Shown: piece by piece, positions 1 through 64,000 of the stretch | How the letters are laid out: each line of letters starts with the position of its first letter | How positions within the stretch are numbered: position 1 is the first letter of the stretch | Source of the DNA: Spirosoma profusum | GTDB taxonomy: Bacteria; Bacteroidota; Bacteroidia; Cytophagales; Spirosomataceae | Reading direction: 5' to 3' | Length of the DNA stretch: 64,000 bases | NCBI RefSeq assembly: GCF_014699005.1 | Contig: NZ_JACWZY010000001.1 | Span: 62,001-126,000 of the forward strand | Notes under the pieces: generated by a model | What the model was told of the DNA's origin: nothing | Databases searched by the model: none | The model's input: the letters and a program-made list of their open reading frames with translations, nothing else | Translations under genes and position numbers: made by a program

Positions 1-1362
1 TTGCTTCTTTGGCAAAGTCTCGCTATGGCGCAACAACCCTTCTCCCACGGCCGCCTGAAAGTGTCAGATAACAAACGATACTTAGTTCATCAGGATGGTA
101 CGCCTTTTTTCTGGATGGGCGATACGGCTTGGGAGTTGTTCCACCGGCTGAATCGCGAAGAAGCCGACCAGTATTTGAAAAAACGCGCCGAACAGGGTTT
201 CACTGTCGTTCAGGCCGTTGCCCTCGCCGAATTTGACGGGCTGGTTGAACCGAACCCGTACGGCAACGTACCACTTCAGGACAAGGACCCGACAAAACCA
301 AACGAAGCGTATTTTAGCCATGTCGATTACATTGTCGATAAGGCCGCCCAGTATGGTATCGTGATTGCTTTTTTACCGACCTGGGGCGATAAGTTGTTTA
401 AAAATAAGTGGGGACAAGGCCCTGAAATTTTTAACGTATCGAATGCTCGTGTGTATGGGCGCTACGTTGGCAATCGGTACAAAAACCGCGAAAACATCGT
501 CTGGATTATGGGTGGCGACCGTAACCCGCGCGACGGTTCGGAGGACGTAGTAGTTTGGCGGGCCATGGCTGAAGGCATTCAGGAAAGCGTTGGCGGAGCC
601 GATAAAGCCTTGATCTCGTATCATCCGCAGCCTAACGGTATGGATGGTGGCGCGTCGAAATGGTTTAACAAGGAAGCCTGGTTCGATTTTAACATTCACC
701 AGAACGGGCACTGCCGTTTCACGCCCATGTATGATCACATCACATACTCGTATAATCTCCAGCCAACGAGACCTACGATGGATGCTGAGCCTATTTACGA
801 AGATCATCCAGTATGCTTCAACCCCAAGGAGTTAGGTACCTCGAACGCGTATGATGTGCGTGTGTATGCGTATCTGGATCTGTTCGCTGGAGCGCACGGG
901 CACACCTATGGTTGCCACGACATCTGGCAGATGTATAGCTCCAAACGGCCCGCTGTTAATGGCCCGCATATTTACTGGCCCGAAGCTCTAGACCTCCCCG
1001 GCGCTAATCAGATGCGCTACGTTCGGAAACTGATGACCGCCCGTCCTCAACTCGACCGCGTTCCTGATCAATCGCTGATTGTCGAAAATAATCTGGCATC
1101 TGCTGAACGGATTCAGGCTACGCGTGGGAAAGATTATGCGTTCATCTACACGTCTGTTGGTAAACCATTTACGGTGAACCCGGGTAAGATTTCGGGCAAA
1201 AGCATTACCGCTACGTGGTTCGATCCGCGAACTGGTAAAACCCAGTCGGCTGCTACGTTCGATAATCAGAAATCCCAACAATTCACTCCGCCCTCCAAAG
1301 GCTACGGACAAGACTGGGTGCTGGTGCTGGACGATGCTTCTAAAAACTACGCAGCGTTGTAA
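1..1362 (+). CDS. Secreted glycoside hydrolase, GH140-like (DUF4038), 5' end cut by window edge
   Basis: The protein has the DUF4038/apiosidase-like layout: an N-terminal (beta/alpha)8-barrel region opening with a F-W-M-G-D-T-A-W-E segment, an I-V-W-I-M-G-G-D strand end near residue 165, and a C-terminal beta domain of the kind called putative collagen-binding (about residues 365-445). Such enzymes cleave glycosidic bonds in plant side chains such as those of pectin. Residues 1-10 look like the end of a signal peptide (cleavage near A-M-A-Q), so the first codon (TTG at base 1) is an artefact of the window edge and the true start lies upstream. An ABC sugar permease and binding protein follow on the same strand, which fits a catabolic locus. 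The family assignment is solid; the substrate is unknown. Confidence 0.8.
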   Translation: MLLWQSLAMAQQPFSHGRLKVSDNKRYLVHQDGTPFFWMGDTAWELFHRLNREEADQYLKKRAEQGFTVVQAVALAEFDGLVEPNPYGNVPLQDKDPTKPNEAYFSHVDYIVDKAAQYGIVIAFLPTWGDKLFKNKWGQGPEIFNVSNARVYGRYVGNRYKNRENIVWIMGGDRNPRDGSEDVVVWRAMAEGIQESVGGADKALISYHPQPNGMDGGASKWFNKEAWFDFNIHQNGHCRFTPMYDHITYSYNLQPTRPTMDAEPIYEDHPVCFNPKELGTSNAYDVRVYAYLDLFAGAHGHTYGCHDIWQMYSSKRPAVNGPHIYWPEALDLPGANQMRYVRKLMTARPQLDRVPDQSLIVENNLASAERIQATRGKDYAFIYTSVGKPFTVNPGKISGKSITATWFDPRTGKTQSAATFDNQKSQQFTPPSKGYGQDWVLVLDDASKNYAAL

Positions 1363-1371
1363 TAGCATGTA

Positions 1372-1437
1372 TGAAGTAGGATGTATGAGATAAGATTACA
1401 ACCCAACAACACGCATTATATCATATATCCTACTTCA
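1372..1437. repeat. Imperfect inverted repeat between hydrolase and permease genes
   Basis: The arms 1372-1392 and 1417-1437 match at 19 of 21 positions as reverse complements, with a 24-nt loop. The left arm is internally repetitive (ATGTATGA at 1367 and again at 1381). It lies in the 89-bp gap right after the stop codon and has no following T-run, so it may be an mRNA-stabilising or processing hairpin rather than a terminator. Confidence 0.7.
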
Positions 1438-1451
1438 CACATTCCACGCTC

Positions 1452-2384
1452 ATGCTTTTACAGGAACGTATCTACTCACTGACGTTGACGATTGTGCTGG
1501 TTAGCGTAGGCGCGGCTATAGCTTTTCCGCAAACCTTCCCTACATTTGGCAACCTCAGCCAGGTACTATTAAATCTTTCTATAGACACCATTGTGGCAGT
1601 GGGTATGATGCTCCTGCTCATCAGTGGTGTTTTTGATTTATCGGTGGGATCGGTGGTGGCCTTTTCGGGGGGAATAGCGGCTTATGTGATGATAGTGTTG
1701 GGCTGGCCGGTGCCGTTAGCGCTGTTGGCTGCTCTGCTCGGTGCTGGCTTGGTTGGGATAATCAACGGTTATTTGATTGCCTACCAAGGTATTAATCCCA
1801 TGATTCAGACGCTGGCCATGATGGGTATTGTTCGAGGAGGAGCCTTACTGATAAGTGGAACAGGGATTCAGAATCTGCCGTACTGGTTCAACGCCATCGG
1901 GCAGGCCAAATTGCTGGGGTTGCAAATGCCAGTCTGGTATATGCTCCTGACCGTCGCTGTGTTTGCCTTTCTGGGCAATCGCAGCGTCTTCTTTCGGCGG
2001 TACTATTACATCGGCGGCAATGAACGGGCCGCCGATTTGTCCGGAATTCGCGTCCAGCGCATGAAATTGTACGGCTTTCTGATTACGTCTTTACTAGCGG
2101 GTATGGCCGGTATTTTATTGGCGTCGCGGCTGGGAACGGCGCTGCCCACAGCGGGTCGGGGACTGGAATTGCGCGTGATTACGGCGGTTATTCTGGGCGG
2201 AGCCAGCTTATCGGGGGGGCAGGGCAAAATTGTCGGTGCTTTGTTGGGAGCCCTCTTTATGGGTCTCGTCAGTAACGTAATGATTCTGGCGCGTGTGTCG
2301 GGTTACTGGCAGGAAATTATTCTGGGTCTGATTCTCATTTCGGCCATCTGGGGCGATATGCTGCTACGTCGGAGGGCTACGTAG
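1452..2384 (+). CDS. ABC transporter permease, ribose/simple-sugar (RbsC) type
   Basis: This 310-residue protein is almost entirely hydrophobic, with about eight to nine membrane segments and the RbsC-family signature region (G-G-N-E-R-A-A-D-L-S-G-I near residue 195, then a glycine-rich G-G-A-S-L-S-G-G-Q-G near 250). It belongs to the BPD_transp_2 family and forms the inner-membrane channel of a carbohydrate importer. The matching lipoprotein binding protein follows 133 bp downstream. No ATP-binding subunit is present in the window; it is probably encoded upstream of base 1 or elsewhere. The substrate cannot be told from sequence. Confidence 0.9.
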   Translation: MLLQERIYSLTLTIVLVSVGAAIAFPQTFPTFGNLSQVLLNLSIDTIVAVGMMLLLISGVFDLSVGSVVAFSGGIAAYVMIVLGWPVPLALLAALLGAGLVGIINGYLIAYQGINPMIQTLAMMGIVRGGALLISGTGIQNLPYWFNAIGQAKLLGLQMPVWYMLLTVAVFAFLGNRSVFFRRYYYIGGNERAADLSGIRVQRMKLYGFLITSLLAGMAGILLASRLGTALPTAGRGLELRVITAVILGGASLSGGQGKIVGALLGALFMGLVSNVMILARVSGYWQEIILGLILISAIWGDMLLRRRAT

Positions 2385-2492
2385 AGACAGGGCATGCCCT
2401 GTCTTATGACCGGATGGTTCCTTTATCAGGATGGTTTTGGCTGACGAAAAATTTTGCTGACGCCAATGAGACAGGATATGTCCTGTCCCTAC
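2385..2492. repeat. Pair of related palindromic repeats
   Basis: A perfect 20-nt palindrome (2385-2404, half-site AGACAGGGCA) starts directly after the permease stop. A related copy in inverted orientation lies at 2468-2492 (arms GACAGGA/TCCTGTC). The two 25-nt units match at 20 of 25 positions as reverse complements. They look like copies of a dispersed REP-like element filling the gap between the permease and binding-protein genes. Confidence 0.7.
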
Positions 2493-2517
2493 ACACGAAA
2501 AATAGTACGTTCAACAC

Positions 2518-3522
2518 ATGAAATCATACTTGTTCATAACCCTTCTATTACTAACGTCGGCCTGTGAACTGCCACAACGTAACGCCACCCAGACCGACGC
2601 TATACGTACTATCGAAGCGGGAGCGGAAACCGATGGTCGGCCGGAGGAGTACGTAATGGTGACGACAGCGGTTACCATGCCCATGTACGTCCATCACGAC
2701 CAGGCCGCTTTCCGTCGGTGGGGGAAACAGCGCGGGGTGAACGTATCAATTCTGGGACCGGCGGAGTGGGACGTACCGGCTCAAATCAATACCATCGAAG
2801 AAGTAATTGGAACCCGGCCATCGGGCCTACTGATTAATGGAACCGATCCGGCCATTGCGCCCGTCATCAACAAAGCCGTTGCGGCTGGTATTCCAACGGT
2901 GGTCTATGATTCGGACATTGTGAACTCGAAACGACACGCGTTTCTGGGCACCGACTGGTATCAGATCGGGCAGATGCAGGGTGAGGAAATGGTACGTTTG
3001 ATCGGCGGAAAAGGCAAAATTGCCTACATGGGAATTCTAGGACTGGCCAACATGGAAGCCGGTTTTCAGGGGTTGTTGGACGTAGTAAAAAAGTATCCTG
3101 GTATTGAAGTGGTTGGCAAATACGACGATAAGGCTAATGTAGAGGAAGCCGCCCGCATTACGTCCGATTTACTGGCTGCGCACCCGGATTTAGCCGGTTT
3201 ATGCGGTTTCGATTCAAATTCTGGTCCTGGAATTGGGCTGGCGGTTCGTGAAGCGGGGAAAGTTGGTAAGGTGAAAATTACTACGGTCGATTGGGAGCCC
3301 GAACACCTGCAACTGGTGAAAGCTGGTGTGATTCAGATGTTAGCGGGGCAGAAACGAGAACTCTTTACGTGGTACGGCGCTCAGTTTCTATATGATATGG
3401 TTCACCAGACCAACCGCCTGACCGATCAGGCTGGGGCCAGAGGGCTTACCAACGTACCAGCGACCGTTAACACGGGTCTACTACGTATCACGCGGGAGAA
3501 CGTAGATTCGTTCATGAAATAA
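2518..3522 (+). CDS. Sugar ABC transporter substrate-binding lipoprotein
   Basis: The N-terminus is a lipoprotein signal with lipobox L-T-S-A-C, giving a lipidated Cys16. The remainder is a periplasmic-binding-protein fold of the Peripla_BP_4 (ribose/xylose-binding) family: an early strand ending near residue 75, the motif G-L-L-I-N-G-T-D-P-A, and a D-S-N-S-G-P-G-I-G-L-A segment near residue 240 typical of the hinge and ligand pocket. It would deliver a sugar or similar ligand to the permease encoded just upstream. A palindromic repeat pair separates the two genes, so co-transcription is likely but not certain. Confidence 0.88.
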   Translation: MKSYLFITLLLLTSACELPQRNATQTDAIRTIEAGAETDGRPEEYVMVTTAVTMPMYVHHDQAAFRRWGKQRGVNVSILGPAEWDVPAQINTIEEVIGTRPSGLLINGTDPAIAPVINKAVAAGIPTVVYDSDIVNSKRHAFLGTDWYQIGQMQGEEMVRLIGGKGKIAYMGILGLANMEAGFQGLLDVVKKYPGIEVVGKYDDKANVEEAARITSDLLAAHPDLAGLCGFDSNSGPGIGLAVREAGKVGKVKITTVDWEPEHLQLVKAGVIQMLAGQKRELFTWYGAQFLYDMVHQTNRLTDQAGARGLTNVPATVNTGLLRITRENVDSFMK

Positions 3523-3591
3523 TTAAAAACAAAACGTTAACCAATTTCTTCTGCTACAGAGATTTTGCCTGCCAAGCATTAACTTGTAGGC

Positions 3592-5157
3592 ATGAAACAT
3601 CTGCTTTACGCTCTAGCAACCTGCCTTTTAATTGCAAATTCTGGTTTTGCGCAATCTGCAAACAATAATTTACCACGTATCGCCATTGCTGGTTTAGGCA
3701 TTGAGTCCAGTACGTTCTCGCCGGCCGTCACCCTCGAAGAAGCCTTTCATGCCCGCTACAGTGGTGAAGTATTCAACGCTTATTCGTTTCTGTTGCCGGT
3801 TTCTCCGCTACGTAAACAGGCCATCTGGTTTCCCGCCGTTGTTGGAAAGTCGCTGCCGGGCGGAGCCGTAACGCGCGAAGCGTATGAATCGCTCGTGGGC
3901 AAAATGCTTGATTCGCTCAAAAAATACATGCCTTACGATGGTCTGTATTTCGATATTCACGGCGCTATGAGTGTGAAAGGTCTGGACGATCCAGAAGGTG
4001 ATTTGATTACCCGAATTCGACAGGTTATTGGGTATAAAACACTGGTTTCTACGTCGATGGATTTGCATGGCAACGTATCATTACGGTTAGCCCAAAACAC
4101 CGATTTGATGACCTGCTACCGGATGGCACCGCACGAAGATGCCATGCAGACGAAAGAACGTGCCGTGGTCAATCTCATTGAACGTATCAAAAGTGGTAAA
4201 GGAAAACCGGCCTACAAAGCCCTGATCAACGTACCGATTTTGCTGCCGGGTGAAAAAACAAGCACACGTATCGAACCGGGAAAAAGTCTGTATCAGGACG
4301 TAGCACCGTTGGTCGACAAACAGGAAGGGGTAATCGATGGAGGCATCTGGATTGGTTACGCCTGGGCCGATGAACCGCGCAATCATGCGGCCGTGATGGT
4401 GGTTGGCGACGATAAACCTAAAGTAACTCAGGCCGCCGAAAAATTGGCTGCTAATTTCTGGGACGTACGTTCGAAATTTGGTTTTGTGGCCCCAACCGGT
4501 ACGTTGGAGGAATCGTTAACGAAAGCTATTGCCAGTCAAACACGCCCATTTTACATCAGCGATACCGGCGATAACCCAACAGCCGGTGGTGCTGGCGACG
4601 TAACGTGGACCATAACCCAGATTCTGAACCGTCCAGAGTTTAAGAAATCCGATGGGCCTACCCTGATTTATGCATCCATTCCTGATCCTGAATTCGTGAA
4701 AAAAGCGTTGGCTGCGGGTATTGGTGGGCGGGTAGAAGGAAAAGCTGGCGCCATTGTAGATTCCCGGTTTGCCGGTCCAGTTTCGCTTAGTGGTACAGTT
4801 GAAGCTATTCAAAAGGGTGATAAAGATGCTGAGGTTGAGGTAGTTGTAAAAGTGGGCAGTGTGAATGTAATCGTGACACAAAAACGCAAGCCATACCACG
4901 AGGAAAAAGATTTTACCCGATTGGGGCTAAATCCTCGAACGGCAGATATTGTGGTCGTTAAGATTGGTTATCTACAGCCCGAACTCTACGAAATGCAAAA
5001 GGACTGGATTATGGCGTTAACACCGGGTGGCGTCGATCAGGATTTATTTCGGCTAAAATACAAACGTATTGAGCGACCTATGTTTCCTTTTGATGGGAAT
5101 ATGGCAACTCCAGATTTATCAGCCAAGCTGGTGCCACTATCGGGTGCAGCGAAGTGA
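3592..5157 (+). CDS. Secreted M81 (MlrC/microcystinase C-like) metallopeptidase
   Basis: A signal peptide (cleavage near residue 21, S-G-F-A-Q) precedes the M81/DUF1485 fold. The expected metal-binding pairs are visible: F-D-I-H-G-A-M with D121 and H123, and M-D-L-H-G-N with D157 and H159, followed by a C-terminal G-D-N-P-T-A-G-G motif near residue 330. Family members are zinc enzymes acting on linear peptides with unusual residues; MlrC cleaves linearised microcystin. Here the gene follows a transporter, so a role in breaking down an imported or exported peptide or amide is plausible but unproven. The 521-residue length is normal for the family. Confidence 0.85.
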   Translation: MKHLLYALATCLLIANSGFAQSANNNLPRIAIAGLGIESSTFSPAVTLEEAFHARYSGEVFNAYSFLLPVSPLRKQAIWFPAVVGKSLPGGAVTREAYESLVGKMLDSLKKYMPYDGLYFDIHGAMSVKGLDDPEGDLITRIRQVIGYKTLVSTSMDLHGNVSLRLAQNTDLMTCYRMAPHEDAMQTKERAVVNLIERIKSGKGKPAYKALINVPILLPGEKTSTRIEPGKSLYQDVAPLVDKQEGVIDGGIWIGYAWADEPRNHAAVMVVGDDKPKVTQAAEKLAANFWDVRSKFGFVAPTGTLEESLTKAIASQTRPFYISDTGDNPTAGGAGDVTWTITQILNRPEFKKSDGPTLIYASIPDPEFVKKALAAGIGGRVEGKAGAIVDSRFAGPVSLSGTVEAIQKGDKDAEVEVVVKVGSVNVIVTQKRKPYHEEKDFTRLGLNPRTADIVVVKIGYLQPELYEMQKDWIMALTPGGVDQDLFRLKYKRIERPMFPFDGNMATPDLSAKLVPLSGAAK

Positions 5158-5492
5158 GTTTAAACAGTTTCATAAACCAGGTAATACAAGAAAGCAGTTC
5201 AGCAAAGCCAAACTGCTTAATCCTATCTATAAATCTAAAATCGTTGGTCGTTGTAATACGTTGGTCCCAGGTTTTACTTAGTTATGCTTGTGAAGGTTGG
5301 AAGAAGAGCCAGAATTAGCTGGCAAAAGAACCCGGCTGACCAGATTTCCGAATTACATTCGGAGTGTACTTTCTCCCAATTTAGGATGAAGTCGCTTACT
5401 GGATCAAACCGAAACGGTCTATTCCTGATTTTAGAGGGTCGAAAGTCTAATTTTGAGGGTCGAAAAATGGCTCTGATAGGGGATACCGCTTC
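5158..5492. other. Gene-free convergent intergenic region
   Basis: Convergent genes end on both sides. Open frames here are short and have no recognisable protein character. One direct repeat is visible: GAGGGTCGAAA at 5434-5444 and 5455-5465, 21 bp start to start. No clear terminator hairpin was found. Confidence 0.6.
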
Positions 5493-6275
5493 TTATTTAC
5501 CCAGCCACTTTTTAAAATCGTTCATCCGATCGGGGCTTACAAAAACCTCGTGACGCGAGGATGGATGCAATGTCAGATTTAATTTACTACCCGAGTAGGT
5601 ATGAATAGATTGAATCGCCGATAAACTGACCAGATAGGCGCGGTTCACCCGAAAAAATTGATGGGGATTAAGCAGGCTGGTTACTTTATCGAGGCTGTAT
5701 TCAACCACCATGTTTTGCCCATCCTGCGTGGTCAGGTAAGTCGTTTTCTCTTCATAAAAAAAGTACGCGATCTGATCCACACCAATGCTTTTGATCTTTG
5801 TGCCGACCGTAACCATAAACCGATCCTTGTAGGATGGTTGGACGGCCGTATCCTGCCAGTTTAGAAGCGTCGACCATTTGGAAGGGCTGACCATAGTTGG
5901 GCGCTGTTTTTGTTGCGTCCATTTGAACTTATTGATGGCGGCCGCCAGTTCGTTTTCGTCGATTGGTTTCAGCAAGTAGTCAACGCTGTTCGTCTTAAAC
6001 GCCTGAATCGCATAGGTCTCGTAAGCCGTCGTGAAAATGATCGGAATTGTCAGTTTAACTTTTTTAATGATACCAAACGCGCTACCGTCCTCCAGATGAA
6101 TATCCATAAAGATCAGATCGGGCTGATTAGCAGGCGTTTGGTCGTTAAACCATTCAACTGCTTCGGCAACGGAAGAAAGCACGGACACTACCTGTATAGA
6201 CGAATCGTAATCCCATAATAGCATTTCCAGACGCTGGGCAGAGAGGAATTCATCTTCAACGATGACGACGTTCAT
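5493..6275 (-). CDS. LytTR-family response regulator
   Basis: An N-terminal receiver domain (about residues 1-120) has the acidic pair near E7/D8, the phospho-acceptor Asp58 in I-F-M-D-I-H-L, and the late lysine in L-L-K-P-I. A C-terminal LytTR DNA-binding domain (about 155-258) contains the typical F-F-R-V-N-R-A-Y-L-V segment. It is the partner of the upstream sensor kinase: the two reading frames overlap by 4 bp (ATGA), so translation is coupled. Such pairs in Bacteroidota often control envelope, carbohydrate or surface functions. The target is unknown. Confidence 0.93.
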   Translation of the reverse strand: MNVVIVEDEFLSAQRLEMLLWDYDSSIQVVSVLSSVAEAVEWFNDQTPANQPDLIFMDIHLEDGSAFGIIKKVKLTIPIIFTTAYETYAIQAFKTNSVDYLLKPIDENELAAAINKFKWTQQKQRPTMVSPSKWSTLLNWQDTAVQPSYKDRFMVTVGTKIKSIGVDQIAYFFYEEKTTYLTTQDGQNMVVEYSLDKVTSLLNPHQFFRVNRAYLVSLSAIQSIHTYSGSKLNLTLHPSSRHEVFVSPDRMNDFKKWLGK

Positions 6276-7423
6276 TGTAAAAGCGGGATACTGACGGTAA
6301 AGGTATTATCCTGCTGTGTGATGAGCACAGGGCGGTCGGTTAGCAATCGGTAGCGATTAGTAATATTGGCCAAACCGATGCCGGTGGAGTTTTCCGGGAA
6401 GATTTCATCAGGCAGGCGAGGTTGAATGAAATTGCTGATCAGCAGATAACATTCCTCAATGGCCAACGTAACGATCAGGGGGTGCCTGCGCGACATCTGG
6501 TTATGCTTGACGGCGTTTTCCATTAACAACTGTAGCGTTAATGGAGCAATGTTAAAACGCATAGACTCCTCTTCAGAAATGCTATTGACGAGCTGAAAGC
6601 GATCATCAAAGCGAATCGTCAATAAAAAACAGTAAGCACCTAAGAACTCTAGTTCTGTTTTCAGATTGACGCGTTCGGTATCCTGTTGCTCCAGAATGTA
6701 ACGGTACGCTCTGGAAAGGTGATTGATAAATCGAATCGATAATTTGGGATTTACATCCACTAAAGACGACAAAATACTCAGACTGTTAAACAAAAAATGA
6801 GGATTTACCTGAGTTCTTAAGGCATCAAACTGCGCTTGCGAAGCTTCCCGTTTTAGTTGCTCGGCACTCACCTGTAATTGGGCCACTACTTTATCCCTGC
6901 GATGATTAGCGGCTAAATAATAGGCCATCAGTAAGGCCATAACCGTTAGTGCCGTCGTTGCCTTATGCCGTCGTTGCCCTTCATTTTTGCGGATAAATTC
7001 TCTGATTTCTGGCGTGATTGGATTAACCTGGCCGGGATGCATTGCAGTTTCTGTTTGGTCAAATGCCTTGCGCGCCTGGCCCAAATACCCAAAAAAAGCC
7101 CAATCGAAGCCAAACGAAAGTACAGCCGCAATGAGTAACGTCGTCAATTGGACGGCAAACTTGCCATCGCGTTGGAAAAGTCGTCCAGAACGACCGTTTA
7201 ATTTGTTTTCCAGCCATTCCGTAAGACTCAGCCAAAAAGTAAAAAGTGCAATGGTAATAGGGATTTCCGATAGCCAGATAAACCACCAGAAAGCACTAAC
7301 TTTTTCTATATCAAGAGAGTTTAAATTAATATAAAATCGGAGTGGCCAATAAATAGCAAATACGGTAGCTGCCAGCCGGATTTTCTGGGGTAGAGTTAGA
7401 TTTATATTGTCGGACACATCCAT
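6272..7423 (-). CDS. LytS/YpdA-type membrane sensor histidine kinase
   Basis: Four probable membrane helices lie in the first 175 residues (around 19-35, 43-66, 90-112 and 157-172). They are followed by a His_kinase (PF06580) domain with phospho-acceptor His209 in Q-V-N-P-H-F-L-F-N-S, and an ATPase half with L-L-M-E-N-A-V-K-H-N (N-box) and G-I-G-L-A-N. There is no large extracellular sensor domain, so sensing is likely in or at the membrane. The gene overlaps the LytTR regulator downstream and follows the retropepsin-like gene by 24 bp, suggesting a three-gene operon. Confidence 0.92.
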   Translation of the reverse strand: MDVSDNINLTLPQKIRLAATVFAIYWPLRFYINLNSLDIEKVSAFWWFIWLSEIPITIALFTFWLSLTEWLENKLNGRSGRLFQRDGKFAVQLTTLLIAAVLSFGFDWAFFGYLGQARKAFDQTETAMHPGQVNPITPEIREFIRKNEGQRRHKATTALTVMALLMAYYLAANHRRDKVVAQLQVSAEQLKREASQAQFDALRTQVNPHFLFNSLSILSSLVDVNPKLSIRFINHLSRAYRYILEQQDTERVNLKTELEFLGAYCFLLTIRFDDRFQLVNSISEEESMRFNIAPLTLQLLMENAVKHNQMSRRHPLIVTLAIEECYLLISNFIQPRLPDEIFPENSTGIGLANITNRYRLLTDRPVLITQQDNTFTVSIPLLQ

Positions 7424-7447
7424 ACTACGTTATAATTATGCTATTAA

Positions 7448-8368
7448 TTAGCTGCTGAAGTATTTTGATTTTCTTAACTTATTAGGACTGATATAAATGT
7501 ATTCTCGTTTTTCGTCGATTATTATATTGAATCTTTTTAGAAGATCGCCACCGAGAATACTTACTTTTTGATTGCCAATTTTACCAGTGAAAAAGCCTAC
7601 AGGAACGTCAGTTAATTCATTATGTCCAATAATGAAAATTGGCAAAATGGCCCTTTTAGTTTTTACGCTATTTCCAAAAGAATCTTTTAATTCCTTTTCG
7701 CTGATGACTTCTAAATTTTCATCAATTTTATTTTTACTGACAAATGTATCATCAAACAGAAGTGCGCCTGAATAACCAGAGTGAATTAGAAATCTATTGG
7801 TTAAACTTCGATTTTCGATTTTACAATTGGCTTCTATGAACATGAAATCGTCTTCAAAGTAAAGCTTGAGCTTCTCGAATTTTTTCGATTTTTCGGGTAG
7901 ACTAGTATATAGTATTAGCTGATTCTTATCGAAGTCTAACTCAATAACCTGACCAGCGAAAAGGTCAATACCAAATTTTCCGTCTGTTTTTGGCCCTGAA
8001 TTTTTATTCTCCCAAATCGATACGTTTGTCCAGTTTAATGCTCCTAGTTGTAGTGAATTGCCTTTACTGAATCTTGACGAGTTTCCGCCACCACCCCAAC
8101 TGCTGACGCTGTCAGCTCCAGCGAACGTAATAGTCTTTATTTTTTTTACTCCTTCTTCAGTTAACGAAACGGCATTTGCCGCTGTATGAAACATCAAATT
8201 AATGGTATCTTTTTGGTTAAGTTTAGCTTGTACGGAAATATTATTATACTCAGTTAACTGAAAAGGAATAGTGTATTTCGTCTCAATAAACGCCGAGGTT
8301 ACTTGCCCAAAAATCGATTGACAATTGATAAACAATACGAGAAATAAGCAAGGATTAAATCGTATCAT
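7448..8368 (-). CDS. Secreted retropepsin-like protein lacking both catalytic Asp
   Basis: A signal peptide (F-L-V-L-F-I-N-C-Q-S-I-F-G, with Q following) precedes two similar halves, as in bacterial aspartyl-protease-like proteins. Where active members have D-T-G in each half, this protein has M-F-H-T-A-A-N (about residue 60) and L-I-H-S-G-Y-S-G (about residue 194), so His replaces Asp at both places. The C-terminal strand G-G-D-L-L-K-R-F-N is typical of the fold. I infer a catalytically dead, binding-type protein. It lies 24 bp upstream of the sensor kinase gene on the same strand and may feed a signal to it. Base composition is more AT-rich than its neighbours and TACGT motifs are scarce, which hints at transfer. 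Confidence 0.7.
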   Translation of the reverse strand: MIRFNPCLFLVLFINCQSIFGQVTSAFIETKYTIPFQLTEYNNISVQAKLNQKDTINLMFHTAANAVSLTEEGVKKIKTITFAGADSVSSWGGGGNSSRFSKGNSLQLGALNWTNVSIWENKNSGPKTDGKFGIDLFAGQVIELDFDKNQLILYTSLPEKSKKFEKLKLYFEDDFMFIEANCKIENRSLTNRFLIHSGYSGALLFDDTFVSKNKIDENLEVISEKELKDSFGNSVKTKRAILPIFIIGHNELTDVPVGFFTGKIGNQKVSILGGDLLKRFNIIIDEKREYIYISPNKLRKSKYFSS

Positions 8369-8833
8369 GGATGAAAATAGTTAGGGAAATCATATGCTTT
8401 TTTTGCTAAGAATCAGATTTCTTAATCAACTTTTATTATTTTCTCGCTCACTGGTGGTCTGGGTCTTCACTACATGCCTATCTTTCTCTTTGCAGCGGGT
8501 GGTACGTCGGTTCCGTAATACCCTATACCTTATTTTCGGGTAGCGAACGTACTACGTAGTCAGGTTTGAAGAAACTCATTTGAAAAACTGCTCATCACGA
8601 AAGTCTGTAACCGCTGACAACGTAGTAACAGTCAGTCCACTCGTTGATAATAACGCCAGAACGCTTCGGGCGGATTGCCGTAAAAAAGTTCGTTGTGAGG
8701 TTTTCAATAGCTTGTAGAATTAGATTTTGAAAGATAATACCTTATAAGACGCTATATCATACGATGACTCGATTAATTTTGGTCCGCCCAAGCCGAAGGT
8801 CACTTATCGGATAAAGAATATTATTTTGCCCAT
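8369..8833. other. Divergent intergenic region without genes
   Basis: This 465-bp region separates the retropepsin-like gene (-) from the rhamnosidase gene (+) and must hold both promoters. I found no convincing coding frame and no clear -33/-7 pair. The right half (from about 8500) regains the TACGT motifs that are scarce to the left. Confidence 0.5.
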
Positions 8834-11242
8834 ATGACACGATTGCTCTATTCCATTATACTGGTATTCAATACGTTATCTATTGGTTTCGCCCAGACGC
8901 CTGCTACGTCAGCGAATTGGACAAATCAATACTGGCCTGCTCGCTGGATCGTACATCCGACGGCTCCCGTTCGGCAATATGGCATTTTTCACTTCCGCAA
9001 AGCCATTGACCTGACGCAGAAACCCGCTCGTTTCATCGTACACGTATCGGCCGATAACCGGTATCGGCTGTTTGTCAACGGGAAATCGGTTGCGTTGGGA
9101 CCGGCACGTAGTGACCTGCAAAACTGGAACTATGAAACGATAGATTTAGCCCCTTTTCTACAAGCCGGACGTAACGTTTTGGCCGCCCAGGTGTGGTACA
9201 TGGGCGATGGCGCTCCGTTTGCGCAGATGAGCTATCAGGTTGGTTTTCTGGTGCAGGGCAATACCGACGCCGAAAAAATTGCCAATACCGATGCAAGCTG
9301 GAAAGTGCTTCATAACGTAGCGTATTCGCCCATTAAAAACGACATCCCGAAGCTTCGAACCTATATTGTTGCTGGCGATGGTGATCGGGTAGATGCGGCA
9401 AAATATCCCTGGGGATGGGAGCAATCGAATTTTGACGACAAAGTCTGGGTGGCGGCTAAACCGTTCGGTTTTCCTACAAAACCGCGTGGTTTGGGTACTG
9501 ATGGAAACTGGGGTTTGGTACCACGTAGCATTCCGATGATGGAAGAAAGTGTGGTTCGGCTGGCAACCGTCCGACGTAGTGAAAATGCCAAAATGGATGC
9601 TACGTTCCTGCAAGGGAAAAGTCCTGTTACGGTTCCGGCCAACACAAAAGCTACTTTCATGCTCGACCAGAGCCACCTGACCAATGCTTATCCTGAGCTA
9701 ACTGTCAGTAAGGGAAAAGGGGCGGTCGTTACGTTGTCGTATGCCGAAGCGCTGATTGACGCGCAGGGTAAAAAAGGTAATCGAAACGACGTAGAAGGAC
9801 GTACCATGCGCGGCTTTGATGACCAATTTGTGGCCGATGGTAGCGAAAAACGGACTTTCCGGCCACTCTGGTTTCGAACGTACCGCTACCTGCAACTGAC
9901 CGTCGAAACTAAAGAGGAAGCCTTAACGCTGGACGATCTGGTGGGGCAGTTTACGGGCTATCCGTTTCAGGAGAAAGCACAATTTACGACCAGTGATAGT
10001 ACGTTGAAAAACCTTTGGAATGTGGGCTGGCGAACGGCTCGCTTGTGTGCGGGTGAGACGTATTACGACTGTCCCTATTACGAACAGCTGCAATACACCG
10101 GCGATACGCGCATTCAGTCCATGATTTCGCTCTACGTATCGGGCGACGACCGGCTCATGCGCAAAGCCATCATGGATTACGACCATAGCCGTTTCAACGA
10201 TGGACTAACGCAAAGTCGCTACCCATCGGCTGACTTTCAGGTGATTCCGACGTTTTCGCTGTTCTGGGTTTGCATGATTCATGATTACTGGATGCACCGG
10301 CAAGACGACGAATTCGTAAAATCAATGTTGCCGGGAATTTTGGGCGTATTGAATTGGCATGAGCAACGTGTCGCCAAAACCGGGCTAAACGGTCCGCTGG
10401 AGTGGTGGAATTTTGTCGATTGGTCGAAGTGGCAAAATGCGAAAGACGAAATTTCCGGGGGCGTTCCAAATGGGGCTCGTAAGGGCGGATCGAGTATTTT
10501 GTCGTTGCAACAAGCCTACACGTATTTCCGGGCGGCTGATTTACTGTCGCACTATGGTCAGAACGAGCGGGCGGAATATTACCGTGATCTGGGTCGCCGA
10601 TTGAACAAAACCGTGTATGCGCAATGCTGGGACGCCACAAAAGGTTTCTTCGCTGATACGCCTTTGATACCGGCCGGACAACCCGGAAAAAACAGCTACA
10701 GTCAGCACGCCAATATTCTGGCGGTACTCACCAACGCCGTTCCAGTTGAGCAACAGGCCGCTTTGTTGCAGAAAACCATAGCTGATACGTCGCTGACGCA
10801 GGCTACGTTTTATTTTAAATTTTACCTGTTTGAAGCCCTTAAAAAAACCGGGCTGGGCGATCAATTCATTGCTCAGCTCAAACCCTGGCGTGACATGCTT
10901 GCTATTGGCCTCACTACGTTCGCTGAAAATCCGGAGCCGACACGTTCCGACTGCCACGCCTGGAGTGCCTCGCCTTTGTACGAATTTCTGTCGATAACCT
11001 GTGGCATTCGACCCGGTGAGCCTGGTTTTAAAGCGGTACGTATCGAACCATTTTTGGGAGACTTGACCACCGTAGAAGGTAAAATGCCACATCCGCTGGG
11101 CGAGATTGCCGTGCAGTTTCAGAAAACGCCATCGGGTGGATTAACCGGTAACGTAACACTCCCCGCCAATTTACCCGGTACGTTACGTTGGAAAGGTAAA
11201 TCAATCCCGCTTAAGGCTGGCAAACAGGCTGTTAATTTGTGA
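8834..11242 (+). CDS. Secreted alpha-L-rhamnosidase-like protein (GH78 fold)
   Basis: A signal peptide (cleavage near residue 20, G-F-A-Q) is followed by N-terminal beta-sandwich domains (about 25-380), the (alpha/alpha)6-barrel catalytic domain (about 385-720) and a C-terminal beta domain (about 725-802). The barrel carries the family hallmark Y-D-C-P-Y-Y-E-Q-L-Q-Y-T-G-D near residue 412. Compared with the common D-C-P-x-R-D-E-R-x-G-W-T-G-D form, one Asp is replaced, which places the protein in a divergent subfamily. These enzymes release L-rhamnose from plant or bacterial polysaccharides in the periplasm or outside the cell. The GntR gene convergent to it may control it. Length is normal. 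Confidence 0.85.
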   Translation: MTRLLYSIILVFNTLSIGFAQTPATSANWTNQYWPARWIVHPTAPVRQYGIFHFRKAIDLTQKPARFIVHVSADNRYRLFVNGKSVALGPARSDLQNWNYETIDLAPFLQAGRNVLAAQVWYMGDGAPFAQMSYQVGFLVQGNTDAEKIANTDASWKVLHNVAYSPIKNDIPKLRTYIVAGDGDRVDAAKYPWGWEQSNFDDKVWVAAKPFGFPTKPRGLGTDGNWGLVPRSIPMMEESVVRLATVRRSENAKMDATFLQGKSPVTVPANTKATFMLDQSHLTNAYPELTVSKGKGAVVTLSYAEALIDAQGKKGNRNDVEGRTMRGFDDQFVADGSEKRTFRPLWFRTYRYLQLTVETKEEALTLDDLVGQFTGYPFQEKAQFTTSDSTLKNLWNVGWRTARLCAGETYYDCPYYEQLQYTGDTRIQSMISLYVSGDDRLMRKAIMDYDHSRFNDGLTQSRYPSADFQVIPTFSLFWVCMIHDYWMHRQDDEFVKSMLPGILGVLNWHEQRVAKTGLNGPLEWWNFVDWSKWQNAKDEISGGVPNGARKGGSSILSLQQAYTYFRAADLLSHYGQNERAEYYRDLGRRLNKTVYAQCWDATKGFFADTPLIPAGQPGKNSYSQHANILAVLTNAVPVEQQAALLQKTIADTSLTQATFYFKFYLFEALKKTGLGDQFIAQLKPWRDMLAIGLTTFAENPEPTRSDCHAWSASPLYEFLSITCGIRPGEPGFKAVRIEPFLGDLTTVEGKMPHPLGEIAVQFQKTPSGGLTGNVTLPANLPGTLRWKGKSIPLKAGKQAVNL

Positions 11243-11261
11243 ATTTTGGAAAAGTCGACAT

Positions 11262-11370
11262 GTTGCTGACGCTTAGGGCTTCGACAAGCTTAGCCTGACG
11301 GGCAACTTAAAATCTACGGATCAAGCTTGACTGTCAGGCTGAGCCTGTCGAAGCCCTAAGCGTCAGCAAC
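11262..11370. repeat. 38-bp inverted repeat between convergent genes
   Basis: The arms 11262-11299 and 11333-11370 match at 36 of 38 positions as reverse complements, with a 33-nt spacer. It sits between the 3' ends of the rhamnosidase and GntR genes, where it can form a strong hairpin in both transcripts. The arm holds the block GCTTCGACAGGCTCAGCCTG, which I recall as a frequent intergenic repeat in Bacteroidota. Confidence 0.85.
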
Positions 11371-11421
11371 ACACTATTAACCAAGGTGATAATCTGATAT
11401 TTACCTGCAATCTATGTTAAA

Positions 11422-12504
11422 TCACAGCGACCCGCGACGTATCATGTAGAAAGGGTTCTTGACTTTGATACGTTTGTGGTCGAGCAGGAGGGAAGCGGCT
11501 GTGTAGCCCATCGCTTCAAAATCGGTTGTGACGACCGTGATATTGAGGAGTTCTTTCAGCGTGGTTTCGTTGAAGGAAATGATGCCGATTTCCTGTCCGA
11601 GTTCGTAATTCGACTGGCGTGCTTTTTTGACCAGTTCCGACAAATCGGTTTCTTCGACCACTACATAGGCTGTGCCCGGTTGAAGTTGCTCGTTCAGGGC
11701 ATTTTCCTTGATGGCAAATTCTTTGTCGTAATTCACACAGAATGAGCGAAATCCGTGCATCGTCTCCGTGCAGTAATTGCCGTCGCTGGGCAGCATGAGT
11801 ACCATTCTGTTGTATTTACTCAACAAATCCTGCGCGTTTTCGAGTGCATCGCAAATGTCTTTGTCGAATTTCTGATGCACACTGAGGGGCGATCCATTTA
11901 ATTCGGGTACGTCTTTATCGAGTAGCACCAGTTCATCCGACGGAATCCGTTCAAGCACTTTCATGTAATTTGCTTTGTCCAGATCCTGTGTAAAGTGGGG
12001 CATCACTACGTAGTAATTGTATTTCCCCAGGTTTTTCTCAATAATTTCCTGAAAATGATACGCACTATAATGATGTATCTGTAGGTCGACGGTCGCATGG
12101 TCACCTAAAGCCTTCAGAAATGAGTAATAAATAATTTTTTTGTAAGAGCTTAATTTGTTGAAAATCAACAGAATCTTCAGCTTTGGCGCTACGTTCACCT
12201 GAACATAATAGCCTTTCCCCTGAACCGAAATAATGTAACCCAGTTCCCGGAGTTCCCGATACGCTTTTTCGACGGTATCACGCGCCAGATAGTACTCAAC
12301 GCTCAGTTCACTGATCGACGGTAACTGCTCGTTGTTTTTCAGAACACCCCGTTCAATATCGGTAATAACCGACTGTACAATCTGTTTGTACTTCGGCGTC
12401 TTGTCTTTGGGGTTAAATTGAAGTTTATAAAGCGGGGCTGATGTATATACGTCAACAAAATCGTGTTCCTGCCGACGGGATTGGGAAGTGGATTTAGCTA
12501 ACAT
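11422..12504 (-). CDS. GntR-family transcriptional regulator with sugar-binding-like domain
   Basis: A GntR winged helix-turn-helix occupies about residues 35-105 (P-K-Y-K-Q-I-V, then L-P-S-I-S-E-L and A-R-D-T-V-E-K-A-Y-R-E-L). The C-terminal 240 residues look like a LacI/periplasmic-binding-protein type effector domain, so this is an AraR-like combination. Regulators of this build in Bacteroidota respond to sugars and control neighbouring catabolic operons; the rhamnosidase is the nearest candidate target. Two palindromes upstream of the start (12575-12588 and 12633-12650) are candidate operators. The start ATG is followed by a polar 30-residue extension. Confidence 0.9.
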   Translation of the reverse strand: MLAKSTSQSRRQEHDFVDVYTSAPLYKLQFNPKDKTPKYKQIVQSVITDIERGVLKNNEQLPSISELSVEYYLARDTVEKAYRELRELGYIISVQGKGYYVQVNVAPKLKILLIFNKLSSYKKIIYYSFLKALGDHATVDLQIHHYSAYHFQEIIEKNLGKYNYYVVMPHFTQDLDKANYMKVLERIPSDELVLLDKDVPELNGSPLSVHQKFDKDICDALENAQDLLSKYNRMVLMLPSDGNYCTETMHGFRSFCVNYDKEFAIKENALNEQLQPGTAYVVVEETDLSELVKKARQSNYELGQEIGIISFNETTLKELLNITVVTTDFEAMGYTAASLLLDHKRIKVKNPFYMIRRGSL

Positions 12505-12574
12505 ATTAGGATTTGATTATGGATTATTCTCCGACGTGCCTGGTTTAACAGTACTACGTTATTTCGAAAGAGTG

Positions 12575-12588
12575 TTACAAGCTTGTAA
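12575..12588. promoter_or_regulatory. Perfect 14-bp palindrome, candidate GntR operator
   Basis: TTACAAGCTTGTAA lies about 70 bp upstream of the GntR start and is a perfect palindrome. GntR regulators bind such inverted repeats and often control their own gene. This is a position and symmetry argument only. Confidence 0.4.
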
Positions 12589-12632
12589 AGAATAACACAG
12601 ATAAAGAAGAAAATATCCAATTTATTTATGCA

Positions 12633-12650
12633 AACGTTACCGATAACGTT
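12633..12650. promoter_or_regulatory. Second palindrome, AACGTTA-N4-TAACGTT
   Basis: The 7-bp arms are perfectly complementary and flank CCGA. The site lies about 130 bp upstream of the GntR start, within a 288-bp gap (12505-12792) that holds no gene. It resembles the general form of sugar-repressor operators. Confidence 0.35.
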
Positions 12651-12792
12651 GCCGAAAAGGATAAAAGCCAGAATGTTTATGAAAAATTATATGAAAAGTT
12701 GCTTAAAAAGGGTAAAGAGTGATTTAAAATTTAGAGGTAATATCGATGCGAATTGGATTTATCTCAGAAAAATGCGTGGCTAATTCGCTACC

Positions 12793-13200
12793 CTACGGGA
12801 GTTTGTACCATTGAATATTCTTTAACGGAGCCCGTCGGGGCGATACAGTCACTTGCGCCGACTGTGGGCCATAGTGTTTCTCCAGATAATCGAGCACTAC
12901 TTTTTCTGATTCGCCTAAATCCCAAAGTTTGTGGTATTTCTGCATCCAACGGATGCGCTCCACCCAGCCATCTCGCGTAAAACGATGCTGTAAAATAAGT
13001 TTGGATGAATGGCAGGCTGTGCATTGTGCTTTCACCATCGTCAAACTGGGGTCGATGGCTAGCCCGCTTTCGGGGTCAGTTTTTACCGTATCAATTACTA
13101 CGTTGGACGTAGCGGGTTGCTGAAGCGGTGACGTAGTTTGGAAACTAAGCATCGCTATAGACACAAGCCCAATAAAAAAACTAAGTGTTATTACTTTCAT
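12793..13200 (-). CDS. Periplasmic monohaem cytochrome c, likely electron-accepting partner of the Mo enzyme
   Basis: The 135-residue product starts with an N-terminal signal segment (K-V-I-T-L-S-F-F-I-G-L-V-S-I-A-M-L) and has one haem-binding motif C-T-A-C-H (C60, C63, H64). I chose the ATG at 13200 because it gives a clean signal peptide and lies 14 bp after the stop of the molybdopterin enzyme gene; a longer frame would overlap that gene. Pairing of a sulfite-oxidase-type enzyme with a small cytochrome is the SorAB arrangement, in which electrons from sulfite oxidation pass to cytochrome c. An axial Met ligand is plausible at the M in R-I-R-W-M-Q-K. The partner role is inference from position. 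Confidence 0.85.
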   Translation of the reverse strand: MKVITLSFFIGLVSIAMLSFQTTSPLQQPATSNVVIDTVKTDPESGLAIDPSLTMVKAQCTACHSSKLILQHRFTRDGWVERIRWMQKYHKLWDLGESEKVVLDYLEKHYGPQSAQVTVSPRRAPLKNIQWYKLP

Positions 13201-13214
13201 GTCAATGCTACGTG

Positions 13215-14450
13215 CTAAGTGGCTTTTATGGCAATTCGGTGGCAGGCGTTGTTCAGATAACCACCTGGGTTCCACTGGGGAATGACCATGGGTTGTGATG
13301 CTCCGCTACTGTCTGTAGCCCGCACCCAGACTTCGTAATAACCTGGCTTCGGAAAATTGATGTTGGCGTTCCAGTGCTGCCAGGCCAGCCGATTTTTGGG
13401 AGTTGCTACGTTCGCTTTCTGCCAGGTTGCGCCATAATCGATAGACGTATGCACTTCAGCCACCGAACGATCTCCTGCCCAGGCATGACCACGTAACGCC
13501 AGTGATTTTGTTACGTCGAACATGGCGCCCGTTTGTGGATAGGTGATCAAAGATTTTACGGGCATCGACTCGATGATTCGGAAATTTTCGGGCGTTTCGG
13601 CCAGTTTTTCACCCGGTTGTACCGGACGTATTGGTAGCCGGTAACTGTGTCCTTCCATCTTGGCGCCGTCGTGCTCTTTGTTACGTATTGCAATGGTATG
13701 CAGCCACTTACCCGATACAGAAGCTGGCCAGCCGCCAATAACCAGACGTAGCGGATAGCCGTGAGCGAGCGGAATATCTTTGCCATTTACAGCCCAGGCA
13801 ATCAGGGTTTCGTTTTCCAGTGCTTTCTTGATGGGCACGCCCCGCGAAATGGCTACTTTGGTCGGGTCCTGGCTCAGATGCGGGTCTTTTCCGTAATAAC
13901 CGATGTAAACGGCATCATCTTTCAGGCCCACGTCGGCCAGAATGTCTTTCAGACGAACACCCGTCCATTCGGCACAACTGACGGCTCCCTGATCCCACGG
14001 ATTTCCGGTGGTTTGCGGCTCAAATCCAGAGCGGCCATTTCCGCCACATTCCAGCACCAGTTGATACGTATGCGGGGTGAAGCGTTTTTTCAAATCGGCC
14101 AGTGAGTAGGTTTTTGGCGCTTTTACCGACTCGCCATTAATGGTCAATGTCCAGGTTGCCGGATTAATCGGTTCAGATGGTATCAGGCCGTTGTTGCGGA
14201 TAAACATTTTTTCGACGGGCGTAACGGCATCGTCCAGAAAATGAATAGGTGACTCTACGTTCCAGGGCTTATCGCCCAGCACTTTCATGCCTGCAACTTT
14301 GTCTTTCAGTGGGTCATAATCGAAGGCCAGCGGTACGTAGTGCTGAGGTATTTTATCGGCAAATGCAATGTCGGTGCCTGCCCAGACACTTAAAGCTGCC
14401 AGAACACTCTTCTGCAAAAATCCCCGTCGGTCGTGAAAGTTGCTTATCAC
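13215..14450 (-). CDS. Periplasmic molybdopterin oxidoreductase, sulfite oxidase/SorA type
   Basis: The protein begins with a twin-arginine signal (D-R-R-G-F-L-Q-K), followed by the oxidoreductase molybdopterin-binding domain (about residues 85-260) and a Mo-co dimerisation domain (about 290-405). The cofactor-ligating Cys is C135 in E-C-G-G-N-G-R-S-G-F. The order molybdopterin domain plus dimerisation domain, without a haem b5 domain, fits bacterial sulfite dehydrogenases. Export is by Tat after cofactor loading. The cytochrome gene follows by 14 bp on the same strand. Nitrate- or methionine-sulfoxide-type relatives cannot be fully excluded, but they are less likely. Confidence 0.88.
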   Translation of the reverse strand: MISNFHDRRGFLQKSVLAALSVWAGTDIAFADKIPQHYVPLAFDYDPLKDKVAGMKVLGDKPWNVESPIHFLDDAVTPVEKMFIRNNGLIPSEPINPATWTLTINGESVKAPKTYSLADLKKRFTPHTYQLVLECGGNGRSGFEPQTTGNPWDQGAVSCAEWTGVRLKDILADVGLKDDAVYIGYYGKDPHLSQDPTKVAISRGVPIKKALENETLIAWAVNGKDIPLAHGYPLRLVIGGWPASVSGKWLHTIAIRNKEHDGAKMEGHSYRLPIRPVQPGEKLAETPENFRIIESMPVKSLITYPQTGAMFDVTKSLALRGHAWAGDRSVAEVHTSIDYGATWQKANVATPKNRLAWQHWNANINFPKPGYYEVWVRATDSSGASQPMVIPQWNPGGYLNNACHRIAIKAT

Positions 14451-14652
14451 TGATTCTTAGTAGTTTATTGAATGATTATGCTTCGTGGCACCGCATTTAG
14501 GCAACGTAACGTAGTGCTGGCTACAAAAGTAACGCTAGCTGACGCACATATCTGTACTTCATAAACCAGTAAATTTTGCATTTCTACTAAATTACCTGTG
14601 TAATAGAAGCGAGGCTTTTATTAATTTGGGGCTTCATTTCCCCTAACCCATC

Positions 14653-15051
14653 ATGGCTAAAAATACCATCCGGCGGCCTCCTCAGCCTGCGCCCCAGAAA
14701 AAGCAACGGCGTCGGCTTCAACTGGCTACGTGGCTAAACGATTTTATTGGCCTCGACCGGCTTTTCGGTGAAGATAATGCCTGGCCCATTCGCTACATCG
14801 ACCGGATTTTGTGGGTTACCGGCTTACTGATCATTTATATCTTCCTGAATCACAACGCCGAGCGACTGGTTCGGCGCATTCAACGTGCCAAAAACCAGAC
14901 CGACGAATTGCGGGCACAAGCCACCGTTTTACAGGCCGATTTCGACAAAAGTGGAAAGCAGTCCGAGATTAGTAAGCGCGTAGCCGAATTAGGTATTGCC
15001 GATAGCCAGACACCACCCCATAAAATCGTAGTGAAATCAGATGAATATTAA
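14653..15051 (+). CDS. ftsL: FtsL-like division protein
   Basis: This 132-residue bitopic protein has a basic, proline-rich cytoplasmic N-terminus, one membrane helix (about residues 55-73, I-L-W-V-T-G-L-L-I-I-Y-I-F-L) and a periplasmic coiled coil (about 75-120). Sequence identity to FtsL is always low; the call rests on topology and position immediately upstream of ftsI, with an 11-bp overlap. It would form the FtsQLB complex that activates septal peptidoglycan synthesis. The usual dcw leaders mraZ and rsmH are missing upstream; a sulfite dehydrogenase locus occupies that place. Confidence 0.8.
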   Translation: MAKNTIRRPPQPAPQKKQRRRLQLATWLNDFIGLDRLFGEDNAWPIRYIDRILWVTGLLIIYIFLNHNAERLVRRIQRAKNQTDELRAQATVLQADFDKSGKQSEISKRVAELGIADSQTPPHKIVVKSDEY

Positions 15052-17170
15052 ACAGGACATCATTGAACGTGCCAACCACATCTTTTACATCGTGATTGTG
15101 CTGGCTATGACCGTCATTGTGCGGCTGCTGTATGTGCAATATTTTCACACGGATAAAAAAGGCCGGCCCTGGCGCGCGCATGTCGAAGCAACGGTTATTC
15201 AGCGTGATACGATTCGGGCCATGCGCGGGAAGATTTACGCGCTCAACGACAATCTGCTGGCTACGTCGCTGCCTACCTACGTCGTTGGGATAGACCCGAT
15301 GTTGGCTAAAAAAGAATATTACAAAGACAAACTCGATTCGCTTTCAACAATTCTGGCCCGGATTTTTCGGGAACGTACTGCTTATGGGTATAAGGAGTTG
15401 ATTAATGATGCCCGCCAACGCAAACGACGCTACGTTCTGTTAAGTCGTCGGCGCATTACGTTTCAGGAGCGACAGGAACTGCTGAAATGGCCTTTCTTCC
15501 GATCGACGTCAAAGGTGGCGGCTCGCGGGGGTGTGCTACGTCCTCATTACGAACGCTACCATCCATTTGGGCAGATGGCTGAACGTACCATCGGTAACCT
15601 CGACGCCAAAACCAATCGGGGGCTAATTGGGCTGGAAGCTAGTTTTCAGCCGGAATTGGCCGGCAAAAATGCTGTTGGGCGGGTGGAAGTACTGGCCGGT
15701 GGCGTGCGTAAACCGGTGAACGACGGCCCTGATATGACGCCGGAGCCGGGCATGGATTTATACACAACAATTGACGTTAATTTTCAGGATATTGCCGAGT
15801 CATCGTTACGTTCGGCGCTGGAAAAATATAAGGCTGCCAAAGGTTGTGTGATTGTGATGGAGGTAGCTACTGGTGAAATCCGCGCTATTGCCAACCTGAC
15901 GAAACGGGGCCGTGGCGACGGACCGGATTACTACGTCGAAAATTTTAACCATGCACTATCCGAACGTACTGATCCTGGCTCTACGTTCAAGCTGGCAACT
16001 ATGATGGCGTTGCTTGAAGAAAAAGCCATCTCGCTCAATCAATTGGTAGCCACAGGCGGAGGTTCTACGACGTATCATGGTCTTGGTATTCATGATGCGA
16101 AACGGGGGGGGGCCGGTACCATTACAGCCCGGCAGGTTTTTGAGAAATCGTCGAACGTGGGTACGCACCTGCTCATGAAGAGTTATTTCTATAGCCGACC
16201 TAAACTGTACTGCCAGTATCTGGGCAAGTTTCACCTGACTCAGCCGACAGGTATTCACATGAAAGGCGAAGCCACGCCCATCGTGCGAAATCCGGATATG
16301 AAAGGCTGGAGCAGTGTCTCGTTAACGTCGATGTCGTATGGCTACGAGATGCAGATAACCCCTTTACAAATGCTGGCGTTCTACAATGCCGTGGCCAACG
16401 GAGGCCGCTGGGTGCGTCCGATGCTGGTGAAACAGATTAAACGTGGTGATGAGCTAATTGAGGATAACAAACCGTATACACTTTCCGAAACAATCTGTTC
16501 CAGAGAAACCGCTCGGCTGGCTCAGTCGCTGCTGCGCGGTGTAGTGGTAGAAGGAACGGCCAAGCATATCAATAATCCACACTATGCGATTGCTGGTAAG
16601 ACCGGAACGGCTCAGAAAATCATAAACGGACGTTATCAGGTTGGTAAATATTACACCTCGTTTATCGGGTATTTTCCGGCCGATAAACCAAAATACAGCA
16701 TGATTACGGTGGTCGATACGCCACAGGGTGATAACATTGATTTGCTGTACGCTGGCGCCGTATCGGCTCCTGTGTTCAAGGCCGTTGCTGACCGGATTGT
16801 GGCGTCGGACATAAAAATGCATGCACCAATGCGGGCTAATCCATCGAAGCCAGTTTCGACAACGGGTATGCTGGCGGGTTATGCCAATGATTTACAGACC
16901 ATTAGTTCTACTCTGAACCTGGCCGAAGAGCCTTCGACGGATGGTTGGGTGGAATCGTCTGGAAATGGCCACTGGAAATCACGCCAAACCCGCACAGACC
17001 AAGTGCCCGACGTACGTGGGCTCAGCCTGCGCGACGCTGTTTATCTGCTCGAAAATCGCGGTTTCCGTGTTTCGATTGAAGGGCATGGAAAAGTGAAAGA
17101 ACAATCCGTCTCGCCGGGAATAGGCATTGCTAACGTAGCAGGTCGGGCTATCAATTTGAAGCTTGGGTAG
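15041..17170 (+). CDS. ftsI: FtsI/PBP3, septal peptidoglycan transpeptidase with PASTA domain
   Basis: An N-terminal membrane anchor (about residues 15-35) is followed by a PBP dimerisation domain (about 45-210) and a transpeptidase domain (about 245-580). Active-site motifs are S314-T-F-K317, S-S-N near residue 371 and K-T-G-T near 525. A PASTA domain (V-P-D-V-R-G-L-S-L) closes the protein at about 655-709. The enzyme cross-links septal peptidoglycan. The frame overlaps ftsL by 11 bp. PASTA domains on division PBPs are common in this phylum. Confidence 0.95.
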   Translation: MNIKQDIIERANHIFYIVIVLAMTVIVRLLYVQYFHTDKKGRPWRAHVEATVIQRDTIRAMRGKIYALNDNLLATSLPTYVVGIDPMLAKKEYYKDKLDSLSTILARIFRERTAYGYKELINDARQRKRRYVLLSRRRITFQERQELLKWPFFRSTSKVAARGGVLRPHYERYHPFGQMAERTIGNLDAKTNRGLIGLEASFQPELAGKNAVGRVEVLAGGVRKPVNDGPDMTPEPGMDLYTTIDVNFQDIAESSLRSALEKYKAAKGCVIVMEVATGEIRAIANLTKRGRGDGPDYYVENFNHALSERTDPGSTFKLATMMALLEEKAISLNQLVATGGGSTTYHGLGIHDAKRGGAGTITARQVFEKSSNVGTHLLMKSYFYSRPKLYCQYLGKFHLTQPTGIHMKGEATPIVRNPDMKGWSSVSLTSMSYGYEMQITPLQMLAFYNAVANGGRWVRPMLVKQIKRGDELIEDNKPYTLSETICSRETARLAQSLLRGVVVEGTAKHINNPHYAIAGKTGTAQKIINGRYQVGKYYTSFIGYFPADKPKYSMITVVDTPQGDNIDLLYAGAVSAPVFKAVADRIVASDIKMHAPMRANPSKPVSTTGMLAGYANDLQTISSTLNLAEEPSTDGWVESSGNGHWKSRQTRTDQVPDVRGLSLRDAVYLLENRGFRVSIEGHGKVKEQSVSPGIGIANVAGRAINLKLG

Positions 17171-17372
17171 GTGGCCCGGTCAGCATGACAAAAACGGATG
17201 AATAGCTTCATTATAGCGTGATTGAAACGGCGGTGATGTGTACTACGTTACAAAGAAATCGACGGACGAAAAAGGCTTTTGTAACCTATCAATCCGGTTT
17301 CAGATTAGGCAATTCCACTCGTAAACCGTTTTTTTACAGCCGAAAAACGGACGTATCGTCTGTTCTATAGGT

Positions 17373-18851
17373 ATGCAACTCAAAAATCTTTTCTATAAAA
17401 TTCCGCTGCTTGCTACCTCTGGTAGCATGGATACCGACGTAACGGAACTAACGATGGACTCGCGTCGGGCGGGGCTGGGCAGTTTGTTCATTGCAGTACG
17501 TGGTACGATTGCCGATGGACACAGTTTCATTGAAAAAGCTATTCAAAATGGGGCGACTGCTGTTCTCTGCGAAGAATTTCCGACTGAGTTAAATCCGTCG
17601 GTTGCTTATGTGCGCGTGCAGGATTCGGCCCGAACGATGGGGCTGGCAGCCGCTAATTTCTACGAACAGCCTTCCCGTAAACTCAAGTTGATTGGCGTAA
17701 CGGGCACCAATGGCAAAACATCGGTTGCTACGTTGTTATTCCGCTTGTTTCGTCAATTGGGATACCGTTGTGGCCTCTTGTCGACGGTTCAGAATCAGAT
17801 TGACGAAGAGGTAATTCCGGCGACGCACACCACGCCTGATGCTATTTCCATCAACCAGTTGCTGACCAAGATGCTGACGCACGGTTGTACGCATGTATTT
17901 ATGGAGGTCAGTTCGCACGCGGTGGTGCAGGAACGTATCGCCGGTCTTACGTTTGCCGGGGCGATTTTCACGAACATCACCCACGATCACCTTGATTTTC
18001 ATGGTACGTTCGATAATTACATCCGGGCAAAAAAAGGCTTTTTCGATCAGCTTCCGGCCACGGCCTTTGCTCTGACAAACGTAGATGATAAACGAGGCTT
18101 AGTTATGATTCAGAATACGGCTGCCAGAAAAGAAACTTATTCCCTAAAAACACTCGCTACGTTCAAAGGGAAATTGGTTGCGGACGGACTGTTTGGGTTG
18201 CATATGCTAGTCGATGAGCGCGAAGTTTGGTTTAAACTCATTGGTAAATTCAATGCCTATAATTTGCTGAGTGTATATGGAACTGCCGTTCTGCTGGGCG
18301 AAGATTCTACCGAAGTACTAACGCTTTTGTCGGGCATTACGCCCCCGCCGGGCCGGTTTGAGCAGGTGGTTTCGGACGATAAAATCGTTGGTATTGTCGA
18401 CTATGCCCATACGCCTGATGCGCTCCAGAACGTATTGGAAACCATTAATAATTTGCGGCAGGCGAATGACCGGGGCAATCTGCCTCAAGTAATTACGGTA
18501 GTTGGTTGCGGTGGAAATCGCGATGCAGCCAAACGGCCGATCATGGCCGAAATCGCCTGTCGGTTCAGTAATCGAGTCATTCTGACGTCAGATAATCCCC
18601 GTAATGAAGACCCGATGGCGATTCTGGAGCAGATGCAGGCCGGTGTTCCGCCAATCGATTTCAAGAAAACAGTCACTATTGAAGATCGGCACGAAGCCAT
18701 TCGTCAGGCCGTAGCTATGGCGCACCCACACGACATTATTCTGGTTGCCGGAAAGGGCCATGAAACGTATCAGGAAATTAAAGGTGTGAAGTACGATTTC
18801 GATGACCGGGCCGTTTTGCGAAGCACTTTCATAGAACGCGCAAATCATTAA
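17373..18851 (+). CDS. murE: MurE, UDP-MurNAc-tripeptide synthetase (meso-DAP adding)
   Basis: The three Mur ligase domains are in order: N-terminal UDP-binding (about 20-95), central ATPase with G-T-N-G-K-T-S near residue 110, and C-terminal domain (about 330-485). The D-N-P-R-N-E-D motif near residue 408 is the meso-diaminopimelate-specific form, so the peptidoglycan should carry meso-DAP. The 202-bp gap after ftsI suggests an additional promoter. Length is normal. Confidence 0.97.
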   Translation: MQLKNLFYKIPLLATSGSMDTDVTELTMDSRRAGLGSLFIAVRGTIADGHSFIEKAIQNGATAVLCEEFPTELNPSVAYVRVQDSARTMGLAAANFYEQPSRKLKLIGVTGTNGKTSVATLLFRLFRQLGYRCGLLSTVQNQIDEEVIPATHTTPDAISINQLLTKMLTHGCTHVFMEVSSHAVVQERIAGLTFAGAIFTNITHDHLDFHGTFDNYIRAKKGFFDQLPATAFALTNVDDKRGLVMIQNTAARKETYSLKTLATFKGKLVADGLFGLHMLVDEREVWFKLIGKFNAYNLLSVYGTAVLLGEDSTEVLTLLSGITPPPGRFEQVVSDDKIVGIVDYAHTPDALQNVLETINNLRQANDRGNLPQVITVVGCGGNRDAAKRPIMAEIACRFSNRVILTSDNPRNEDPMAILEQMQAGVPPIDFKKTVTIEDRHEAIRQAVAMAHPHDIILVAGKGHETYQEIKGVKYDFDDRAVLRSTFIERANH

Positions 18852-18868
18852 CTTTGGCCTGTAACAAA

Positions 18869-18940
18869 GAGCGAAAGAGTGAAAGAGTGAAAAATGCTCT
18901 CATCAACCTTTCGGTCTTTCACTCTTTCGCTCTTTCACTC
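18869..18940. repeat. Repetitive inverted repeat between murE and mraY
   Basis: The arms 18869-18892 and 18917-18940 match at 22 of 24 positions as reverse complements. Each arm is built of a heptad-like unit (GAAAGAG and variants). The copy of AAAAATGCTCT at 18890-18900 recurs at 18944-18954, where it contains the mraY start codon. Confidence 0.75.
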
Positions 18941-18947
18941 ATTAAAA

Positions 18948-20156
18948 ATGCTCTATTACCTCTTCCAGTTTCTTGACGAACGATATAACATTCCCGGGGC
19001 CGGGGTTTTTCAATACATTTCCTTTCGCGCGTTGGGCGCTGTTGTTACGTCGTTATTCATAGCGGCTGTCTTTGGTCGGCGTATTATTGATACGTTACGG
19101 AATCTCCAAATCGGCGAATCGATACGTGACTTAGGGCTGGAAGGGCAGATGCAGAAGCGCGGTACGCCGACGATGGGCGGCTTTATCATTCTGGCTTCAC
19201 TGCTCGTACCGGCATTGCTGTTTGCCAAACTTTCAAACGTATACGTAGTGCTGGCCCTCGTTTCAACCGTCTGGACGGGGCTTATTGGCTTTCTGGACGA
19301 TTATATTAAGGTGTTTAGGAAGAACAAAGAAGGTCTGCAAGGAAAGTTTAAAGTAGTTGGGCAAGTTGGCTTAGGGCTTATTGTTGGTTTGACACTATAT
19401 TATAATGACTACGTTAAAATTCGCAAATACGCCCCCCGTCGGCTCAATACGTCGGACGTACCGGATGTGTATACGGACATTAAATCGACGCTGACCACTG
19501 TTCCGTTCGTCAAGAACATTGATTTTGATTACAGTACGTTACTTTTCGGCTTTTTACCCGATAGTTACACCTGGATTGTCTACGTAGTGGTTTGCATTTT
19601 TATCATTACGGCGGTTTCGAACGGGGCTAATATTACCGATGGCATTGATGGGCTGGCGGCCGGTACGTCGGTGATTATCGGATTGACACTGGGCGTACTG
19701 GCTTGGTTATCAAGTAACAAAATCGCGTCGCAGTACCTGACGATTATGTACATCCCTAACTCAGGCGAGCTGGTTATTTTCTGCGCTGCTTTTGTAGGTG
19801 CCTGCGTCGGTTTTCTTTGGTATAATTCATATCCGGCTCAGGTGTTTATGGGTGATACCGGTAGCCTGATGTTAGGTGGCGTTATTGCCGTCCTATTTCT
19901 GGCGATACGTAAGGAATTGATGATTCCGCTGGTTTGCGGCATTTTCCTGGCCGAAAACATCTCCGTTATCATGCAGGTGACGTATTTTAAGTACACCAAA
20001 CAGAAATATGGTGAGGGGAAACGGATTTTCCTGATGGCTCCTTTGCACCATCATTTTCAGAAGAAAGGCTATCACGAAGCCAAGCTAGTGACCCGTTTTT
20101 GGATCGTAGGAATTATTCTGGCGGTAATGGCCCTGGCAACTCTTAAACTGCGGTAA
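18948..20156 (+). CDS. mraY: MraY, phospho-MurNAc-pentapeptide transferase (lipid I synthesis)
   Basis: This 402-residue membrane protein has about ten helices and the family's cytoplasmic acidic motifs: L-D-D-Y-I-K (near residue 108), [13 protein letters not shown] near 225, and a late P-L-H-H-H-F histidine motif near residue 365. It transfers phospho-MurNAc-pentapeptide to undecaprenyl phosphate. The ATG at 18948 was chosen over an upstream in-frame ATG (18894) because the upstream stretch is the translated inverted repeat and adds no family sequence. The insert of about 45 residues around 155-205 is usual for Bacteroidota MraY. Confidence 0.96.
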
Positions 20157-20177
20157 AAGGATTTATCGGCATACCCT

Positions 20178-20207
20178 TGTTTTTCAGCCTTATAACGTCT
20201 ATATTTG
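20178..20207 (+). promoter_or_regulatory. Bacteroidota-type promoter for the rplM operon
   Basis: TTG at 20178-20180 and TATATTTG at 20200-20207 are 19 bp apart and match the phylum's -33 TTG and -7 TAnnTTTG elements. It is 21 bp downstream of the mraY stop and 73 bp upstream of the rplM start. Confidence 0.75.
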
Positions 20208-20239
20208 CACTCCCGTTTTGCCAGCGGGAATGCTTTTTT
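20207..20239 (+). terminator. Hairpin with T-run at the mraY/rplM junction
   Basis: GCA-C-TCCCG (20207-20215) pairs with CGGGA-A-TGC (20225-20233) across a 9-nt loop and is followed by six T residues. It could terminate the mraY transcript or act as a leader or attenuator for rplM; it begins within the rplM promoter's -7 element. Confidence 0.6.
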
Positions 20240-20280
20240 ATAGGCAAGTTGTTAGAAATCAACCAATTAGTCTCCATAAA

Positions 20281-20724
20281 GTGAACACACTCAGTTACAA
20301 AACCATCTCTGCTAATAAAGAGACGGCGCAGAAGGAATGGGTTGTGATTGACGCTCAGGGTGCAGTACTCGGTCGGCTGGCCAGTCAGATTGCATTCATG
20401 ATTCGCGGAAAACACAAAACCAACTTCACCCCGCACGTTGATTGCGGAGATAACGTGATTGTCATCAATGCCGAAAAGGTACGCCTGACGGGTAATAAGA
20501 TGACCGACAAAGTTTACGTTCGCCACACGGGCTACCCCGGCGGTCAACGTTTTGCTACGCCCCGGATTCTGCTCGAAAAACACCCCGAGCGGATCATCGA
20601 ACACGCTGTGAAAGGTATGCTGCCTAAAAATCGGCTTGGTCGGCGGTTGTACACCAACCTGTATGTTTATGCTGGTGATCAGCACCCACACGAGGCCCAA
20701 CAACCTAAAGCCGTAAAATTCTAA
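20281..20724 (+). CDS. rplM: 50S ribosomal protein L13
   Basis: The 147-residue product is a full-length L13 with the family stretches G-R-L-A-S-Q, H-T-G-Y-P-G-G and [10 protein letters not shown] chose the GTG at 20281 (V-N-T-L-S-Y-K) because it gives the standard length and N-terminus; the upstream in-frame ATG at 20218 would read through the leader hairpin. L13 is an early-assembly protein of the large subunit. rpsI follows after 6 bp, the classical L13-S9 pair. Confidence 0.96.
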
Positions 20725-20730
20725 GTCATA

Positions 20731-21117
20731 ATGGAACGTATTAATACCATTGGCCGCCGTAAAACAGCAATCTCGCGCATCTATATGTCGGCGGGTAGCG
20801 GAGCCATTTCGGTTAACGGGAAAGATTATAAGCAGTATTTTCCGACCGAAGTTCTTCAAATTATTCTGAATCAGCCGTTCGCAACGGTAAACGGCGTAGG
20901 TGGCTACGACGTAAAGGTAAACGTTCGCGGTGGCGGTGTGGCTGGTCAGGCCGAAGCTACGCGGATGGCTATCGCTCGTGCGCTTGTTGAACTGAATGCC
21001 GAATTCCGTCCTGCTTTGAAAAAAGAAGGCTTCCTGACGCGGGATTCGCGGATGGTAGAACGGAAGAAACCAGGTCGGAAAAAAGCCCGTCGCCGGTTCC
21101 AGTTCTCGAAACGTTAA
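20731..21117 (+). CDS. rpsI: 30S ribosomal protein S9
   Basis: This 128-residue S9 starts with I-G-R-R-K-T-A-I-S-R and ends with the conserved basic tail rich in Lys/Arg and finishing S-K-R, which reaches the ribosomal P site. It lies 6 bp after rplM and should be co-transcribed with it. A 153-bp gap with an imperfect hairpin separates it from rpsB. Confidence 0.98.
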   Translation: MERINTIGRRKTAISRIYMSAGSGAISVNGKDYKQYFPTEVLQIILNQPFATVNGVGGYDVKVNVRGGGVAGQAEATRMAIARALVELNAEFRPALKKEGFLTRDSRMVERKKPGRKKARRRFQFSKR

Positions 21118-21270
21118 TTGGCAGAGGGCATTGGGCCATGGGCGTGGGGGTTTACCCAAAGCCCCAAACCCTTACCCCTATGCATAGTTGTCCAGACTGC
21201 GCTTAGATGATGCCGATGCGCGGTGCTGCGTACTTGTTCATTTAATCATTTTTATTGTTCATTATCAGAA

Positions 21271-22104
21271 ATGGCACAAATCGAATATAAAGAACTCCTC
21301 GACGCGGGTGTGCACTTTGGGCACTTGACCCGTAAGTGGGATCCCCGGATGGCTCCGTATATCTTCATGGAGAAAAACGGCATCCACATTATTGACCTTA
21401 ATAAAACACTGGCTGCTCTGGACGAAGCCTGCAATGCCATAAAAGGGATTGTACGTTCAGGTCGGAAAGTGATGTTCGTAGCAACTAAAAAACAGGCGCA
21501 GGAAATTGTTTCGGAAGAAGCGCGTCGCCTGAAAATGCCCTACGTAACAGATCGTTGGCAGGGTGGTATGTTGACAAACTTCGCTACTATCCGTAAGTCG
21601 CTGAAGAAAATGCAAACGCTGGACAAAATGCTGAAAGACGAGGAGACCGTCAAAAGCATTGCTAAGCGTGAGCGTCTGATTCGGACTCGCGATAAGGAAA
21701 AACTGGAGCGTGTATTAGGCGGTATTGCCGACCTGACTCGCCTGCCAGCTGCTTTGTTCATCGTCGACGTAAAGCGCGAGCACATTGCCGTTGCTGAAGC
21801 ACACCGCCTTGGTATTCCTGTGTTCGCTATGTGCGACACCAATTCGAATCCTGATTCGGTAGAATTCGCTATTCCAGCCAACGATGACGCGTATAAGTCG
21901 ATTTCGCTTATTACGTTAGCTATCGGCAAAGCTATTGAAGAAGGGCTGATGGAGCGGAAGCAGGATAAAGACGATCAGCGTATTCAGGAAGAAGAGGAAG
22001 CCAAACGTAGTGAAGACCTGGCCCAGGCTCGTGCTGAAGGCGAAACTCAACCTGAGGCTGAAGCGGCACCGGCGCCGGTTGCTGAAGACGAGCAAGAAGC
22101 ATAA
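21271..22104 (+). CDS. rpsB: 30S ribosomal protein S2
   Basis: The 277-residue S2 begins M-A-Q-I-E-Y-K-E-L-L-D-A-G-V-H-F-G-H, the typical S2 opening. It carries the family's W-x-G-G-M-L-T-N motif near residue 95. After residue 235 it has an acidic, Ala/Glu/Pro-rich tail, common in Bacteroidota. The ATG at 21271 was preferred to an upstream in-frame ATG (21223), which would add non-conserved residues. tsf follows, as in most bacteria. Confidence 0.97.
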   Translation: MAQIEYKELLDAGVHFGHLTRKWDPRMAPYIFMEKNGIHIIDLNKTLAALDEACNAIKGIVRSGRKVMFVATKKQAQEIVSEEARRLKMPYVTDRWQGGMLTNFATIRKSLKKMQTLDKMLKDEETVKSIAKRERLIRTRDKEKLERVLGGIADLTRLPAALFIVDVKREHIAVAEAHRLGIPVFAMCDTNSNPDSVEFAIPANDDAYKSISLITLAIGKAIEEGLMERKQDKDDQRIQEEEEAKRSEDLAQARAEGETQPEAEAAPAPVAEDEQEA

Positions 22105-22108
22105 AAGA

Positions 22109-22152
22109 AGTTATAAAGTTGTATGGTTAGTTGACGCATAAACTTTATAACT
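22109..22152. repeat. 12-bp perfect inverted repeat after rpsB
   Basis: AGTTATAAAGTT (22109-22120) is exactly complementary to AACTTTATAACT (22141-22152). It starts 4 bp after the rpsB stop and precedes the stronger hairpin at 22182. Confidence 0.6.
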
Positions 22153-22181
22153 CAACAATCATATAACTCTATAACGTCAAA

Positions 22182-22212
22182 AATAGCCCGTAGCCAGCCG
22201 CTATGGGCTATT
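22182..22212 (+). terminator. Strong stem-loop between rpsB and tsf
   Basis: AATAGCCCGTAGC pairs with GCTATGGGCTATT around a 5-nt loop, with one G-U pair. There is no long T-run, so it may attenuate or stabilise rather than end the transcript. S2 leader or attenuator regulation between rpsB and tsf is known in other bacteria; here it is inference. Confidence 0.5.
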
Positions 22213-22299
22213 CTGTAACTGACGAAGCTAAGTGTAAACTCTTTGTTAGGAAACCACAGAATAGAAAACAGAAACTTAACAACTGAAAACTTCACGAAG

Positions 22300-23133
22300 A
22301 TGGCAATTACTGCTGCTGACGTAAACAAGCTTCGGCAAGAGACCGGAGCCGGTATGATGGATTGTAAAAAAGCCCTTACCGAAGCTGATGGTGATTTTGA
22401 AAAAGCAAAAGAAATTCTGCGGAAGCAAGGGCAGAAAATAGCTGACAAACGTGCCGACAACACGACCGCTGAAGGCGTAGTACTGGCACACGTTAGCCCA
22501 GATGGCAAATCAGGCAAAGTAATCGCTTTGGCTTGTGAAACTGAGCCTGTATCGAAAGTAGCGGATTTCCAAAACTTGGCTATGGCTGTTATCAGCACGG
22601 CAGTAGCTACCGACGCTGCGGATAAAGCTACGTTGCTGGCTACGCCACAAGCTGATGGTCGCTCATTGCAGGATCATATTACGGACCTAATGGGTAAAAT
22701 CGGTGAGAAAATCGACGTAGCATCGTTCGAAACCGTATCAGCTGATAAAGTCGTTTCATATATTCACTCGAACGGTAAACTGGGTGTGCTGGTTGGCCTG
22801 ACCAATACTAATGGTTCTGACGTATCGGAAGTTGGTCGGGACGTAGCAATGCAGATTGCGGCTATGAAACCGGTTGCTCTGGATAAAGATGGCGTTGATG
22901 CGACTATCGTACAACGTGAAATCGAAATTGGTAAAGAGCAGGCTCGTCAGGAAGGAAAGCCAGAGGCTATGCTCGAGAAAATTGCAATGGGTAAACTGAA
23001 TAAGTTCTATAAAGAGAATACGCTTCTGAATCAGGAGTTTGTTAAAGACAGTTCACTGACCATTGCGCAACTCCTGGAAAAAACCAGCAAAGGGCTGACC
23101 GTTTCTAGTTTTAAGCGGGTGGCAATTGGTTAA
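22300..23133 (+). CDS. tsf: Elongation factor Ts
   Basis: This 277-residue EF-Ts has the N-terminal UBA-like domain with L-R-Q-E-T-G-A-G-M-M-D-C-K-K-A-L and the T-D-F-V-like core replaced by the family's A-D-F-Q-N-L-A segment near residue 88. It ends with the coiled-coil and C-terminal module. It recycles EF-Tu-GDP. The ATG at 22300 gives the conserved N-terminus; the in-frame ATG at 22243 lies in the leader. All four Asp-Val pairs are written GAC-GTA, which shows the TACGT/ACGTA preference. A terminator follows directly. Confidence 0.97.
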   Translation: MAITAADVNKLRQETGAGMMDCKKALTEADGDFEKAKEILRKQGQKIADKRADNTTAEGVVLAHVSPDGKSGKVIALACETEPVSKVADFQNLAMAVISTAVATDAADKATLLATPQADGRSLQDHITDLMGKIGEKIDVASFETVSADKVVSYIHSNGKLGVLVGLTNTNGSDVSEVGRDVAMQIAAMKPVALDKDGVDATIVQREIEIGKEQARQEGKPEAMLEKIAMGKLNKFYKENTLLNQEFVKDSSLTIAQLLEKTSKGLTVSSFKRVAIG

Positions 23134-23155
23134 TATCCTTATATAATTCTTGTAC

Positions 23156-23184
23156 AAAACCCGGTCTTCTGATCGGGTTTTTTT
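23156..23184 (+). terminator. Intrinsic terminator after tsf
   Basis: AAAACCCG (23156-23163) pairs with CGGGTTTT (23174-23181) around a 10-nt loop and runs into T residues, 23 bp after the tsf stop. Confidence 0.85.
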
Positions 23185-23644
23185 ATGTTTATAATGAAAA
23201 AACAGTTGAAGTATTATCAGTTAAAATAACAGTAATTAATACTTATAATTATTGTATTTTTATTCAATTAACTACTAAATTTATTTGCACCTACATCAAA
23301 AGTACATCAAACCATACTTTCTGATAAAATGCGCAATATATAATGCTGAAATCCAGCCTACTTTGTGCCCCAATTAATTTACCAATTATTGTTAGAACAG
23401 CTGAGAAGATTATCAATTCTGGAATAGTAGCTAAGCAAGAGTTACTGGAAATTATCAATTTCTTTTCAGAATAGATTTTAGCGAATTGGATACACATTTT
23501 ATTGGCAATACAACTCATTATAAGGAGTTATTGAGAGTAATAAAACGCCAGTTCATATGTATCCACCATTTTACTTAACCAAATTGACTACGCTGTAACG
23601 TTACTTTTTTGACTTTTTATGTCTTAATCACCATTACGTGTACT
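23185..23644. other. AT-rich gene-free gap between tsf and the sigma factor
   Basis: About 460 bp of markedly AT-rich sequence contains only short open frames with no protein-like character. It must hold the promoter of the sigma-factor gene, but I could not fix a convincing -33/-7 pair. It marks the break between the ribosomal block and the sigma/channel block. Confidence 0.55.
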
Positions 23645-24250
23645 ATGGAACATACTTCGGACGAGGAATTAGTGAGGCTGTATATCAACACTCAGGAAAA
23701 TAGATACTTTGAGCGGATATATGAACGATACTGTGATAAAGTATACCGGAAATGTCTGTCGTTCATGAAAGACCCGGTTCGGGCAGAGGATTTAACGCAT
23801 GATATTTTTTTAAAACTGGTTGTTAAATTAGGCGGCTTCCGCGAACAATCTAAATTTTCGACCTGGTTGTACTCGATTACCTATAACCACTGCACAGACC
23901 AGTTACGCTCTCCACACTTACGTCGCGAAATATATGTGGATGAAGGTTGGGAACGAATGAATGTCAGTGGTGAAGAAGAGTTGGCCGAAATGGAAGAAAT
24001 GGAGGCCCAACAGCTCGAACGAGCTATTCAGCAGTTAGACCCGGATGAGCAGACGATGCTGCTCATGAAGTATCAGGATGATATCAGCATTCGTGAAATT
24101 GCCGACATTAATGGATTGACTGAAAGCGCGGTGAAAATGCGGCTTAAGCGCTCGCGTGATAAACTCCGCAAATACTACCTGGAAGGGGCTGTATTCTGGC
24201 TCTTGCTGGCCATTAAAGCTGTACTGTCCGCTCGCGATTTTTTCCGATGA
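23645..24250 (+). CDS. ECF-type RNA polymerase sigma factor with hydrophobic C-terminal tail
   Basis: The 201-residue product has sigma-70 region 2 (about 10-85, with F-E-R-I-Y-E-R-Y-C-D-K-V-Y and A-E-D-L-T-H-D-I-F-L-K) and region 4 (about 115-175, with a helix-turn-helix S-I-R-E-I-A-D-I-N-G-L-T-E-S-A-V-K). The last 20 residues form a hydrophobic stretch (A-V-F-W-L-L-L-A-I-K-A-V-L), unusual for a sigma factor, which could bind membrane or an anti-sigma factor. The ATG at 23645 is preferred to an upstream one (23609) because the added residues are not sigma-like. No anti-sigma gene of the usual FecR or zinc-finger type follows; a 64-residue small protein does. Confidence 0.88.
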   Translation: MEHTSDEELVRLYINTQENRYFERIYERYCDKVYRKCLSFMKDPVRAEDLTHDIFLKLVVKLGGFREQSKFSTWLYSITYNHCTDQLRSPHLRREIYVDEGWERMNVSGEEELAEMEEMEAQQLERAIQQLDPDEQTMLLMKYQDDISIREIADINGLTESAVKMRLKRSRDKLRKYYLEGAVFWLLLAIKAVLSARDFFR

Positions 24251-24262
24251 AACTAGTTTGCC

Positions 24263-24457
24263 ATGGATAAGCCGAATCCGTTTAAACTAATTGAGCCAAC
24301 AGACCCTTGCCCTCCGCGTCTGAAAAGGGAGATAGTTTCTGAAATCGATTTGATTCGGAATACTATCACAGTAATAGACGTCTTCATTGGCGACTTATTT
24401 AGTACGGCTTCCGCAATGGCAAATCCACCACACTTACATGAGAAAGAAGAAAAATAG
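24263..24457 (+). CDS. Small conserved-looking protein downstream of the sigma factor
   Basis: This 64-residue protein has no signal peptide or clear membrane helix. The core L-K-R-E-I-V-S-E-I-D-L-I-R-N-T is predicted helical and amphipathic. It starts 12 bp after the sigma factor stop and ends 9 bp before the channel gene, so it belongs to the same transcript. I do not recognise a named family. An anti-sigma-like or accessory role for the sigma factor is a guess from position only. Confidence 0.6.
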   Translation: MDKPNPFKLIEPTDPCPPRLKREIVSEIDLIRNTITVIDVFIGDLFSTASAMANPPHLHEKEEK

Positions 24458-24466
24458 TTTATATGT

Positions 24467-25297
24467 ATGAATCAACTACCCGAATTAACTGAAATAATAA
24501 GGAATACATTTCAAAATCTGATTGATCAGTTTGTTGATTTCGTTCCTCGTTTACTGTTTGCCATTATTATTTTAGCCATTGGTTTTGGTATTGCCCGATT
24601 AATCTCATTTATCGTATTACGGGTGCTGGGGAAAGTAGGTTTTGATAAAATTGGTCATCGCCTGAATGAGATAAAACTTATTAAACAACTAAAGACCGAA
24701 GTCAAGCTTAGCGAAATCCTCGCTAAAGTGCTCTATTACTTTATTCTGCTCGTTTTTGTCAAAGCAGCTACCGAAAAATTGGGTGTTGCGGCCATTACTG
24801 AAATGGTAGCATCGCTGATCCAGTTTATCCCCAAATTGATTGCGGCTGCCATTATGCTTCAGGTGGGTGTACTGCTCTCGGATGGGATACGGTCGGCGGT
24901 TTTAAGCGTTTGTCAGTCGTTTAATATCGCTTCTGCCCGGTTGCTGAGTACCATTGTGTTTGTTTTTTTTCTGATTATTACCATCATCAGCGCACTCGGT
25001 CAGGCGGGAATCAATACGGAATTGCTGGAGTCAAGTTTTAATCTGGTTATTGGCGGAATTATATTCGCTTTTGCAGTTGGATACGGCATGGCTTCCCGCG
25101 ATTTGATGGCGAATATTCTGTCTTCGTTTTATACGAAAAATAAATATAGAGAAGGCCAGATTATCCAGATCGATAACGTGAAAGGCCCAATAGTACGTAT
25201 CGATAACTTATCGATGACAATACAGACTGGTGATACAACGACGGTTCTTCCCCTGCAAACGCTACAAACAAAAAAAGTAGAAGTATTCGATAAATAA
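24467..25297 (+). CDS. MscS-superfamily small mechanosensitive channel (TM_helix-repeat type)
   Basis: About four to five membrane helices (around 25-50, 82-105, 118-140, 160-180 and 195-212) are followed by a short beta domain (215-270), with the pore-like helix G-G-I-I-F-A-F-A-V-G-Y-G near residue 200 and the conserved D-L-M-A-N-I-L-S segment. This is the conserved TM helix (PF05552) type of MscS relative, shorter than E. coli MscS-type MSCs with large cytoplasmic cages. It should release solutes under hypo-osmotic shock. It is co-directional with the sigma factor, the DUF3078 protein and mscL. Confidence 0.82.
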   Translation: MNQLPELTEIIRNTFQNLIDQFVDFVPRLLFAIIILAIGFGIARLISFIVLRVLGKVGFDKIGHRLNEIKLIKQLKTEVKLSEILAKVLYYFILLVFVKAATEKLGVAAITEMVASLIQFIPKLIAAAIMLQVGVLLSDGIRSAVLSVCQSFNIASARLLSTIVFVFFLIITIISALGQAGINTELLESSFNLVIGGIIFAFAVGYGMASRDLMANILSSFYTKNKYREGQIIQIDNVKGPIVRIDNLSMTIQTGDTTTVLPLQTLQTKKVEVFDK

Positions 25298-25362
25298 GCT
25301 TCTTTTAAGGCGCGATTATCAAATAGGTAATCCTTCTTTTACAGCTAAATTTCTATACTTCG

Positions 25363-26385
25363 ATGGGGAAAAGTACCTTGTATATTCTGCTGATGTGGCT
25401 TAGTTTTAGCCATGTCTGGTCACAGGATTCTGGTAAGACTGTACCACCAGATTCGATCCGAGTTACCACTAATTTCAAAGACACGGTTGCCGTGAAGCCT
25501 GATACGTCTTACTGGCAAAAATCATTTAGTGGCGGTGTCAATTTTAATCAGGCCACGTTTAGCAATTGGTCAGGTGGAGGGGTAAATTCAATTGCTCTTG
25601 GAGCCATTGTTGCGGCTCGTGCGCTTTACGAGAAAGGAAAAACATCCTGGGATAATACCGCTGATTTACAATTAGGCTACGTAACGCAATTGGGCAATAC
25701 TCGTAAAGCGGCCGACCAGATTATGATCATTTCAGTTCTTGGGCATCAAATTGCCCCAAAATGGGACCTGTTCGTTTCTGGTACGTTCAATACGTTCTTT
25801 GCGCCGGGTTACCGATACGATAAGCTGCCTGCTGAACAGGCTCGTCTGAAGGTTTCCAACTTTTTTGCACCTGCCCAGTTCACATTTGCCGTAGGTATCG
25901 CCTATAAACCCAACGACTGGTTTTCGCTACGTATGAGCCCGCTAGCTCCGCGTATTACGTTTCTTTCAGATCAGAGTGTGCGGGTAAGAGAACTTGCCAA
26001 CGGTACGTTCGTGCCCGACCCGACGCAGAAAGTCTATGGAGTAGAACCCGGAAAAACTACCCGAACCGAGTGGCTGGCATTTCAATTACAGACGGTGCTC
26101 AATCGAAACCTGACGGAGAACGTATCATTGAATGCACGTTATCAACTGTTTACGGAATATTCACACCTCGATAACATTAACCATAGGCTCGATTTGATTT
26201 TGGCAGCCAAAGTGAGCCAATACCTTAGTACTACGTTCGGCCTGATTGCGCTTTATAACAAAGATTTTAGCTCCGAATTACAACTCCAGCAGACACTAGC
26301 TATCGGATTAGTTTATAATATCAGCTCGTTTCGAACAAAGAAAGATAGCCAGAAAGCTGCGGCTCCGTTGCCAGGGCGCTTTTAG
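25363..26385 (+). CDS. DUF3078 outer-membrane-like protein
   Basis: A signal peptide (cleavage near residue 20, W-S-Q-D) is followed by a predominantly beta-strand protein of 340 residues with aromatic-ended strands, typical of outer-membrane barrels. The opening W-Q-K-S-F-S-G-G-V-N-F-N-Q-A-T-F-S-N-W-S-G-G matches the DUF3078 family found across Bacteroidota. Function is not known. It lies between the two mechanosensitive channel genes. TACGT motifs are frequent again here, unlike in the sigma/MscS genes just upstream. Confidence 0.8.
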   Translation: MGKSTLYILLMWLSFSHVWSQDSGKTVPPDSIRVTTNFKDTVAVKPDTSYWQKSFSGGVNFNQATFSNWSGGGVNSIALGAIVAARALYEKGKTSWDNTADLQLGYVTQLGNTRKAADQIMIISVLGHQIAPKWDLFVSGTFNTFFAPGYRYDKLPAEQARLKVSNFFAPAQFTFAVGIAYKPNDWFSLRMSPLAPRITFLSDQSVRVRELANGTFVPDPTQKVYGVEPGKTTRTEWLAFQLQTVLNRNLTENVSLNARYQLFTEYSHLDNINHRLDLILAAKVSQYLSTTFGLIALYNKDFSSELQLQQTLAIGLVYNISSFRTKKDSQKAAAPLPGRF

Positions 26386-26457
26386 TTTGCGTTTTATTTT
26401 TACCTTTAGCGCAATTGCTTTCCCGTCAGTTAATTCTAACCTAAAACTAATCCATCT

Positions 26458-26787
26458 ATGTTAAGCGAATTTAGAACATTCATTGCGCAGGGAAACGTGC
26501 TTGACCTGGCCGTGGGCGTAATTATTGGTGCTGCATTCGGTAAAATCACCACGTCGCTTGTAGAAGACATCATCAATCCCATACTGGGGTTAGTGCTGGG
26601 TGGAATTGATTTCAGCCAGTTGAAGTATGTGATGAAAGAAGCCGTTGGTACAGAGCCAGAAGTAGCTATTCGTTACGGTAATTTCCTGAATACGGTTATT
26701 CAGTTTTTCATTATTGCCTGGGTTATTTTTCTGATTGTAAAGGCTGCCAATCGAATGCGTGTATCTGATTCAATAGCTAAAAAATAA
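26458..26787 (+). CDS. mscL: MscL, large-conductance mechanosensitive channel, short C-terminus
   Basis: The N-terminal amphipathic helix and TM1 are typical ([21 protein letters not shown]), and TM2 (about 77-97) ends with K-A-A-N-R-M-R. The protein then stops at 109 residues, so the cytoplasmic helical bundle that normally adds about 25-35 residues is missing. The pore, which forms an emergency release valve in the inner membrane, is complete. No obvious frameshifted remainder is visible after the stop. A terminator follows. Confidence 0.93.
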
Positions 26788-26817
26788 TAGAAATTCCTGA
26801 AGAAATTTTACGGAAAT

Positions 26818-26850
26818 GCCCTGACCATGGTTGGGGCTTTTTTTTTTATA
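26818..26850 (+). terminator. Intrinsic terminator after mscL
   Basis: GCCC-TG-ACC pairs with GGT-TG-GGGC (stem with one 2-nt internal mismatch) and is followed by a run of ten or more T residues. It isolates the inserted block from murD. Confidence 0.8.
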
Positions 26851-26879
26851 CGTTACTTTGCCAATAGTACGTATTGAGT

Positions 26880-28235
26880 ATGTCAGTTAAGCAATTAGTT
26901 GTTCTTGGTGGGGGCGAAAGCGGAGTAGGGGCTGCGTTACTGGCGCAGGCCAAAGGTTTTTCTGTCTTTCTTTCCGACAAAGGGGCCTTGAAGGAGAGTT
27001 ACCGGACAACGCTGGAAAAAGCCGGTATTCCGTTTGAAGAAGGTACACACACCGAAGCCCGCATCCTGGCGGCCGATGAAGTCATAAAAAGTCCCGGCAT
27101 TCCCGAAAAAGCACCACTGGTTCAGCAACTTCGAGCGCAGAAAACGCCTGTAATTTCAGAAATCGAATTTGCGGCCCGTTATACTAAAGCTAAACTCATT
27201 GGAATAACGGGCAGTAACGGGAAAACCACTACTACGTTACTGATTTATCACCTGCTCAAAACGGCAGGATTGAACGTAGGGCTAGCGGGTAATGTGGGCG
27301 ACAGCTTTGCCGAACAGGTAATTGCTGATACGTTCGATTACTACGTTCTCGAACTAAGTAGCTTTCAACTCGACGATATGTACGACGTGCATCTCGACGT
27401 AATGCTCCTACTGAACATTACTCCGGATCACCTTGATCGCTACGCCTACAATTTCCAGAATTATATCGACTCGAAGTTTCGGATTCTACAGAATGCTTGT
27501 CCAGATGATACGTTCATTTATTTTGCTGAGAGTCAACCTATTCAGGAGGAACTTACAAAACGTAGCACGGTTGCGAATCGATTGCCTGTTTCGTTGCAGT
27601 CGCCGGTAACACCTGGTGGCTACGTTCAAAATGGTCAGCTAATAGCACAAACGACAACGCATTCATTTACATTGACTCAGGCTGATACGCCGTTACGTGG
27701 TCCGCACAACGCCATCAATATGCTGTCGGCCATATTAGTGGCGCAGACGCTGGACGTAACGAATGAAGCCATTATCGCTGGCCTGAAGTCGTTTCAGAAT
27801 GCGGCTCACCGGCTGGAACCGGCTGGAACTATAGATGAAATCCAATTCATTAACGATTCCAAAGCGACCAACGTAGATTCCGTTTTTTATGCGCTATCGA
27901 GTATGGAAACACCGACTATCTGGATTGCGGGTGGGCAGGATAAAGGCAATGACTATAGTCAACTTGATGACGTAGTACGTCAGAAAGTGAAAGCGCTCAT
28001 TTGCCTGGGTATCGATAATCATAAACTGGTGGAGCATTTTGGAAGTAAAATTCCCCTGATTTTTGAAACGCAGCAGGTAGAAGAAGCTGTCGCAAAAGGG
28101 CTGGAGTGGGGTGAATCCGGCGACGTAGTACTGCTGTCACCCGCTTGTGCAAGTTTTGACTTATTCAAAAATTACGAAGATCGGGGTAATCAATTTAAAG
28201 AAGCAGTAAGAAAATTAATGATGAATTATGAATGA
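26880..28235 (+). CDS. murD: MurD, UDP-MurNAc-L-Ala D-glutamate ligase
   Basis: This 451-residue Mur ligase has the Rossmann-like start L-V-V-L-G-G-G-E-S-G-V-G, the ATP-binding G-I-T-G-S-N-G-K-T-T-T near residue 108, and N-I-T-P-D-H-L-D-R near 180. The ATG at 26880 is preferred over a TTG two codons earlier. It resumes the dcw order after the inserted block. The last five codons lie inside a 31-bp inverted repeat that continues into the gap before ftsW. Confidence 0.96.
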   Translation: MSVKQLVVLGGGESGVGAALLAQAKGFSVFLSDKGALKESYRTTLEKAGIPFEEGTHTEARILAADEVIKSPGIPEKAPLVQQLRAQKTPVISEIEFAARYTKAKLIGITGSNGKTTTTLLIYHLLKTAGLNVGLAGNVGDSFAEQVIADTFDYYVLELSSFQLDDMYDVHLDVMLLLNITPDHLDRYAYNFQNYIDSKFRILQNACPDDTFIYFAESQPIQEELTKRSTVANRLPVSLQSPVTPGGYVQNGQLIAQTTTHSFTLTQADTPLRGPHNAINMLSAILVAQTLDVTNEAIIAGLKSFQNAAHRLEPAGTIDEIQFINDSKATNVDSVFYALSSMETPTIWIAGGQDKGNDYSQLDDVVRQKVKALICLGIDNHKLVEHFGSKIPLIFETQQVEEAVAKGLEWGESGDVVLLSPACASFDLFKNYEDRGNQFKEAVRKLMMNYE

Positions 28236-28320
28236 TAAATGATGAATTGGTCGAGTCGCGTAGGCTGATGCAAGCATTCATTAATCGTCATTCATCATTT
28301 ATCATTCATAATTCATCATT
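28217..28320. repeat. Perfect 31-bp inverted repeat spanning the murD 3' end
   Basis: The arms 28217-28247 and 28290-28320 are exact reverse complements, separated by 42 nt. The left arm covers the last codons and stop of murD. Each arm is low-complexity (ATGATGAAT and variants). The right arm ends 6 bp before the ftsW start, so a hairpin here could expose or mask ftsW translation. Confidence 0.9.
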
Positions 28321-28326
28321 AAAACA

Positions 28327-29460
28327 ATGGCTCTCCGCGACTGGATTCGTACAAATCTTAAAGGCGACCGCCAAATCTGGTGGTTTGTGCTGTATCTATC
28401 TATTATGAGTGTGCTGGTCGTCTATAGTTCGACGGGAACCAAAGCATTTAAAGAGATGGATGGTAACACCGAAATATTCCTGCTGAAGCACGGAGCTCTA
28501 TTACTGGTGGGGATTGCCTGTACTTATTTCGCCCATCAGATCAACTACGTACATTTCGCACGTTTGTCGAAATACGGCTTGTGGTTATCCATTCCATTGC
28601 TGCTCTGGGCTTATTTCGGGGGGGAAGTCCGAAACGATGCGTCGCGTTGGGTAACGATTCCGTTAATTAACCAGACGTTTCAGCCATCGGATTTAGCCAA
28701 ACTGGCGCTCATATCCAATCTGGCCGCTATGCTGGCGAAACGACAGAAGTTCATGAGCGACCCGAGTGTGCTGTTCAATCTCATCATCTGGATTGCGCTC
28801 ATTTGCTCGCTCATTATTTTGTCCAACACGTCGACCGCTTTATTACTGGGTGCTACGTGTTTTCTGCTCATGTATATTGGTCGAGTGCCGGTACGTTACC
28901 TGGGTTACATGATTGTTGCCTGTATTATTTTTGGCGGCATCGCTCTGGCAGCCGGCCAGCGACTGGGTACGGCAATTAGTCGGGTGACGATGTTCGCCAA
29001 ATCAGATAGTATTCCATTCCAGGTTGAACAGTCGTATATAGCCCTGGCGAACGGCGGACTTACCGGACAGGGGCCTGGAAACAGTCACCAACGTAACACA
29101 TTGCCCAACCCATTCTCCGACTTTATTTACGCCATTATTGTGGAAGAATATGGGTTGCTGTTAGGGGGGATTCCGGTGGTGCTGGCGTATTTATGGTTTT
29201 TATGGCGTGGTATGAATACAATCCATAAAGCTACCCGACCGTTTGGCGGACTTTTGTCCGCCGGTCTCACATTTAGTATTGTTTTTCAGGCATTTGCGAG
29301 TATATGCGTGGCAATTGGTATGGCTCCCGTAACAGGTCAGCCTTTACCTTTATTGAGCATGGGAGGCACCTCGCTCATATTTACGGGCATTGCTATTGGC
29401 ATTGTTTTGAGCGTAAGCCGGGAAGATACCGACGAAAGCAAATTATTGGAAAAAAGGTAG
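28327..29460 (+). CDS. ftsW: FtsW, septal peptidoglycan glycosyltransferase (SEDS)
   Basis: This 377-residue SEDS protein has about ten membrane helices, the catalytic-loop region G-Q-G-P-G-N-S near residue 257, and F-I-Y-A-I-I-V-E-E-Y-G near 270. The C-terminal P-L-L-S-M-G-G-T-S-L motif is also present. It polymerises lipid II at the septum together with FtsI. murG follows 38 bp later. Confidence 0.96.
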   Translation: MALRDWIRTNLKGDRQIWWFVLYLSIMSVLVVYSSTGTKAFKEMDGNTEIFLLKHGALLLVGIACTYFAHQINYVHFARLSKYGLWLSIPLLLWAYFGGEVRNDASRWVTIPLINQTFQPSDLAKLALISNLAAMLAKRQKFMSDPSVLFNLIIWIALICSLIILSNTSTALLLGATCFLLMYIGRVPVRYLGYMIVACIIFGGIALAAGQRLGTAISRVTMFAKSDSIPFQVEQSYIALANGGLTGQGPGNSHQRNTLPNPFSDFIYAIIVEEYGLLLGGIPVVLAYLWFLWRGMNTIHKATRPFGGLLSAGLTFSIVFQAFASICVAIGMAPVTGQPLPLLSMGGTSLIFTGIAIGIVLSVSREDTDESKLLEKR

Positions 29461-29498
29461 TCATTAATTGTCATTATTGACAAGAGACTTATAACCGA

Positions 29499-30590
29499 AT
29501 GAAAGTTATTATCAGCGGGGGCGGAACCGGTGGGCACATCTATCCGGCCATCGCCATTGCCAATGAACTGAAAACCATCGATCCCACCACGGAGATTCTG
29601 TTCGTTGGGGCCGAAGGCAAGATGGAAATGGAAAAAGTGCCTCGCGCCGGTTATACGATTGTTGGTTTGCCGGTTGTTGGCATCAAACGTGAACTGACGC
29701 TGGCCAATCTGGGGTTCCCGTTCAAGCTGGGCCGGAGTTTGCTACGTGCCCGGCAGATTGTTCGTGAATTTCAGCCCGACGTAGCAGTCGGGGTTGGCGG
29801 TTATGCCAGCGGACCATTGCTGCTGGCTGCGTCGTTTAAAGGGATTCCGACGTTGATTCAGGAGCAAAACTCGTATGCGGGTATAACAAATAAAGCCTTA
29901 GCTCGCTGGGCAAAGCGTATCTGCGTTGCGTATCCAGGAATGGAAGCGTTTTTCCCTGCCGAGAAAATTAAACTAACTGGGAATCCGGTACGTAGTGATA
30001 TTCAGTTTGCTGACCAACAGATAGAGGCCGGTCGAGAGTTGTTTGCCCTGGAAGCGACTCGCCCAACGGTGTTGATTATTGGTGGCAGTCAGGGAGCGAG
30101 AACCATTAATGAGAGCATAGAGGCCGGTTTGCAGCGTTTCGTTGATGCCGGTGTTCAGGTAATCTGGCAAACGGGAGCGAGTTTTATCAGTCGGGCGCGG
30201 GAGGTGGTGGCGGCCGTTGGCTCACCGCTGGTGAAAGCGTACGATTTTATTTACGATATGGACAAAGCCTACGCCGTGGCTACTATCGTTATTTCGAGAG
30301 CGGGCGCTTTGTCGGTTTCAGAGCTTTGTCTGGTAGGCCGTCCGGCTATTCTGGTGCCGTTTCCGGCGGCTTCGGAAGACCATCAGACCAAAAACGCGAT
30401 GAGTTTGGTGAAAAATGATGCCGCCTTGCTCGTTACCGACCGAAACGCGCGCGAAGAACTGATTACGACCGCTTTGAATTTGTTGGAGAATCCAAATCAA
30501 CAAAAACAGTTAAGTAGCCAGATAAAAACCTTAGCGAAGCCGCACGCGGCTCGCGAGATTGCCGAAGAAGTAAGAAAACTAACCAAATAA
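29499..30590 (+). CDS. murG: MurG, lipid II-forming GlcNAc transferase
   Basis: The N-terminal G-loop G-G-G-T-G-G-H-I-Y-P-A and the GPGTF-fold UDP-binding half with G-G-S-Q-G-A-R near residue 190 and S-R-A-G-A-L-S-V-S-E near 265 identify this GT28 enzyme. It adds GlcNAc to lipid I on the cytoplasmic face of the membrane. Length (363) is typical. The gap to murC contains a GAACGTA-G-TACGTTC palindrome (30611-30625). Confidence 0.97.
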   Translation: MKVIISGGGTGGHIYPAIAIANELKTIDPTTEILFVGAEGKMEMEKVPRAGYTIVGLPVVGIKRELTLANLGFPFKLGRSLLRARQIVREFQPDVAVGVGGYASGPLLLAASFKGIPTLIQEQNSYAGITNKALARWAKRICVAYPGMEAFFPAEKIKLTGNPVRSDIQFADQQIEAGRELFALEATRPTVLIIGGSQGARTINESIEAGLQRFVDAGVQVIWQTGASFISRAREVVAAVGSPLVKAYDFIYDMDKAYAVATIVISRAGALSVSELCLVGRPAILVPFPAASEDHQTKNAMSLVKNDAALLVTDRNAREELITTALNLLENPNQQKQLSSQIKTLAKPHAAREIAEEVRKLTK

Positions 30591-30653
30591 GGTAGAAGGA
30601 ACGTAGTAATGAACGTAGTACGTTCGCTACTTTTCTTCCACGGACATTAACGA

Positions 30654-32039
30654 ATGACTTTAACACAGTTCAAATACATTTATTTTCTGGGTATCGGCGG
30701 AATCGGCATGAGTGCGCTGGCCCGCTGGTTTCGTATCAACGAGTACGTAGTGGCCGGTTACGACCGTACATCCACTACGTTGACAGAAGCCCTTGAGAAC
30801 GAGGGTATAGCGATTCATTTTTCGGAGGATGTAGAACAAATTCCGGCCTTGTTTCGGGAGAGTCCGGCTGAAACCCTGGTTATCTACACGCCTGCCGTTC
30901 CGAATATCCATGCTGAATATCTGTACTTTGTAGAGAAGGGCGTTACGTTGCAGAAGCGTTCACAAGTGCTGGGGCTTATTGCTGGACAAATGACAACCGT
31001 GGGCGTAGCCGGTACGCATGGTAAAACCACTACGTCGTCGATGGTGGCGCATATTCTGCGGGATGCTAATGTGAATTGTGCCGCTTTTCTGGGGGGTATC
31101 ACCAATAATTACGGAACCAATTTCCTGCTGAATGAGCCAGCCGACGACCTTCGTTCGGTGGTTTGCGTGGTGGAGGCCGATGAATTCGATCGGTCATTTC
31201 TGACACTGTTTCCCAAATACGCGATCGTTACGTCGACCGATGCCGATCACCTGGATATTTACGGTGCCCACGACGCTGTTCTCCAATCGTTTAGTCAGTA
31301 CGTTAGCCAGATTGAGCCAGACGGAGTACTCTTCATGAAAAAAGGATTGACGCTGGCCGACAAAACATCTGCAACCGTTCGGGAGTATTCACTAGAGGAA
31401 GGCGACTATCATAGCCAGAATCTACGTATCGAACAGGCAACTTTTGTATTTGATTTAGTACATCCAAATGGAATTATTGCAGATATTCGTCTGATGATTC
31501 CTGGTTTTCATAATGTTGAGAATGCGGTGGCTGCCGGAGCCGTGGCACTGGAGGTAGGCGTATCGCCCGAAGCCATTCGGTCGGCATTGAGTGACTACCG
31601 AGGGGTACGTCGTCGGTTTGAATACATCCTAAAATCGGATTCTGCCGTACTTATTGACGATTATGCTCATCACCCCGCTGAAGTGAAGGCGTTTCTGACA
31701 TCGGTAAAAGCATTGTATCCTGATCGGGAATTGACGGCGGTGTTCCAGCCGCACCTGTTCAGCCGTACCCGCGATTTTGCCGAAGGGTTTGCCGAAAGTC
31801 TTTCACTTGCCGACCATGTCATTCTGCTGGATATTTATCCGGCACGCGAATTACCTATCGAAGGCGTTACGTCAGAACTGATTTTTCGCGACGTTAAATC
31901 GAAAACTAAACAAAAATGCACCAAAGAGGAATTAACCGACGTTGTGCGACAAATGAGGCCGTCATTACTGGTAACTATTGGCGCAGGCGACATTGACCAG
32001 CAGCTTCCGGCTCTAAAAAGCCTTCTATCGTACCAATAA
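30654..32039 (+). CDS. murC: MurC, UDP-MurNAc L-alanine ligase
   Basis: The N-terminal G-I-G-G-I-G-M-S-A-L-A motif, the ATP-binding A-G-T-H-G-K-T-T-T near residue 120, and D-D-Y-A-H-H-P near 340 mark MurC. It adds the first amino acid to UDP-MurNAc. The 461-residue length is normal. It sits in the standard Bacteroidota order murG-murC-ftsQ. Confidence 0.97.
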   Translation: MTLTQFKYIYFLGIGGIGMSALARWFRINEYVVAGYDRTSTTLTEALENEGIAIHFSEDVEQIPALFRESPAETLVIYTPAVPNIHAEYLYFVEKGVTLQKRSQVLGLIAGQMTTVGVAGTHGKTTTSSMVAHILRDANVNCAAFLGGITNNYGTNFLLNEPADDLRSVVCVVEADEFDRSFLTLFPKYAIVTSTDADHLDIYGAHDAVLQSFSQYVSQIEPDGVLFMKKGLTLADKTSATVREYSLEEGDYHSQNLRIEQATFVFDLVHPNGIIADIRLMIPGFHNVENAVAAGAVALEVGVSPEAIRSALSDYRGVRRRFEYILKSDSAVLIDDYAHHPAEVKAFLTSVKALYPDRELTAVFQPHLFSRTRDFAEGFAESLSLADHVILLDIYPARELPIEGVTSELIFRDVKSKTKQKCTKEELTDVVRQMRPSLLVTIGAGDIDQQLPALKSLLSYQ

Positions 32040-32076
32040 ATAAAAATATATCGAAAACAACTCAGCTTATTTATAG

Positions 32077-32850
32077 ATGTTTTCTACCTTTAAATCATCC
32101 CAAAAGGTGTTGCTAGTCACCACCGGACTTTTAGGCCTGTTAGGGCTTATTGCCTTTACCGAAGTTCGGCATGGTCAGAAGTCTGTTCGGCAGGTTGTGA
32201 TTCAACTCGATAAAGTCGAGGGGCATCGGTTTCTGACCCGTCAGGATGTGATGGGGTATTTAACCAATGAAGGGGATGACCCTATTTTGGGTAAAGATTA
32301 TGCAGAAGTCGATTTTCAACGTTTGGAGAAACGATTAATGCAACATGGGTTAGTGAAAAACTGTCAGATATCGCGTGACCTGAACGGCGATTTGCTGATC
32401 GTAATTGAGCAGCCCCGTCCACTGGCGCGATTAATGGCTTCTGGTGATGGGTTGCGGTCGGTGTCGGGGCAGTATGTTAGCGAAGAAGGACGTTTTTTCC
32501 CGATTTCGATGAACTATTCGGCCCGGGTGCCCATTTTGGCGGGTGCTTATTTCGCTCAGAATCGTTCATTGGCGAATCAACGAAATAAACCGCTGCTGGA
32601 TTTGTTAAAGCGAATTCACGACGACCCATTCTGGCGTGCGCAGATTGCCGAGTTGTCGGTGAACGAACAGGGTGAAGTCGTCATGTGGCCGCAAGTTGGT
32701 AATCACCAGATTGAACTGGGGCCACCGACCGAGCTGGATGCAAAGTTTAAAAAGTTAAAGTTAGTTTATACCAACGTTTTACCGGCTGCGGGATGGGACC
32801 ACTACCGTCGGGTAAACGTTCAATACCGAAACCAAATAGTTTGCCAATGA
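32077..32850 (+). CDS. ftsQ: FtsQ/DivIB-like cell division protein
   Basis: This 257-residue bitopic protein has one membrane helix (about residues 10-28), then a POTRA-like region (about 45-115, with G-H-R-F-L-T-R-Q-D-V) and the FtsQ beta domain. Sequence similarity is low, as usual; position between murC and ftsA supports the call. Its last codons overlap the ftsA start by 4 bp (ATGA), indicating translational coupling. Confidence 0.88.
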   Translation: MFSTFKSSQKVLLVTTGLLGLLGLIAFTEVRHGQKSVRQVVIQLDKVEGHRFLTRQDVMGYLTNEGDDPILGKDYAEVDFQRLEKRLMQHGLVKNCQISRDLNGDLLIVIEQPRPLARLMASGDGLRSVSGQYVSEEGRFFPISMNYSARVPILAGAYFAQNRSLANQRNKPLLDLLKRIHDDPFWRAQIAELSVNEQGEVVMWPQVGNHQIELGPPTELDAKFKKLKLVYTNVLPAAGWDHYRRVNVQYRNQIVCQ

Positions 32851-34256
32851 CAACCACGGGCGTAGACGGAGAAATTGTAGTAGGGCTGGATATCGGTAGC
32901 ACCAAAGTTTGTGCCGTAGCCGGTCGATTGATTCGCAATAAGAAAGACCAGGAGACTCTTGAAGTTCTGGGCGTAGGCGAAACCTCGCTGACAGATGGTG
33001 TTGCCAAAGGTTCGGTGGTGAACGTTCAGAACACGGTAAACGCTATTCGGAAAGCCGTGGAAGAAGCTGCTAATCAGTCGAACGTCGATATTGAACGCGT
33101 CAATGTCAGCTTCAGTGGCGCACATGTTACGTCGGTGAAGTCGAGCGGGAGCATTACGCGCTCGTCGTCGGGCGATGAAGTGCAGAGCGAAGATATTGAT
33201 CATTTGCTCAATGATATGTACCGCACCTCGATTCCAGCAGATAAGGAAATCATCCACGTCCTCCCTATGGATTTCGTGGTCGATACCGAAGTCAATGTTA
33301 ACCAGCCAGTAGGACGTAACGGTATTAAATTAGGGGCTGATTTTCAGTTAATTACAGCTCAGGCAAATGCAGCACGTAACATTCGTCGGTGTATCACACG
33401 TAACAACCTGACGCAGGACACGATGATGCTCTCGGCGCTGGCGTCAGGACTGGCGGTGCTGACGGATGAAGAAAAATACGCGGGCGTAGCCCTGGTTGAT
33501 ATTGGCGGTGGCACCACCGAAATGGCAATTTACTACCGCAACGTACTACGTCACGTAGCGGTGTTCCCGTGGGCAGGCAATAGCCTGACGTCGGATATCC
33601 AGGCGGGCTGCAAAATCCTGCCCAACCAGGCTGAATTGCTCAAGAAGAAATTCGGTAGTGCTAACCCATCGGAGTATAACCTGAATGAGGTAGTGGGCGT
33701 GCCGGGACTGAGTAACCGTAAGCCTAAGGACGTACTGCTCAAGAACGTAGCGATTATTATTGAAGATCGGTTGCGTGAGATTGCCGCACTCGTGCAGGCT
33801 GAAATTGTTCGGTCGGGCTACGATGGCAAACTACTGGGCGGATTGGTACTGACGGGTGGTTCGGCCATGATATCGGGTGCAGAGCAGATATTCAGTCGGG
33901 TAACCGGGCTGGAAGAAGTACGGGTTGGATACCCTGAGCACCTAGAACCCAATGGTCGCGCCGATTTGGTGGCGGATCCGGCTTATGCCACGGCTGTAGG
34001 TCTGGTTTGGGCGGGTTATAAGACGCTCGACAACCGGATTTCGTTCATTACTGATCCGAACCGACCCCGTAACGATGAGTCAATGGGCAATGTGCCAAGT
34101 AATGATAGACGGGATAAACCACCAGGACCTAAACCACCCATTCCGCCAAAACCGGACCCAGATTCAGATCCGGATGAAGGAGGTTTGATGGGCTGGATTC
34201 GGCGTTTGACACGCCCAATTCGGGGAAATGAGACCGACCCTTATCCGGGTCAATAA
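32847..34256 (+). CDS. ftsA: FtsA, actin-like FtsZ membrane tether
   Basis: The actin-fold signatures are present: phosphate-1 V-G-L-D-I-G-S-T-K near residue 12, phosphate-2 V-D-I-G-G-G-T-T-E near 217, and an adenosine motif L-T-G-G-S-A near 335. After a Pro-rich linker, the C-terminus ends in an amphipathic helix (G-W-I-R-R-L-T-R-P-I) for membrane binding. The ATG at 32847 overlaps the ftsQ stop; the longer frame from 32793 would add residues not found in FtsA. Confidence 0.96.
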   Translation: MTTTGVDGEIVVGLDIGSTKVCAVAGRLIRNKKDQETLEVLGVGETSLTDGVAKGSVVNVQNTVNAIRKAVEEAANQSNVDIERVNVSFSGAHVTSVKSSGSITRSSSGDEVQSEDIDHLLNDMYRTSIPADKEIIHVLPMDFVVDTEVNVNQPVGRNGIKLGADFQLITAQANAARNIRRCITRNNLTQDTMMLSALASGLAVLTDEEKYAGVALVDIGGGTTEMAIYYRNVLRHVAVFPWAGNSLTSDIQAGCKILPNQAELLKKKFGSANPSEYNLNEVVGVPGLSNRKPKDVLLKNVAIIIEDRLREIAALVQAEIVRSGYDGKLLGGLVLTGGSAMISGAEQIFSRVTGLEEVRVGYPEHLEPNGRADLVADPAYATAVGLVWAGYKTLDNRISFITDPNRPRNDESMGNVPSNDRRDKPPGPKPPIPPKPDPDSDPDEGGLMGWIRRLTRPIRGNETDPYPGQ

Positions 34257-34330
34257 AACCGGATTTCACTTGACGTAGTAATCGTCAATAGAGAGTTATT
34301 GAAAACCAACAGACATCAATTACCCATACG

Positions 34331-35824
34331 ATGACTAGTCAGGGCTATAGATTTGAAATGCCAGACAACAACCCCATTATTATCAAGGTTGTTGGCGTTG
34401 GCGGCATGGGAGGGAATGCCGTCAAGCACATGGACAAAATGAAGATGCAGGATGTCAGTTTTGCAGTTTGCAATACTGACCGTCAGGCTCTTATGAATAA
34501 TCCAGTAAAAACGAAACTGCAACTAGGCGATGGCTTGGGCGCAGGAACTGACTGGAAAGAAGGCGAAAAAGCTGCCCGCGACAGTATAGAGGAGATTGAA
34601 AACCTGCTGGCTTCACCTACCAAAATGGTGTTCATTACGGCAGGTATGGGCGGTGGTACGGGTACCGGTGCCGCTCCGGTTGTGGCTGAAGTGGCGCGCA
34701 AAATGGGCTTACTCACCGTGGCTGTCGTAACGGCTCCGTACTGGTATGAAGGCACCGACAAAAAAGAGCAGGCTCGGGAAGGTATCGAAAAGCTGAAAGA
34801 TAGCTGCGATACGGTGCTGGTGGTACTGAACGATAAACTGGCGGAGCTTTACAGCGAACTCACCTGGACCGAAGCCTACGCCCACGCCGACGACGTTCTG
34901 GCCAATGCCGTAAAAAGTATTGCTGAGATTATCACCACGCAGGGCGATATCAACGCTGACTTTGCCGACGTAAAAAAAGTACTTGAAGGAGCAGGCCAAT
35001 CCGTGATGGGTTCGGCAGAAGCCTCGGGCGAAGACCGGGCGCTACGGGCTATCGAGTCTGCGCTTAATTCTCCGTTGCTTAACGACCACGACATTCGCGG
35101 TGCCAAGCGTATTCTGTTGACCATTTCGTCGAGTAAGCAGCACGCTATGTTGCTAAAAGAGCAAATGGCTATTTCGGAGCATGTGTCCAAAAAAATTCAA
35201 AGTGAAGCCAAGATGTTTAAGTTTGGCGCCATCACTGACGAAACGCTTGGCGATAAACTTCGGGTTACGATCATTGCTGCTGGTTTTGATGGTACGTCTA
35301 AATTGATGGATCAGCTTAAGCTTAAGAGTCAGGATACTAAAGAAACTGAAGACAAAGCAAAAGAAACAGTCCAACCTGTTGATGACAAGGACAATACCGA
35401 CGGAAATGACGCTGAAACACAAGGTAGCGGACCAGTGGGTGTCCTGGAAGGAGAGGAAGAACCTTCGGGCGATTTAGTGCTAGTGGATGATGAAGGGGGC
35501 GAGGTTGATGTAAAACCAACGGTTAGTCTCAAAAACGACGAAAAGAAAACACCGACCGGTTACAACGGTTCAACTATCGTTTTACCCGAAGCACCCAATA
35601 AATCGACCCCTGATCCGGATTATGATGCTGATACATTGGTTCTGGAAGAAGAGGAACGCCCGGATGATAGGGACTTGATCAAGCGGACAATAGAGATGTT
35701 TGTGAAAGGTCAATATCTGGCTGCCGATCTCGACAGACCAACCTTTGAGCGAAATAAAACCGTATTGTATTCGCCCCCCATGCTATCTGAGCAAGATTTT
35801 ATCCGTTCAAAATTGAACGATTAA
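34331..35824 (+). CDS. ftsZ: FtsZ, tubulin-like division GTPase
   Basis: The GTP-binding signature G-G-G-T-G-T-G-A-A-P lies near residue 110 and the N-terminal strand has G-V-G-G-M-G-G-N-A-V, a small variant of the usual G-G-G-G-N. The T7 loop N-A-D-F-A-D-V is present near 215. A long acidic linker (about 330-470) leads to a C-terminal peptide core D-R-P-T-F-E-R, the site for FtsA binding, here followed by an extra 20 residues. The F-E-M-P segment before the first strand is typical of Bacteroidota and supports the chosen start. A terminator ends the dcw operon. Confidence 0.97.
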   Translation: MTSQGYRFEMPDNNPIIIKVVGVGGMGGNAVKHMDKMKMQDVSFAVCNTDRQALMNNPVKTKLQLGDGLGAGTDWKEGEKAARDSIEEIENLLASPTKMVFITAGMGGGTGTGAAPVVAEVARKMGLLTVAVVTAPYWYEGTDKKEQAREGIEKLKDSCDTVLVVLNDKLAELYSELTWTEAYAHADDVLANAVKSIAEIITTQGDINADFADVKKVLEGAGQSVMGSAEASGEDRALRAIESALNSPLLNDHDIRGAKRILLTISSSKQHAMLLKEQMAISEHVSKKIQSEAKMFKFGAITDETLGDKLRVTIIAAGFDGTSKLMDQLKLKSQDTKETEDKAKETVQPVDDKDNTDGNDAETQGSGPVGVLEGEEEPSGDLVLVDDEGGEVDVKPTVSLKNDEKKTPTGYNGSTIVLPEAPNKSTPDPDYDADTLVLEEEERPDDRDLIKRTIEMFVKGQYLAADLDRPTFERNKTVLYSPPMLSEQDFIRSKLND

Positions 35825-35846
35825 CCAGAAAATTCCCTAGATACTG

Positions 35847-35877
35847 GCAGAGGCTCAAATGGGTCTCTGCTTTTTTT
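35847..35877 (+). terminator. Intrinsic terminator after ftsZ
   Basis: GCAGAG (35847-35852) pairs with CTCTGC (35865-35870), followed by seven T residues. It lies just before the next gene's start at 35884. Confidence 0.8.
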
Positions 35878-35883
35878 ATCCAC

Positions 35884-36591
35884 ATGGAACAGACCTACAA
35901 AGCCGTTAAAACCGCCATTATGGCGCTACATCAGACAGAAAGAGCTATAATGGTGGCTCGTTTTTTCAAAACAGGTCCCGGTCAGTATGGTGAAGGTGAT
36001 CAATTTGTGGGCCTTTCGTTGCCGCAGATACGTGCCATTGTGAAGCTATACCAAAACCTGCCACTCGACGAAGTTGAAAAACTGGTCCAGGACCCGATTC
36101 ACGAATGCCGGATGACTGGCCTGCTAATTTGGGTAAAGCAGAATACTAAAGCTGGCTCGGCTGAAAGGGCAGCTATTCTGGATCGATATGTAGCAAACCG
36201 GCAATACATCAACAACTGGGATTTGGTCGACGTTACGTGTCCACATATCATTGGGCGCTACGTTGTTCAGGGCGATCGTACCATCTTGTACGACCTGACT
36301 CACGAAGAAAATCTCTGGAGTAAACGTATCGCCATCGTATCGACGCTTGCACTGATTCGGCTCGGGCAGTTTAGTGATACGTTTGCCATTGCCGAACTGC
36401 TTCTGTCGCACAAACACGATTTAATTCACAAGGCGGTTGGTTGGATGTTACGGGAAGTTGGGAAACGTAACGTCGATGCGCTGGAAGAATTTCTGCACGA
36501 CCACATCAGGCAACTACCTCGAACGGCGCTACGTTACGCCATCGAACGATTTGAACCCGCCCGCCGACGGTATTATCTGGAATTAACGTGA
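35884..36591 (+). CDS. DNA alkylation repair protein (AlkC/AlkD-like HEAT-repeat glycosylase)
   Basis: This 235-residue all-helical protein has the AlkD family features: F-F-K-T-G-P-G-Q-Y-G-E-G-D-Q-F near residue 27, W-D-L-V-D near 115 and L-W-S-K-R-I-A near 140. Relatives remove N3- and N7-alkylated bases by base excision without flipping. It starts 7 bp after the ftsZ terminator T-run and probably has its own promoter. Confidence 0.9.
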   Translation: MEQTYKAVKTAIMALHQTERAIMVARFFKTGPGQYGEGDQFVGLSLPQIRAIVKLYQNLPLDEVEKLVQDPIHECRMTGLLIWVKQNTKAGSAERAAILDRYVANRQYINNWDLVDVTCPHIIGRYVVQGDRTILYDLTHEENLWSKRIAIVSTLALIRLGQFSDTFAIAELLLSHKHDLIHKAVGWMLREVGKRNVDALEEFLHDHIRQLPRTALRYAIERFEPARRRYYLELT

Positions 36592-36603
36592 ATTATGGTT
36601 AGT

Positions 36604-36659
36604 TGATTTTGTCATCCTTCCGCTCCGGCGGATCGGCTGCGTCAGGATGACAAAAATCA
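36604..36659. repeat. REP-like inverted repeat between convergent genes
   Basis: Outer arms TGATTTTGTCATCCT (36604-36618) and 36644-36659 are complementary with one extra T, and an inner hairpin TCCGC/GCGGA sits in the loop. It lies between the alkylation repair gene and ffh. The blocks GTCATCCTGACG and CCGCTCCGGCGG recur (with one change) in repeats at 39648 and 49261. Confidence 0.75.
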
Positions 36660-36662
36660 GAT

Positions 36663-37982
36663 TTAGCGCATCATCTTGTTGAGCTTGCCAGATGCCTGCA
36701 TGGTATTCATTTTCTTCATCATCTTACGCATCTCGTCAAACTGCTTTAGTAGGTTATTCACCTGCTGAATGTTCGTGCCACTACCAGATGCAATTCGTTT
36801 TTTACGACTACCGTCAATAATGTCAGGGCGCTGCCGCTCTTTAGGCGTCATGGAACTGATGATGGCTTCGATGGGTTTGAACGAATCGTTATCGATGTCT
36901 AAATCCTTGATCATCTTGCCCATACCCGGAATCATACCGAGCAGGTCTTTTACGTTACCCATCTTTTTAATCTGTTGCAACTGCGAGAGGAAGTCGTCGA
37001 AGTCGAACTGATTCTTACGCATCTTGGCATTGATACGTTTGGCTTCATCTTCGTCGAAGGCCTGCTGCGCCCGCTCCACCAGCGAAATTACGTCGCCCAT
37101 ACCCAGAATCCGGCTGGCCATCCGGTCGGGGTAGAAAACGTCGAGGGCTTCCATTTTCTCGCCCGTGCTGATGAACTTGATGGGCTTATTAACGACTGTT
37201 TTGATCGAAAGAGCCGCACCACCACGCGCGTCGCCGTCGAGCTTGGTCAAGACAACGCCGTCGAAATTAAGCCGTTCGTTAAAAGTCTTCGCCGTATTGA
37301 CCGCGTCCTGTCCTGTCATCGAATCGACTACAAACAAGGTTTCAGTAGGGGAAATGGCACGTTTGACCGCTTCAATTTCCTGCATCATAGCCTCATCGAC
37401 GGCAAGACGTCCGGCGGTATCGACAATGACGATTTTCTTACCTGTTTTCCGTGCCTGATCAATAGCGTTTTTGGCGATGGCTACAGCGTCTTTATTCTCA
37501 GGCTCCGAATAAACATCAACCCCAACCTGTTCGCCCAGCACTTTCAACTGGTCGATAGCGGCCGGACGATAAATGTCGGCGGCAACGAGCAAAACGTTAC
37601 GTCCCTGCTTTTTGAGGTAGGCTGATAGCTTTCCAGAGAACGTAGTTTTACCAGAACCCTGCAAACCAGCGATCAGAATAACAGCGGGATCGCCTTTGAT
37701 GTTAATGCCCTGCGCTTCGCCCCCCATCAACTCGGTCAGTTCCTCCTGAACGATTTTCACGAACAACTGGCCGGGTTCTACCGAAATAAGTACTTTCCGG
37801 TCGAGGGCTTTATCGCGAATGCGGTCGGTGATATCCTTCGCCACTTTGTAGTTTACGTCGGCGTCGGTCAACGCGCGACGAACTTCCTTGATCGTCGCTG
37901 CTACGTTGATTTCGGTAATGCGGCCCTGCCCCTTGAGGGTTTTAATGGCCTTATTTAACTTATCCTGAAGATTCTCGAACAT
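36663..37982 (-). CDS. ffh: Signal recognition particle protein Ffh (SRP54)
   Basis: The N domain (about 1-90), G domain with G-L-Q-G-S-G-K-T-T near residue 105 and D-T-A-G-R near 187, and Met-rich M domain (about 300-439, G-M-I-P-G-M-G-K-M and a terminal M-R-K-M-M-K-K-M) are all present. It delivers nascent membrane proteins to the translocon. The ATG at 37982 (M-F-E-N-L) is the family start; a 7-codon longer frame is possible but not conserved. Confidence 0.97.
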   Translation of the reverse strand: MFENLQDKLNKAIKTLKGQGRITEINVAATIKEVRRALTDADVNYKVAKDITDRIRDKALDRKVLISVEPGQLFVKIVQEELTELMGGEAQGINIKGDPAVILIAGLQGSGKTTFSGKLSAYLKKQGRNVLLVAADIYRPAAIDQLKVLGEQVGVDVYSEPENKDAVAIAKNAIDQARKTGKKIVIVDTAGRLAVDEAMMQEIEAVKRAISPTETLFVVDSMTGQDAVNTAKTFNERLNFDGVVLTKLDGDARGGAALSIKTVVNKPIKFISTGEKMEALDVFYPDRMASRILGMGDVISLVERAQQAFDEDEAKRINAKMRKNQFDFDDFLSQLQQIKKMGNVKDLLGMIPGMGKMIKDLDIDNDSFKPIEAIISSMTPKERQRPDIIDGSRKKRIASGSGTNIQQVNNLLKQFDEMRKMMKKMNTMQASGKLNKMMR

Positions 37983-38277
37983 AATTGTGGTAAACGATGG
38001 CACAAAGATAACAGTTTCCGGTAGGCAATACGTAGCCCGTTATTTAGTAGAAAAAATTGCATACCCTGACCGCTATTTTATATTTATTTTTCTGAGCTGC
38101 CACTACGCAATAAATTTTTGGCACTATAGTTGATATAGAAAATAATAGTTCATCGTTTGTGAATTAAACACAACTCTATGGGGCAATAGTACTGTTTTAG
38201 TTTATATTTGTGATGGTTGCATAGTATATGCAGGATTCATGGATAGGACGCCGTATTGATTCTAAACCAATTGCCCC
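37983..38277. other. Divergent intergenic region, ffh / small secreted protein
   Basis: No coding frame is visible in 295 bp. On the minus strand TATCTTTG (38003-38010) resembles a -7 element for ffh. On the plus strand TATATTTG at 38203-38210 resembles one for the next gene. No clear -33 element accompanies either. Confidence 0.5.
38203..38210 (+). promoter_or_regulatory. Candidate -7 element TATATTTG
   Basis: It matches TAnnTTTG and lies 67 bp upstream of the small secreted protein start at 38278. No TTG is found at the usual -33 spacing. Confidence 0.45.
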
Positions 38278-38580
38278 ATGAGAACTCTTTTGATGAAAAA
38301 AGCGACCGGCTATCTGGCTACGGCGTCGTTAGTGACTTCTTCTTTCTTTGTGTGCGTTGCCCAACCCGTACAGGCAGCCTCTGCTACGTCCGTATCAATG
38401 CACGTAGATGGTCGTAAATCGGCCGACAGCCCCGGATTAGTACGTAGTACGGCTACGAAAACGGAAACCGTTACGAAAGATCAGCAGAAGCATGATAAAA
38501 AAACGATTAGCCGGTGCTGGAAACGTATCATTACGGCGATTCGGGAAGTAAACCATGCTCATCGAAATACCCAGAAATAA
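38278..38580 (+). CDS. Small secreted basic protein of unknown function
   Basis: This 100-residue protein has a signal peptide (hydrophobic A-T-A-S-L-V-T-S-S-F-F-V-C-V-A, cleavage near residue 33, V-Q-A-A). The mature part of about 67 residues is rich in Lys, Thr and Ser and has one Cys in I-S-R-C-W-K-R. I do not recognise a family. A possible promoter lies upstream and a perfect 30-bp palindrome follows 20 bp after the stop, which supports it being a real, separately transcribed gene. Confidence 0.6.
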   Translation: MRTLLMKKATGYLATASLVTSSFFVCVAQPVQAASATSVSMHVDGRKSADSPGLVRSTATKTETVTKDQQKHDKKTISRCWKRIITAIREVNHAHRNTQK

Positions 38581-38600
38581 CCGACCTACTGAGAATAGAA

Positions 38601-38630
38601 TCCCCGTTACGTTGTACAACGTAACGGGGA
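38601..38630. terminator. Perfect 30-bp palindrome, probable terminator
   Basis: The half-site TCCCCGTTACGTTGT is followed at once by its exact complement (38616-38630), then TTTGCGTTTTT. With no spacer the hairpin loop must open a few pairs. It also contains the TACGT motif on both strands. Confidence 0.7.
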
Positions 38631-38702
38631 TTTGCGTTTTTAAGCGAATTTAAGCGAACAAAGGATTTAGTAAAATGACAGAAACGGGTATCGAGATATG
38701 CT

Positions 38703-38710
38703 TACTTTTG
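38703..38710 (+). promoter_or_regulatory. Candidate -7 element TACTTTTG
   Basis: It matches TAnnTTTG, is 27 bp upstream of the ATG at 38738, and is the same octamer as upstream of icd (47967). No clear -33 element is seen. Confidence 0.5.
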
Positions 38711-38737
38711 CTTCCAAAACCCTAAATCTTTTTTGCT

Positions 38738-39580
38738 ATGCGTTTTGCTATTTTTTGCCTGCTGAGTGCTCTATTGATGGCTCAGCCTATAGTTGCCCAG
38801 AAAATGGAACCCATTACAGTTGCCAGTTATAATCTGCGCTATAAGAATAAAAACGACGGCGTGAATGCGTGGGATAATCGGAAAGAAAATGTAAAAGCGC
38901 TTGTTCGCTTCCATGAATTCGAATTGTTTGGGACGCAGGAAGCTTTGCGCGAACAATTAAACGACGTAGCTGAACTACAGGATTTTGCGTTCATTGGAGC
39001 CGGTCGTGACGACGGCAAAGAAGCGGGTGAACACTCGGCGATTTTCTACAAAAAAGACCGTTTCAAAGTATTGCAATCTGGTAATTTCTGGCTGAGTGAA
39101 ACGCCCGATAAGCCCGGCAAAGGCTGGGACGCTACGTGCTGCAACCGCATTTGTTCGTGGGCGAAATTCAACGATCTAAAAAACAAAAAGGAGTTTTACT
39201 TCTTCAGCGTTCACTTCGATCATCAAGGCGTCGAAGCGCGTCGGCAGTCGGGTAAATTGATGGTATCGAAAATAAAGGAAATCGCTAAAAATGAACCCGT
39301 TATTCTGGCCGGCGATTTTAACTCTACGCCTGAAACCGAGCAGATTCAAACCATCAAAACCCTCCTGAGCGACGCGCACGACGTAACGACTACACCGCCC
39401 TACGGCCCGGAAGGTACGTTCAATAGCTTCAAATTCGACGCACCGATGGACAAACGTATCGACTATATTTTTGTCAGCAAACCATTTCGCGTCTTAAAAT
39501 ATGGTGTATTGACTGATGCGAAAGAACAACGCTACCCATCTGACCATCAGCCTGTAATGACTAAAGTTGTGATGAATTAG
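38738..39580 (+). CDS. Secreted endonuclease/exonuclease/phosphatase-family protein
   Basis: A signal peptide (cleavage near residue 20, P-I-V-A-Q) precedes the EEP fold. Visible metal and catalytic motifs are S-Y-N-L-R near residue 30, G-T-Q-E near 64, S-V-H-F-D-H near 158, G-D-F-N-S near 197 and S-D-H-Q-P-V near the end. The family includes nucleases, phosphodiesterases and phosphatases; this exported type in Bacteroidota is usually left as an unspecified hydrolase. Two large inverted repeats follow. Confidence 0.88.
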   Translation: MRFAIFCLLSALLMAQPIVAQKMEPITVASYNLRYKNKNDGVNAWDNRKENVKALVRFHEFELFGTQEALREQLNDVAELQDFAFIGAGRDDGKEAGEHSAIFYKKDRFKVLQSGNFWLSETPDKPGKGWDATCCNRICSWAKFNDLKNKKEFYFFSVHFDHQGVEARRQSGKLMVSKIKEIAKNEPVILAGDFNSTPETEQIQTIKTLLSDAHDVTTTPPYGPEGTFNSFKFDAPMDKRIDYIFVSKPFRVLKYGVLTDAKEQRYPSDHQPVMTKVVMN

Positions 39581-39609
39581 GTAACGATACGTTGATAATT
39601 TCTATAAAT

Positions 39610-39647
39610 AAAATGCCCCGCAAGAGTCGACTCTTGCGGGGCATTTT
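39610..39647. terminator. Perfect 38-bp palindrome after the EEP gene
   Basis: Both 19-nt halves (AAAATGCCCCGCAAGAGTC and its complement) are exact and adjacent, ending in TTTT. It is a strong bidirectional terminator-like hairpin 30 bp after the stop. Confidence 0.8.
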
Positions 39648-39733
39648 CTGTCATTCTGACGAAGGAAGAATCTTAAGTCATCCTCGCTCTCAAATAAGGG
39701 AACGTTAAGATTCTTCCTTCGTCAGAATGACAG
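39648..39733. repeat. Perfect 29-bp inverted repeat abutting the palindrome
   Basis: The arms 39648-39676 and 39705-39733 are exact reverse complements around 28 nt. The first arm begins at the next base after the preceding palindrome ends. It holds the block GTCATTCTGACG, close to the repeat at 36604. Confidence 0.9.
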
Positions 39734-39790
39734 AAACGTGCATTTTTGACCTATCTCCAAATCTATACTCCTAACTTCACTACGTTCGAT

Positions 39791-41509
39791 TTACTCCGAG
39801 CGTGACGAAGAGACTTTGGCGGCACTCGATTTTTCTTTCGCTTTATCTTTTTCGAGCTGTTTTTTCACGGCTTCGCGCTGATCATCACGTAGCGTTGGGT
39901 AAGTAATGCCTAGTTGTTCCAGATAGGTTTTGTTCTTGGATGGGTCGTAATAAAACTTCTCCAGTTTTGGCTTAAACTCCGCCATAATCTTCTTATTCAG
40001 ATAGATAGCAGGCTGCTCTTTGGGAGAAATCAGCGGTTCGTATTTAATGTCTTTCGTTTGCTCGTCCTTGTAGTACGTCCAGGCTTCCTTGATAATTTCC
40101 GGTTTCATGAGCAAATCCAGAAGCGTCATGGCTTCTGCTTTGGCGCCGTAGACCACACCTTTGTGTGCAATGGGCGTGGCCATTGAAATGGCATTGGCCC
40201 AGTGGTGGCCGGGTAGCCCTGGAATGTTGCTCGGGTAACGTAGCACGATCGTAGGCAGTGACCAGGAAATATCAGCAATATCGTCGGAACCACCGCCCAT
40301 CGGAGTCATCGCCTGACCGCCCATCATCACTACCGGTGCCGACGACGTAGGCATACCCATCGAATCCAGTTTAGTGGCTAATCCGTCGATTTTAGGTGCT
40401 ACTAACTCAATCTGTGAGGCACGCGCCAACAACTGGTCTTCTTCCGACCAAGTGGGCAAACCCACTTTTTTGATGTTATCGTAAGCTGCTGCCGCTATTA
40501 CTTTGTTGGTGTGCACTGGCCAGGCCGATCCCAGAATTTCGTAAGTGAATTTGGTGTCGGTCATCATGGCCGCGCCTTCGGCAATTTTCACGCCCGTTTC
40601 AAACAGCTTTTTGATTTTCGGATACGTCCGTTCGCGGAAGTAATACCAGACGGCAGCTTTCGACGGCACTACGTTCGGCTGGTCGCCACCGTCGGGGATA
40701 ACGTAGTGCGAACGTTGTGTAAGTTCGAGGTGTTCGCGCCGGAAGTTCCAGCCAATGTTCATCAGTTCGACGGCATCAAGCGCGCTACGTCCGCGCCAGG
40801 GTGCACCGGCTGCGTGGGCGGCCTGACCTTCAAAATTGAACTTGACCGAAACCAGCCCATTGTTACCATTGTCGCCCCACGATACCCCCAAGTTGTTACC
40901 CACGTGGGTGAAAATGCAGGCATCCACATCTTTGAAATAGCCATCCCGAACGTAGAAGGCTTTCGTACCTACGAGTTCTTCGGCAACGCCCGGCCAGAGC
41001 ATCAACGTACCGGGAATTTTCTCCCTTTCCATTAACTTCTTCACGGCCAGTACGGCCACAATGTTAAGCGCCTGACCGGAATTATGGCCTTCGCCGTGCC
41101 CCGGTGCCCCTTCTACAATCGGATCTTTGTAGGCCACACCAGGTTTCTGACTGGCTTTTGGAATGCAATCGATGTCAGAACCGATAGCAATAAGCGGTTT
41201 TCCCGATCCCCACGTAGCAATCCAGGCGGTTGGAATATTTGCTATGCCTTTCTGAACTTTAAAGCCTTCCTTTTCGAGCAGTTCTGTCAGGTATTTAAAT
41301 GATTCTTCTTCCTGAAAACCCAGTTCGGAGAAGCTGAACAGCATGTCGTTAATCTGCTGCGCCATCTTGGAATTGGCTTCTACTGCGGCTACAGCTTCAG
41401 CTTTCAGTTTGTCGATACGATCCGATGAGCCAGCCTGTTTTGAGGATTTTTTGCTTTGAGCGAGGCAGAATGTCGGTAAGAGAAGAAAGAGGAGTAATAA
41501 ACGCTTCAT
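39791..41509 (-). CDS. Secreted M20-family amidohydrolase (AbgB-like)
   Basis: A signal peptide (L-L-L-F-L-L-L-P-T-F-C-L-A-Q, cleavage about residue 18) precedes an M20 peptidase/amidohydrolase: S-D-I-D-C-I near residue 110, G-H-G-E-G-H-N-S-G near 136, V-A-E-E near 177 and the dimerisation insert around 220-330. The G-G-G-S-D-D-I-A-D-I-S-W stretch near 415 matches the AbgB (p-aminobenzoyl-glutamate hydrolase B) type. The C-terminal 100 residues are a Lys/Glu-rich extension with low complexity at the end. The ATG at 41509 is preferred because it starts the signal peptide. It cleaves an amide or dipeptide bond; substrate unknown. Confidence 0.85.
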   Translation of the reverse strand: MKRLLLLFLLLPTFCLAQSKKSSKQAGSSDRIDKLKAEAVAAVEANSKMAQQINDMLFSFSELGFQEEESFKYLTELLEKEGFKVQKGIANIPTAWIATWGSGKPLIAIGSDIDCIPKASQKPGVAYKDPIVEGAPGHGEGHNSGQALNIVAVLAVKKLMEREKIPGTLMLWPGVAEELVGTKAFYVRDGYFKDVDACIFTHVGNNLGVSWGDNGNNGLVSVKFNFEGQAAHAAGAPWRGRSALDAVELMNIGWNFRREHLELTQRSHYVIPDGGDQPNVVPSKAAVWYYFRERTYPKIKKLFETGVKIAEGAAMMTDTKFTYEILGSAWPVHTNKVIAAAAYDNIKKVGLPTWSEEDQLLARASQIELVAPKIDGLATKLDSMGMPTSSAPVVMMGGQAMTPMGGGSDDIADISWSLPTIVLRYPSNIPGLPGHHWANAISMATPIAHKGVVYGAKAEAMTLLDLLMKPEIIKEAWTYYKDEQTKDIKYEPLISPKEQPAIYLNKKIMAEFKPKLEKFYYDPSKNKTYLEQLGITYPTLRDDQREAVKKQLEKDKAKEKSSAAKVSSSRSE

Positions 41510-41663
41510 GGCAGGTTGTTTTGAGATTGAGAAGTATTCCACTAAAGATAGCGAAAACAACCAAAAATTCTACCAATGAAGCGCTACGTCACCCTCAATT
41601 CTGATACGTTCAAAACGTTGCCAATAGTGAATCAAGTTGGGAAATGTTTCTCGATTTCTGTAT

Positions 41664-42660
41664 CTAAGGCATTCGCACATACTTGTTCAGGCCCACCTGT
41701 ACCCAAGTTCCATTGTCCGAAACCTTGTTCCAAAGGCCGTTTTGTAATTCCCACAGGGAAGAACTTGCCGTCTTGCCGGGGCCAAATCCTCCGTAGGCAG
41801 CAAGCACATGTCGGCCGGTATCGTATTCCAGCGCAATACCCGATTCGAGCGGACCTCCGCTGGCTAGTTTCGTCAGTTTTTTTCCGTTCCAGCCCCATGT
41901 TTCCCCGATCGTTCCGTGAATGATGACCTGCTTTTGGTCGGGGCTGTATGTCATGGCGCGTCCTGATATAATACCAATGTTTTCGACTGGGATATGTGTC
42001 CAGCTTTGGCCATCAAACTCCCACAAATCGGCGGGCATATCTTTACTGGAAAATTTTCCACCAAACAATACTACCTTTTTTCGGAGTGGGTCGTATGCCA
42101 TTCCAAAATTGCCTCTCGCACCAGGACCGGGTAGCTTGAGTGCGGTAAACTGGCCATCTTTTAGCAGCCAGGTTGTAGAGTCGTGCTGAAAATCGACTAA
42201 GAAACCGCCGTAGACAACGAATGCATTCAGGTGATCGGCAAAAACCATTTTATGATGGTCGCGGGTGCCGATGTCGTTGGTATTAACCTTTGTCCATTTC
42301 GAGCCGTCGAACCGCCAGGTATCACCTTTTTTGTCGCCAATAATACCCTTTCCCCGGCCGCCAAATAGATAGACCTCACCGATTTTTGTGTTCAGGGCGC
42401 CTGCGTTAAGAATTCGTGATCTCGGTCCATACGCCTTGATCTAAGTCCAGGACGAGCCATCCCACTTCCAGACATTATTTTGTGTGGAATCCAGATGACT
42501 CGATGAATAGCCATCAAAAAGCAGCAGCGCCTTGCTTTTTGGGTGATAAATAAGGTGAGCGCGAGTCTTCGCATCTGGCAGCGTAGGATGCTGCTGCGCG
42601 AGCGAAACGTTTATGGAAATAATAGTAGCTAACAGAGATATCTGTATCCCTATTAGCCAT
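41664..42660 (-). pseudogene. Broken kelch-repeat protein gene (frameshift at start plus in-frame TAG)
   Basis: The minus-strand frame from 42659 to 41664 encodes a signal-peptide-like segment and kelch-type beta-propeller blades (F-G-G and Y-G-G turns), related to the intact gene at 44265-45227. Two lesions are visible. The ATG at 42660 is one base out of phase with the reading frame; deleting one G would give a clean M-L-I-G-I-Q signal peptide. A TAG stop at 42443-42441 sits in frame between S-S-W-T and I-K-A-Y; in the intact paralogue the aligned residue is Gln, so a CAG-to-TAG change fits. The longest intact frame starts only at 42248 (194 residues) and lacks a signal peptide. Sequencing error is an alternative. 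Confidence 0.8.
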
Positions 42661-42697
42661 TTCTAAGTTTTTGTCATAGTGCCGTTGGGGCGTATAG

Positions 42698-44260
42698 TTA
42701 CTGGGCCTTCAATCGCTGTAGCCTTGCCTGCGCTGATCGCCGGACGCGCTCGTTAAACGACATTTCCGCACCTCGAAAATCTACCAATACGTCCAGCACT
42801 TTTTCAGAACAACGAATGGCGGCCAGTTTATCGCCAAAATCTTCGTGCATACCCGCCAGATTATTCCAGAGCCAGGCTTCTTTGGGATACACTTCCGTCG
42901 CGAAGTTCATCAACGCGATAGTTTCATTCGGTTTTTTCTGACTCTGTAATAGTTGAGCCTGCGCGTTCAGATTGTTCTGATGCAGGAATGCGGCTGCGGG
43001 GTCGACAGTCAGAAATCGGCGCGCCACTGCTAATGCGCTGTCGATGCCCTGATCATTAATAATTTTGATAAACTGCTGAGCGTTTGGGGGAGGTTTCAGC
43101 CCCGGATAGTGACGTATAGTCCAGAGTGAATCAGGATACTGACTCAGTGTCGCTTTAGAGTCTAGAATGGTCTGCGATGATTTATCCTGTTTCAATACGC
43201 TATTGAAAAATGCCAGCAAATGCCTGTTCGCCAGTTCAAAACTAGCCCGCAGACTGGGTTCTTTGTCGCCACGTACGTGCAGAACGGTGGTAGAAGCACG
43301 GCCTTCGGTTGCTACGTCCCAATGGTGAAGCCGGCTATAATTAAGCAGCAGGTGATAGCGATCAGAATAGATTTTTTTGTGAAATTCATCAAAATGAGCG
43401 TCAGAACTGCCCAGACGTTTGCCATAGATATGAAGGAACGGTACGTGTAATTGTTTAGCATCATAGAAATTGGATTTGCCCAGATAGTCCATAATGCCCT
43501 CGCCGTAGATAGCACTTTCTATGTCGGCCAGGGCACCAACCCGTTTGTCGTGCATAGCAAACAGGACCTGTGTCAGTCCGGAACCGCTGAAGCCCAACGT
43601 ACCCACTTTTTCTTCGTCGATCAACCCTCTTTTTTGAAGGTAGCTAATTGCCAGTTGCATGTCCTGCACTTCCTGAATATAACGTATCATCGGCGTGGCT
43701 TCCGATAGTTCACCTGTTGTCACCATGGCCACTACGTAGCCATTACTAGCCAGCAGTTCGTTGGTTACTGACGTAGAGAGCGGACGTAACGTACCAATCA
43801 GCAGAGGAAAACGCTGGGGTAGGGACGTAGCGGCCTTACGAGCCAGCAAAGGTGAATTCGCCAGTTTTGTCCAATGGGCATCGGTAAGTTTGCCGAAAAA
43901 CCGATCGAACGTAGCACGTTGGTCGTTGAGCAGTCTGGTTTTTAGCGCTGGGTCTTTGCTGCCGTTCAGTTCAGAAAAGCTTTCGGCTGCGCAGTAATCA
44001 CCATACGTCATCGCTACGTTGCTACTGTTACGTTGGGCCGGATACCAGAGATGAAGTTGCACCTGCCGGTGGCGGTTGCCCGTTTCTTTCGCGCCAAAGT
44101 AATCGTACCGTCGCTTCGTCACCCGCGAATCATCGGTTAGCGTCACTACGTTAAAACCAACCGCATGTGGACCGACTGGTAAGTTGACAAAAAACGGATT
44201 TGATTGTGCTCGCGTAACCAGATTAGCTATCAGTAGTACGGAAATGAGCGTATGCTTCAT
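42698..44260 (-). CDS. Secreted alpha/beta-hydrolase with C-terminal TPR-like region
   Basis: A signal peptide (cleavage near residue 18) is followed by an alpha/beta-hydrolase domain (about 50-350) with a nucleophile elbow L-G-F-S-G-S-G near residue 230 and a likely catalytic His in S-R-L-H-H-W-D near 315. The last 130 residues are helical and resemble tetratricopeptide repeats (W-L-W-N-N-L-A-G-M-H-E-D). The same domain pair occurs in the gene at 45244-46641. It ends 4 bp before the intact kelch gene begins upstream in transcription order, so the genes are tightly linked. The substrate is unknown. Confidence 0.8.
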   Translation of the reverse strand: MKHTLISVLLIANLVTRAQSNPFFVNLPVGPHAVGFNVVTLTDDSRVTKRRYDYFGAKETGNRHRQVQLHLWYPAQRNSSNVAMTYGDYCAAESFSELNGSKDPALKTRLLNDQRATFDRFFGKLTDAHWTKLANSPLLARKAATSLPQRFPLLIGTLRPLSTSVTNELLASNGYVVAMVTTGELSEATPMIRYIQEVQDMQLAISYLQKRGLIDEEKVGTLGFSGSGLTQVLFAMHDKRVGALADIESAIYGEGIMDYLGKSNFYDAKQLHVPFLHIYGKRLGSSDAHFDEFHKKIYSDRYHLLLNYSRLHHWDVATEGRASTTVLHVRGDKEPSLRASFELANRHLLAFFNSVLKQDKSSQTILDSKATLSQYPDSLWTIRHYPGLKPPPNAQQFIKIINDQGIDSALAVARRFLTVDPAAAFLHQNNLNAQAQLLQSQKKPNETIALMNFATEVYPKEAWLWNNLAGMHEDFGDKLAAIRCSEKVLDVLVDFRGAEMSFNERVRRSAQARLQRLKAQ

Positions 44261-44264
44261 GGCA

Positions 44265-45227
44265 TTAATTCAGTTGCTTCCAGTGCCCATCTTTCCACTG
44301 CCAGAGTTGGCTGCAAAGCGTCAGTTTATCGGGAGCATCCGGCTGCGGAACTGAACCTCCGTAGAGCAAAATTCGGTTGCCGTCGTAAACCAAATGAGCG
44401 GAATTACGCAGACCGGGCGAGGTAGGTGTTTCAATGTTCGTCCAGGTTTTTCCGTCCCATTTCCAGAAGTCGCCTATCTGTTTCCGATCAGCCGTAAAGC
44501 CTCCGTGTAGGTACGTAACACCCTCGCCGGGGTGATGTGCCAGCATATAACGAGTTCGAGGAGACGGGCCTGCGACAGGCTTCTTTACCCATTGAGTGTC
44601 AGTCCATTCCCACACGACCGATTTTCCATCTTCCCAGTCAAGCATGACTAAAGCCTGGCGTTTGTTGTCGTAAGTAATCTGGTACGGACCATCCGGATGC
44701 GGTCCATTAGTGGAGAGTTTCTTCCAGGCGTTCGAGCTATATTCCCATAACTCAAACTGCTGGTCGTTCCCGTACATAAATTTGGTTTTATCGCTGGCAT
44801 CGCCGTACACGAGTACACGTTTGTGCACGGGATCATAAACGGCTTTTGGCTCCTTAACGGGGCAAGTCGAACTAACCTGTTTCCAGTCTTGACCATTCCA
44901 GCGCCAGACGTCGTAGTAAATTGTGTAAGGCTGCTGTTTTTCAGAAACTCCGCCAAACAAAAGTGTTACGTTGTCAGCTTTGTGATACACCAGCGCATGG
45001 CCGCTACGTCCCCCTGGCCCCGGCTTATCATACTGTTTCCAGCCGAATGAGTCCCATTCATACACGGCCGTGAATTCGTTCAACGTACCATTGACAACCG
45101 TTGCTCCGCCGTAAACAATCAATTTGTTACGATACGTATCAAAAGCCACTGTTTCCAGATGACGAGGCTCAGGCGACGTAGCACCGATAATACCTGCCCC
45201 GAATAGTATAAGGAAAAAGATACGCAT
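44265..45227 (-). CDS. Secreted kelch-repeat (beta-propeller) protein
   Basis: A short signal peptide (L-I-L-F-G-A-G-I-I-G-A) is followed by about six kelch-like blades, each with an aromatic turn such as Y-G-G or F-G-G and W-x-W-D/N-G. No catalytic motif is seen, so a binding or scaffold function is likely. It sits between two hydrolase+TPR genes with gaps of 4 and 16 bp, an operon. The gene at 41664-42660 is a damaged paralogue. Confidence 0.8.
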   Translation of the reverse strand: MRIFFLILFGAGIIGATSPEPRHLETVAFDTYRNKLIVYGGATVVNGTLNEFTAVYEWDSFGWKQYDKPGPGGRSGHALVYHKADNVTLLFGGVSEKQQPYTIYYDVWRWNGQDWKQVSSTCPVKEPKAVYDPVHKRVLVYGDASDKTKFMYGNDQQFELWEYSSNAWKKLSTNGPHPDGPYQITYDNKRQALVMLDWEDGKSVVWEWTDTQWVKKPVAGPSPRTRYMLAHHPGEGVTYLHGGFTADRKQIGDFWKWDGKTWTNIETPTSPGLRNSAHLVYDGNRILLYGGSVPQPDAPDKLTLCSQLWQWKDGHWKQLN

Positions 45228-45243
45228 GGGAGTAAGCTGTAGA

Positions 45244-46641
45244 TCAATTCGTTGCTGGGAAAAGCTTCTTATATCGATCCTCCGATCGCACTAATTCCAG
45301 ATCCGGGTCACTATCGAATTGTTGCTTCGAACCATAGCCCAGCTTTACAGCCTGTTCCAGTGCGTCTAATGCTTTTTCTTTCTCCTTTATTAGCGAATAG
45401 GCACAGCCCAGGTTGTAATAATCTCCTCCGTGTGGCTCTAGTTTAATGGCTTTCTGATAGTAAGGTATACTCTCGCTGAATTTCCCCGATGCCAGCAGTG
45501 GGAACGCCAGACTGGCGTATAGATTTCGGTTTTCACCATTGATGGCAATGGCCTTCGATACGTAGCCGTCGGCTTCAGCAGGTTTATTTGTCAGATAGGA
45601 CAAGACAGCTAGGCTTGTTAACGCACTGGGATTTTTAGGTTGAAGGGCGACTGCTTTTCGGTACGTCTGAAATGCCTCATCGTACTGTTTTAAATCGCGT
45701 AATGCTCCCCCATACATCGAAAGCGCCGTTGCATCATTGGGGTGCTTAGCTACCCAGCTTTTTAGGAGTTCAGCGGCTTTTTCGGATTGATGGCCAAAGC
45801 TGGCTGCGAAAATTTCACGACTAGCCGCCTGTAGGTCCTGCTGTGCTGGAACGGGTTCCAACTGATTTTTCCAGAATGAGATGGTTTCCAGAATGAGTTT
45901 ACGCGCTTCGTCATTGCCCGAAAACGTATCGAATGCGTGTGGCATATTGGAAGCCATCAATAGTCTCCACGGCGCTTTGTTTTTCATGACTTCACTCCAG
46001 ATCTTGTCGTACCCATCTCCCCGAACATCGCCTTCGGCCACTAGGAAAAGCACGGGAAGGTCTTTTCGAAATGGCCCTACTGGTGCCTGACCGTAGTAGA
46101 GAGCGGCTGCTTTAATGCCTTTGTGAGCTGATTCGCCCATTAAATACTCAACTGCCTGCGAAACATTGGCCGATGCAGCATAGACCCCAATATTATCGGA
46201 ATCAATATGGTGTTCAGCCCCTTTTTGCGTCAGAAAATTAAACACACCACGTAGTGATTCCTGAACCCGGCTGCGATCAGCTTCCATCGAAACGCCGATG
46301 AACCCCTGTGCGGCCATCATTTGCGGCCAGGTTTGGTATACGCCCCAATCTTTCACTCTTCGTTCGGACGGATTTGGGTCATCGCCGATAGCATTCAGGA
46401 AAACAATGACTGGCCGCTTCTCGCCCGCCTTCAACTGGGATGGTATGTACAGATCCAGTTTTAAGGTGCCTTTCGTGTCACTCAGGTACGTAACGTTTGT
46501 TTTTACGGTTACCTTTTTCGTGTCAGGATGCGTCAGCACGATACCTAAATTACGGCCATCTAATGGAGAACTGGTGTTTGGGTTTTGAGCCATTGTGGAC
46601 AGGCTCATCAGTAAAGACGCGATAGCTAGCGTTGTTTTCAT
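45244..46641 (-). CDS. Secreted alpha/beta-hydrolase with C-terminal TPR repeats
   Basis: A signal peptide (cleavage near residue 18, T-M-A-Q) precedes an esterase-type alpha/beta-hydrolase domain (about 50-265). The nucleophile elbow reads Y-A-A-S-A-N, lacking the first Gly of G-x-S-x-G, a variation seen in some esterase families. Candidate acid and His are in A-E-G-D and M-P-H-A-F. Residues 270-460 form about five TPR units (A-L-S-M-Y-G-G-A-L, L-A-V-L-S-Y, Y-Y-N-L-G-C-A-Y-S). It is the first gene of the hydrolase/kelch operon. Function beyond hydrolase fold is inference. Confidence 0.82.
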   Translation of the reverse strand: MKTTLAIASLLMSLSTMAQNPNTSSPLDGRNLGIVLTHPDTKKVTVKTNVTYLSDTKGTLKLDLYIPSQLKAGEKRPVIVFLNAIGDDPNPSERRVKDWGVYQTWPQMMAAQGFIGVSMEADRSRVQESLRGVFNFLTQKGAEHHIDSDNIGVYAASANVSQAVEYLMGESAHKGIKAAALYYGQAPVGPFRKDLPVLFLVAEGDVRGDGYDKIWSEVMKNKAPWRLLMASNMPHAFDTFSGNDEARKLILETISFWKNQLEPVPAQQDLQAASREIFAASFGHQSEKAAELLKSWVAKHPNDATALSMYGGALRDLKQYDEAFQTYRKAVALQPKNPSALTSLAVLSYLTNKPAEADGYVSKAIAINGENRNLYASLAFPLLASGKFSESIPYYQKAIKLEPHGGDYYNLGCAYSLIKEKEKALDALEQAVKLGYGSKQQFDSDPDLELVRSEDRYKKLFPATN

Positions 46642-46741
46642 GCGAGTGTATTTGTTGTCATGAATACATGATTCTGACCCCGATTTAAGGCCAGAAATCG
46701 CATGATGCTTCTATTCCGGTCGGATTGGGACTAATAATCGG

Positions 46742-47818
46742 CTACGTGCTCAATTTTTTAAGGAATGGCTCCCGGAATTTGGAGGGTGTAGTACCGTATT
46801 GCCGGCGGAAGGCTTCGTTGAAGCTGGCCAGCGAGTTGAAGCCAGAGTCGAACGCGATCGCTGCAATAGTGTAATGAAAATAAGCCGGATTCCTCAGTCG
46901 TTGCTGGGCCTCTTCCAGACGTAACGTATTCATGTAATCGGCGTAGGATTGCTGCATTCGTTCGTTCAGCACCTGCGATAGATGATGGCGCGACGTAGCG
47001 AGCTTTTCAGCCAACGTATCAATAGTCTGCGACGAATCGAGGAAGAGTTTATCGACTGCCATGCTACGTTGGAGTGCCTGTTCGATCCGGTCAGCCTCAT
47101 CAGGTTTCAGGCTGGAGCGAGCGTATTTGGGACTTTTAGGAGAAGAAATAGACGACTGTGGTTGTGTTGGAGTCTGGTCTGAGATTTGCGTGAAAGGCCC
47201 GGCTTTTGCAATGACTTGATAACTAACCCAGTAAATCAGCAACGTAAGTGCAACGAATAATAACCGTACATCCGGAAAGCGACCGTAGTACACAACCATC
47301 AATGCCAGCGTAACGATAATAATCTGTTCGGTTATAGCGGCTACCCGAAGAAAAGGTTTCAGCGATTGAGGAGCTATTCGATAAGCCAGCCAGGTGTATA
47401 TTCCCAGCGATAAAGTCTGGAAGGCAGCCTTAGCGAAGGGATGGACTTCGCGGATCTCTCCCTCTGTTACGTATACGCCAGTCATCCAGAGGGTGGCCAA
47501 ACCGAATAGTACGAAATGCCACCAGTCTGCCAGCGCCCGTTTATTTGTGGTTTTGGCTTTGACATATAAGAATAGCAATGGCCCGATTAAATAGGGTAAT
47601 TGGTACGACAGCATATACAGCCATAGTACGTTCTGATAGAGCCACACTTTTGCAATAACCTTCAGTGTCAGTTGCAGGCCAGCCACCAGTAAAAACAGGC
47701 TTATATACAGATTGGCCGGTTCATTACGTCGGTTTTTCAGAAACCATATACTCAGCAATCCGCCCTGTAATGCGCCAAATAGCAGCAGAAAAATAGTAAC
47801 CTGTTGGACCATGATCAA
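46742..47818 (-). CDS. Membrane-anchored AraC-family transcriptional regulator
   Basis: The N-terminal 215 residues contain about seven membrane helices; the C-terminal 110 residues form an AraC double helix-turn-helix (L-A-E-K-L-A-T-S-R-H-H-L-S-Q-V-L and I-A-A-I-A-F-D-S-G-F-N-S-L-A-S-F). The linker is Ser/Pro-rich. Such 7TM-AraC fusions are common in Bacteroidota and would sense a membrane-associated signal. It lies 100 bp upstream of the hydrolase/kelch operon on the same strand, so it may control it. The start may be two codons later (M-V-Q-Q). Confidence 0.88.
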   Translation of the reverse strand: MIMVQQVTIFLLLFGALQGGLLSIWFLKNRRNEPANLYISLFLLVAGLQLTLKVIAKVWLYQNVLWLYMLSYQLPYLIGPLLFLYVKAKTTNKRALADWWHFVLFGLATLWMTGVYVTEGEIREVHPFAKAAFQTLSLGIYTWLAYRIAPQSLKPFLRVAAITEQIIIVTLALMVVYYGRFPDVRLLFVALTLLIYWVSYQVIAKAGPFTQISDQTPTQPQSSISSPKSPKYARSSLKPDEADRIEQALQRSMAVDKLFLDSSQTIDTLAEKLATSRHHLSQVLNERMQQSYADYMNTLRLEEAQQRLRNPAYFHYTIAAIAFDSGFNSLASFNEAFRRQYGTTPSKFREPFLKKLST

Positions 47819-47966
47819 ATTGGTTCAGCTCTCGGCAATCTATTGATTCTGTTGGAGATGCTGTCAATAAATTACATGAGCGGATAAGCCAGAATGAACC
47901 GGCAGCTGTTCAGTAATTTGTACTGACCGGTCTTGGAGATAGCACAGCTACTAATTCGTTTTTCCG

Positions 47967-47974
47967 TACTTTTG
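47967..47974 (+). promoter_or_regulatory. Candidate -7 element TACTTTTG upstream of icd
   Basis: It matches TAnnTTTG and lies 61 bp upstream of the icd ATG at 48036. The same octamer precedes the EEP gene. No clear TTG at -33. Confidence 0.5.
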
Positions 47975-48035
47975 CACCGCAAAGGCATACCTGCCAAGTT
48001 TTCGTTTCGTTTTCAATCGTTTATAACAAAGTCAA

Positions 48036-49256
48036 ATGGAAAAAATTAAGGTAGCGAATCCGGTTGTCGAACTGGATGGCGATGAAATGACCCGTATCAT
48101 CTGGAAATTCATTAAAGACAAACTGATTCTGCCCTACGTTGATGTTGATATTAAATACTATGACCTCGGCATTCAGTATCGCGACGAAACCGACGATCAG
48201 GTAACGATTGACGCGGCCAATGCCATTAAACAATACGGTGTTGGTATCAAATGCGCCACCATCACGCCCGACGAAGACCGCGTTAAAGAGTTTAATCTGA
48301 AACAGATGTGGAAATCGCCGAATGGCACAATCCGGAACATTCTGGATGGAACTGTTTTTCGCGAGCCAATCGTGATGAGCAACGTACCACGTCTGGTAAC
48401 GAACTGGACGGCTCCGATCATCGTTGGCCGTCACGCGTTTGGCGACCAGTACCGCGCTACCGATTTTGTGGTGCCAGGTAAAGGTAAACTGACCATGAAA
48501 TTCGAAGGCGAAGACGGCACCGTGATGGATTTTGAAGTATTCAACTTCAAAGGTCCGGGCGTAGCGATGGGTATGTACAATGTCGAAGAATCGATACGTG
48601 GTTTTGCGTTGGCCTGCTTCAATATGGCCCTCCAAAAAGGCTGGCCACTTTATCTGTCGACCAAGAACACGATTCTGAAAAAATACGACGGCCGGTTCAA
48701 AGATATTTTCCAGGAAATCTACGAAGGCCAGTTCAAGGCGAAAGGCGTTCATTACGAACACCGGCTTATCGACGACATGGTAGCGTCGGCGCTGAAATGG
48801 AATGGTAACTTTGTATGGGCCTGCAAAAACTATGATGGCGACGTTCAGTCGGATACCGTAGCGCAAGGTTTCGGTTCGCTGGGTCTGATGACATCGGTAC
48901 TGGTTACGCCCGATGGTGGAACGATGGAAGCCGAAGCGGCTCACGGCACCGTAACGCGCCACTACCGCGAATACCAGAAAGGCAATAAAACGTCGACCAA
49001 CCCAATCGCTTCGATCTACGCCTGGACGCGTGGTCTGGCATTCCGGGGCAAACTCGATGGCAATCAGGCCTTGATCGATTTCGCCAATGCGCTGGAGCAA
49101 GTATGCGTTGAAACCGTTGAAAGCGGCAAAATGACGAAAGACTTAGCCTTGTCAGCTTTCCCAAATGATACGGTTTTAGTGGCAGGTGAGCATTACCTGT
49201 ACACCGAAGATTTCCTCGAAGCACTGGACGAAAACTTAAAAGCGAAACTAGCTTAA
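48036..49256 (+). CDS. icd: NADP-dependent isocitrate dehydrogenase, eukaryote-like type
   Basis: The 406-residue protein begins [15 protein letters not shown] and carries the substrate segment K-S-P-N-G-T-I-R-N near residue 95 and the dinucleotide region A-A-H-G-T-V near 308. This is the homodimeric type II form related to mitochondrial and cytosolic IDH rather than to E. coli Icd. It makes 2-oxoglutarate and NADPH in the TCA cycle. A 1080-bp open frame on the opposite strand is a codon-bias shadow. Confidence 0.96.
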
Positions 49257-49260
49257 ACTT

Positions 49261-49295
49261 ATGAACCGCTCCGGCGGGCCGCCGGAGCGGTTCAT
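49261..49295. repeat. Perfect 17-bp inverted repeat with 1-nt centre after icd
   Basis: ATGAACCGCTCCGGCGG (49261-49277) is followed by one G and the exact complement (49279-49295). It starts 4 bp after the icd stop and ends 13 bp before the next start codon. There is no T-run. It shares CCGCTCCGGCGG with the repeat at 36604. Confidence 0.8.
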
Positions 49296-49308
49296 AAACC
49301 CCAATCTC

Positions 49309-49716
49309 ATGAAACACATTCTTGTCCTTGTGGCGCTGGCTTTGTTGTCAATCTCGACCAATGCGCACACCCTAACTGGCGATCCGCCTGCAAAAAAGAT
49401 GAAAGCAAATGTTGTTCAGCACATTGTGCTGTTTAAGTTCAAACCCGAAACAACGCCCGAAAAGGTAAAAGAAATCCTGGCAGCTTTTGAAGCACTTCCT
49501 TCAAAAATCAGCCAGATTAAAGGGTTTCAATGGGGAACTAATAACAGCCCTGAAAAACACTCAAAAGGCTTGACGCACGCCTTCATTCTGACTTTCGATT
49601 CTGAGAAAGACCGCGACGCGTATCTGCCGCACCCTGCTCACGGCGAATTTGGTAAAATCGTTGGCCCCTGGCTCGCCGACGTAACGGTAGTAGATTTCAC
49701 GAATCAGGCAAAGTAA
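49309..49716 (+). CDS. Secreted Dabb (stress-responsive alpha/beta-barrel) domain protein
   Basis: The 135-residue product has a signal peptide (V-L-V-A-L-A-L-L-S-I-S, cleavage near residue 19) and a Dabb/ferredoxin-like domain (about 35-130) with V-Q-H-I-V-L-F-K-F, W-G-T-N-N-S and the His-rich turn Y-L-P-H-P-A-H near residue 108. Dabb dimers occur in stress proteins and polyketide cyclases; no precise role is known. The ATG at 49309 gives a proper signal peptide; the longer frame from 49261 would translate the hairpin. Confidence 0.82.
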   Translation: MKHILVLVALALLSISTNAHTLTGDPPAKKMKANVVQHIVLFKFKPETTPEKVKEILAAFEALPSKISQIKGFQWGTNNSPEKHSKGLTHAFILTFDSEKDRDAYLPHPAHGEFGKIVGPWLADVTVVDFTNQAK

Positions 49717-49744
49717 CGTAGTACGATTCTGTTTTTAGAATAAT

Positions 49745-49777
49745 AAAAAACCCCTTCAACTAATCTGAAGGGGTTTT
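49745..49777. terminator. Bidirectional intrinsic terminator
   Basis: AAACCCCTTCA (49748-49758) pairs with TGAAGGGGTTT (49766-49776), with A-run before and T-run after, between two convergent genes. Confidence 0.9.
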
Positions 49778-49811
49778 GTTGTGTGCGATAGAACGAAATA
49801 AATTGGATTGC

Positions 49812-52800
49812 CTATTGCTTCACTAATCGAATTTCCCGGCGCTGGGTGGACGTACTGACCTGCAAAAGGAGTACGCCCTGATTAACAATTGGTATTCGAA
49901 CACGCTCCCTGGCTGCTACGTTCTCAAGCCGGGTTTGATGCAGCGACTGGCCTTTCAGATTCGTTACGTTCACTTGAACCGACTGACTGTCTGCTCCGCT
50001 GATTTCAATGTCCACAAATTCACCTTCAACTGGGTTGCCCAGTACATTCACCTGCAACTCTGTACTCCGTTCAGCTACTCCCTGCCGGGAGCTTCCGCAA
50101 CCAACCAGCCAGTTGTACTCATAACTGGCCGACGAATTGCCCTGTTGTGCTCGTAGACGTAGCACTGCATTGTCAGTATACAACTCCAGTGCATAAGGAC
50201 CCGGCAACGTAGTGGGAAGCATCTCGTTTACTATCGAAAAACTCACCGGTTCACCCGTTAGCCCACTGTACATTGGCTGGAAACGTATCGACCGACGATT
50301 GGCACCAATACTCACGCAGCTTAATGTCTGTACGCCCGTTATGGTAAACGTACCGGACGGATTACCAGCAGGTTGGACGGTCAATAAAAAACTGGTGCTG
50401 GCACTAAGACCGCTGGGGTCGGTTGCTGTTACGGTCACGCTACTTACGCCCGATACACTCGGTACACCCCCAATCTGTGTCGGTGGACTAAAATTCATCC
50501 CAGGAGGCAGACCCGTAACGCTCAGTACCAGACTATGTGGTGATTCATTATCGGTGAAGGTCGTTTGTGGAATCGTGTAGCCGAAAGCCTGTCCCACTTT
50601 GGCCGTCTGGTCGGTGAGAGGCTGGTTGACGCGGGGTGACGTATTGGGCTGTGGACTCTGACAAGTAGCCAGCCAGTTGTACGTGAACGAGACTTCATTC
50701 GGGCTGCCTTCCTGTTTAGCCTTCAGCACAATGGTTGGATTATCGTTATAGAGTTGCAGTGAGTATGGCCCAGGGGCTGTCGTTGGAAATAACTCATTCA
50801 CTACCCAAAAACTCAGCGGTTGTCCGTTTAATCCCGAATAGCGTGGCGTAAAGCTGATTTCGTACCGATTGTTGGCTATCTGATTACACGTCAGCGGATT
50901 TACGCCTGTAATGGCAAATGGCGCGCTGGCCGTTGCCGATGAGGGTTGTACGGTTAAGCCAAAACTAGTGGTGGCACTAAGCCCGCCGGGGTCGGTAGCG
51001 ATCAGCACGATAGTCGACGTACCACTTTGGGAAGATGTACCGGAAATTACCGCCCCGGCCAAAGTCAAGCCCGATGGTAATCCCTGCGCTGTCAAACTTA
51101 ATGCGTTCGGAGTCTGGGCATCGGTAAACGTAGCGCTCACATTCAAACTAAACGGTTGTCCCTGAATGGCTACCTGAGTGGCTATCGGATTGGCCAGCGT
51201 TGGTGGCGTGTTGGTGGCCGTTGGTTCCACTACCGTCAACAGGAAACTGGTACTGACACTAAGTCCACCGGGGTCAGTTGCTGTTACGGTCACGTTGCTT
51301 ACGCCCGATACGTTAGGCACTCCTCCGATCTGATAAGGTGGGCTAAAGCTGAGACCAGTCGGTAATCCATTAGCCGTAAGTGTCAGACTGTGAGGTGATT
51401 CATTATCGGTGAAGGTCGTTTGCGGAATCGTGTAACCGAACGCCTGCCCCACTCGGGCCGTCTGGTCAGCTAAAGGCTGGTTGACGCGGGGTTGTGTATT
51501 GGGCTGAGTACTTTCGCAGTTGGCCAGCCAGTTATATGTATACGAAACTTCGCCCGGCGTGCCAGTCTGCTGTGCTTTAAGAACAATGGACGGATTGTCG
51601 GTATACAGTTGCAATGTGTAGGGCCCTTGTGCCGTAGTCGGGAACAGCTCATTGACCACGGAGAAACTGACAGGCTGCCCATTGAGACCACTATATTGTG
51701 GCGTAAAACTGATTACGTACCGATTGCTGGCAATCTGCTGACAAGTGTGTTTTGTAACAGCGGTAATAGCGAAAGGACCGGTGGGGGGATTAGTTTGCAG
51801 AACATCCACAGAAGCCCGACTCTGACAACTCCCTGTAGCACCGGTAACCGAGTAGTTACCAGACGTATTGACCACGATAGAGACCGTATTGGCGCCGGTA
51901 TTCCACTGATAGTTGTTGGCTCCGCTCGCCGTTAGTGTCGTGCTCTGGCCAAGGGCAATCGTGAGCGATGGATTGGCCGAAATACTAACCGAAGGCACCG
52001 TATTATCCTGACTCACTACGGCATTCGCCGTGGCCGTACATCCGTTCTGGGCTGTCAGCGTGACGGAGTAGGTAGCCGCTAACGTAGCACGAATGGTTTG
52101 AGTCGTTTCTCCCGTATTCCACCGATACGTTCCAGCGCCGATAGCTGATAAAGAAACCGACGAACTGCTGCAACTCAACGTAGCGCTACCCGGATTGATG
52201 CTGACACTTGGCGAACTCGCTTCCCGAGAAATAATCGCACTAGCCGAAGCCGTGCAGCCGTTGGCACCTGTGAGGGTTACCGAGTAAGTAGTCGCTGTGG
52301 AAACAGAAATACTCGCAGTCGTTTCGCCGGTTGACCAACGTAGTGAACCCGCTCCGACTGCCGACAGACTTGCCGATGACGTAGCGCAACTCAACGTAGC
52401 ACTTGAGGGGTTGATGCTCACCGTCGGTAATGCGTTGTCCTGAGTCACCTGAACCGAGGCCGAAGCCGTACAACTATTGGCAGCGGTCAGCGTGACCGAA
52501 TAGGTATCAGCTAAACTGACCGAAATACTTTGAGTAGTCGCTCCCGTGCTCCACCGATACGTACCGGCACCTGTGGCCGATAAACTTACCGTGGGAGTTC
52601 CACAGGTTAACATAGCATTGGATGGATTAATGCTTATTGTGGGCAGATCGCTGTCCTGACTCACTTGAATAGACGCCGTAGCTGTGCAACCATTTGCGGC
52701 TGTCAGCGTGACGGAGTAGGTAGTTGCCGACGTAGCACTAATAGATTGGGTGGCTGCTCCTGTGTTCCATCGGTACGTTCCAGTGCCGATAGCCGTCAGG

Positions 52801-55800
52801 CTCACCGTTGGATTAGCACAGGTTAACGTAGTACCGGTCGGCGTTCCGGTAGACGGATTGATCGTGACCGTCGGCAAATTAGTATCCTGGAAAACTTGTA
52901 CTGAAGTGGTAGCCGTACAACCATTCGTAGCTGTCAGGGTCACCGAATACGTACTGGCTGATGTGGCAGAGATGGTTGGCGTGGTTGCGCCCGTGTTCCA
53001 GCGATATGTACCACTACCGGCCACACTTAGGCTCACCGCCGACGTAGCGCAATTCAACGTAGCAGAGCCTGGAATAATGCTAACTGACGGCACATTATTA
53101 TCCTGAGTAATCGTCAACGTAGTAACGCTGGAACATCCCGACGTAGTGACGGTTACCGAATACAGTCCTGCTACGTTGACCACCGCCGTTCCTGCGCTAG
53201 GATTTTGACTGACAATTCCCAGCGTGGATTCGCCCGGTCCACCGAAAACGTATTGATTACCACCACCCGCTGTGAGGGTCAGCGAAGATTGAGCGCAGCT
53301 GAGCGTCCCTCCCGAACTGGCCGAAAGCGTAGGTACAGGTAAACTAGTTACGGTGACGGAAGTGGTAGCAGAACCGGAAAGCCCATTACTCAATACAGTG
53401 AGCGTAAAGCTCTGCGTACCTGTACCAATAGCTGGTAGTGTCTGACTTAACGCCGTTGTTGATGAAACGCCAGTCGTTGTACTGCTGCCACTGGTAAGCG
53501 TATAATTATAATTGCCCGTTACGTTGCTGACTTGGGCCGTGAACGTAATTTGACTTCCCGTACAGACAGTCCCAGCATTTGCCATAAATCCGGTCAGGGT
53601 AGGGGTGGCTTGCAGGACGTTTAAAAATGCTATGGCTCTGGTACAAAGTGAGGGCGTTCCATTATCACAGACTTGATAATCAAACCTATCCTGGCCAATA
53701 AAACCGGTATTAGGTGTATATGTAAAACTCCCATCGGGGTTTAGCGTTAGCGACCCATTTTGCGTTGTCACAGACAGAGAAGCTACCAGCGTACCACCAT
53801 CGATATCGAAATCATTGGTGAGCACATTGCCCGTTATCGGTGTATTGACGCTGCCGGTTAAGGTGTCGTTTGTGGCTATGGGAGGAAAATTGGGTAAAGA
53901 AAATACCGTGATAAATGTGAATGCCATACCAGAGCAACCCGCCTGGTTGGTGCCTGTAACCGTGTAAACGCCCGTAGCGCTGACGGAAATAGCGGGGGTA
54001 GTCTCGCCCGTTGACCAGGTATAGGAATCGGCGCCCGATGCAGTGAGGGTGGCAGATTGCCCCGAGATAATAATCGGTGAGGGCGAGACTGTGATTGTAA
54101 CGGAGGGTGGGCTAGTTACCGACAGGCTTGTCGTGGCCCTTGTGGTTAAACCATTATCCTGTACGATAAGGGTGTAATTCTGTGTACCTGATCCACTCGC
54201 GGTCAGCGTTTGGCTGAACGTAGCAGAGGACATAGTGCCACTTACAGGACCGCTGCCTCGGGTGAGCGTGTAGTTATAGCTACCCGTTACGTTGCCGATT
54301 TGGGCTGTGAACGTAACGGGGCTATTGGCACAGACGGGATTGGGCGTAGCTGACAGATCAGTAATAGTCGGGGGAACTACAGTCACGGTAACGTTCACGC
54401 TGGCCACAGATGAGCAGCTTCCACTGGTGCCGGTGACCGAATAGGGGCCTGTTTCAGTGGCAGAAATTGCTGCGCTTGTCTCCCCCGTCGACCATCTATA
54501 CGTATCGGCACCCGATGCGGTGAGGGTAGTAGATTCGCCCTGATCAATGGTTAGTGAAGGCGAGGCTGAGATGCTGACAGAAGGTGCGCTATTCACCGAC
54601 AGGCTTGTAATTGCCACTGCAGATAAGCCATTATCAACTACCGTAAGGGTAAAGCTCTGCGTACCTGATCCGCTGGCTGTCAGCGTCTGACTAAACGTAG
54701 TAGCAGTTTTAGAACCGGTTATTGGACTGCTGCCATTAGTCAGCGTGAAGTTATAACTGCCTGTTACGTTGCTCACAGTAGCGGTGAACGTAACAGGATT
54801 ACCCGCACAGACGGGGTTGGGCGAAACGGCCAGATTCGAGAGGGTAGGCGAAACGAGCGAAGTGAACCTGGAGACATAAACATTCCCACCCCCATCATTA
54901 CGTTCAGTATAGCCGGCGCTATACGTATTATTGGCATCCGCTGCCACCGAACGATTTATCTCTCTATCGGTTCCGCCCAACTTCCTGGCCCATACGTAGT
55001 TGCCGGATGCGTCAAACTTGCCAACAAAACCATCATAATCGCCCGCTGACGTTAGGCTGGCATTTCCAGTACCGGGATTAAAATCTACGGTATTCATAAA
55101 TTGGCCAGCCAAATGGATATTGTTCGAGTTATCCAATATTAGCGAATAGCCAATGTCTCTGCTCGTTCCGCCGATACGTTTCGCCCAGACATAATTGCCG
55201 GATGAACTGAGCTTACTCAAAAAAATATCAAAATCCCCCGCCGACGTTAGGTCAACAGTGCCGCTGCCCGGATCAAAATCAACTTCATTGACAAAGTAGC
55301 CAGTCGTATAAACATTGCCTGAATTATCCACACCAATTGACTGCCCCCGATCATCAGAAGTGCTGCCCATACGTTTGGCCCAGACATAATCGCCTGACGC
55401 GTCGAGCTTACTGATGAATATATCATTATTACCTGCCGATGTCAGATTAGCCGTTGCCGGCGAAGGAGCCGGATCAAAATCCACCATACCCTGGAAATAA
55501 CCCGTAGTGTAAACATTGCCCGAATTATCTACCGCTATCGAAGTGCCAGCCTCTGCATTCGACCCTCCCAGCCGTCTCGCCCAGCCGAAACTGCCCGATG
55601 GGGTAAGTTTGCTGACGAAAATATCGGTAGTACCCCCCGAAGAAACCAGACTGGCTACATCTGGCCCTGGGTCAAAATCTGCGGTATTCGAAAAATTACC
55701 TGTAGTATAGATATTGCCTGAGTTATCCAGCGTCAACGCAAGGCCATAGATAAAACCCGAGCCACTAAAATGTTTGACCCAAACGAAGTTGCCCGACGAA

Positions 55801-56300
55801 TTAAGCTTGCACACGAAACTATTCGGACCACCACCTGCTAATAAAAAGGTTTCTCCCGGACCTGGATCAAAATCCACCCGACCCTGGAAAGTACCCGTGA
55901 AGTAGACATTCCCCGAATTATCTACTGCTATTGAGTTGCCAACATCAGAAGATGATGCCCCGATACGTTTAGCCCAGACGAAATTGCCGGCTGCATCAAG
56001 CTTACTCACGAAAATATCCTCAAAGCCTGCCGACGATAGATTGAATTCACCGGGGCCAGGATCAAAATCGATATTCGCTCCCCCGAAATTTCCTGTGGTA
56101 TAGACATTCCCCGCGTTGTCTACGGCCACTGAGAATCCCCGATAAGCAAATTCCCGCGTCCAGGCAAGGTTTTGCGCCTGAGCTTCGATAATGAAACCAG
56201 TTAGACTTATCAACGCGACAAAAAGACGTAGCAGAAACTGATAGTTCAGACGAAGCAGCCCAAAACGGTGCTTCCGATGGATACGTAGCGTTTGTTCCAT
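49812..56300 (-). CDS. Giant secreted multidomain surface protein (propeller, Ig-like repeats, type IX-like C-terminal tail)
   Basis: The 2162 residues begin with a long signal peptide (cleavage near residue 42, A-Q-A-Q). Residues 43-480 hold seven SBBP-type blades (A-V-D-N-S-G-N-V-Y-T-T-G; six with a D-F-D-P-G-type turn, the seventh degenerate), enough for a complete seven-bladed propeller. Then come three copies of an N-P-V-C-A-G module (481, 644, 899), a cadherin-like domain (about 804-895), five near-identical 72-residue Ig-like repeats (about 1070-1433) with flanking diverged copies, three copies of an unrecognised module of about 85 residues (1507-1595, 1791-1880, 1981-2069) and putative-Ig domains between them. 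The C-terminal 75 residues (from L-Q-V-N-V-L-G-N-P-V) resemble a type IX secretion sorting domain ending I-R-L-V-K-Q. It is probably cell-surface adhesin-like. Confidence 0.88.
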   Translation of the reverse strand: MEQTLRIHRKHRFGLLRLNYQFLLRLFVALISLTGFIIEAQAQNLAWTREFAYRGFSVAVDNAGNVYTTGNFGGANIDFDPGPGEFNLSSAGFEDIFVSKLDAAGNFVWAKRIGASSSDVGNSIAVDNSGNVYFTGTFQGRVDFDPGPGETFLLAGGGPNSFVCKLNSSGNFVWVKHFSGSGFIYGLALTLDNSGNIYTTGNFSNTADFDPGPDVASLVSSGGTTDIFVSKLTPSGSFGWARRLGGSNAEAGTSIAVDNSGNVYTTGYFQGMVDFDPAPSPATANLTSAGNNDIFISKLDASGDYVWAKRMGSTSDDRGQSIGVDNSGNVYTTGYFVNEVDFDPGSGTVDLTSAGDFDIFLSKLSSSGNYVWAKRIGGTSRDIGYSLILDNSNNIHLAGQFMNTVDFNPGTGNASLTSAGDYDGFVGKFDASGNYVWARKLGGTDREINRSVAADANNTYSAGYTERNDGGGNVYVSRFTSLVSPTLSNLAVSPNPVCAGNPVTFTATVSNVTGSYNFTLTNGSSPITGSKTATTFSQTLTASGSGTQSFTLTVVDNGLSAVAITSLSVNSAPSVSISASPSLTIDQGESTTLTASGADTYRWSTGETSAAISATETGPYSVTGTSGSCSSVASVNVTVTVVPPTITDLSATPNPVCANSPVTFTAQIGNVTGSYNYTLTRGSGPVSGTMSSATFSQTLTASGSGTQNYTLIVQDNGLTTRATTSLSVTSPPSVTITVSPSPIIISGQSATLTASGADSYTWSTGETTPAISVSATGVYTVTGTNQAGCSGMAFTFITVFSLPNFPPIATNDTLTGSVNTPITGNVLTNDFDIDGGTLVASLSVTTQNGSLTLNPDGSFTYTPNTGFIGQDRFDYQVCDNGTPSLCTRAIAFLNVLQATPTLTGFMANAGTVCTGSQITFTAQVSNVTGNYNYTLTSGSSTTTGVSSTTALSQTLPAIGTGTQSFTLTVLSNGLSGSATTSVTVTSLPVPTLSASSGGTLSCAQSSLTLTAGGGNQYVFGGPGESTLGIVSQNPSAGTAVVNVAGLYSVTVTTSGCSSVTTLTITQDNNVPSVSIIPGSATLNCATSAVSLSVAGSGTYRWNTGATTPTISATSASTYSVTLTATNGCTATTSVQVFQDTNLPTVTINPSTGTPTGTTLTCANPTVSLTAIGTGTYRWNTGAATQSISATSATTYSVTLTAANGCTATASIQVSQDSDLPTISINPSNAMLTCGTPTVSLSATGAGTYRWSTGATTQSISVSLADTYSVTLTAANSCTASASVQVTQDNALPTVSINPSSATLSCATSSASLSAVGAGSLRWSTGETTASISVSTATTYSVTLTGANGCTASASAIISREASSPSVSINPGSATLSCSSSSVSLSAIGAGTYRWNTGETTQTIRATLAATYSVTLTAQNGCTATANAVVSQDNTVPSVSISANPSLTIALGQSTTLTASGANNYQWNTGANTVSIVVNTSGNYSVTGATGSCQSRASVDVLQTNPPTGPFAITAVTKHTCQQIASNRYVISFTPQYSGLNGQPVSFSVVNELFPTTAQGPYTLQLYTDNPSIVLKAQQTGTPGEVSYTYNWLANCESTQPNTQPRVNQPLADQTARVGQAFGYTIPQTTFTDNESPHSLTLTANGLPTGLSFSPPYQIGGVPNVSGVSNVTVTATDPGGLSVSTSFLLTVVEPTATNTPPTLANPIATQVAIQGQPFSLNVSATFTDAQTPNALSLTAQGLPSGLTLAGAVISGTSSQSGTSTIVLIATDPGGLSATTSFGLTVQPSSATASAPFAITGVNPLTCNQIANNRYEISFTPRYSGLNGQPLSFWVVNELFPTTAPGPYSLQLYNDNPTIVLKAKQEGSPNEVSFTYNWLATCQSPQPNTSPRVNQPLTDQTAKVGQAFGYTIPQTTFTDNESPHSLVLSVTGLPPGMNFSPPTQIGGVPSVSGVSSVTVTATDPSGLSASTSFLLTVQPAGNPSGTFTITGVQTLSCVSIGANRRSIRFQPMYSGLTGEPVSFSIVNEMLPTTLPGPYALELYTDNAVLRLRAQQGNSSASYEYNWLVGCGSSRQGVAERSTELQVNVLGNPVEGEFVDIEISGADSQSVQVNVTNLKGQSLHQTRLENVAARERVRIPIVNQGVLLLQVSTSTQRREIRLVKQ
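51998..53092 (-). repeat. Five tandem 72-residue repeats in the giant protein
   Basis: Copies share the frame S-I-N-P-S-S-A-T-L-S-C, G-T-Y-R-W-N-T-G, T-Y-S-V-T-L-T-A-N-G-C-T-A with small changes, and the unit is about 216 bp in DNA (one copy has a short insertion). Diverged copies lie on both sides. Copy number could vary by recombination. Confidence 0.8.
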
Positions 56301-56316
56301 AACGATACAATAGATA

Positions 56317-56346
56317 AACCCGTGGCGGGTGAAGAGGCCACGGGTT
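56317..56346 (-). promoter_or_regulatory. Stem-loop at the start of the giant-protein transcript
   Basis: On the minus strand AACCCGTGG (56346-56338) pairs with CCACGGGTT (56325-56317) around a 12-nt loop. It begins directly after the -7 element and ends 16 bp before the start codon. The matching hairpin at 60701 has GTGA/TCAC where this has GTGG/CCAC, a compensated pair. Confidence 0.7.
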
Positions 56347-56411
56347 CAAAGCTAGACGCACTATGTCCCGTAGACTTTCACTATTGTAACATTGGCTTGA
56401 CTTATCGTAAC
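56347..56411 (-). promoter_or_regulatory. Promoter with two 16-bp direct repeats, giant-protein gene
   Basis: On the minus strand, GTTACGATAAGTCAAG (56411-56396) and GTTACAATAGTGAAAG (56390-56375) start 21 bp apart. After exactly 20 bp comes TAGCTTTG (56354-56347), a TAnnTTTG -7 element. The same arrangement precedes the M36 peptidase gene at 60636. Direct repeats two helical turns apart, abutting the -33 region, are what an AraC-type activator needs. Confidence 0.75.
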
Positions 56412-56442
56412 CTACTTAGAAAAAATGAAGGAAAATTGATAA

Positions 56443-59400
56443 TTAATTAGCCTGAGTGGCGTAGTCGGAAGGCGTCAGGCCATAGAGCTGGCGGAAACTG
56501 CGGGTGAAATAAGCCGGGCTCTCAAAACCCACCGCATAAGCCGTCTGGCTAACCGGCTGTCCCTGAATCAGCAATTGCGTAGCGCGCTTGAGCCGGTAGG
56601 CGCGTATGAAATCGGAGGTTGATAAACCCGTTAAGTTTTTCAATTTGCGGTGGAGGTGCATCCGGCTCAGATAGGCTTTGTCGGCCAGTTCATCAACCCC
56701 AAAGGTTGAATCGTCGAGGTGAGTATCCAGTAATGTATAAAGCTGCTCCAGAAATGGATTGGACACAGACGTATCGGTTGCCGGTAACGTAGCATCTGAA
56801 CTCGTCAACACTTTTCGCATCTGGTCGCGGAAGCGTCGTTGACGTTCGAGTAGGTTCGTGATACGTAACCGAAGCTCGTGCAGATTGAACGGTTTCGTCA
56901 GGTAATCGTCAGCCCCCTCGGTTAATCCCTGTAATCGGCTGTCCATAGCGGTACGTGCCGTGAGCAGAACGACCGGAATGTAATTGGTACGTGGGTCTTC
57001 CTTTAGTTTCCGGCAAAGGGTAAACCCATCCATACCGGGCATCATTACGTCGCTGATAATTAAATCGGGCGCTCTCTTCAAGGCTTCTTCAAATCCCTGT
57101 AAGCCATTGGTTGCCTGATGAATACGATACGTTGCCGGTAAACTACTGGTGATAAATTCCAGTAGTTCGAGATTGTCTTCCACCAGAAGAATAGTAGGTG
57201 CTTCGCCGTTCTGGATGTTTGTTGACGAATCCGCTGCTACGTCCTCTTGATACGTTACTGGCTTTTCGACTACCGGTTGATTCAGCGATTCTGCAACAAC
57301 CCGTCGATAGGGTAGGAACACCGTAAATGTCGAACCTCGTTCTTCCTGGCTCACTACGTTGATCGAGCCGCCCTGAAGCCCAATAAATTCTTTGACCAGC
57401 GCCAGACCAATGCCTGTTCCTTCTGGTTTGCTGACGGAAATGCTACGTTCTGAATCCGAAGTCGCCTGATAAAACCGGTTGAAAATGTGATCTATTTTAT
57501 CGGCTGGAATGCCGATACCCGTATCCGAAACAGTCAGATAAATGCCGGGTTTTAACGTAACCCGAATGCTACCTCCTGAGGAGGTGAATTTGAGCGCATT
57601 CGCCACCAGGTTATAGAGAATGCACTCCAGCTTGCCCATGTCGAACCAGTAATCACCCTCAATTTGAGATTGATACGTGAGTTGAATCTCCTTCGATTCG
57701 GCTTCGGCACTAAATGACTGAATACGTTCGCCGATAAATTCGTCCAGCGATCCCCGGCTTTCGTTGACGCTCAAATGGCCCGATTCCAGTTTTGAGAGAT
57801 CGAGTAACTGATTGATCAGCCCCAAAAGTTGATGCGCGTTTCGATCAATAACATCGAGTCGGCGCTTGTCGGTTTTCGACCGTTCTTCCTGCATCATCTG
57901 CCCAATGGGCGTCAGAATCAGGGTGAGAGGTGTGCGAAATTCATGCGTGATGTTGGTGAAGAATCGCGTTTTCATGGCATCGACTTCACGCAGGTGAGCC
58001 GATTCTTTCTGTTTAAAAACAACGGACTGCTGCAGAAATAATCTCCTGCGATACTGCTGCGCCAGCACATATACAATCAAAAGAGAGAGAAGCACGTAGC
58101 AGGCGTAAGCCCAAAACGTTCCCCACCAGGGCGATTGGATGGTCAGGTGAAGCGTACGCACATGAGAACTCCAGTGTCCAGACGTATTGGACGCATTCAC
58201 GCGAAGTATGTAGCTGCCAGGACGTAAGCCAGTATATTCAGCCACCGGTCGATCTGTATAAATCCAGTCATCGTTCAAACCTTCCAGTCGGTAGCGGTAC
58301 CGGATTTTTGTCTGGCGATTGTATTGCATGGCGGCAAATCCAACCGTCACAAAGTTCTGGTCATGGGGGAGTACCAATTCCGGCATCGCCTGTACCGAGA
58401 GCGAATCCTGGTCAGGTTTAAATGGTTTATTATTAATCTGAATATCAGTCAACTGAACGTCGGGTTGATACGTGTCTTCGCCAATTTGTTGAGGATCGAA
58501 GGCCGTAATTCCATCCACTCCGCCCAGAATAATCCGGTCGTCCGGCAGATGCAGGTTATGAAATCGGTTAAATTCATCGGCCTGCAAACCGTCCTCCTGC
58601 GTATAGGTGCGAGTACGTAGCGTTCGGCGGTCAACCCGGCATAAACCCTGATTCGTGCCAACCCAGATTCCGCCCCGCCGGTCGGGGATGGCCGAATACA
58701 CTACGTTGTTGGGCAGCCCATCCTGCGTGGTCAATCGTCGGCATTGCCCGGTACGTTTGTCGAATCGGCACAGACCGCTACCGAACGTACCAATCCACAA
58801 CAGATTGGTATCCAGCGGGTCGGCAAATAAGCCAATCAACTCATTGCTGCTCAGTGACGTTACGTTATTCGGCTGGGAAGCGTAGTGACGAACCTGTCCC
58901 GTGGTGCGATCGACCCGGTAAAGTCCCTTCGCTACCGTTGCCAGCCAAAGCGCTTGTCGGTCGACAACCAACTGATTGACAGGTAACCCAACTGTTGATT
59001 GAATCGAAAACGGAAACCGCTTCCAACGCCCTTCTTCCTGATAAACCACTAACGTATCATAAATAGCCCATACCCTGCCATCCGGATCAGTAGCCAGCGA
59101 TGCGGAGTGCGTTAAATTTAACTCGCTGGGGTCCAGCTTTATCGGAAATTGAATCGGGGTGATCTGCTTCGTAGCAAGATTTAGCCGGAGGAAAGGCGTA
59201 ATACCCGCATTGAACCACAGTTGCCCTTGTTTATCAAACGTATAGCGAAACTTATACGGCGAAGAAAGAAGCGGAAAGCCCGAAAATTGGTCGGCAGGTA
59301 CGCCGAGATACGCACTCACAACATCGTTCTGAAAACCGCGGTTGTAGGGTCGGGCGTCGAAAGCAGCTGCCCGTAGGTTATACTTCCGAATACCGTAGCC

Positions 59401-60411
59401 ATTAGTGCCCATCCATAGTACGTCGGACTGATCGATAAACATACTTCGGCAATACCGGGAACCGGCTACTGTTTCAAGCCGCTGGCTATCCTGCTGAGGA
59501 TTAAAACGTAGCAGTAACGTATCGAGGTTAAAGAACGTATTGCCCCGGCTATCGGTAGCAAAATAATATTTCCACTGGCTGCGGTATGTGGGCAGGACAA
59601 TGCGATTTAACAAGCCCTGCTGCGGATGCAGGATTGTCATGTGCTGATTTGACGCCAGCATCAGCAGGCCATCTGGCCGAACGTAGAGGTTTTGGATAGT
59701 ATCTGGTCGCGACTGATACGTTTCGGGCTGCGTAAACCAACTGATGAGACGTCCTGTCTGTTTATCCTGTCTATATAGCTGATTTTTAGTGGCTACCCAG
59801 GTCGGTCCGCCAAGGTTCTGGCGAACGGTTATGACTGATTTTAGCTCCGGGAATCGGTGAATTCGATTCGTCGCCAGATCGATGCAGATTAGTTTTCCCG
59901 GTTTACCAAGAATCAGCCACAATCGATTTTGATTATCAGGGTAGTACTTCTCGATACGTTCCTGTCCGAGCGCACGGCGAAAGAAGGGCAAACGGGAAAA
60001 ATTGATGAACGTTTCCCGGGCAGGATCAAATATGTCGATCTCCTTTTCCTCACTCAGTATCCAGAGTCGCCTGCTTGAATCGGTCTGAATATCAGCCATC
60101 GACGAGGACGATAAGGAGGCTCGTTCAGTCGTTGGCTGAAACACTTTAAAGTTTCGGCCATCGTACCGACTTAACCCATCGCGGGTTGCCATCCAGATAA
60201 ATCCCTGCCGATCCTGAACGATAGCCGGGACAAACGCTTGCGGCAATCCCTGCCGGGCGGTGATCAGTTCGGGACGGGGGAGATTGAACGACTGCGCCCG
60301 GAGCGTTGGGAGAATGCACACTGTCAGTAAAAGCAAATATCCCGGCAGGAGAAACGCCTGCTTTGCCCGGTTACTACTGAACAGCCAACGTGGGTGAACC
60401 TTTAGGAGCAT
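56443..60411 (-). CDS. Hybrid two-component system regulator (sensor kinase + receiver + AraC DNA-binding)
   Basis: A signal/anchor near residues 20-40 is followed by Reg_prop beta-propeller repeats (about 50-660; units such as F-I-W-M-A-T-R-D-G-L-S-R-Y-D-G), a Y_Y_Y domain (about 685-760) and a membrane helix (about 766-788). Next are HisKA with His823 in T-H-E-F-R-T-P-L, HATPase (about 930-1045, G-T-G-I-G-L-A), a receiver with Asp1121 in S-D-V-M-M-P-G, and an AraC helix-turn-helix (about 1220-1320, A-Y-A-V-G-F-E-S-P-A-Y-F). The single protein thus senses a periplasmic ligand and binds DNA. It is flanked by the two genes that share a direct-repeat promoter. It is transcribed in the same direction as the giant protein and divergently from the M36 peptidase. 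Confidence 0.95.
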   Translation of the reverse strand: MLLKVHPRWLFSSNRAKQAFLLPGYLLLLTVCILPTLRAQSFNLPRPELITARQGLPQAFVPAIVQDRQGFIWMATRDGLSRYDGRNFKVFQPTTERASLSSSSMADIQTDSSRRLWILSEEKEIDIFDPARETFINFSRLPFFRRALGQERIEKYYPDNQNRLWLILGKPGKLICIDLATNRIHRFPELKSVITVRQNLGGPTWVATKNQLYRQDKQTGRLISWFTQPETYQSRPDTIQNLYVRPDGLLMLASNQHMTILHPQQGLLNRIVLPTYRSQWKYYFATDSRGNTFFNLDTLLLRFNPQQDSQRLETVAGSRYCRSMFIDQSDVLWMGTNGYGIRKYNLRAAAFDARPYNRGFQNDVVSAYLGVPADQFSGFPLLSSPYKFRYTFDKQGQLWFNAGITPFLRLNLATKQITPIQFPIKLDPSELNLTHSASLATDPDGRVWAIYDTLVVYQEEGRWKRFPFSIQSTVGLPVNQLVVDRQALWLATVAKGLYRVDRTTGQVRHYASQPNNVTSLSSNELIGLFADPLDTNLLWIGTFGSGLCRFDKRTGQCRRLTTQDGLPNNVVYSAIPDRRGGIWVGTNQGLCRVDRRTLRTRTYTQEDGLQADEFNRFHNLHLPDDRIILGGVDGITAFDPQQIGEDTYQPDVQLTDIQINNKPFKPDQDSLSVQAMPELVLPHDQNFVTVGFAAMQYNRQTKIRYRYRLEGLNDDWIYTDRPVAEYTGLRPGSYILRVNASNTSGHWSSHVRTLHLTIQSPWWGTFWAYACYVLLSLLIVYVLAQQYRRRLFLQQSVVFKQKESAHLREVDAMKTRFFTNITHEFRTPLTLILTPIGQMMQEERSKTDKRRLDVIDRNAHQLLGLINQLLDLSKLESGHLSVNESRGSLDEFIGERIQSFSAEAESKEIQLTYQSQIEGDYWFDMGKLECILYNLVANALKFTSSGGSIRVTLKPGIYLTVSDTGIGIPADKIDHIFNRFYQATSDSERSISVSKPEGTGIGLALVKEFIGLQGGSINVVSQEERGSTFTVFLPYRRVVAESLNQPVVEKPVTYQEDVAADSSTNIQNGEAPTILLVEDNLELLEFITSSLPATYRIHQATNGLQGFEEALKRAPDLIISDVMMPGMDGFTLCRKLKEDPRTNYIPVVLLTARTAMDSRLQGLTEGADDYLTKPFNLHELRLRITNLLERQRRFRDQMRKVLTSSDATLPATDTSVSNPFLEQLYTLLDTHLDDSTFGVDELADKAYLSRMHLHRKLKNLTGLSTSDFIRAYRLKRATQLLIQGQPVSQTAYAVGFESPAYFTRSFRQLYGLTPSDYATQAN

Positions 60412-60635
60412 ATATCGTCAATCGAGTGACAGATTACTTTTTTGATATTGGTGCAGGTAAAAGTTTAGGTAAAATTAATTGTTTGTAAAATACAGAAAAT
60501 GATAATAACTGATTTATAATCTATCATATTCTTTTAATCTATACGTAATTTAAAATGAATAGGGTTGACAATTAAGTTGTTCCAATTTTACTTGAGAGGT
60601 GCTTTTGTCAGAATTTCTCTCCCGTTTTGAAGGAG
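60412..60635. other. AT-rich divergent intergenic stretch
   Basis: About 225 bp with no coding frame, low G+C and no copy of the direct repeat pair, so the regulator's own promoter does not appear to carry the motif shared by its neighbours. Confidence 0.5.
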
Positions 60636-60700
60636 GTTACAATAGGTCAAGCTGATGTTACAATAGTGAAAGCCTAAACTTTCTGACTCACTTAGCTTTG
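60636..60700 (+). promoter_or_regulatory. Promoter with two 16-bp direct repeats, M36 peptidase gene
   Basis: GTTACAATAGGTCAAG (60636-60651) and GTTACAATAGTGAAAG (60657-60672) start 21 bp apart and match at 13 of 16 positions. TAGCTTTG lies at 60693-60700, 20 bp after the second repeat. The second repeat is identical to that upstream of the giant protein. Confidence 0.75.
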
Positions 60701-60729
60701 AACCCGTGACTCATTGCCTGTCACGGGTT
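60701..60729 (+). promoter_or_regulatory. Stem-loop at the start of the M36 peptidase transcript
   Basis: AACCCGTGA pairs with TCACGGGTT (60721-60729) around 11 nt, directly after the -7 element and 113 bp before the start codon. It has no long T-run, so an RNA stability or regulatory role is more likely than termination. Confidence 0.65.
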
Positions 60730-60842
60730 TATTGGTTTTAATCCATAAGCCAGCCTGCTTTGATAATCCTAACCCTTACCCTTTACTCAAATAGCGTGCC
60801 TAACGTACTGGATTTCAAGAGATGATTTATTCACACCTGATT

Positions 60843-63800
60843 ATGGAACACAACTACAAAAAAGTTGCCAGCTATTTCCTGGCAGAAATTTTACTCCTGT
60901 TCTTATTGGTGTCAGGGGGACGTACCGCCCTGGCTCAAACCGAGGTAGAAACGGCTCGTCAATACGTAGCGGCTAACCTGACGCAGCAAAAATTAGTACC
61001 CGTCGATATCGATGGGTTAAGGCTATCCAGCGCCTATCTGTCGCCGACTACGGGTTGGTATCACGTTTATTTCAATCAGACGTATCAATCCATCGATGTC
61101 TACAACCGGATGATGAACGTAGTACTGGTCGATAAGCAGGCGTCGTATCTCAATCATAATTTCATTGCTGGTATTGAGAGTATTACCAAAAAAGGAAATA
61201 TTAAAGGCGCTATTTCGCCGTTGACTGCTTTGCAGAAAGCCGTTGCTAATGTGGGGCTGGCAACAACCAATCTGGCCCCTATTCAATCGTTGAGCGCCGT
61301 TAAGTCGGCTAGTGGTGTTCTAACCCGAAGTGTGTATGCTCTGCCTGAACTGTCTGATGAAAAAATCGACGTTAAACTTTTCTGGTTACCCGTCGAACCG
61401 GACAGTATCGATAAGAAGTCAGTACGTGAATTAGCCTTAAGCTGGCAGGTTCATTTTTTAACCAAAGACGGCAGAAATGGCTGGAATATTCATGTGGACG
61501 CTACTTCGGGAGAAATTCTACGAAAGACTGATGCAGTCCGTAACTGTAGCTTTGATTCGCCCAACCATCTGAAGGTTTCTCACGAGTGTGTGGGAGCACC
61601 ATCGATAGACGCAGCTCAGTATTTTGGCGTCCAGAAAAAAGCGTTTGCCGGAAACAGTTACACCGTCTTCGATTATCCACTGGAAAGCCCAAATCACGGT
61701 TCCCGAACGGAGTCAATCAGTCCGTATACTCGCTTTGTGCCTACCGGGACAGGGCCTGGTGCCACCAATGGCTGGCATTACGATGGGGTAACCAGTTACT
61801 CGATTACAAGAGGCAATAATGTCTGGGCGCAGGAAGATGCAAACGGGAATGATGGTACCGGGGCTAGCCCTTCGTCGGCTACGCTTGATTTTAATTTTCC
61901 GTATACAAAAGGGCTGAATACGGCGGCTGGTAACCGGGATGCGGCCATTACCAATTTGTTTTACTGGAATAATCTGGTTCATGATGTGCTGTGGAAATAC
62001 GGATTTGACGAACCCAGTGGCAATTTTCAAAAGAGCAATATGGGGCGAGGAGGCCTTGGCAATGATTACGTCATTGCTGATGCTCAGGACGGATGGGATA
62101 TCAACAATGCTTTTTTCTATACACCAGCAGATGGTACACCGGGTCGTATGGAAATGTTCCTGTTTAGTAATGCAAACGGTTATCAGCCAGACGCTGACTT
62201 TGATAACGGCGTCATATCGCATGAATATGGTCATGGCTGGTCGATTCGCCTGACAGGTGGCCCGGCTAATTCCGACTGTCTGCAGAATGCTGAACAAGGG
62301 GGAGAAGGCTGGAGTGACTATCTGGCATTGATGCTAACAACCAACTGGGCTTCACTGAGCGCCAATGTCGCAAGTGCGAATATCCCCAGAAACATTGCGA
62401 CCTATGTAAGTGGTCAATCAACTACTGGTGGGGGGATTCGCCCATATCGTTACTCGTACGACATGGCAAAGGTAAACAGTGGCGCTACCTATACTAAAGT
62501 TAATGGCATGAGTTTTGGCGATTGGCACAAAATCGGTAACCTCTGGGCTATAATGTTATGGGATATGACCTGGGAGATTATTCTGCAGGATAAGTATATC
62601 GAGCCATATATTTACACTACGCCCAGCAACGTATCAGCCATGCGAGGGAATATTGCCGCGTTGAAACTGGTGACAGAAGGGCTGCGATTACAAACCTGTA
62701 ACCCTAGTTTTGTACAGGCGCGGGATGCCATTTTGCAGGCCGATCAGATGTTGTTTGCCGGTCGGTATCGGTGCGCCATCAGCCGGGCGTTTTCCCGCCG
62801 GGGTCTGGGAGCCAACGCATCTACTGGAGCTACCAGTGGCGATTATACAGTCACCGAAGACTTTACGCCCATTAATGGCCCCAGACTCAGTTCAACTATG
62901 TTAATAACGACCTGCACTAGTGCTTCATTTGCGTATCAGGCTACCTCCGGCACCAGCGGAACAACGTTTCAATGGAGTCGGGAAGCCGTGAGTGGCATTA
63001 GCAATAGTAGTGCTACTGGAAATTCGGCCAGAATCAATGAAACATTGATAAACACAACTGTACGACCAGTAATCGTTCCATATTATATCTCAATGACGTC
63101 GGCTGGATGTACATCAGTTCAGTCTGTGAAGTTAACGGTTAACCCAGGTCCGAGCCCTACAGTCCGTTCATACTCTGTCTGTCAAAATGCTACAGTACCC
63201 GCTGGACAAGGACTTGTGCTGCCTCAGCTTACCGGTACTGTTATTGCCGTGCTAACTACTGGTTCGCCTACTTATGTTCGGCCCTATGGTAACAACATAA
63301 CAGCATATAGCGCATGGGGGGATGCTAACTATCAGTCATTTACCTTTACGGCCCCTTCAAGTGGTACGTTTACATTTGATATTATAGCCGCTTCACTGAC
63401 AGGAACAGAACCAAGCGATACGTATCTGTCACTTTACCGAAGCTCCTTCAACCCGTCTAGCCCTGCTACTAATTTTCTTCGTGGTGATGATGATAGTGCG
63501 ACCCAGGGTAGGTCAAAACTTACCCACTCCTTAACGCAGGGAACAATCTACATCCTGGTCGCTAGTTCGGTTTACAGTGGCGCAAGGGGGACCATTACGT
63601 TACGCGCGAGTCAGGGAGGTTTTGATACTGGTATAGCCCGATGGTACGCCACAGCCGCAGGGGGAGCAACATTAGCGACAGGAACGGTATTTAACCCAGT
63701 TGGCGTAACAGCCTCTGGAATAGTAAATACGGCAACACCTGTTACCAAAACGTATTACGTAACAAACAGTCATTCCACGCCCTGCCGAACCGCCACTACG

Positions 63801-64000
63801 TTTACTGTGATGGGTACGGAGTCGCCCGTAGCAACCAGCACCACTATTACGTTGGGAAACTCGGTTTCGCTGACGGCAACAGGTTGTGAAGGCGCCTTGT
63901 CATGGTATCAGGCGAGCGACAACGTAGCGGTAAGCATGCCTTTGTCGCCATCGGTCACTACGCAGTATTACGCCCGTTGCCAACTGACATCCAGTTCGGG
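60843..64000 (+). CDS. Secreted M36 (fungalysin-type) metallopeptidase with Ig/PKD-like repeats, 3' end outside window
   Basis: No stop codon occurs from 60843 to the window end, so the gene is truncated at 1052 codons. A signal peptide (E-I-L-L-L-F-L-L-V-S, cleavage near residue 33) is followed by an FTP propeptide (about 40-130) and the M36 catalytic domain (about 230-640). The zinc site is H460-E461-x-x-H464 in S-H-E-Y-G-H-G-W, with third ligand E488 in G-E-G-W-S-D. After residue 680 come PKD/Ig-like beta domains and a pre-peptidase-type beta domain (about 780-920), usual for surface or cargo proteins of the type IX system. It shares a promoter design with the giant protein. Confidence 0.92.
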   Translation, partial: MEHNYKKVASYFLAEILLLFLLVSGGRTALAQTEVETARQYVAANLTQQKLVPVDIDGLRLSSAYLSPTTGWYHVYFNQTYQSIDVYNRMMNVVLVDKQASYLNHNFIAGIESITKKGNIKGAISPLTALQKAVANVGLATTNLAPIQSLSAVKSASGVLTRSVYALPELSDEKIDVKLFWLPVEPDSIDKKSVRELALSWQVHFLTKDGRNGWNIHVDATSGEILRKTDAVRNCSFDSPNHLKVSHECVGAPSIDAAQYFGVQKKAFAGNSYTVFDYPLESPNHGSRTESISPYTRFVPTGTGPGATNGWHYDGVTSYSITRGNNVWAQEDANGNDGTGASPSSATLDFNFPYTKGLNTAAGNRDAAITNLFYWNNLVHDVLWKYGFDEPSGNFQKSNMGRGGLGNDYVIADAQDGWDINNAFFYTPADGTPGRMEMFLFSNANGYQPDADFDNGVISHEYGHGWSIRLTGGPANSDCLQNAEQGGEGWSDYLALMLTTNWASLSANVASANIPRNIATYVSGQSTTGGGIRPYRYSYDMAKVNSGATYTKVNGMSFGDWHKIGNLWAIMLWDMTWEIILQDKYIEPYIYTTPSNVSAMRGNIAALKLVTEGLRLQTCNPSFVQARDAILQADQMLFAGRYRCAISRAFSRRGLGANASTGATSGDYTVTEDFTPINGPRLSSTMLITTCTSASFAYQATSGTSGTTFQWSREAVSGISNSSATGNSARINETLINTTVRPVIVPYYISMTSAGCTSVQSVKLTVNPGPSPTVRSYSVCQNATVPAGQGLVLPQLTGTVIAVLTTGSPTYVRPYGNNITAYSAWGDANYQSFTFTAPSSGTFTFDIIAASLTGTEPSDTYLSLYRSSFNPSSPATNFLRGDDDSATQGRSKLTHSLTQGTIYILVASSVYSGARGTITLRASQGGFDTGIARWYATAAGGATLATGTVFNPVGVTASGIVNTATPVTKTYYVTNSHSTPCRTATTFTVMGTESPVATSTTITLGNSVSLTATGCEGALSWYQASDNVAVSMPLSPSVTTQYYARCQLTSSS

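Follow-up and report, generated by a model that had tools for sequence, protein, structure and literature searches.

Genes, predicted operators and leaders at the locus

The window, which is the whole 64,000-nucleotide stretch that was analysed, corresponds to C11:62001-126000 in a genome of 8,731,341 bases on 81 contigs. Read from right to left, the genes of interest are an M36 peptidase gene (plus strand), the gene for a 1322-aa hybrid regulator (minus strand) and the gene for a 2162-aa giant protein (minus strand). The features are as follows.

49812..56300, minus strand: giant surface protein, 2162 aa, with SBBP propeller repeats and Ig-like and cadherin-like domains
56317..56346, minus strand: leader hairpin of the giant gene, 10-bp stem and 10-nt loop (fold -17.3 kcal/mol, z -5.67)
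56347..56354, minus strand: predicted -7 promoter element TAGCTTTG of the giant gene, 20 bp past the operator
56375..56411, minus strand: predicted operator of the giant gene, a 16-bp site (56411-56396), 5 bp and a 16-bp site (56390-56375)
56443..60411, minus strand: hybrid two-component regulator, 1322 aa (Pfam: Reg_prop/Y_Y_Y sensor, HisKA, HATPase_c, Response_reg, HTH_18/HTH_AraC)
60636..60672, plus strand: predicted operator of the M36 gene, a 16-bp site (60636-60651), 5 bp and a 16-bp site (60657-60672)
60693..60700, plus strand: predicted -7 promoter element TAGCTTTG of the M36 gene, 20 bp past the operator
60701..60729, plus strand: leader hairpin of the M36 gene, 10-bp stem and 9-nt loop (fold -17.6 kcal/mol, z -4.81)
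60822..64000 and continuing beyond the window, plus strand: M36 (fungalysin) metallopeptidase by Pfam, 1147 aa in full (full ORF at L198 122-3565)

We observed that the regulator combines a sensor, a histidine kinase, a receiver and an AraC domain in a single chain, and every Pfam score was above its cut-off. Both PF07494 (Reg_prop) and PF07495 (Y_Y_Y) matched its periplasmic sensor. These domains agree with the original prediction, which had placed a sensor kinase fused to a receiver and an AraC domain between two targets. The C-terminus of the giant scored 19.9 bits against the type A sorting tail of the T9SS (TIGR04183), slightly below the cut-off of 23. The M36 peptidase matched PF02128 with 395 bits and contains the HExxH motif as HEYGH; against the T9SS-dependent M36 model NF038113 it scored 557 bits, below the curated cut-off of 885. 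SusC/SusD models matched none of the 15 proteins scanned (the regulator, the giant, the M36 peptidase and 12 neighbours).

At both flanking promoters we recovered the predicted arrangement at its coordinates, with paired 16-bp repeats at a 21-bp period, then 20 bp and the same -7 element. The second repeat had been described as identical at the two sites, and it is (16/16). Within each promoter, repeat 1 and repeat 2 agree at 11/16 positions for the giant gene and at 13/16 for the M36 gene. The GTTACRATA core named earlier has to be replaced by a 16-bp site of roughly GTTAC-N4-R-(GT/TG)-N-AAG. Between the two promoters, the 37-bp operators agree at 33/37 positions and the -7 elements at 8/8. 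Because the 20-bp spacers agree at 5/20 positions, the operator and the -7 element stand out as conserved islands. The -7 element of the giant gene matches TAnnTTTG, which is given as the -7 consensus, with TTTG around -33, in passages of a published study (PMC7366714). At both genes the second site ends at about the expected -33 position and TTTG is absent there, and for this reason the layout is consistent with activation by polymerase contact.

Sites of the repeat pair in the genome and the family

We searched the whole genome with the repeat-pair pattern GTTACNATANNTNNANNNNNNGTTACNATA, allowing up to three mismatches and using the reversed pattern as a control. Eleven matches were found: four with no mismatch, none with one or two, and seven with three. 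The reversed control gave 24 matches at the same threshold, so the seven three-mismatch matches are no more than chance expects. Few sites had been anticipated, and the four exact pairs in 8.73 Mb bear this out. A single 16-mer was also tried as a genome-wide marker and rejected as unspecific (67 matches at up to three mismatches, against 91 in the control; three exact).

The exact pairs lie at the giant promoter, at the M36 promoter, at the promoter of a CAP-domain lipoprotein gene on contig C21 and, as a looser copy, at a lanthipeptide cluster on C22. In three of the four the match covers the full 16-bp sites, with TAnnTTTG 20 bp further on. Behind the third site (C21:100877) come 20 bp, TACCTTTG and a gene whose 199-aa product has a CAP domain and starts like a lipoprotein. 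The fourth (C22:78882) lies ahead of the lanthipeptide cluster, which is of class I, and is oriented divergently to the gene for a TPR hybrid kinase with an AraC domain of its own. It retains GTTACAATA twice, with a 21-bp period, whereas neither of its 16-bp sites has the AAG half, and because this half is missing we do not firmly count it as a target. The regulon had been predicted to be private to two genes; the matching promoter on C21 and the looser one on C22 go beyond that.

The cluster on C22 (L022, G000:C22:70000-88000; 7100-8720, minus strand) encodes a dehydratase, LanC and a C39-ABC transporter. Several short leader-like precursor ORFs are present in it, most of them behind a similar element with GCCGAAAA...GAGTAGGCAT, as judged by eye. 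This repeated element could be a regulatory RNA.

We compared the regulator and its sites across related genomes. In 36 genus genomes, the closest regulator relatives among the matches listed were at most 53% identical. Two of these 36 genomes had matches to the first pattern with no more than one mismatch, namely this one (four sites) and G033 (one different-looking match). A close relative of the regulator (67% identical, locus L114) was found in genome contigs of Larkinella rosea, of the family Spirosomataceae. Its gene is divergent from that of a giant 1111-aa NHL/Ig protein, whose TIGR04183 sorting tail scores 23.6 bits, above the cut-off of 23. The promoter of this protein contains a 37-bp site that agrees with the C21 operator at 30/37 positions, then 20 bp and TACTTTTG.

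When the C21 operator was slid along the 19.9-kb L. rosea locus, this site was the best match (30/37), the next reached 21, and 100 shuffles reached at most 23. The operator of the giant gene gave a best match of 28/37 (shuffles at most 23) and that of the M36 gene 27/37 (shuffles at most 21). Elsewhere, the same test with the C21 operator gave 27/37 at L019, which was chosen for a motif match, and 26/37 at L061, which adjoins a distant regulator relative. The flanking 8 kb on each side of the L. rosea regulator contained no M36 gene. M36 homologs (E <= 1e-60) occur in 9/36 genus genomes, and among the matches listed only that of the window lies near one of the listed regulator relatives.

With one mismatch allowed, the refined site was present in just two of 222 family genomes, this one (three times) and G173 (once); the refined pattern was built with the L. 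rosea site in view, so that its four matches were bound to be found. As a control, the reversed refined pattern gave 10 matches in the same genomes. The site in G173 has exactly the letters of the L. rosea site, and G173 appears to be L. rosea or a very near relative. The regulator relatives in these genomes were 100% identical here, 68% in G173 and at most 53% in the others among the matches listed, with two candidates scored per genome, such that an ortholog may have escaped. The refined site and the closest regulator relatives therefore co-occur in the same 2/222 genomes. The presumed recognition helices, placed by analogy with AraC and MarA, are nearly identical in the window regulator and its L. 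rosea ortholog.

We considered whether another AraC-type regulator might bind the sites, alone or in cross-talk, with the window regulator acting on other targets. The genome has 102 HTH_18 domains. Candidates include the C22 TPR hybrid kinase (L022 9141-12155) and an AraC-family gene of the ordinary type (window 46742-47818), which is some 8.6 kb away from the giant's operator. The C22 kinase is a candidate because the adjoining site has GTTACAATA twice at the 21-bp period and its AraC domain has much of the first HTH in common with that of the window regulator. The shared motif, at an AraC-domain identity of only 44%, runs contrary to the trend between DNA-binding domain and motif described below. 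However, both 16-bp sites on C22 are missing the AAG half, the window regulator has one of the two operators immediately on either side, and the refined site tracks the ortholog of the window regulator in 2/222 genomes. We regard binding by another AraC-type regulator as unlikely.

Binding of the repeats by a LytTR-family regulator seems very unlikely to us. The conserved unit here is 16 bp, and LytTR repeats (ACCnCTTAn-like) are unlike it, although passages of a study of LytTR systems (PMC6193735) describe direct repeats with a period of about 21 bp there too (9 bp + 12 bp). There are 72 LytTR domains in the genome and short LytTR-like ORFs behind giants at L067, L068, L071 and L074. Among the matches listed, which do not include such short ORFs, so that a short copy could be missed, the nearest LytTR domains are about 50 kb off (C11:67502 and C11:172422), and C21 has none. 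Immediately beside the giant lie two genes, Dabb and Iso_dh, neither of them LytTR, and across genomes the site tracks the AraC hybrid.

The likeness of the giant and M36 promoters extends past the -7 element, where the original prediction had stopped, into a hairpin with a 10-bp stem that it did not mention. In the giant gene, the mRNA is predicted to start at this hairpin. For both hairpins, 0/200 shuffles were equally stable. One stem pair is changed on both sides between the two, with pairing retained. The hairpin-arm pattern AACCCGTG-N8-16-CACGGGTT occurs at three places genome-wide (giant, M36 and one palindrome on C10), against none in the control. An Rfam search of 56200-60900 gave no match. 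No comparable hairpin is present in the C21 leader (z 0.68), and the one in the L. rosea leader is weak (z -1.27, with the fold started 4 nt earlier than in the others), so the hairpin is a local feature. Our guess is that it might protect or tune the giant and M36 mRNAs.

A likeness that spans operator, -7 element and hairpin, about 100 bp, might also be expected if a promoter block had been duplicated recently and the two genes were not regulated together. This is the pattern of neither the spacer, which agrees at 5/20 positions against 33/37 in the operator and 8/8 in the -7 element, nor the hairpin, with its paired change. The C21 and L. rosea promoters also keep the operator and the spacing and have a different leader. 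We consider such a duplication highly improbable.

It is likely, in our assessment, that the hybrid regulator activates a small regulon whose products are exported (the giant, the M36 peptidase and the C21 CAP lipoprotein) via the predicted repeat-pair operator. The domains, operator, spacing, rarity and co-occurrence behind this reading all come from the sequence. We infer the signal, the dimer, binding and activation as follows. The regulator would sense a periplasmic signal and phosphorylate its own receiver, and the AraC domain would then bind the 16-bp direct repeats, at their 21-bp period, as a dimer on one face of the DNA. With the second repeat abutting the -33 place, the bound regulator would substitute for a -33 element and recruit RNA polymerase to TAnnTTTG. 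The targets switched on would be the neighbouring giant and M36 genes and the distant CAP-domain lipoprotein gene on C21. The idea that the regulator activates both flanking genes thus gains from the co-occurrence of site and ortholog in 2/222 genomes and from the promoter of the L. rosea giant; as a complete account of the targets it falls short, for there appear to be further ones.

Paralogous regulators and giant-like genes

We assembled 42 regulator genes of this kind (30 from this genome and 12 from relatives) with 69 flanking intergenic regions. Period-21 direct repeats were found 12 times in these regions, and 50 other periods (10-60) gave a mean of 0.26 and a maximum of 2 direct repeats in the same regions. 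The control of 189 other intergenic regions gave five period-21 repeats, some of them simple TCATT-like ones. TTTG followed the second site after 24-25 bp, in register, in 14/17 tabulated operators. The operator of the C80 giant was without TTTG, and the repeats at L070 and those downstream of the L074 regulator were off-geometry; both of these were rejected as a poor fit to the operator geometry.

The paralogs in this genome have the same operator geometry in other letters. A scan for direct repeats followed by a strict TAnn-TT(T/C)-G gave intergenic matches in 6/42 loci, including L084 of another species, and none in mono-shuffles. Several operators carry CAnnTTTG or a weaker element; these escaped the strict scan and were found by a looser look only. 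For 10 regulators, similarity of the operators correlated with similarity of the DNA-binding domains (Spearman 0.40; 168/20000 permutations as high), and also when the L. rosea ortholog was removed (Spearman 0.38; 350/20000 permutations). These 10 operators were picked by eye, and the L070, L074, L076, L100 and L106 regulators and the C21 sites were left out. AraC-domain identity alone was rejected as a motif predictor: no motif in the genome comes closer to that of the window than the C22 one, although the C22 domain is 44% identical.

The pairing of regulator and giant is not a one-off in this genome. Counting as giant-like any immediately adjacent ORF that matched the window giant at E <= 1e-5, we found that 12/30 regulators of this genome adjoin a giant-like gene, or 11/29 without the window. 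With the window left out, such matches were found in 12/55 adjacent ORFs against 7/125 other ORFs in the same loci (P = 0.0026, Fisher), with some adjacent-ORF matches covering Ig-type or C-terminal parts only. Six adjacent proteins were scanned, and five had propeller, FG-GAP, Ig-type or beta-helix families; the protein at L091 had none. In the loci of relatives, 0/12 regulators adjoin a giant-like gene, and for this reason the module idea set out below is not shown for the genus.

Several observations concern individual loci. Seven further regulators lie beside giant-like genes (L091, L092, L094, L096, L099, L100 and L104), and among these a period-21 repeat was found in the flanks of L100 only. 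At L072 (G000:C78), the same operator type flanks one regulator gene on both sides (153, minus strand; 4729, plus strand). Several regulator-giant pairs are on short contigs and may reflect recent duplication. Very similar ORFs of 111-113 aa lie behind giants at L067 2791-3132, L068 15343-15684, L071 611-946 and L074 12392-12727. The L067 copy, the only one compared with Pfam, scored 23.4 bits, just above the LytTR cut-off.

We built a second operator type, the C80 type, from L067, L068 and L080. With 0 to 3 mismatches it matched at five places in this genome and at none in the control. Two are the C80 and C81 giants (by construction), and one is a 1133-aa surface giant on C75. The place on C20 is upstream of a 254-aa exported-looking ORF without a Pfam match. 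On C33, the operator is followed by a 69-aa broken giant remnant and then by a 1736-aa M36-giant fusion, which starts about 0.5 kb from the operator and not directly behind it. In this fusion (L205, G000:C33, 1204-6414, minus strand) an M36 peptidase is joined to giant-type repeats. Since the C80-type places include both a giant and an M36 gene, they point to a second regulon that combines the two under one operator code. A third M36 gene, on C4, had no clear operator in the 1.5 kb upstream, where one purine-rich repeat was seen.

We tentatively suggest, as a reading that could well prove wrong, that genes for hybrid two-component systems (HTCS) have expanded in this genome into modules of sensor, operator and surface protein, which, where the operator is readable, have one geometry (16 / 5 / 16 / 20-21 / NNNNTTTG) and different letters. 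A given signal would clothe the cell in its own surface protein, in some cases together with an M36 peptidase that trims this protein, its relatives or the matrix. Two codes (the window type and the C80 type) have dispersed targets that each include an M36 gene, and on this reading the giant-M36 pairing would have arisen twice or been kept. A fixed promoter geometry with changeable 16-bp sites would offer a direct way to predict pairs of surface protein and sensor in Spirosomataceae-type bacteria, and would lend itself to studies of how the specificity of AraC domains diverges.

Comparison with known systems

LytTR systems, in passages of PMC6193735, also have promoter-proximal direct repeats spaced about 21 bp; those repeats are 9 bp long and of other sequence, and no LytTR gene was found beside the window sites. 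The HTCS for which passages of PMC11253607 describe contact between receiver and AraC domain has the domain arrangement of the window regulator, and it is proposed there that the receiver, while unphosphorylated, masks the AraC domain. Passages of the cited papers describe such hybrid sensor kinases as glycan-digestion switches. Among open-licence PMC papers, we found no title on an HTCS that controls an M36 peptidase or an adhesin.

The closest parallel is the Bacteroides HTCS, as presented in passages of PMC3878776. Operators there are direct repeats averaging 21 bp, for example 16 + 5 + 16, which are thought to hold the dimer on one DNA face. The two systems have in common the kinase, receiver and AraC domain in one chain, two-site operators of about 21 bp, few targets both neighbouring and distant, and motif similarity that follows domain similarity. 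They differ in what is controlled. In Bacteroides this is polysaccharide utilisation with SusC/SusD, whose genes usually but not necessarily lie beside the HTCS regulator (25/36), whereas here it would be a giant SBBP/Ig protein, an M36 peptidase and a CAP lipoprotein. The original prediction had called the pairing undescribed. This holds for the target set; the operator architecture, by the same passages, was already published for the Bacteroides hybrid systems. These data suggest that the new part is the target set of giant surface protein, M36 peptidase and CAP lipoprotein, and that the mechanism is of a known kind.
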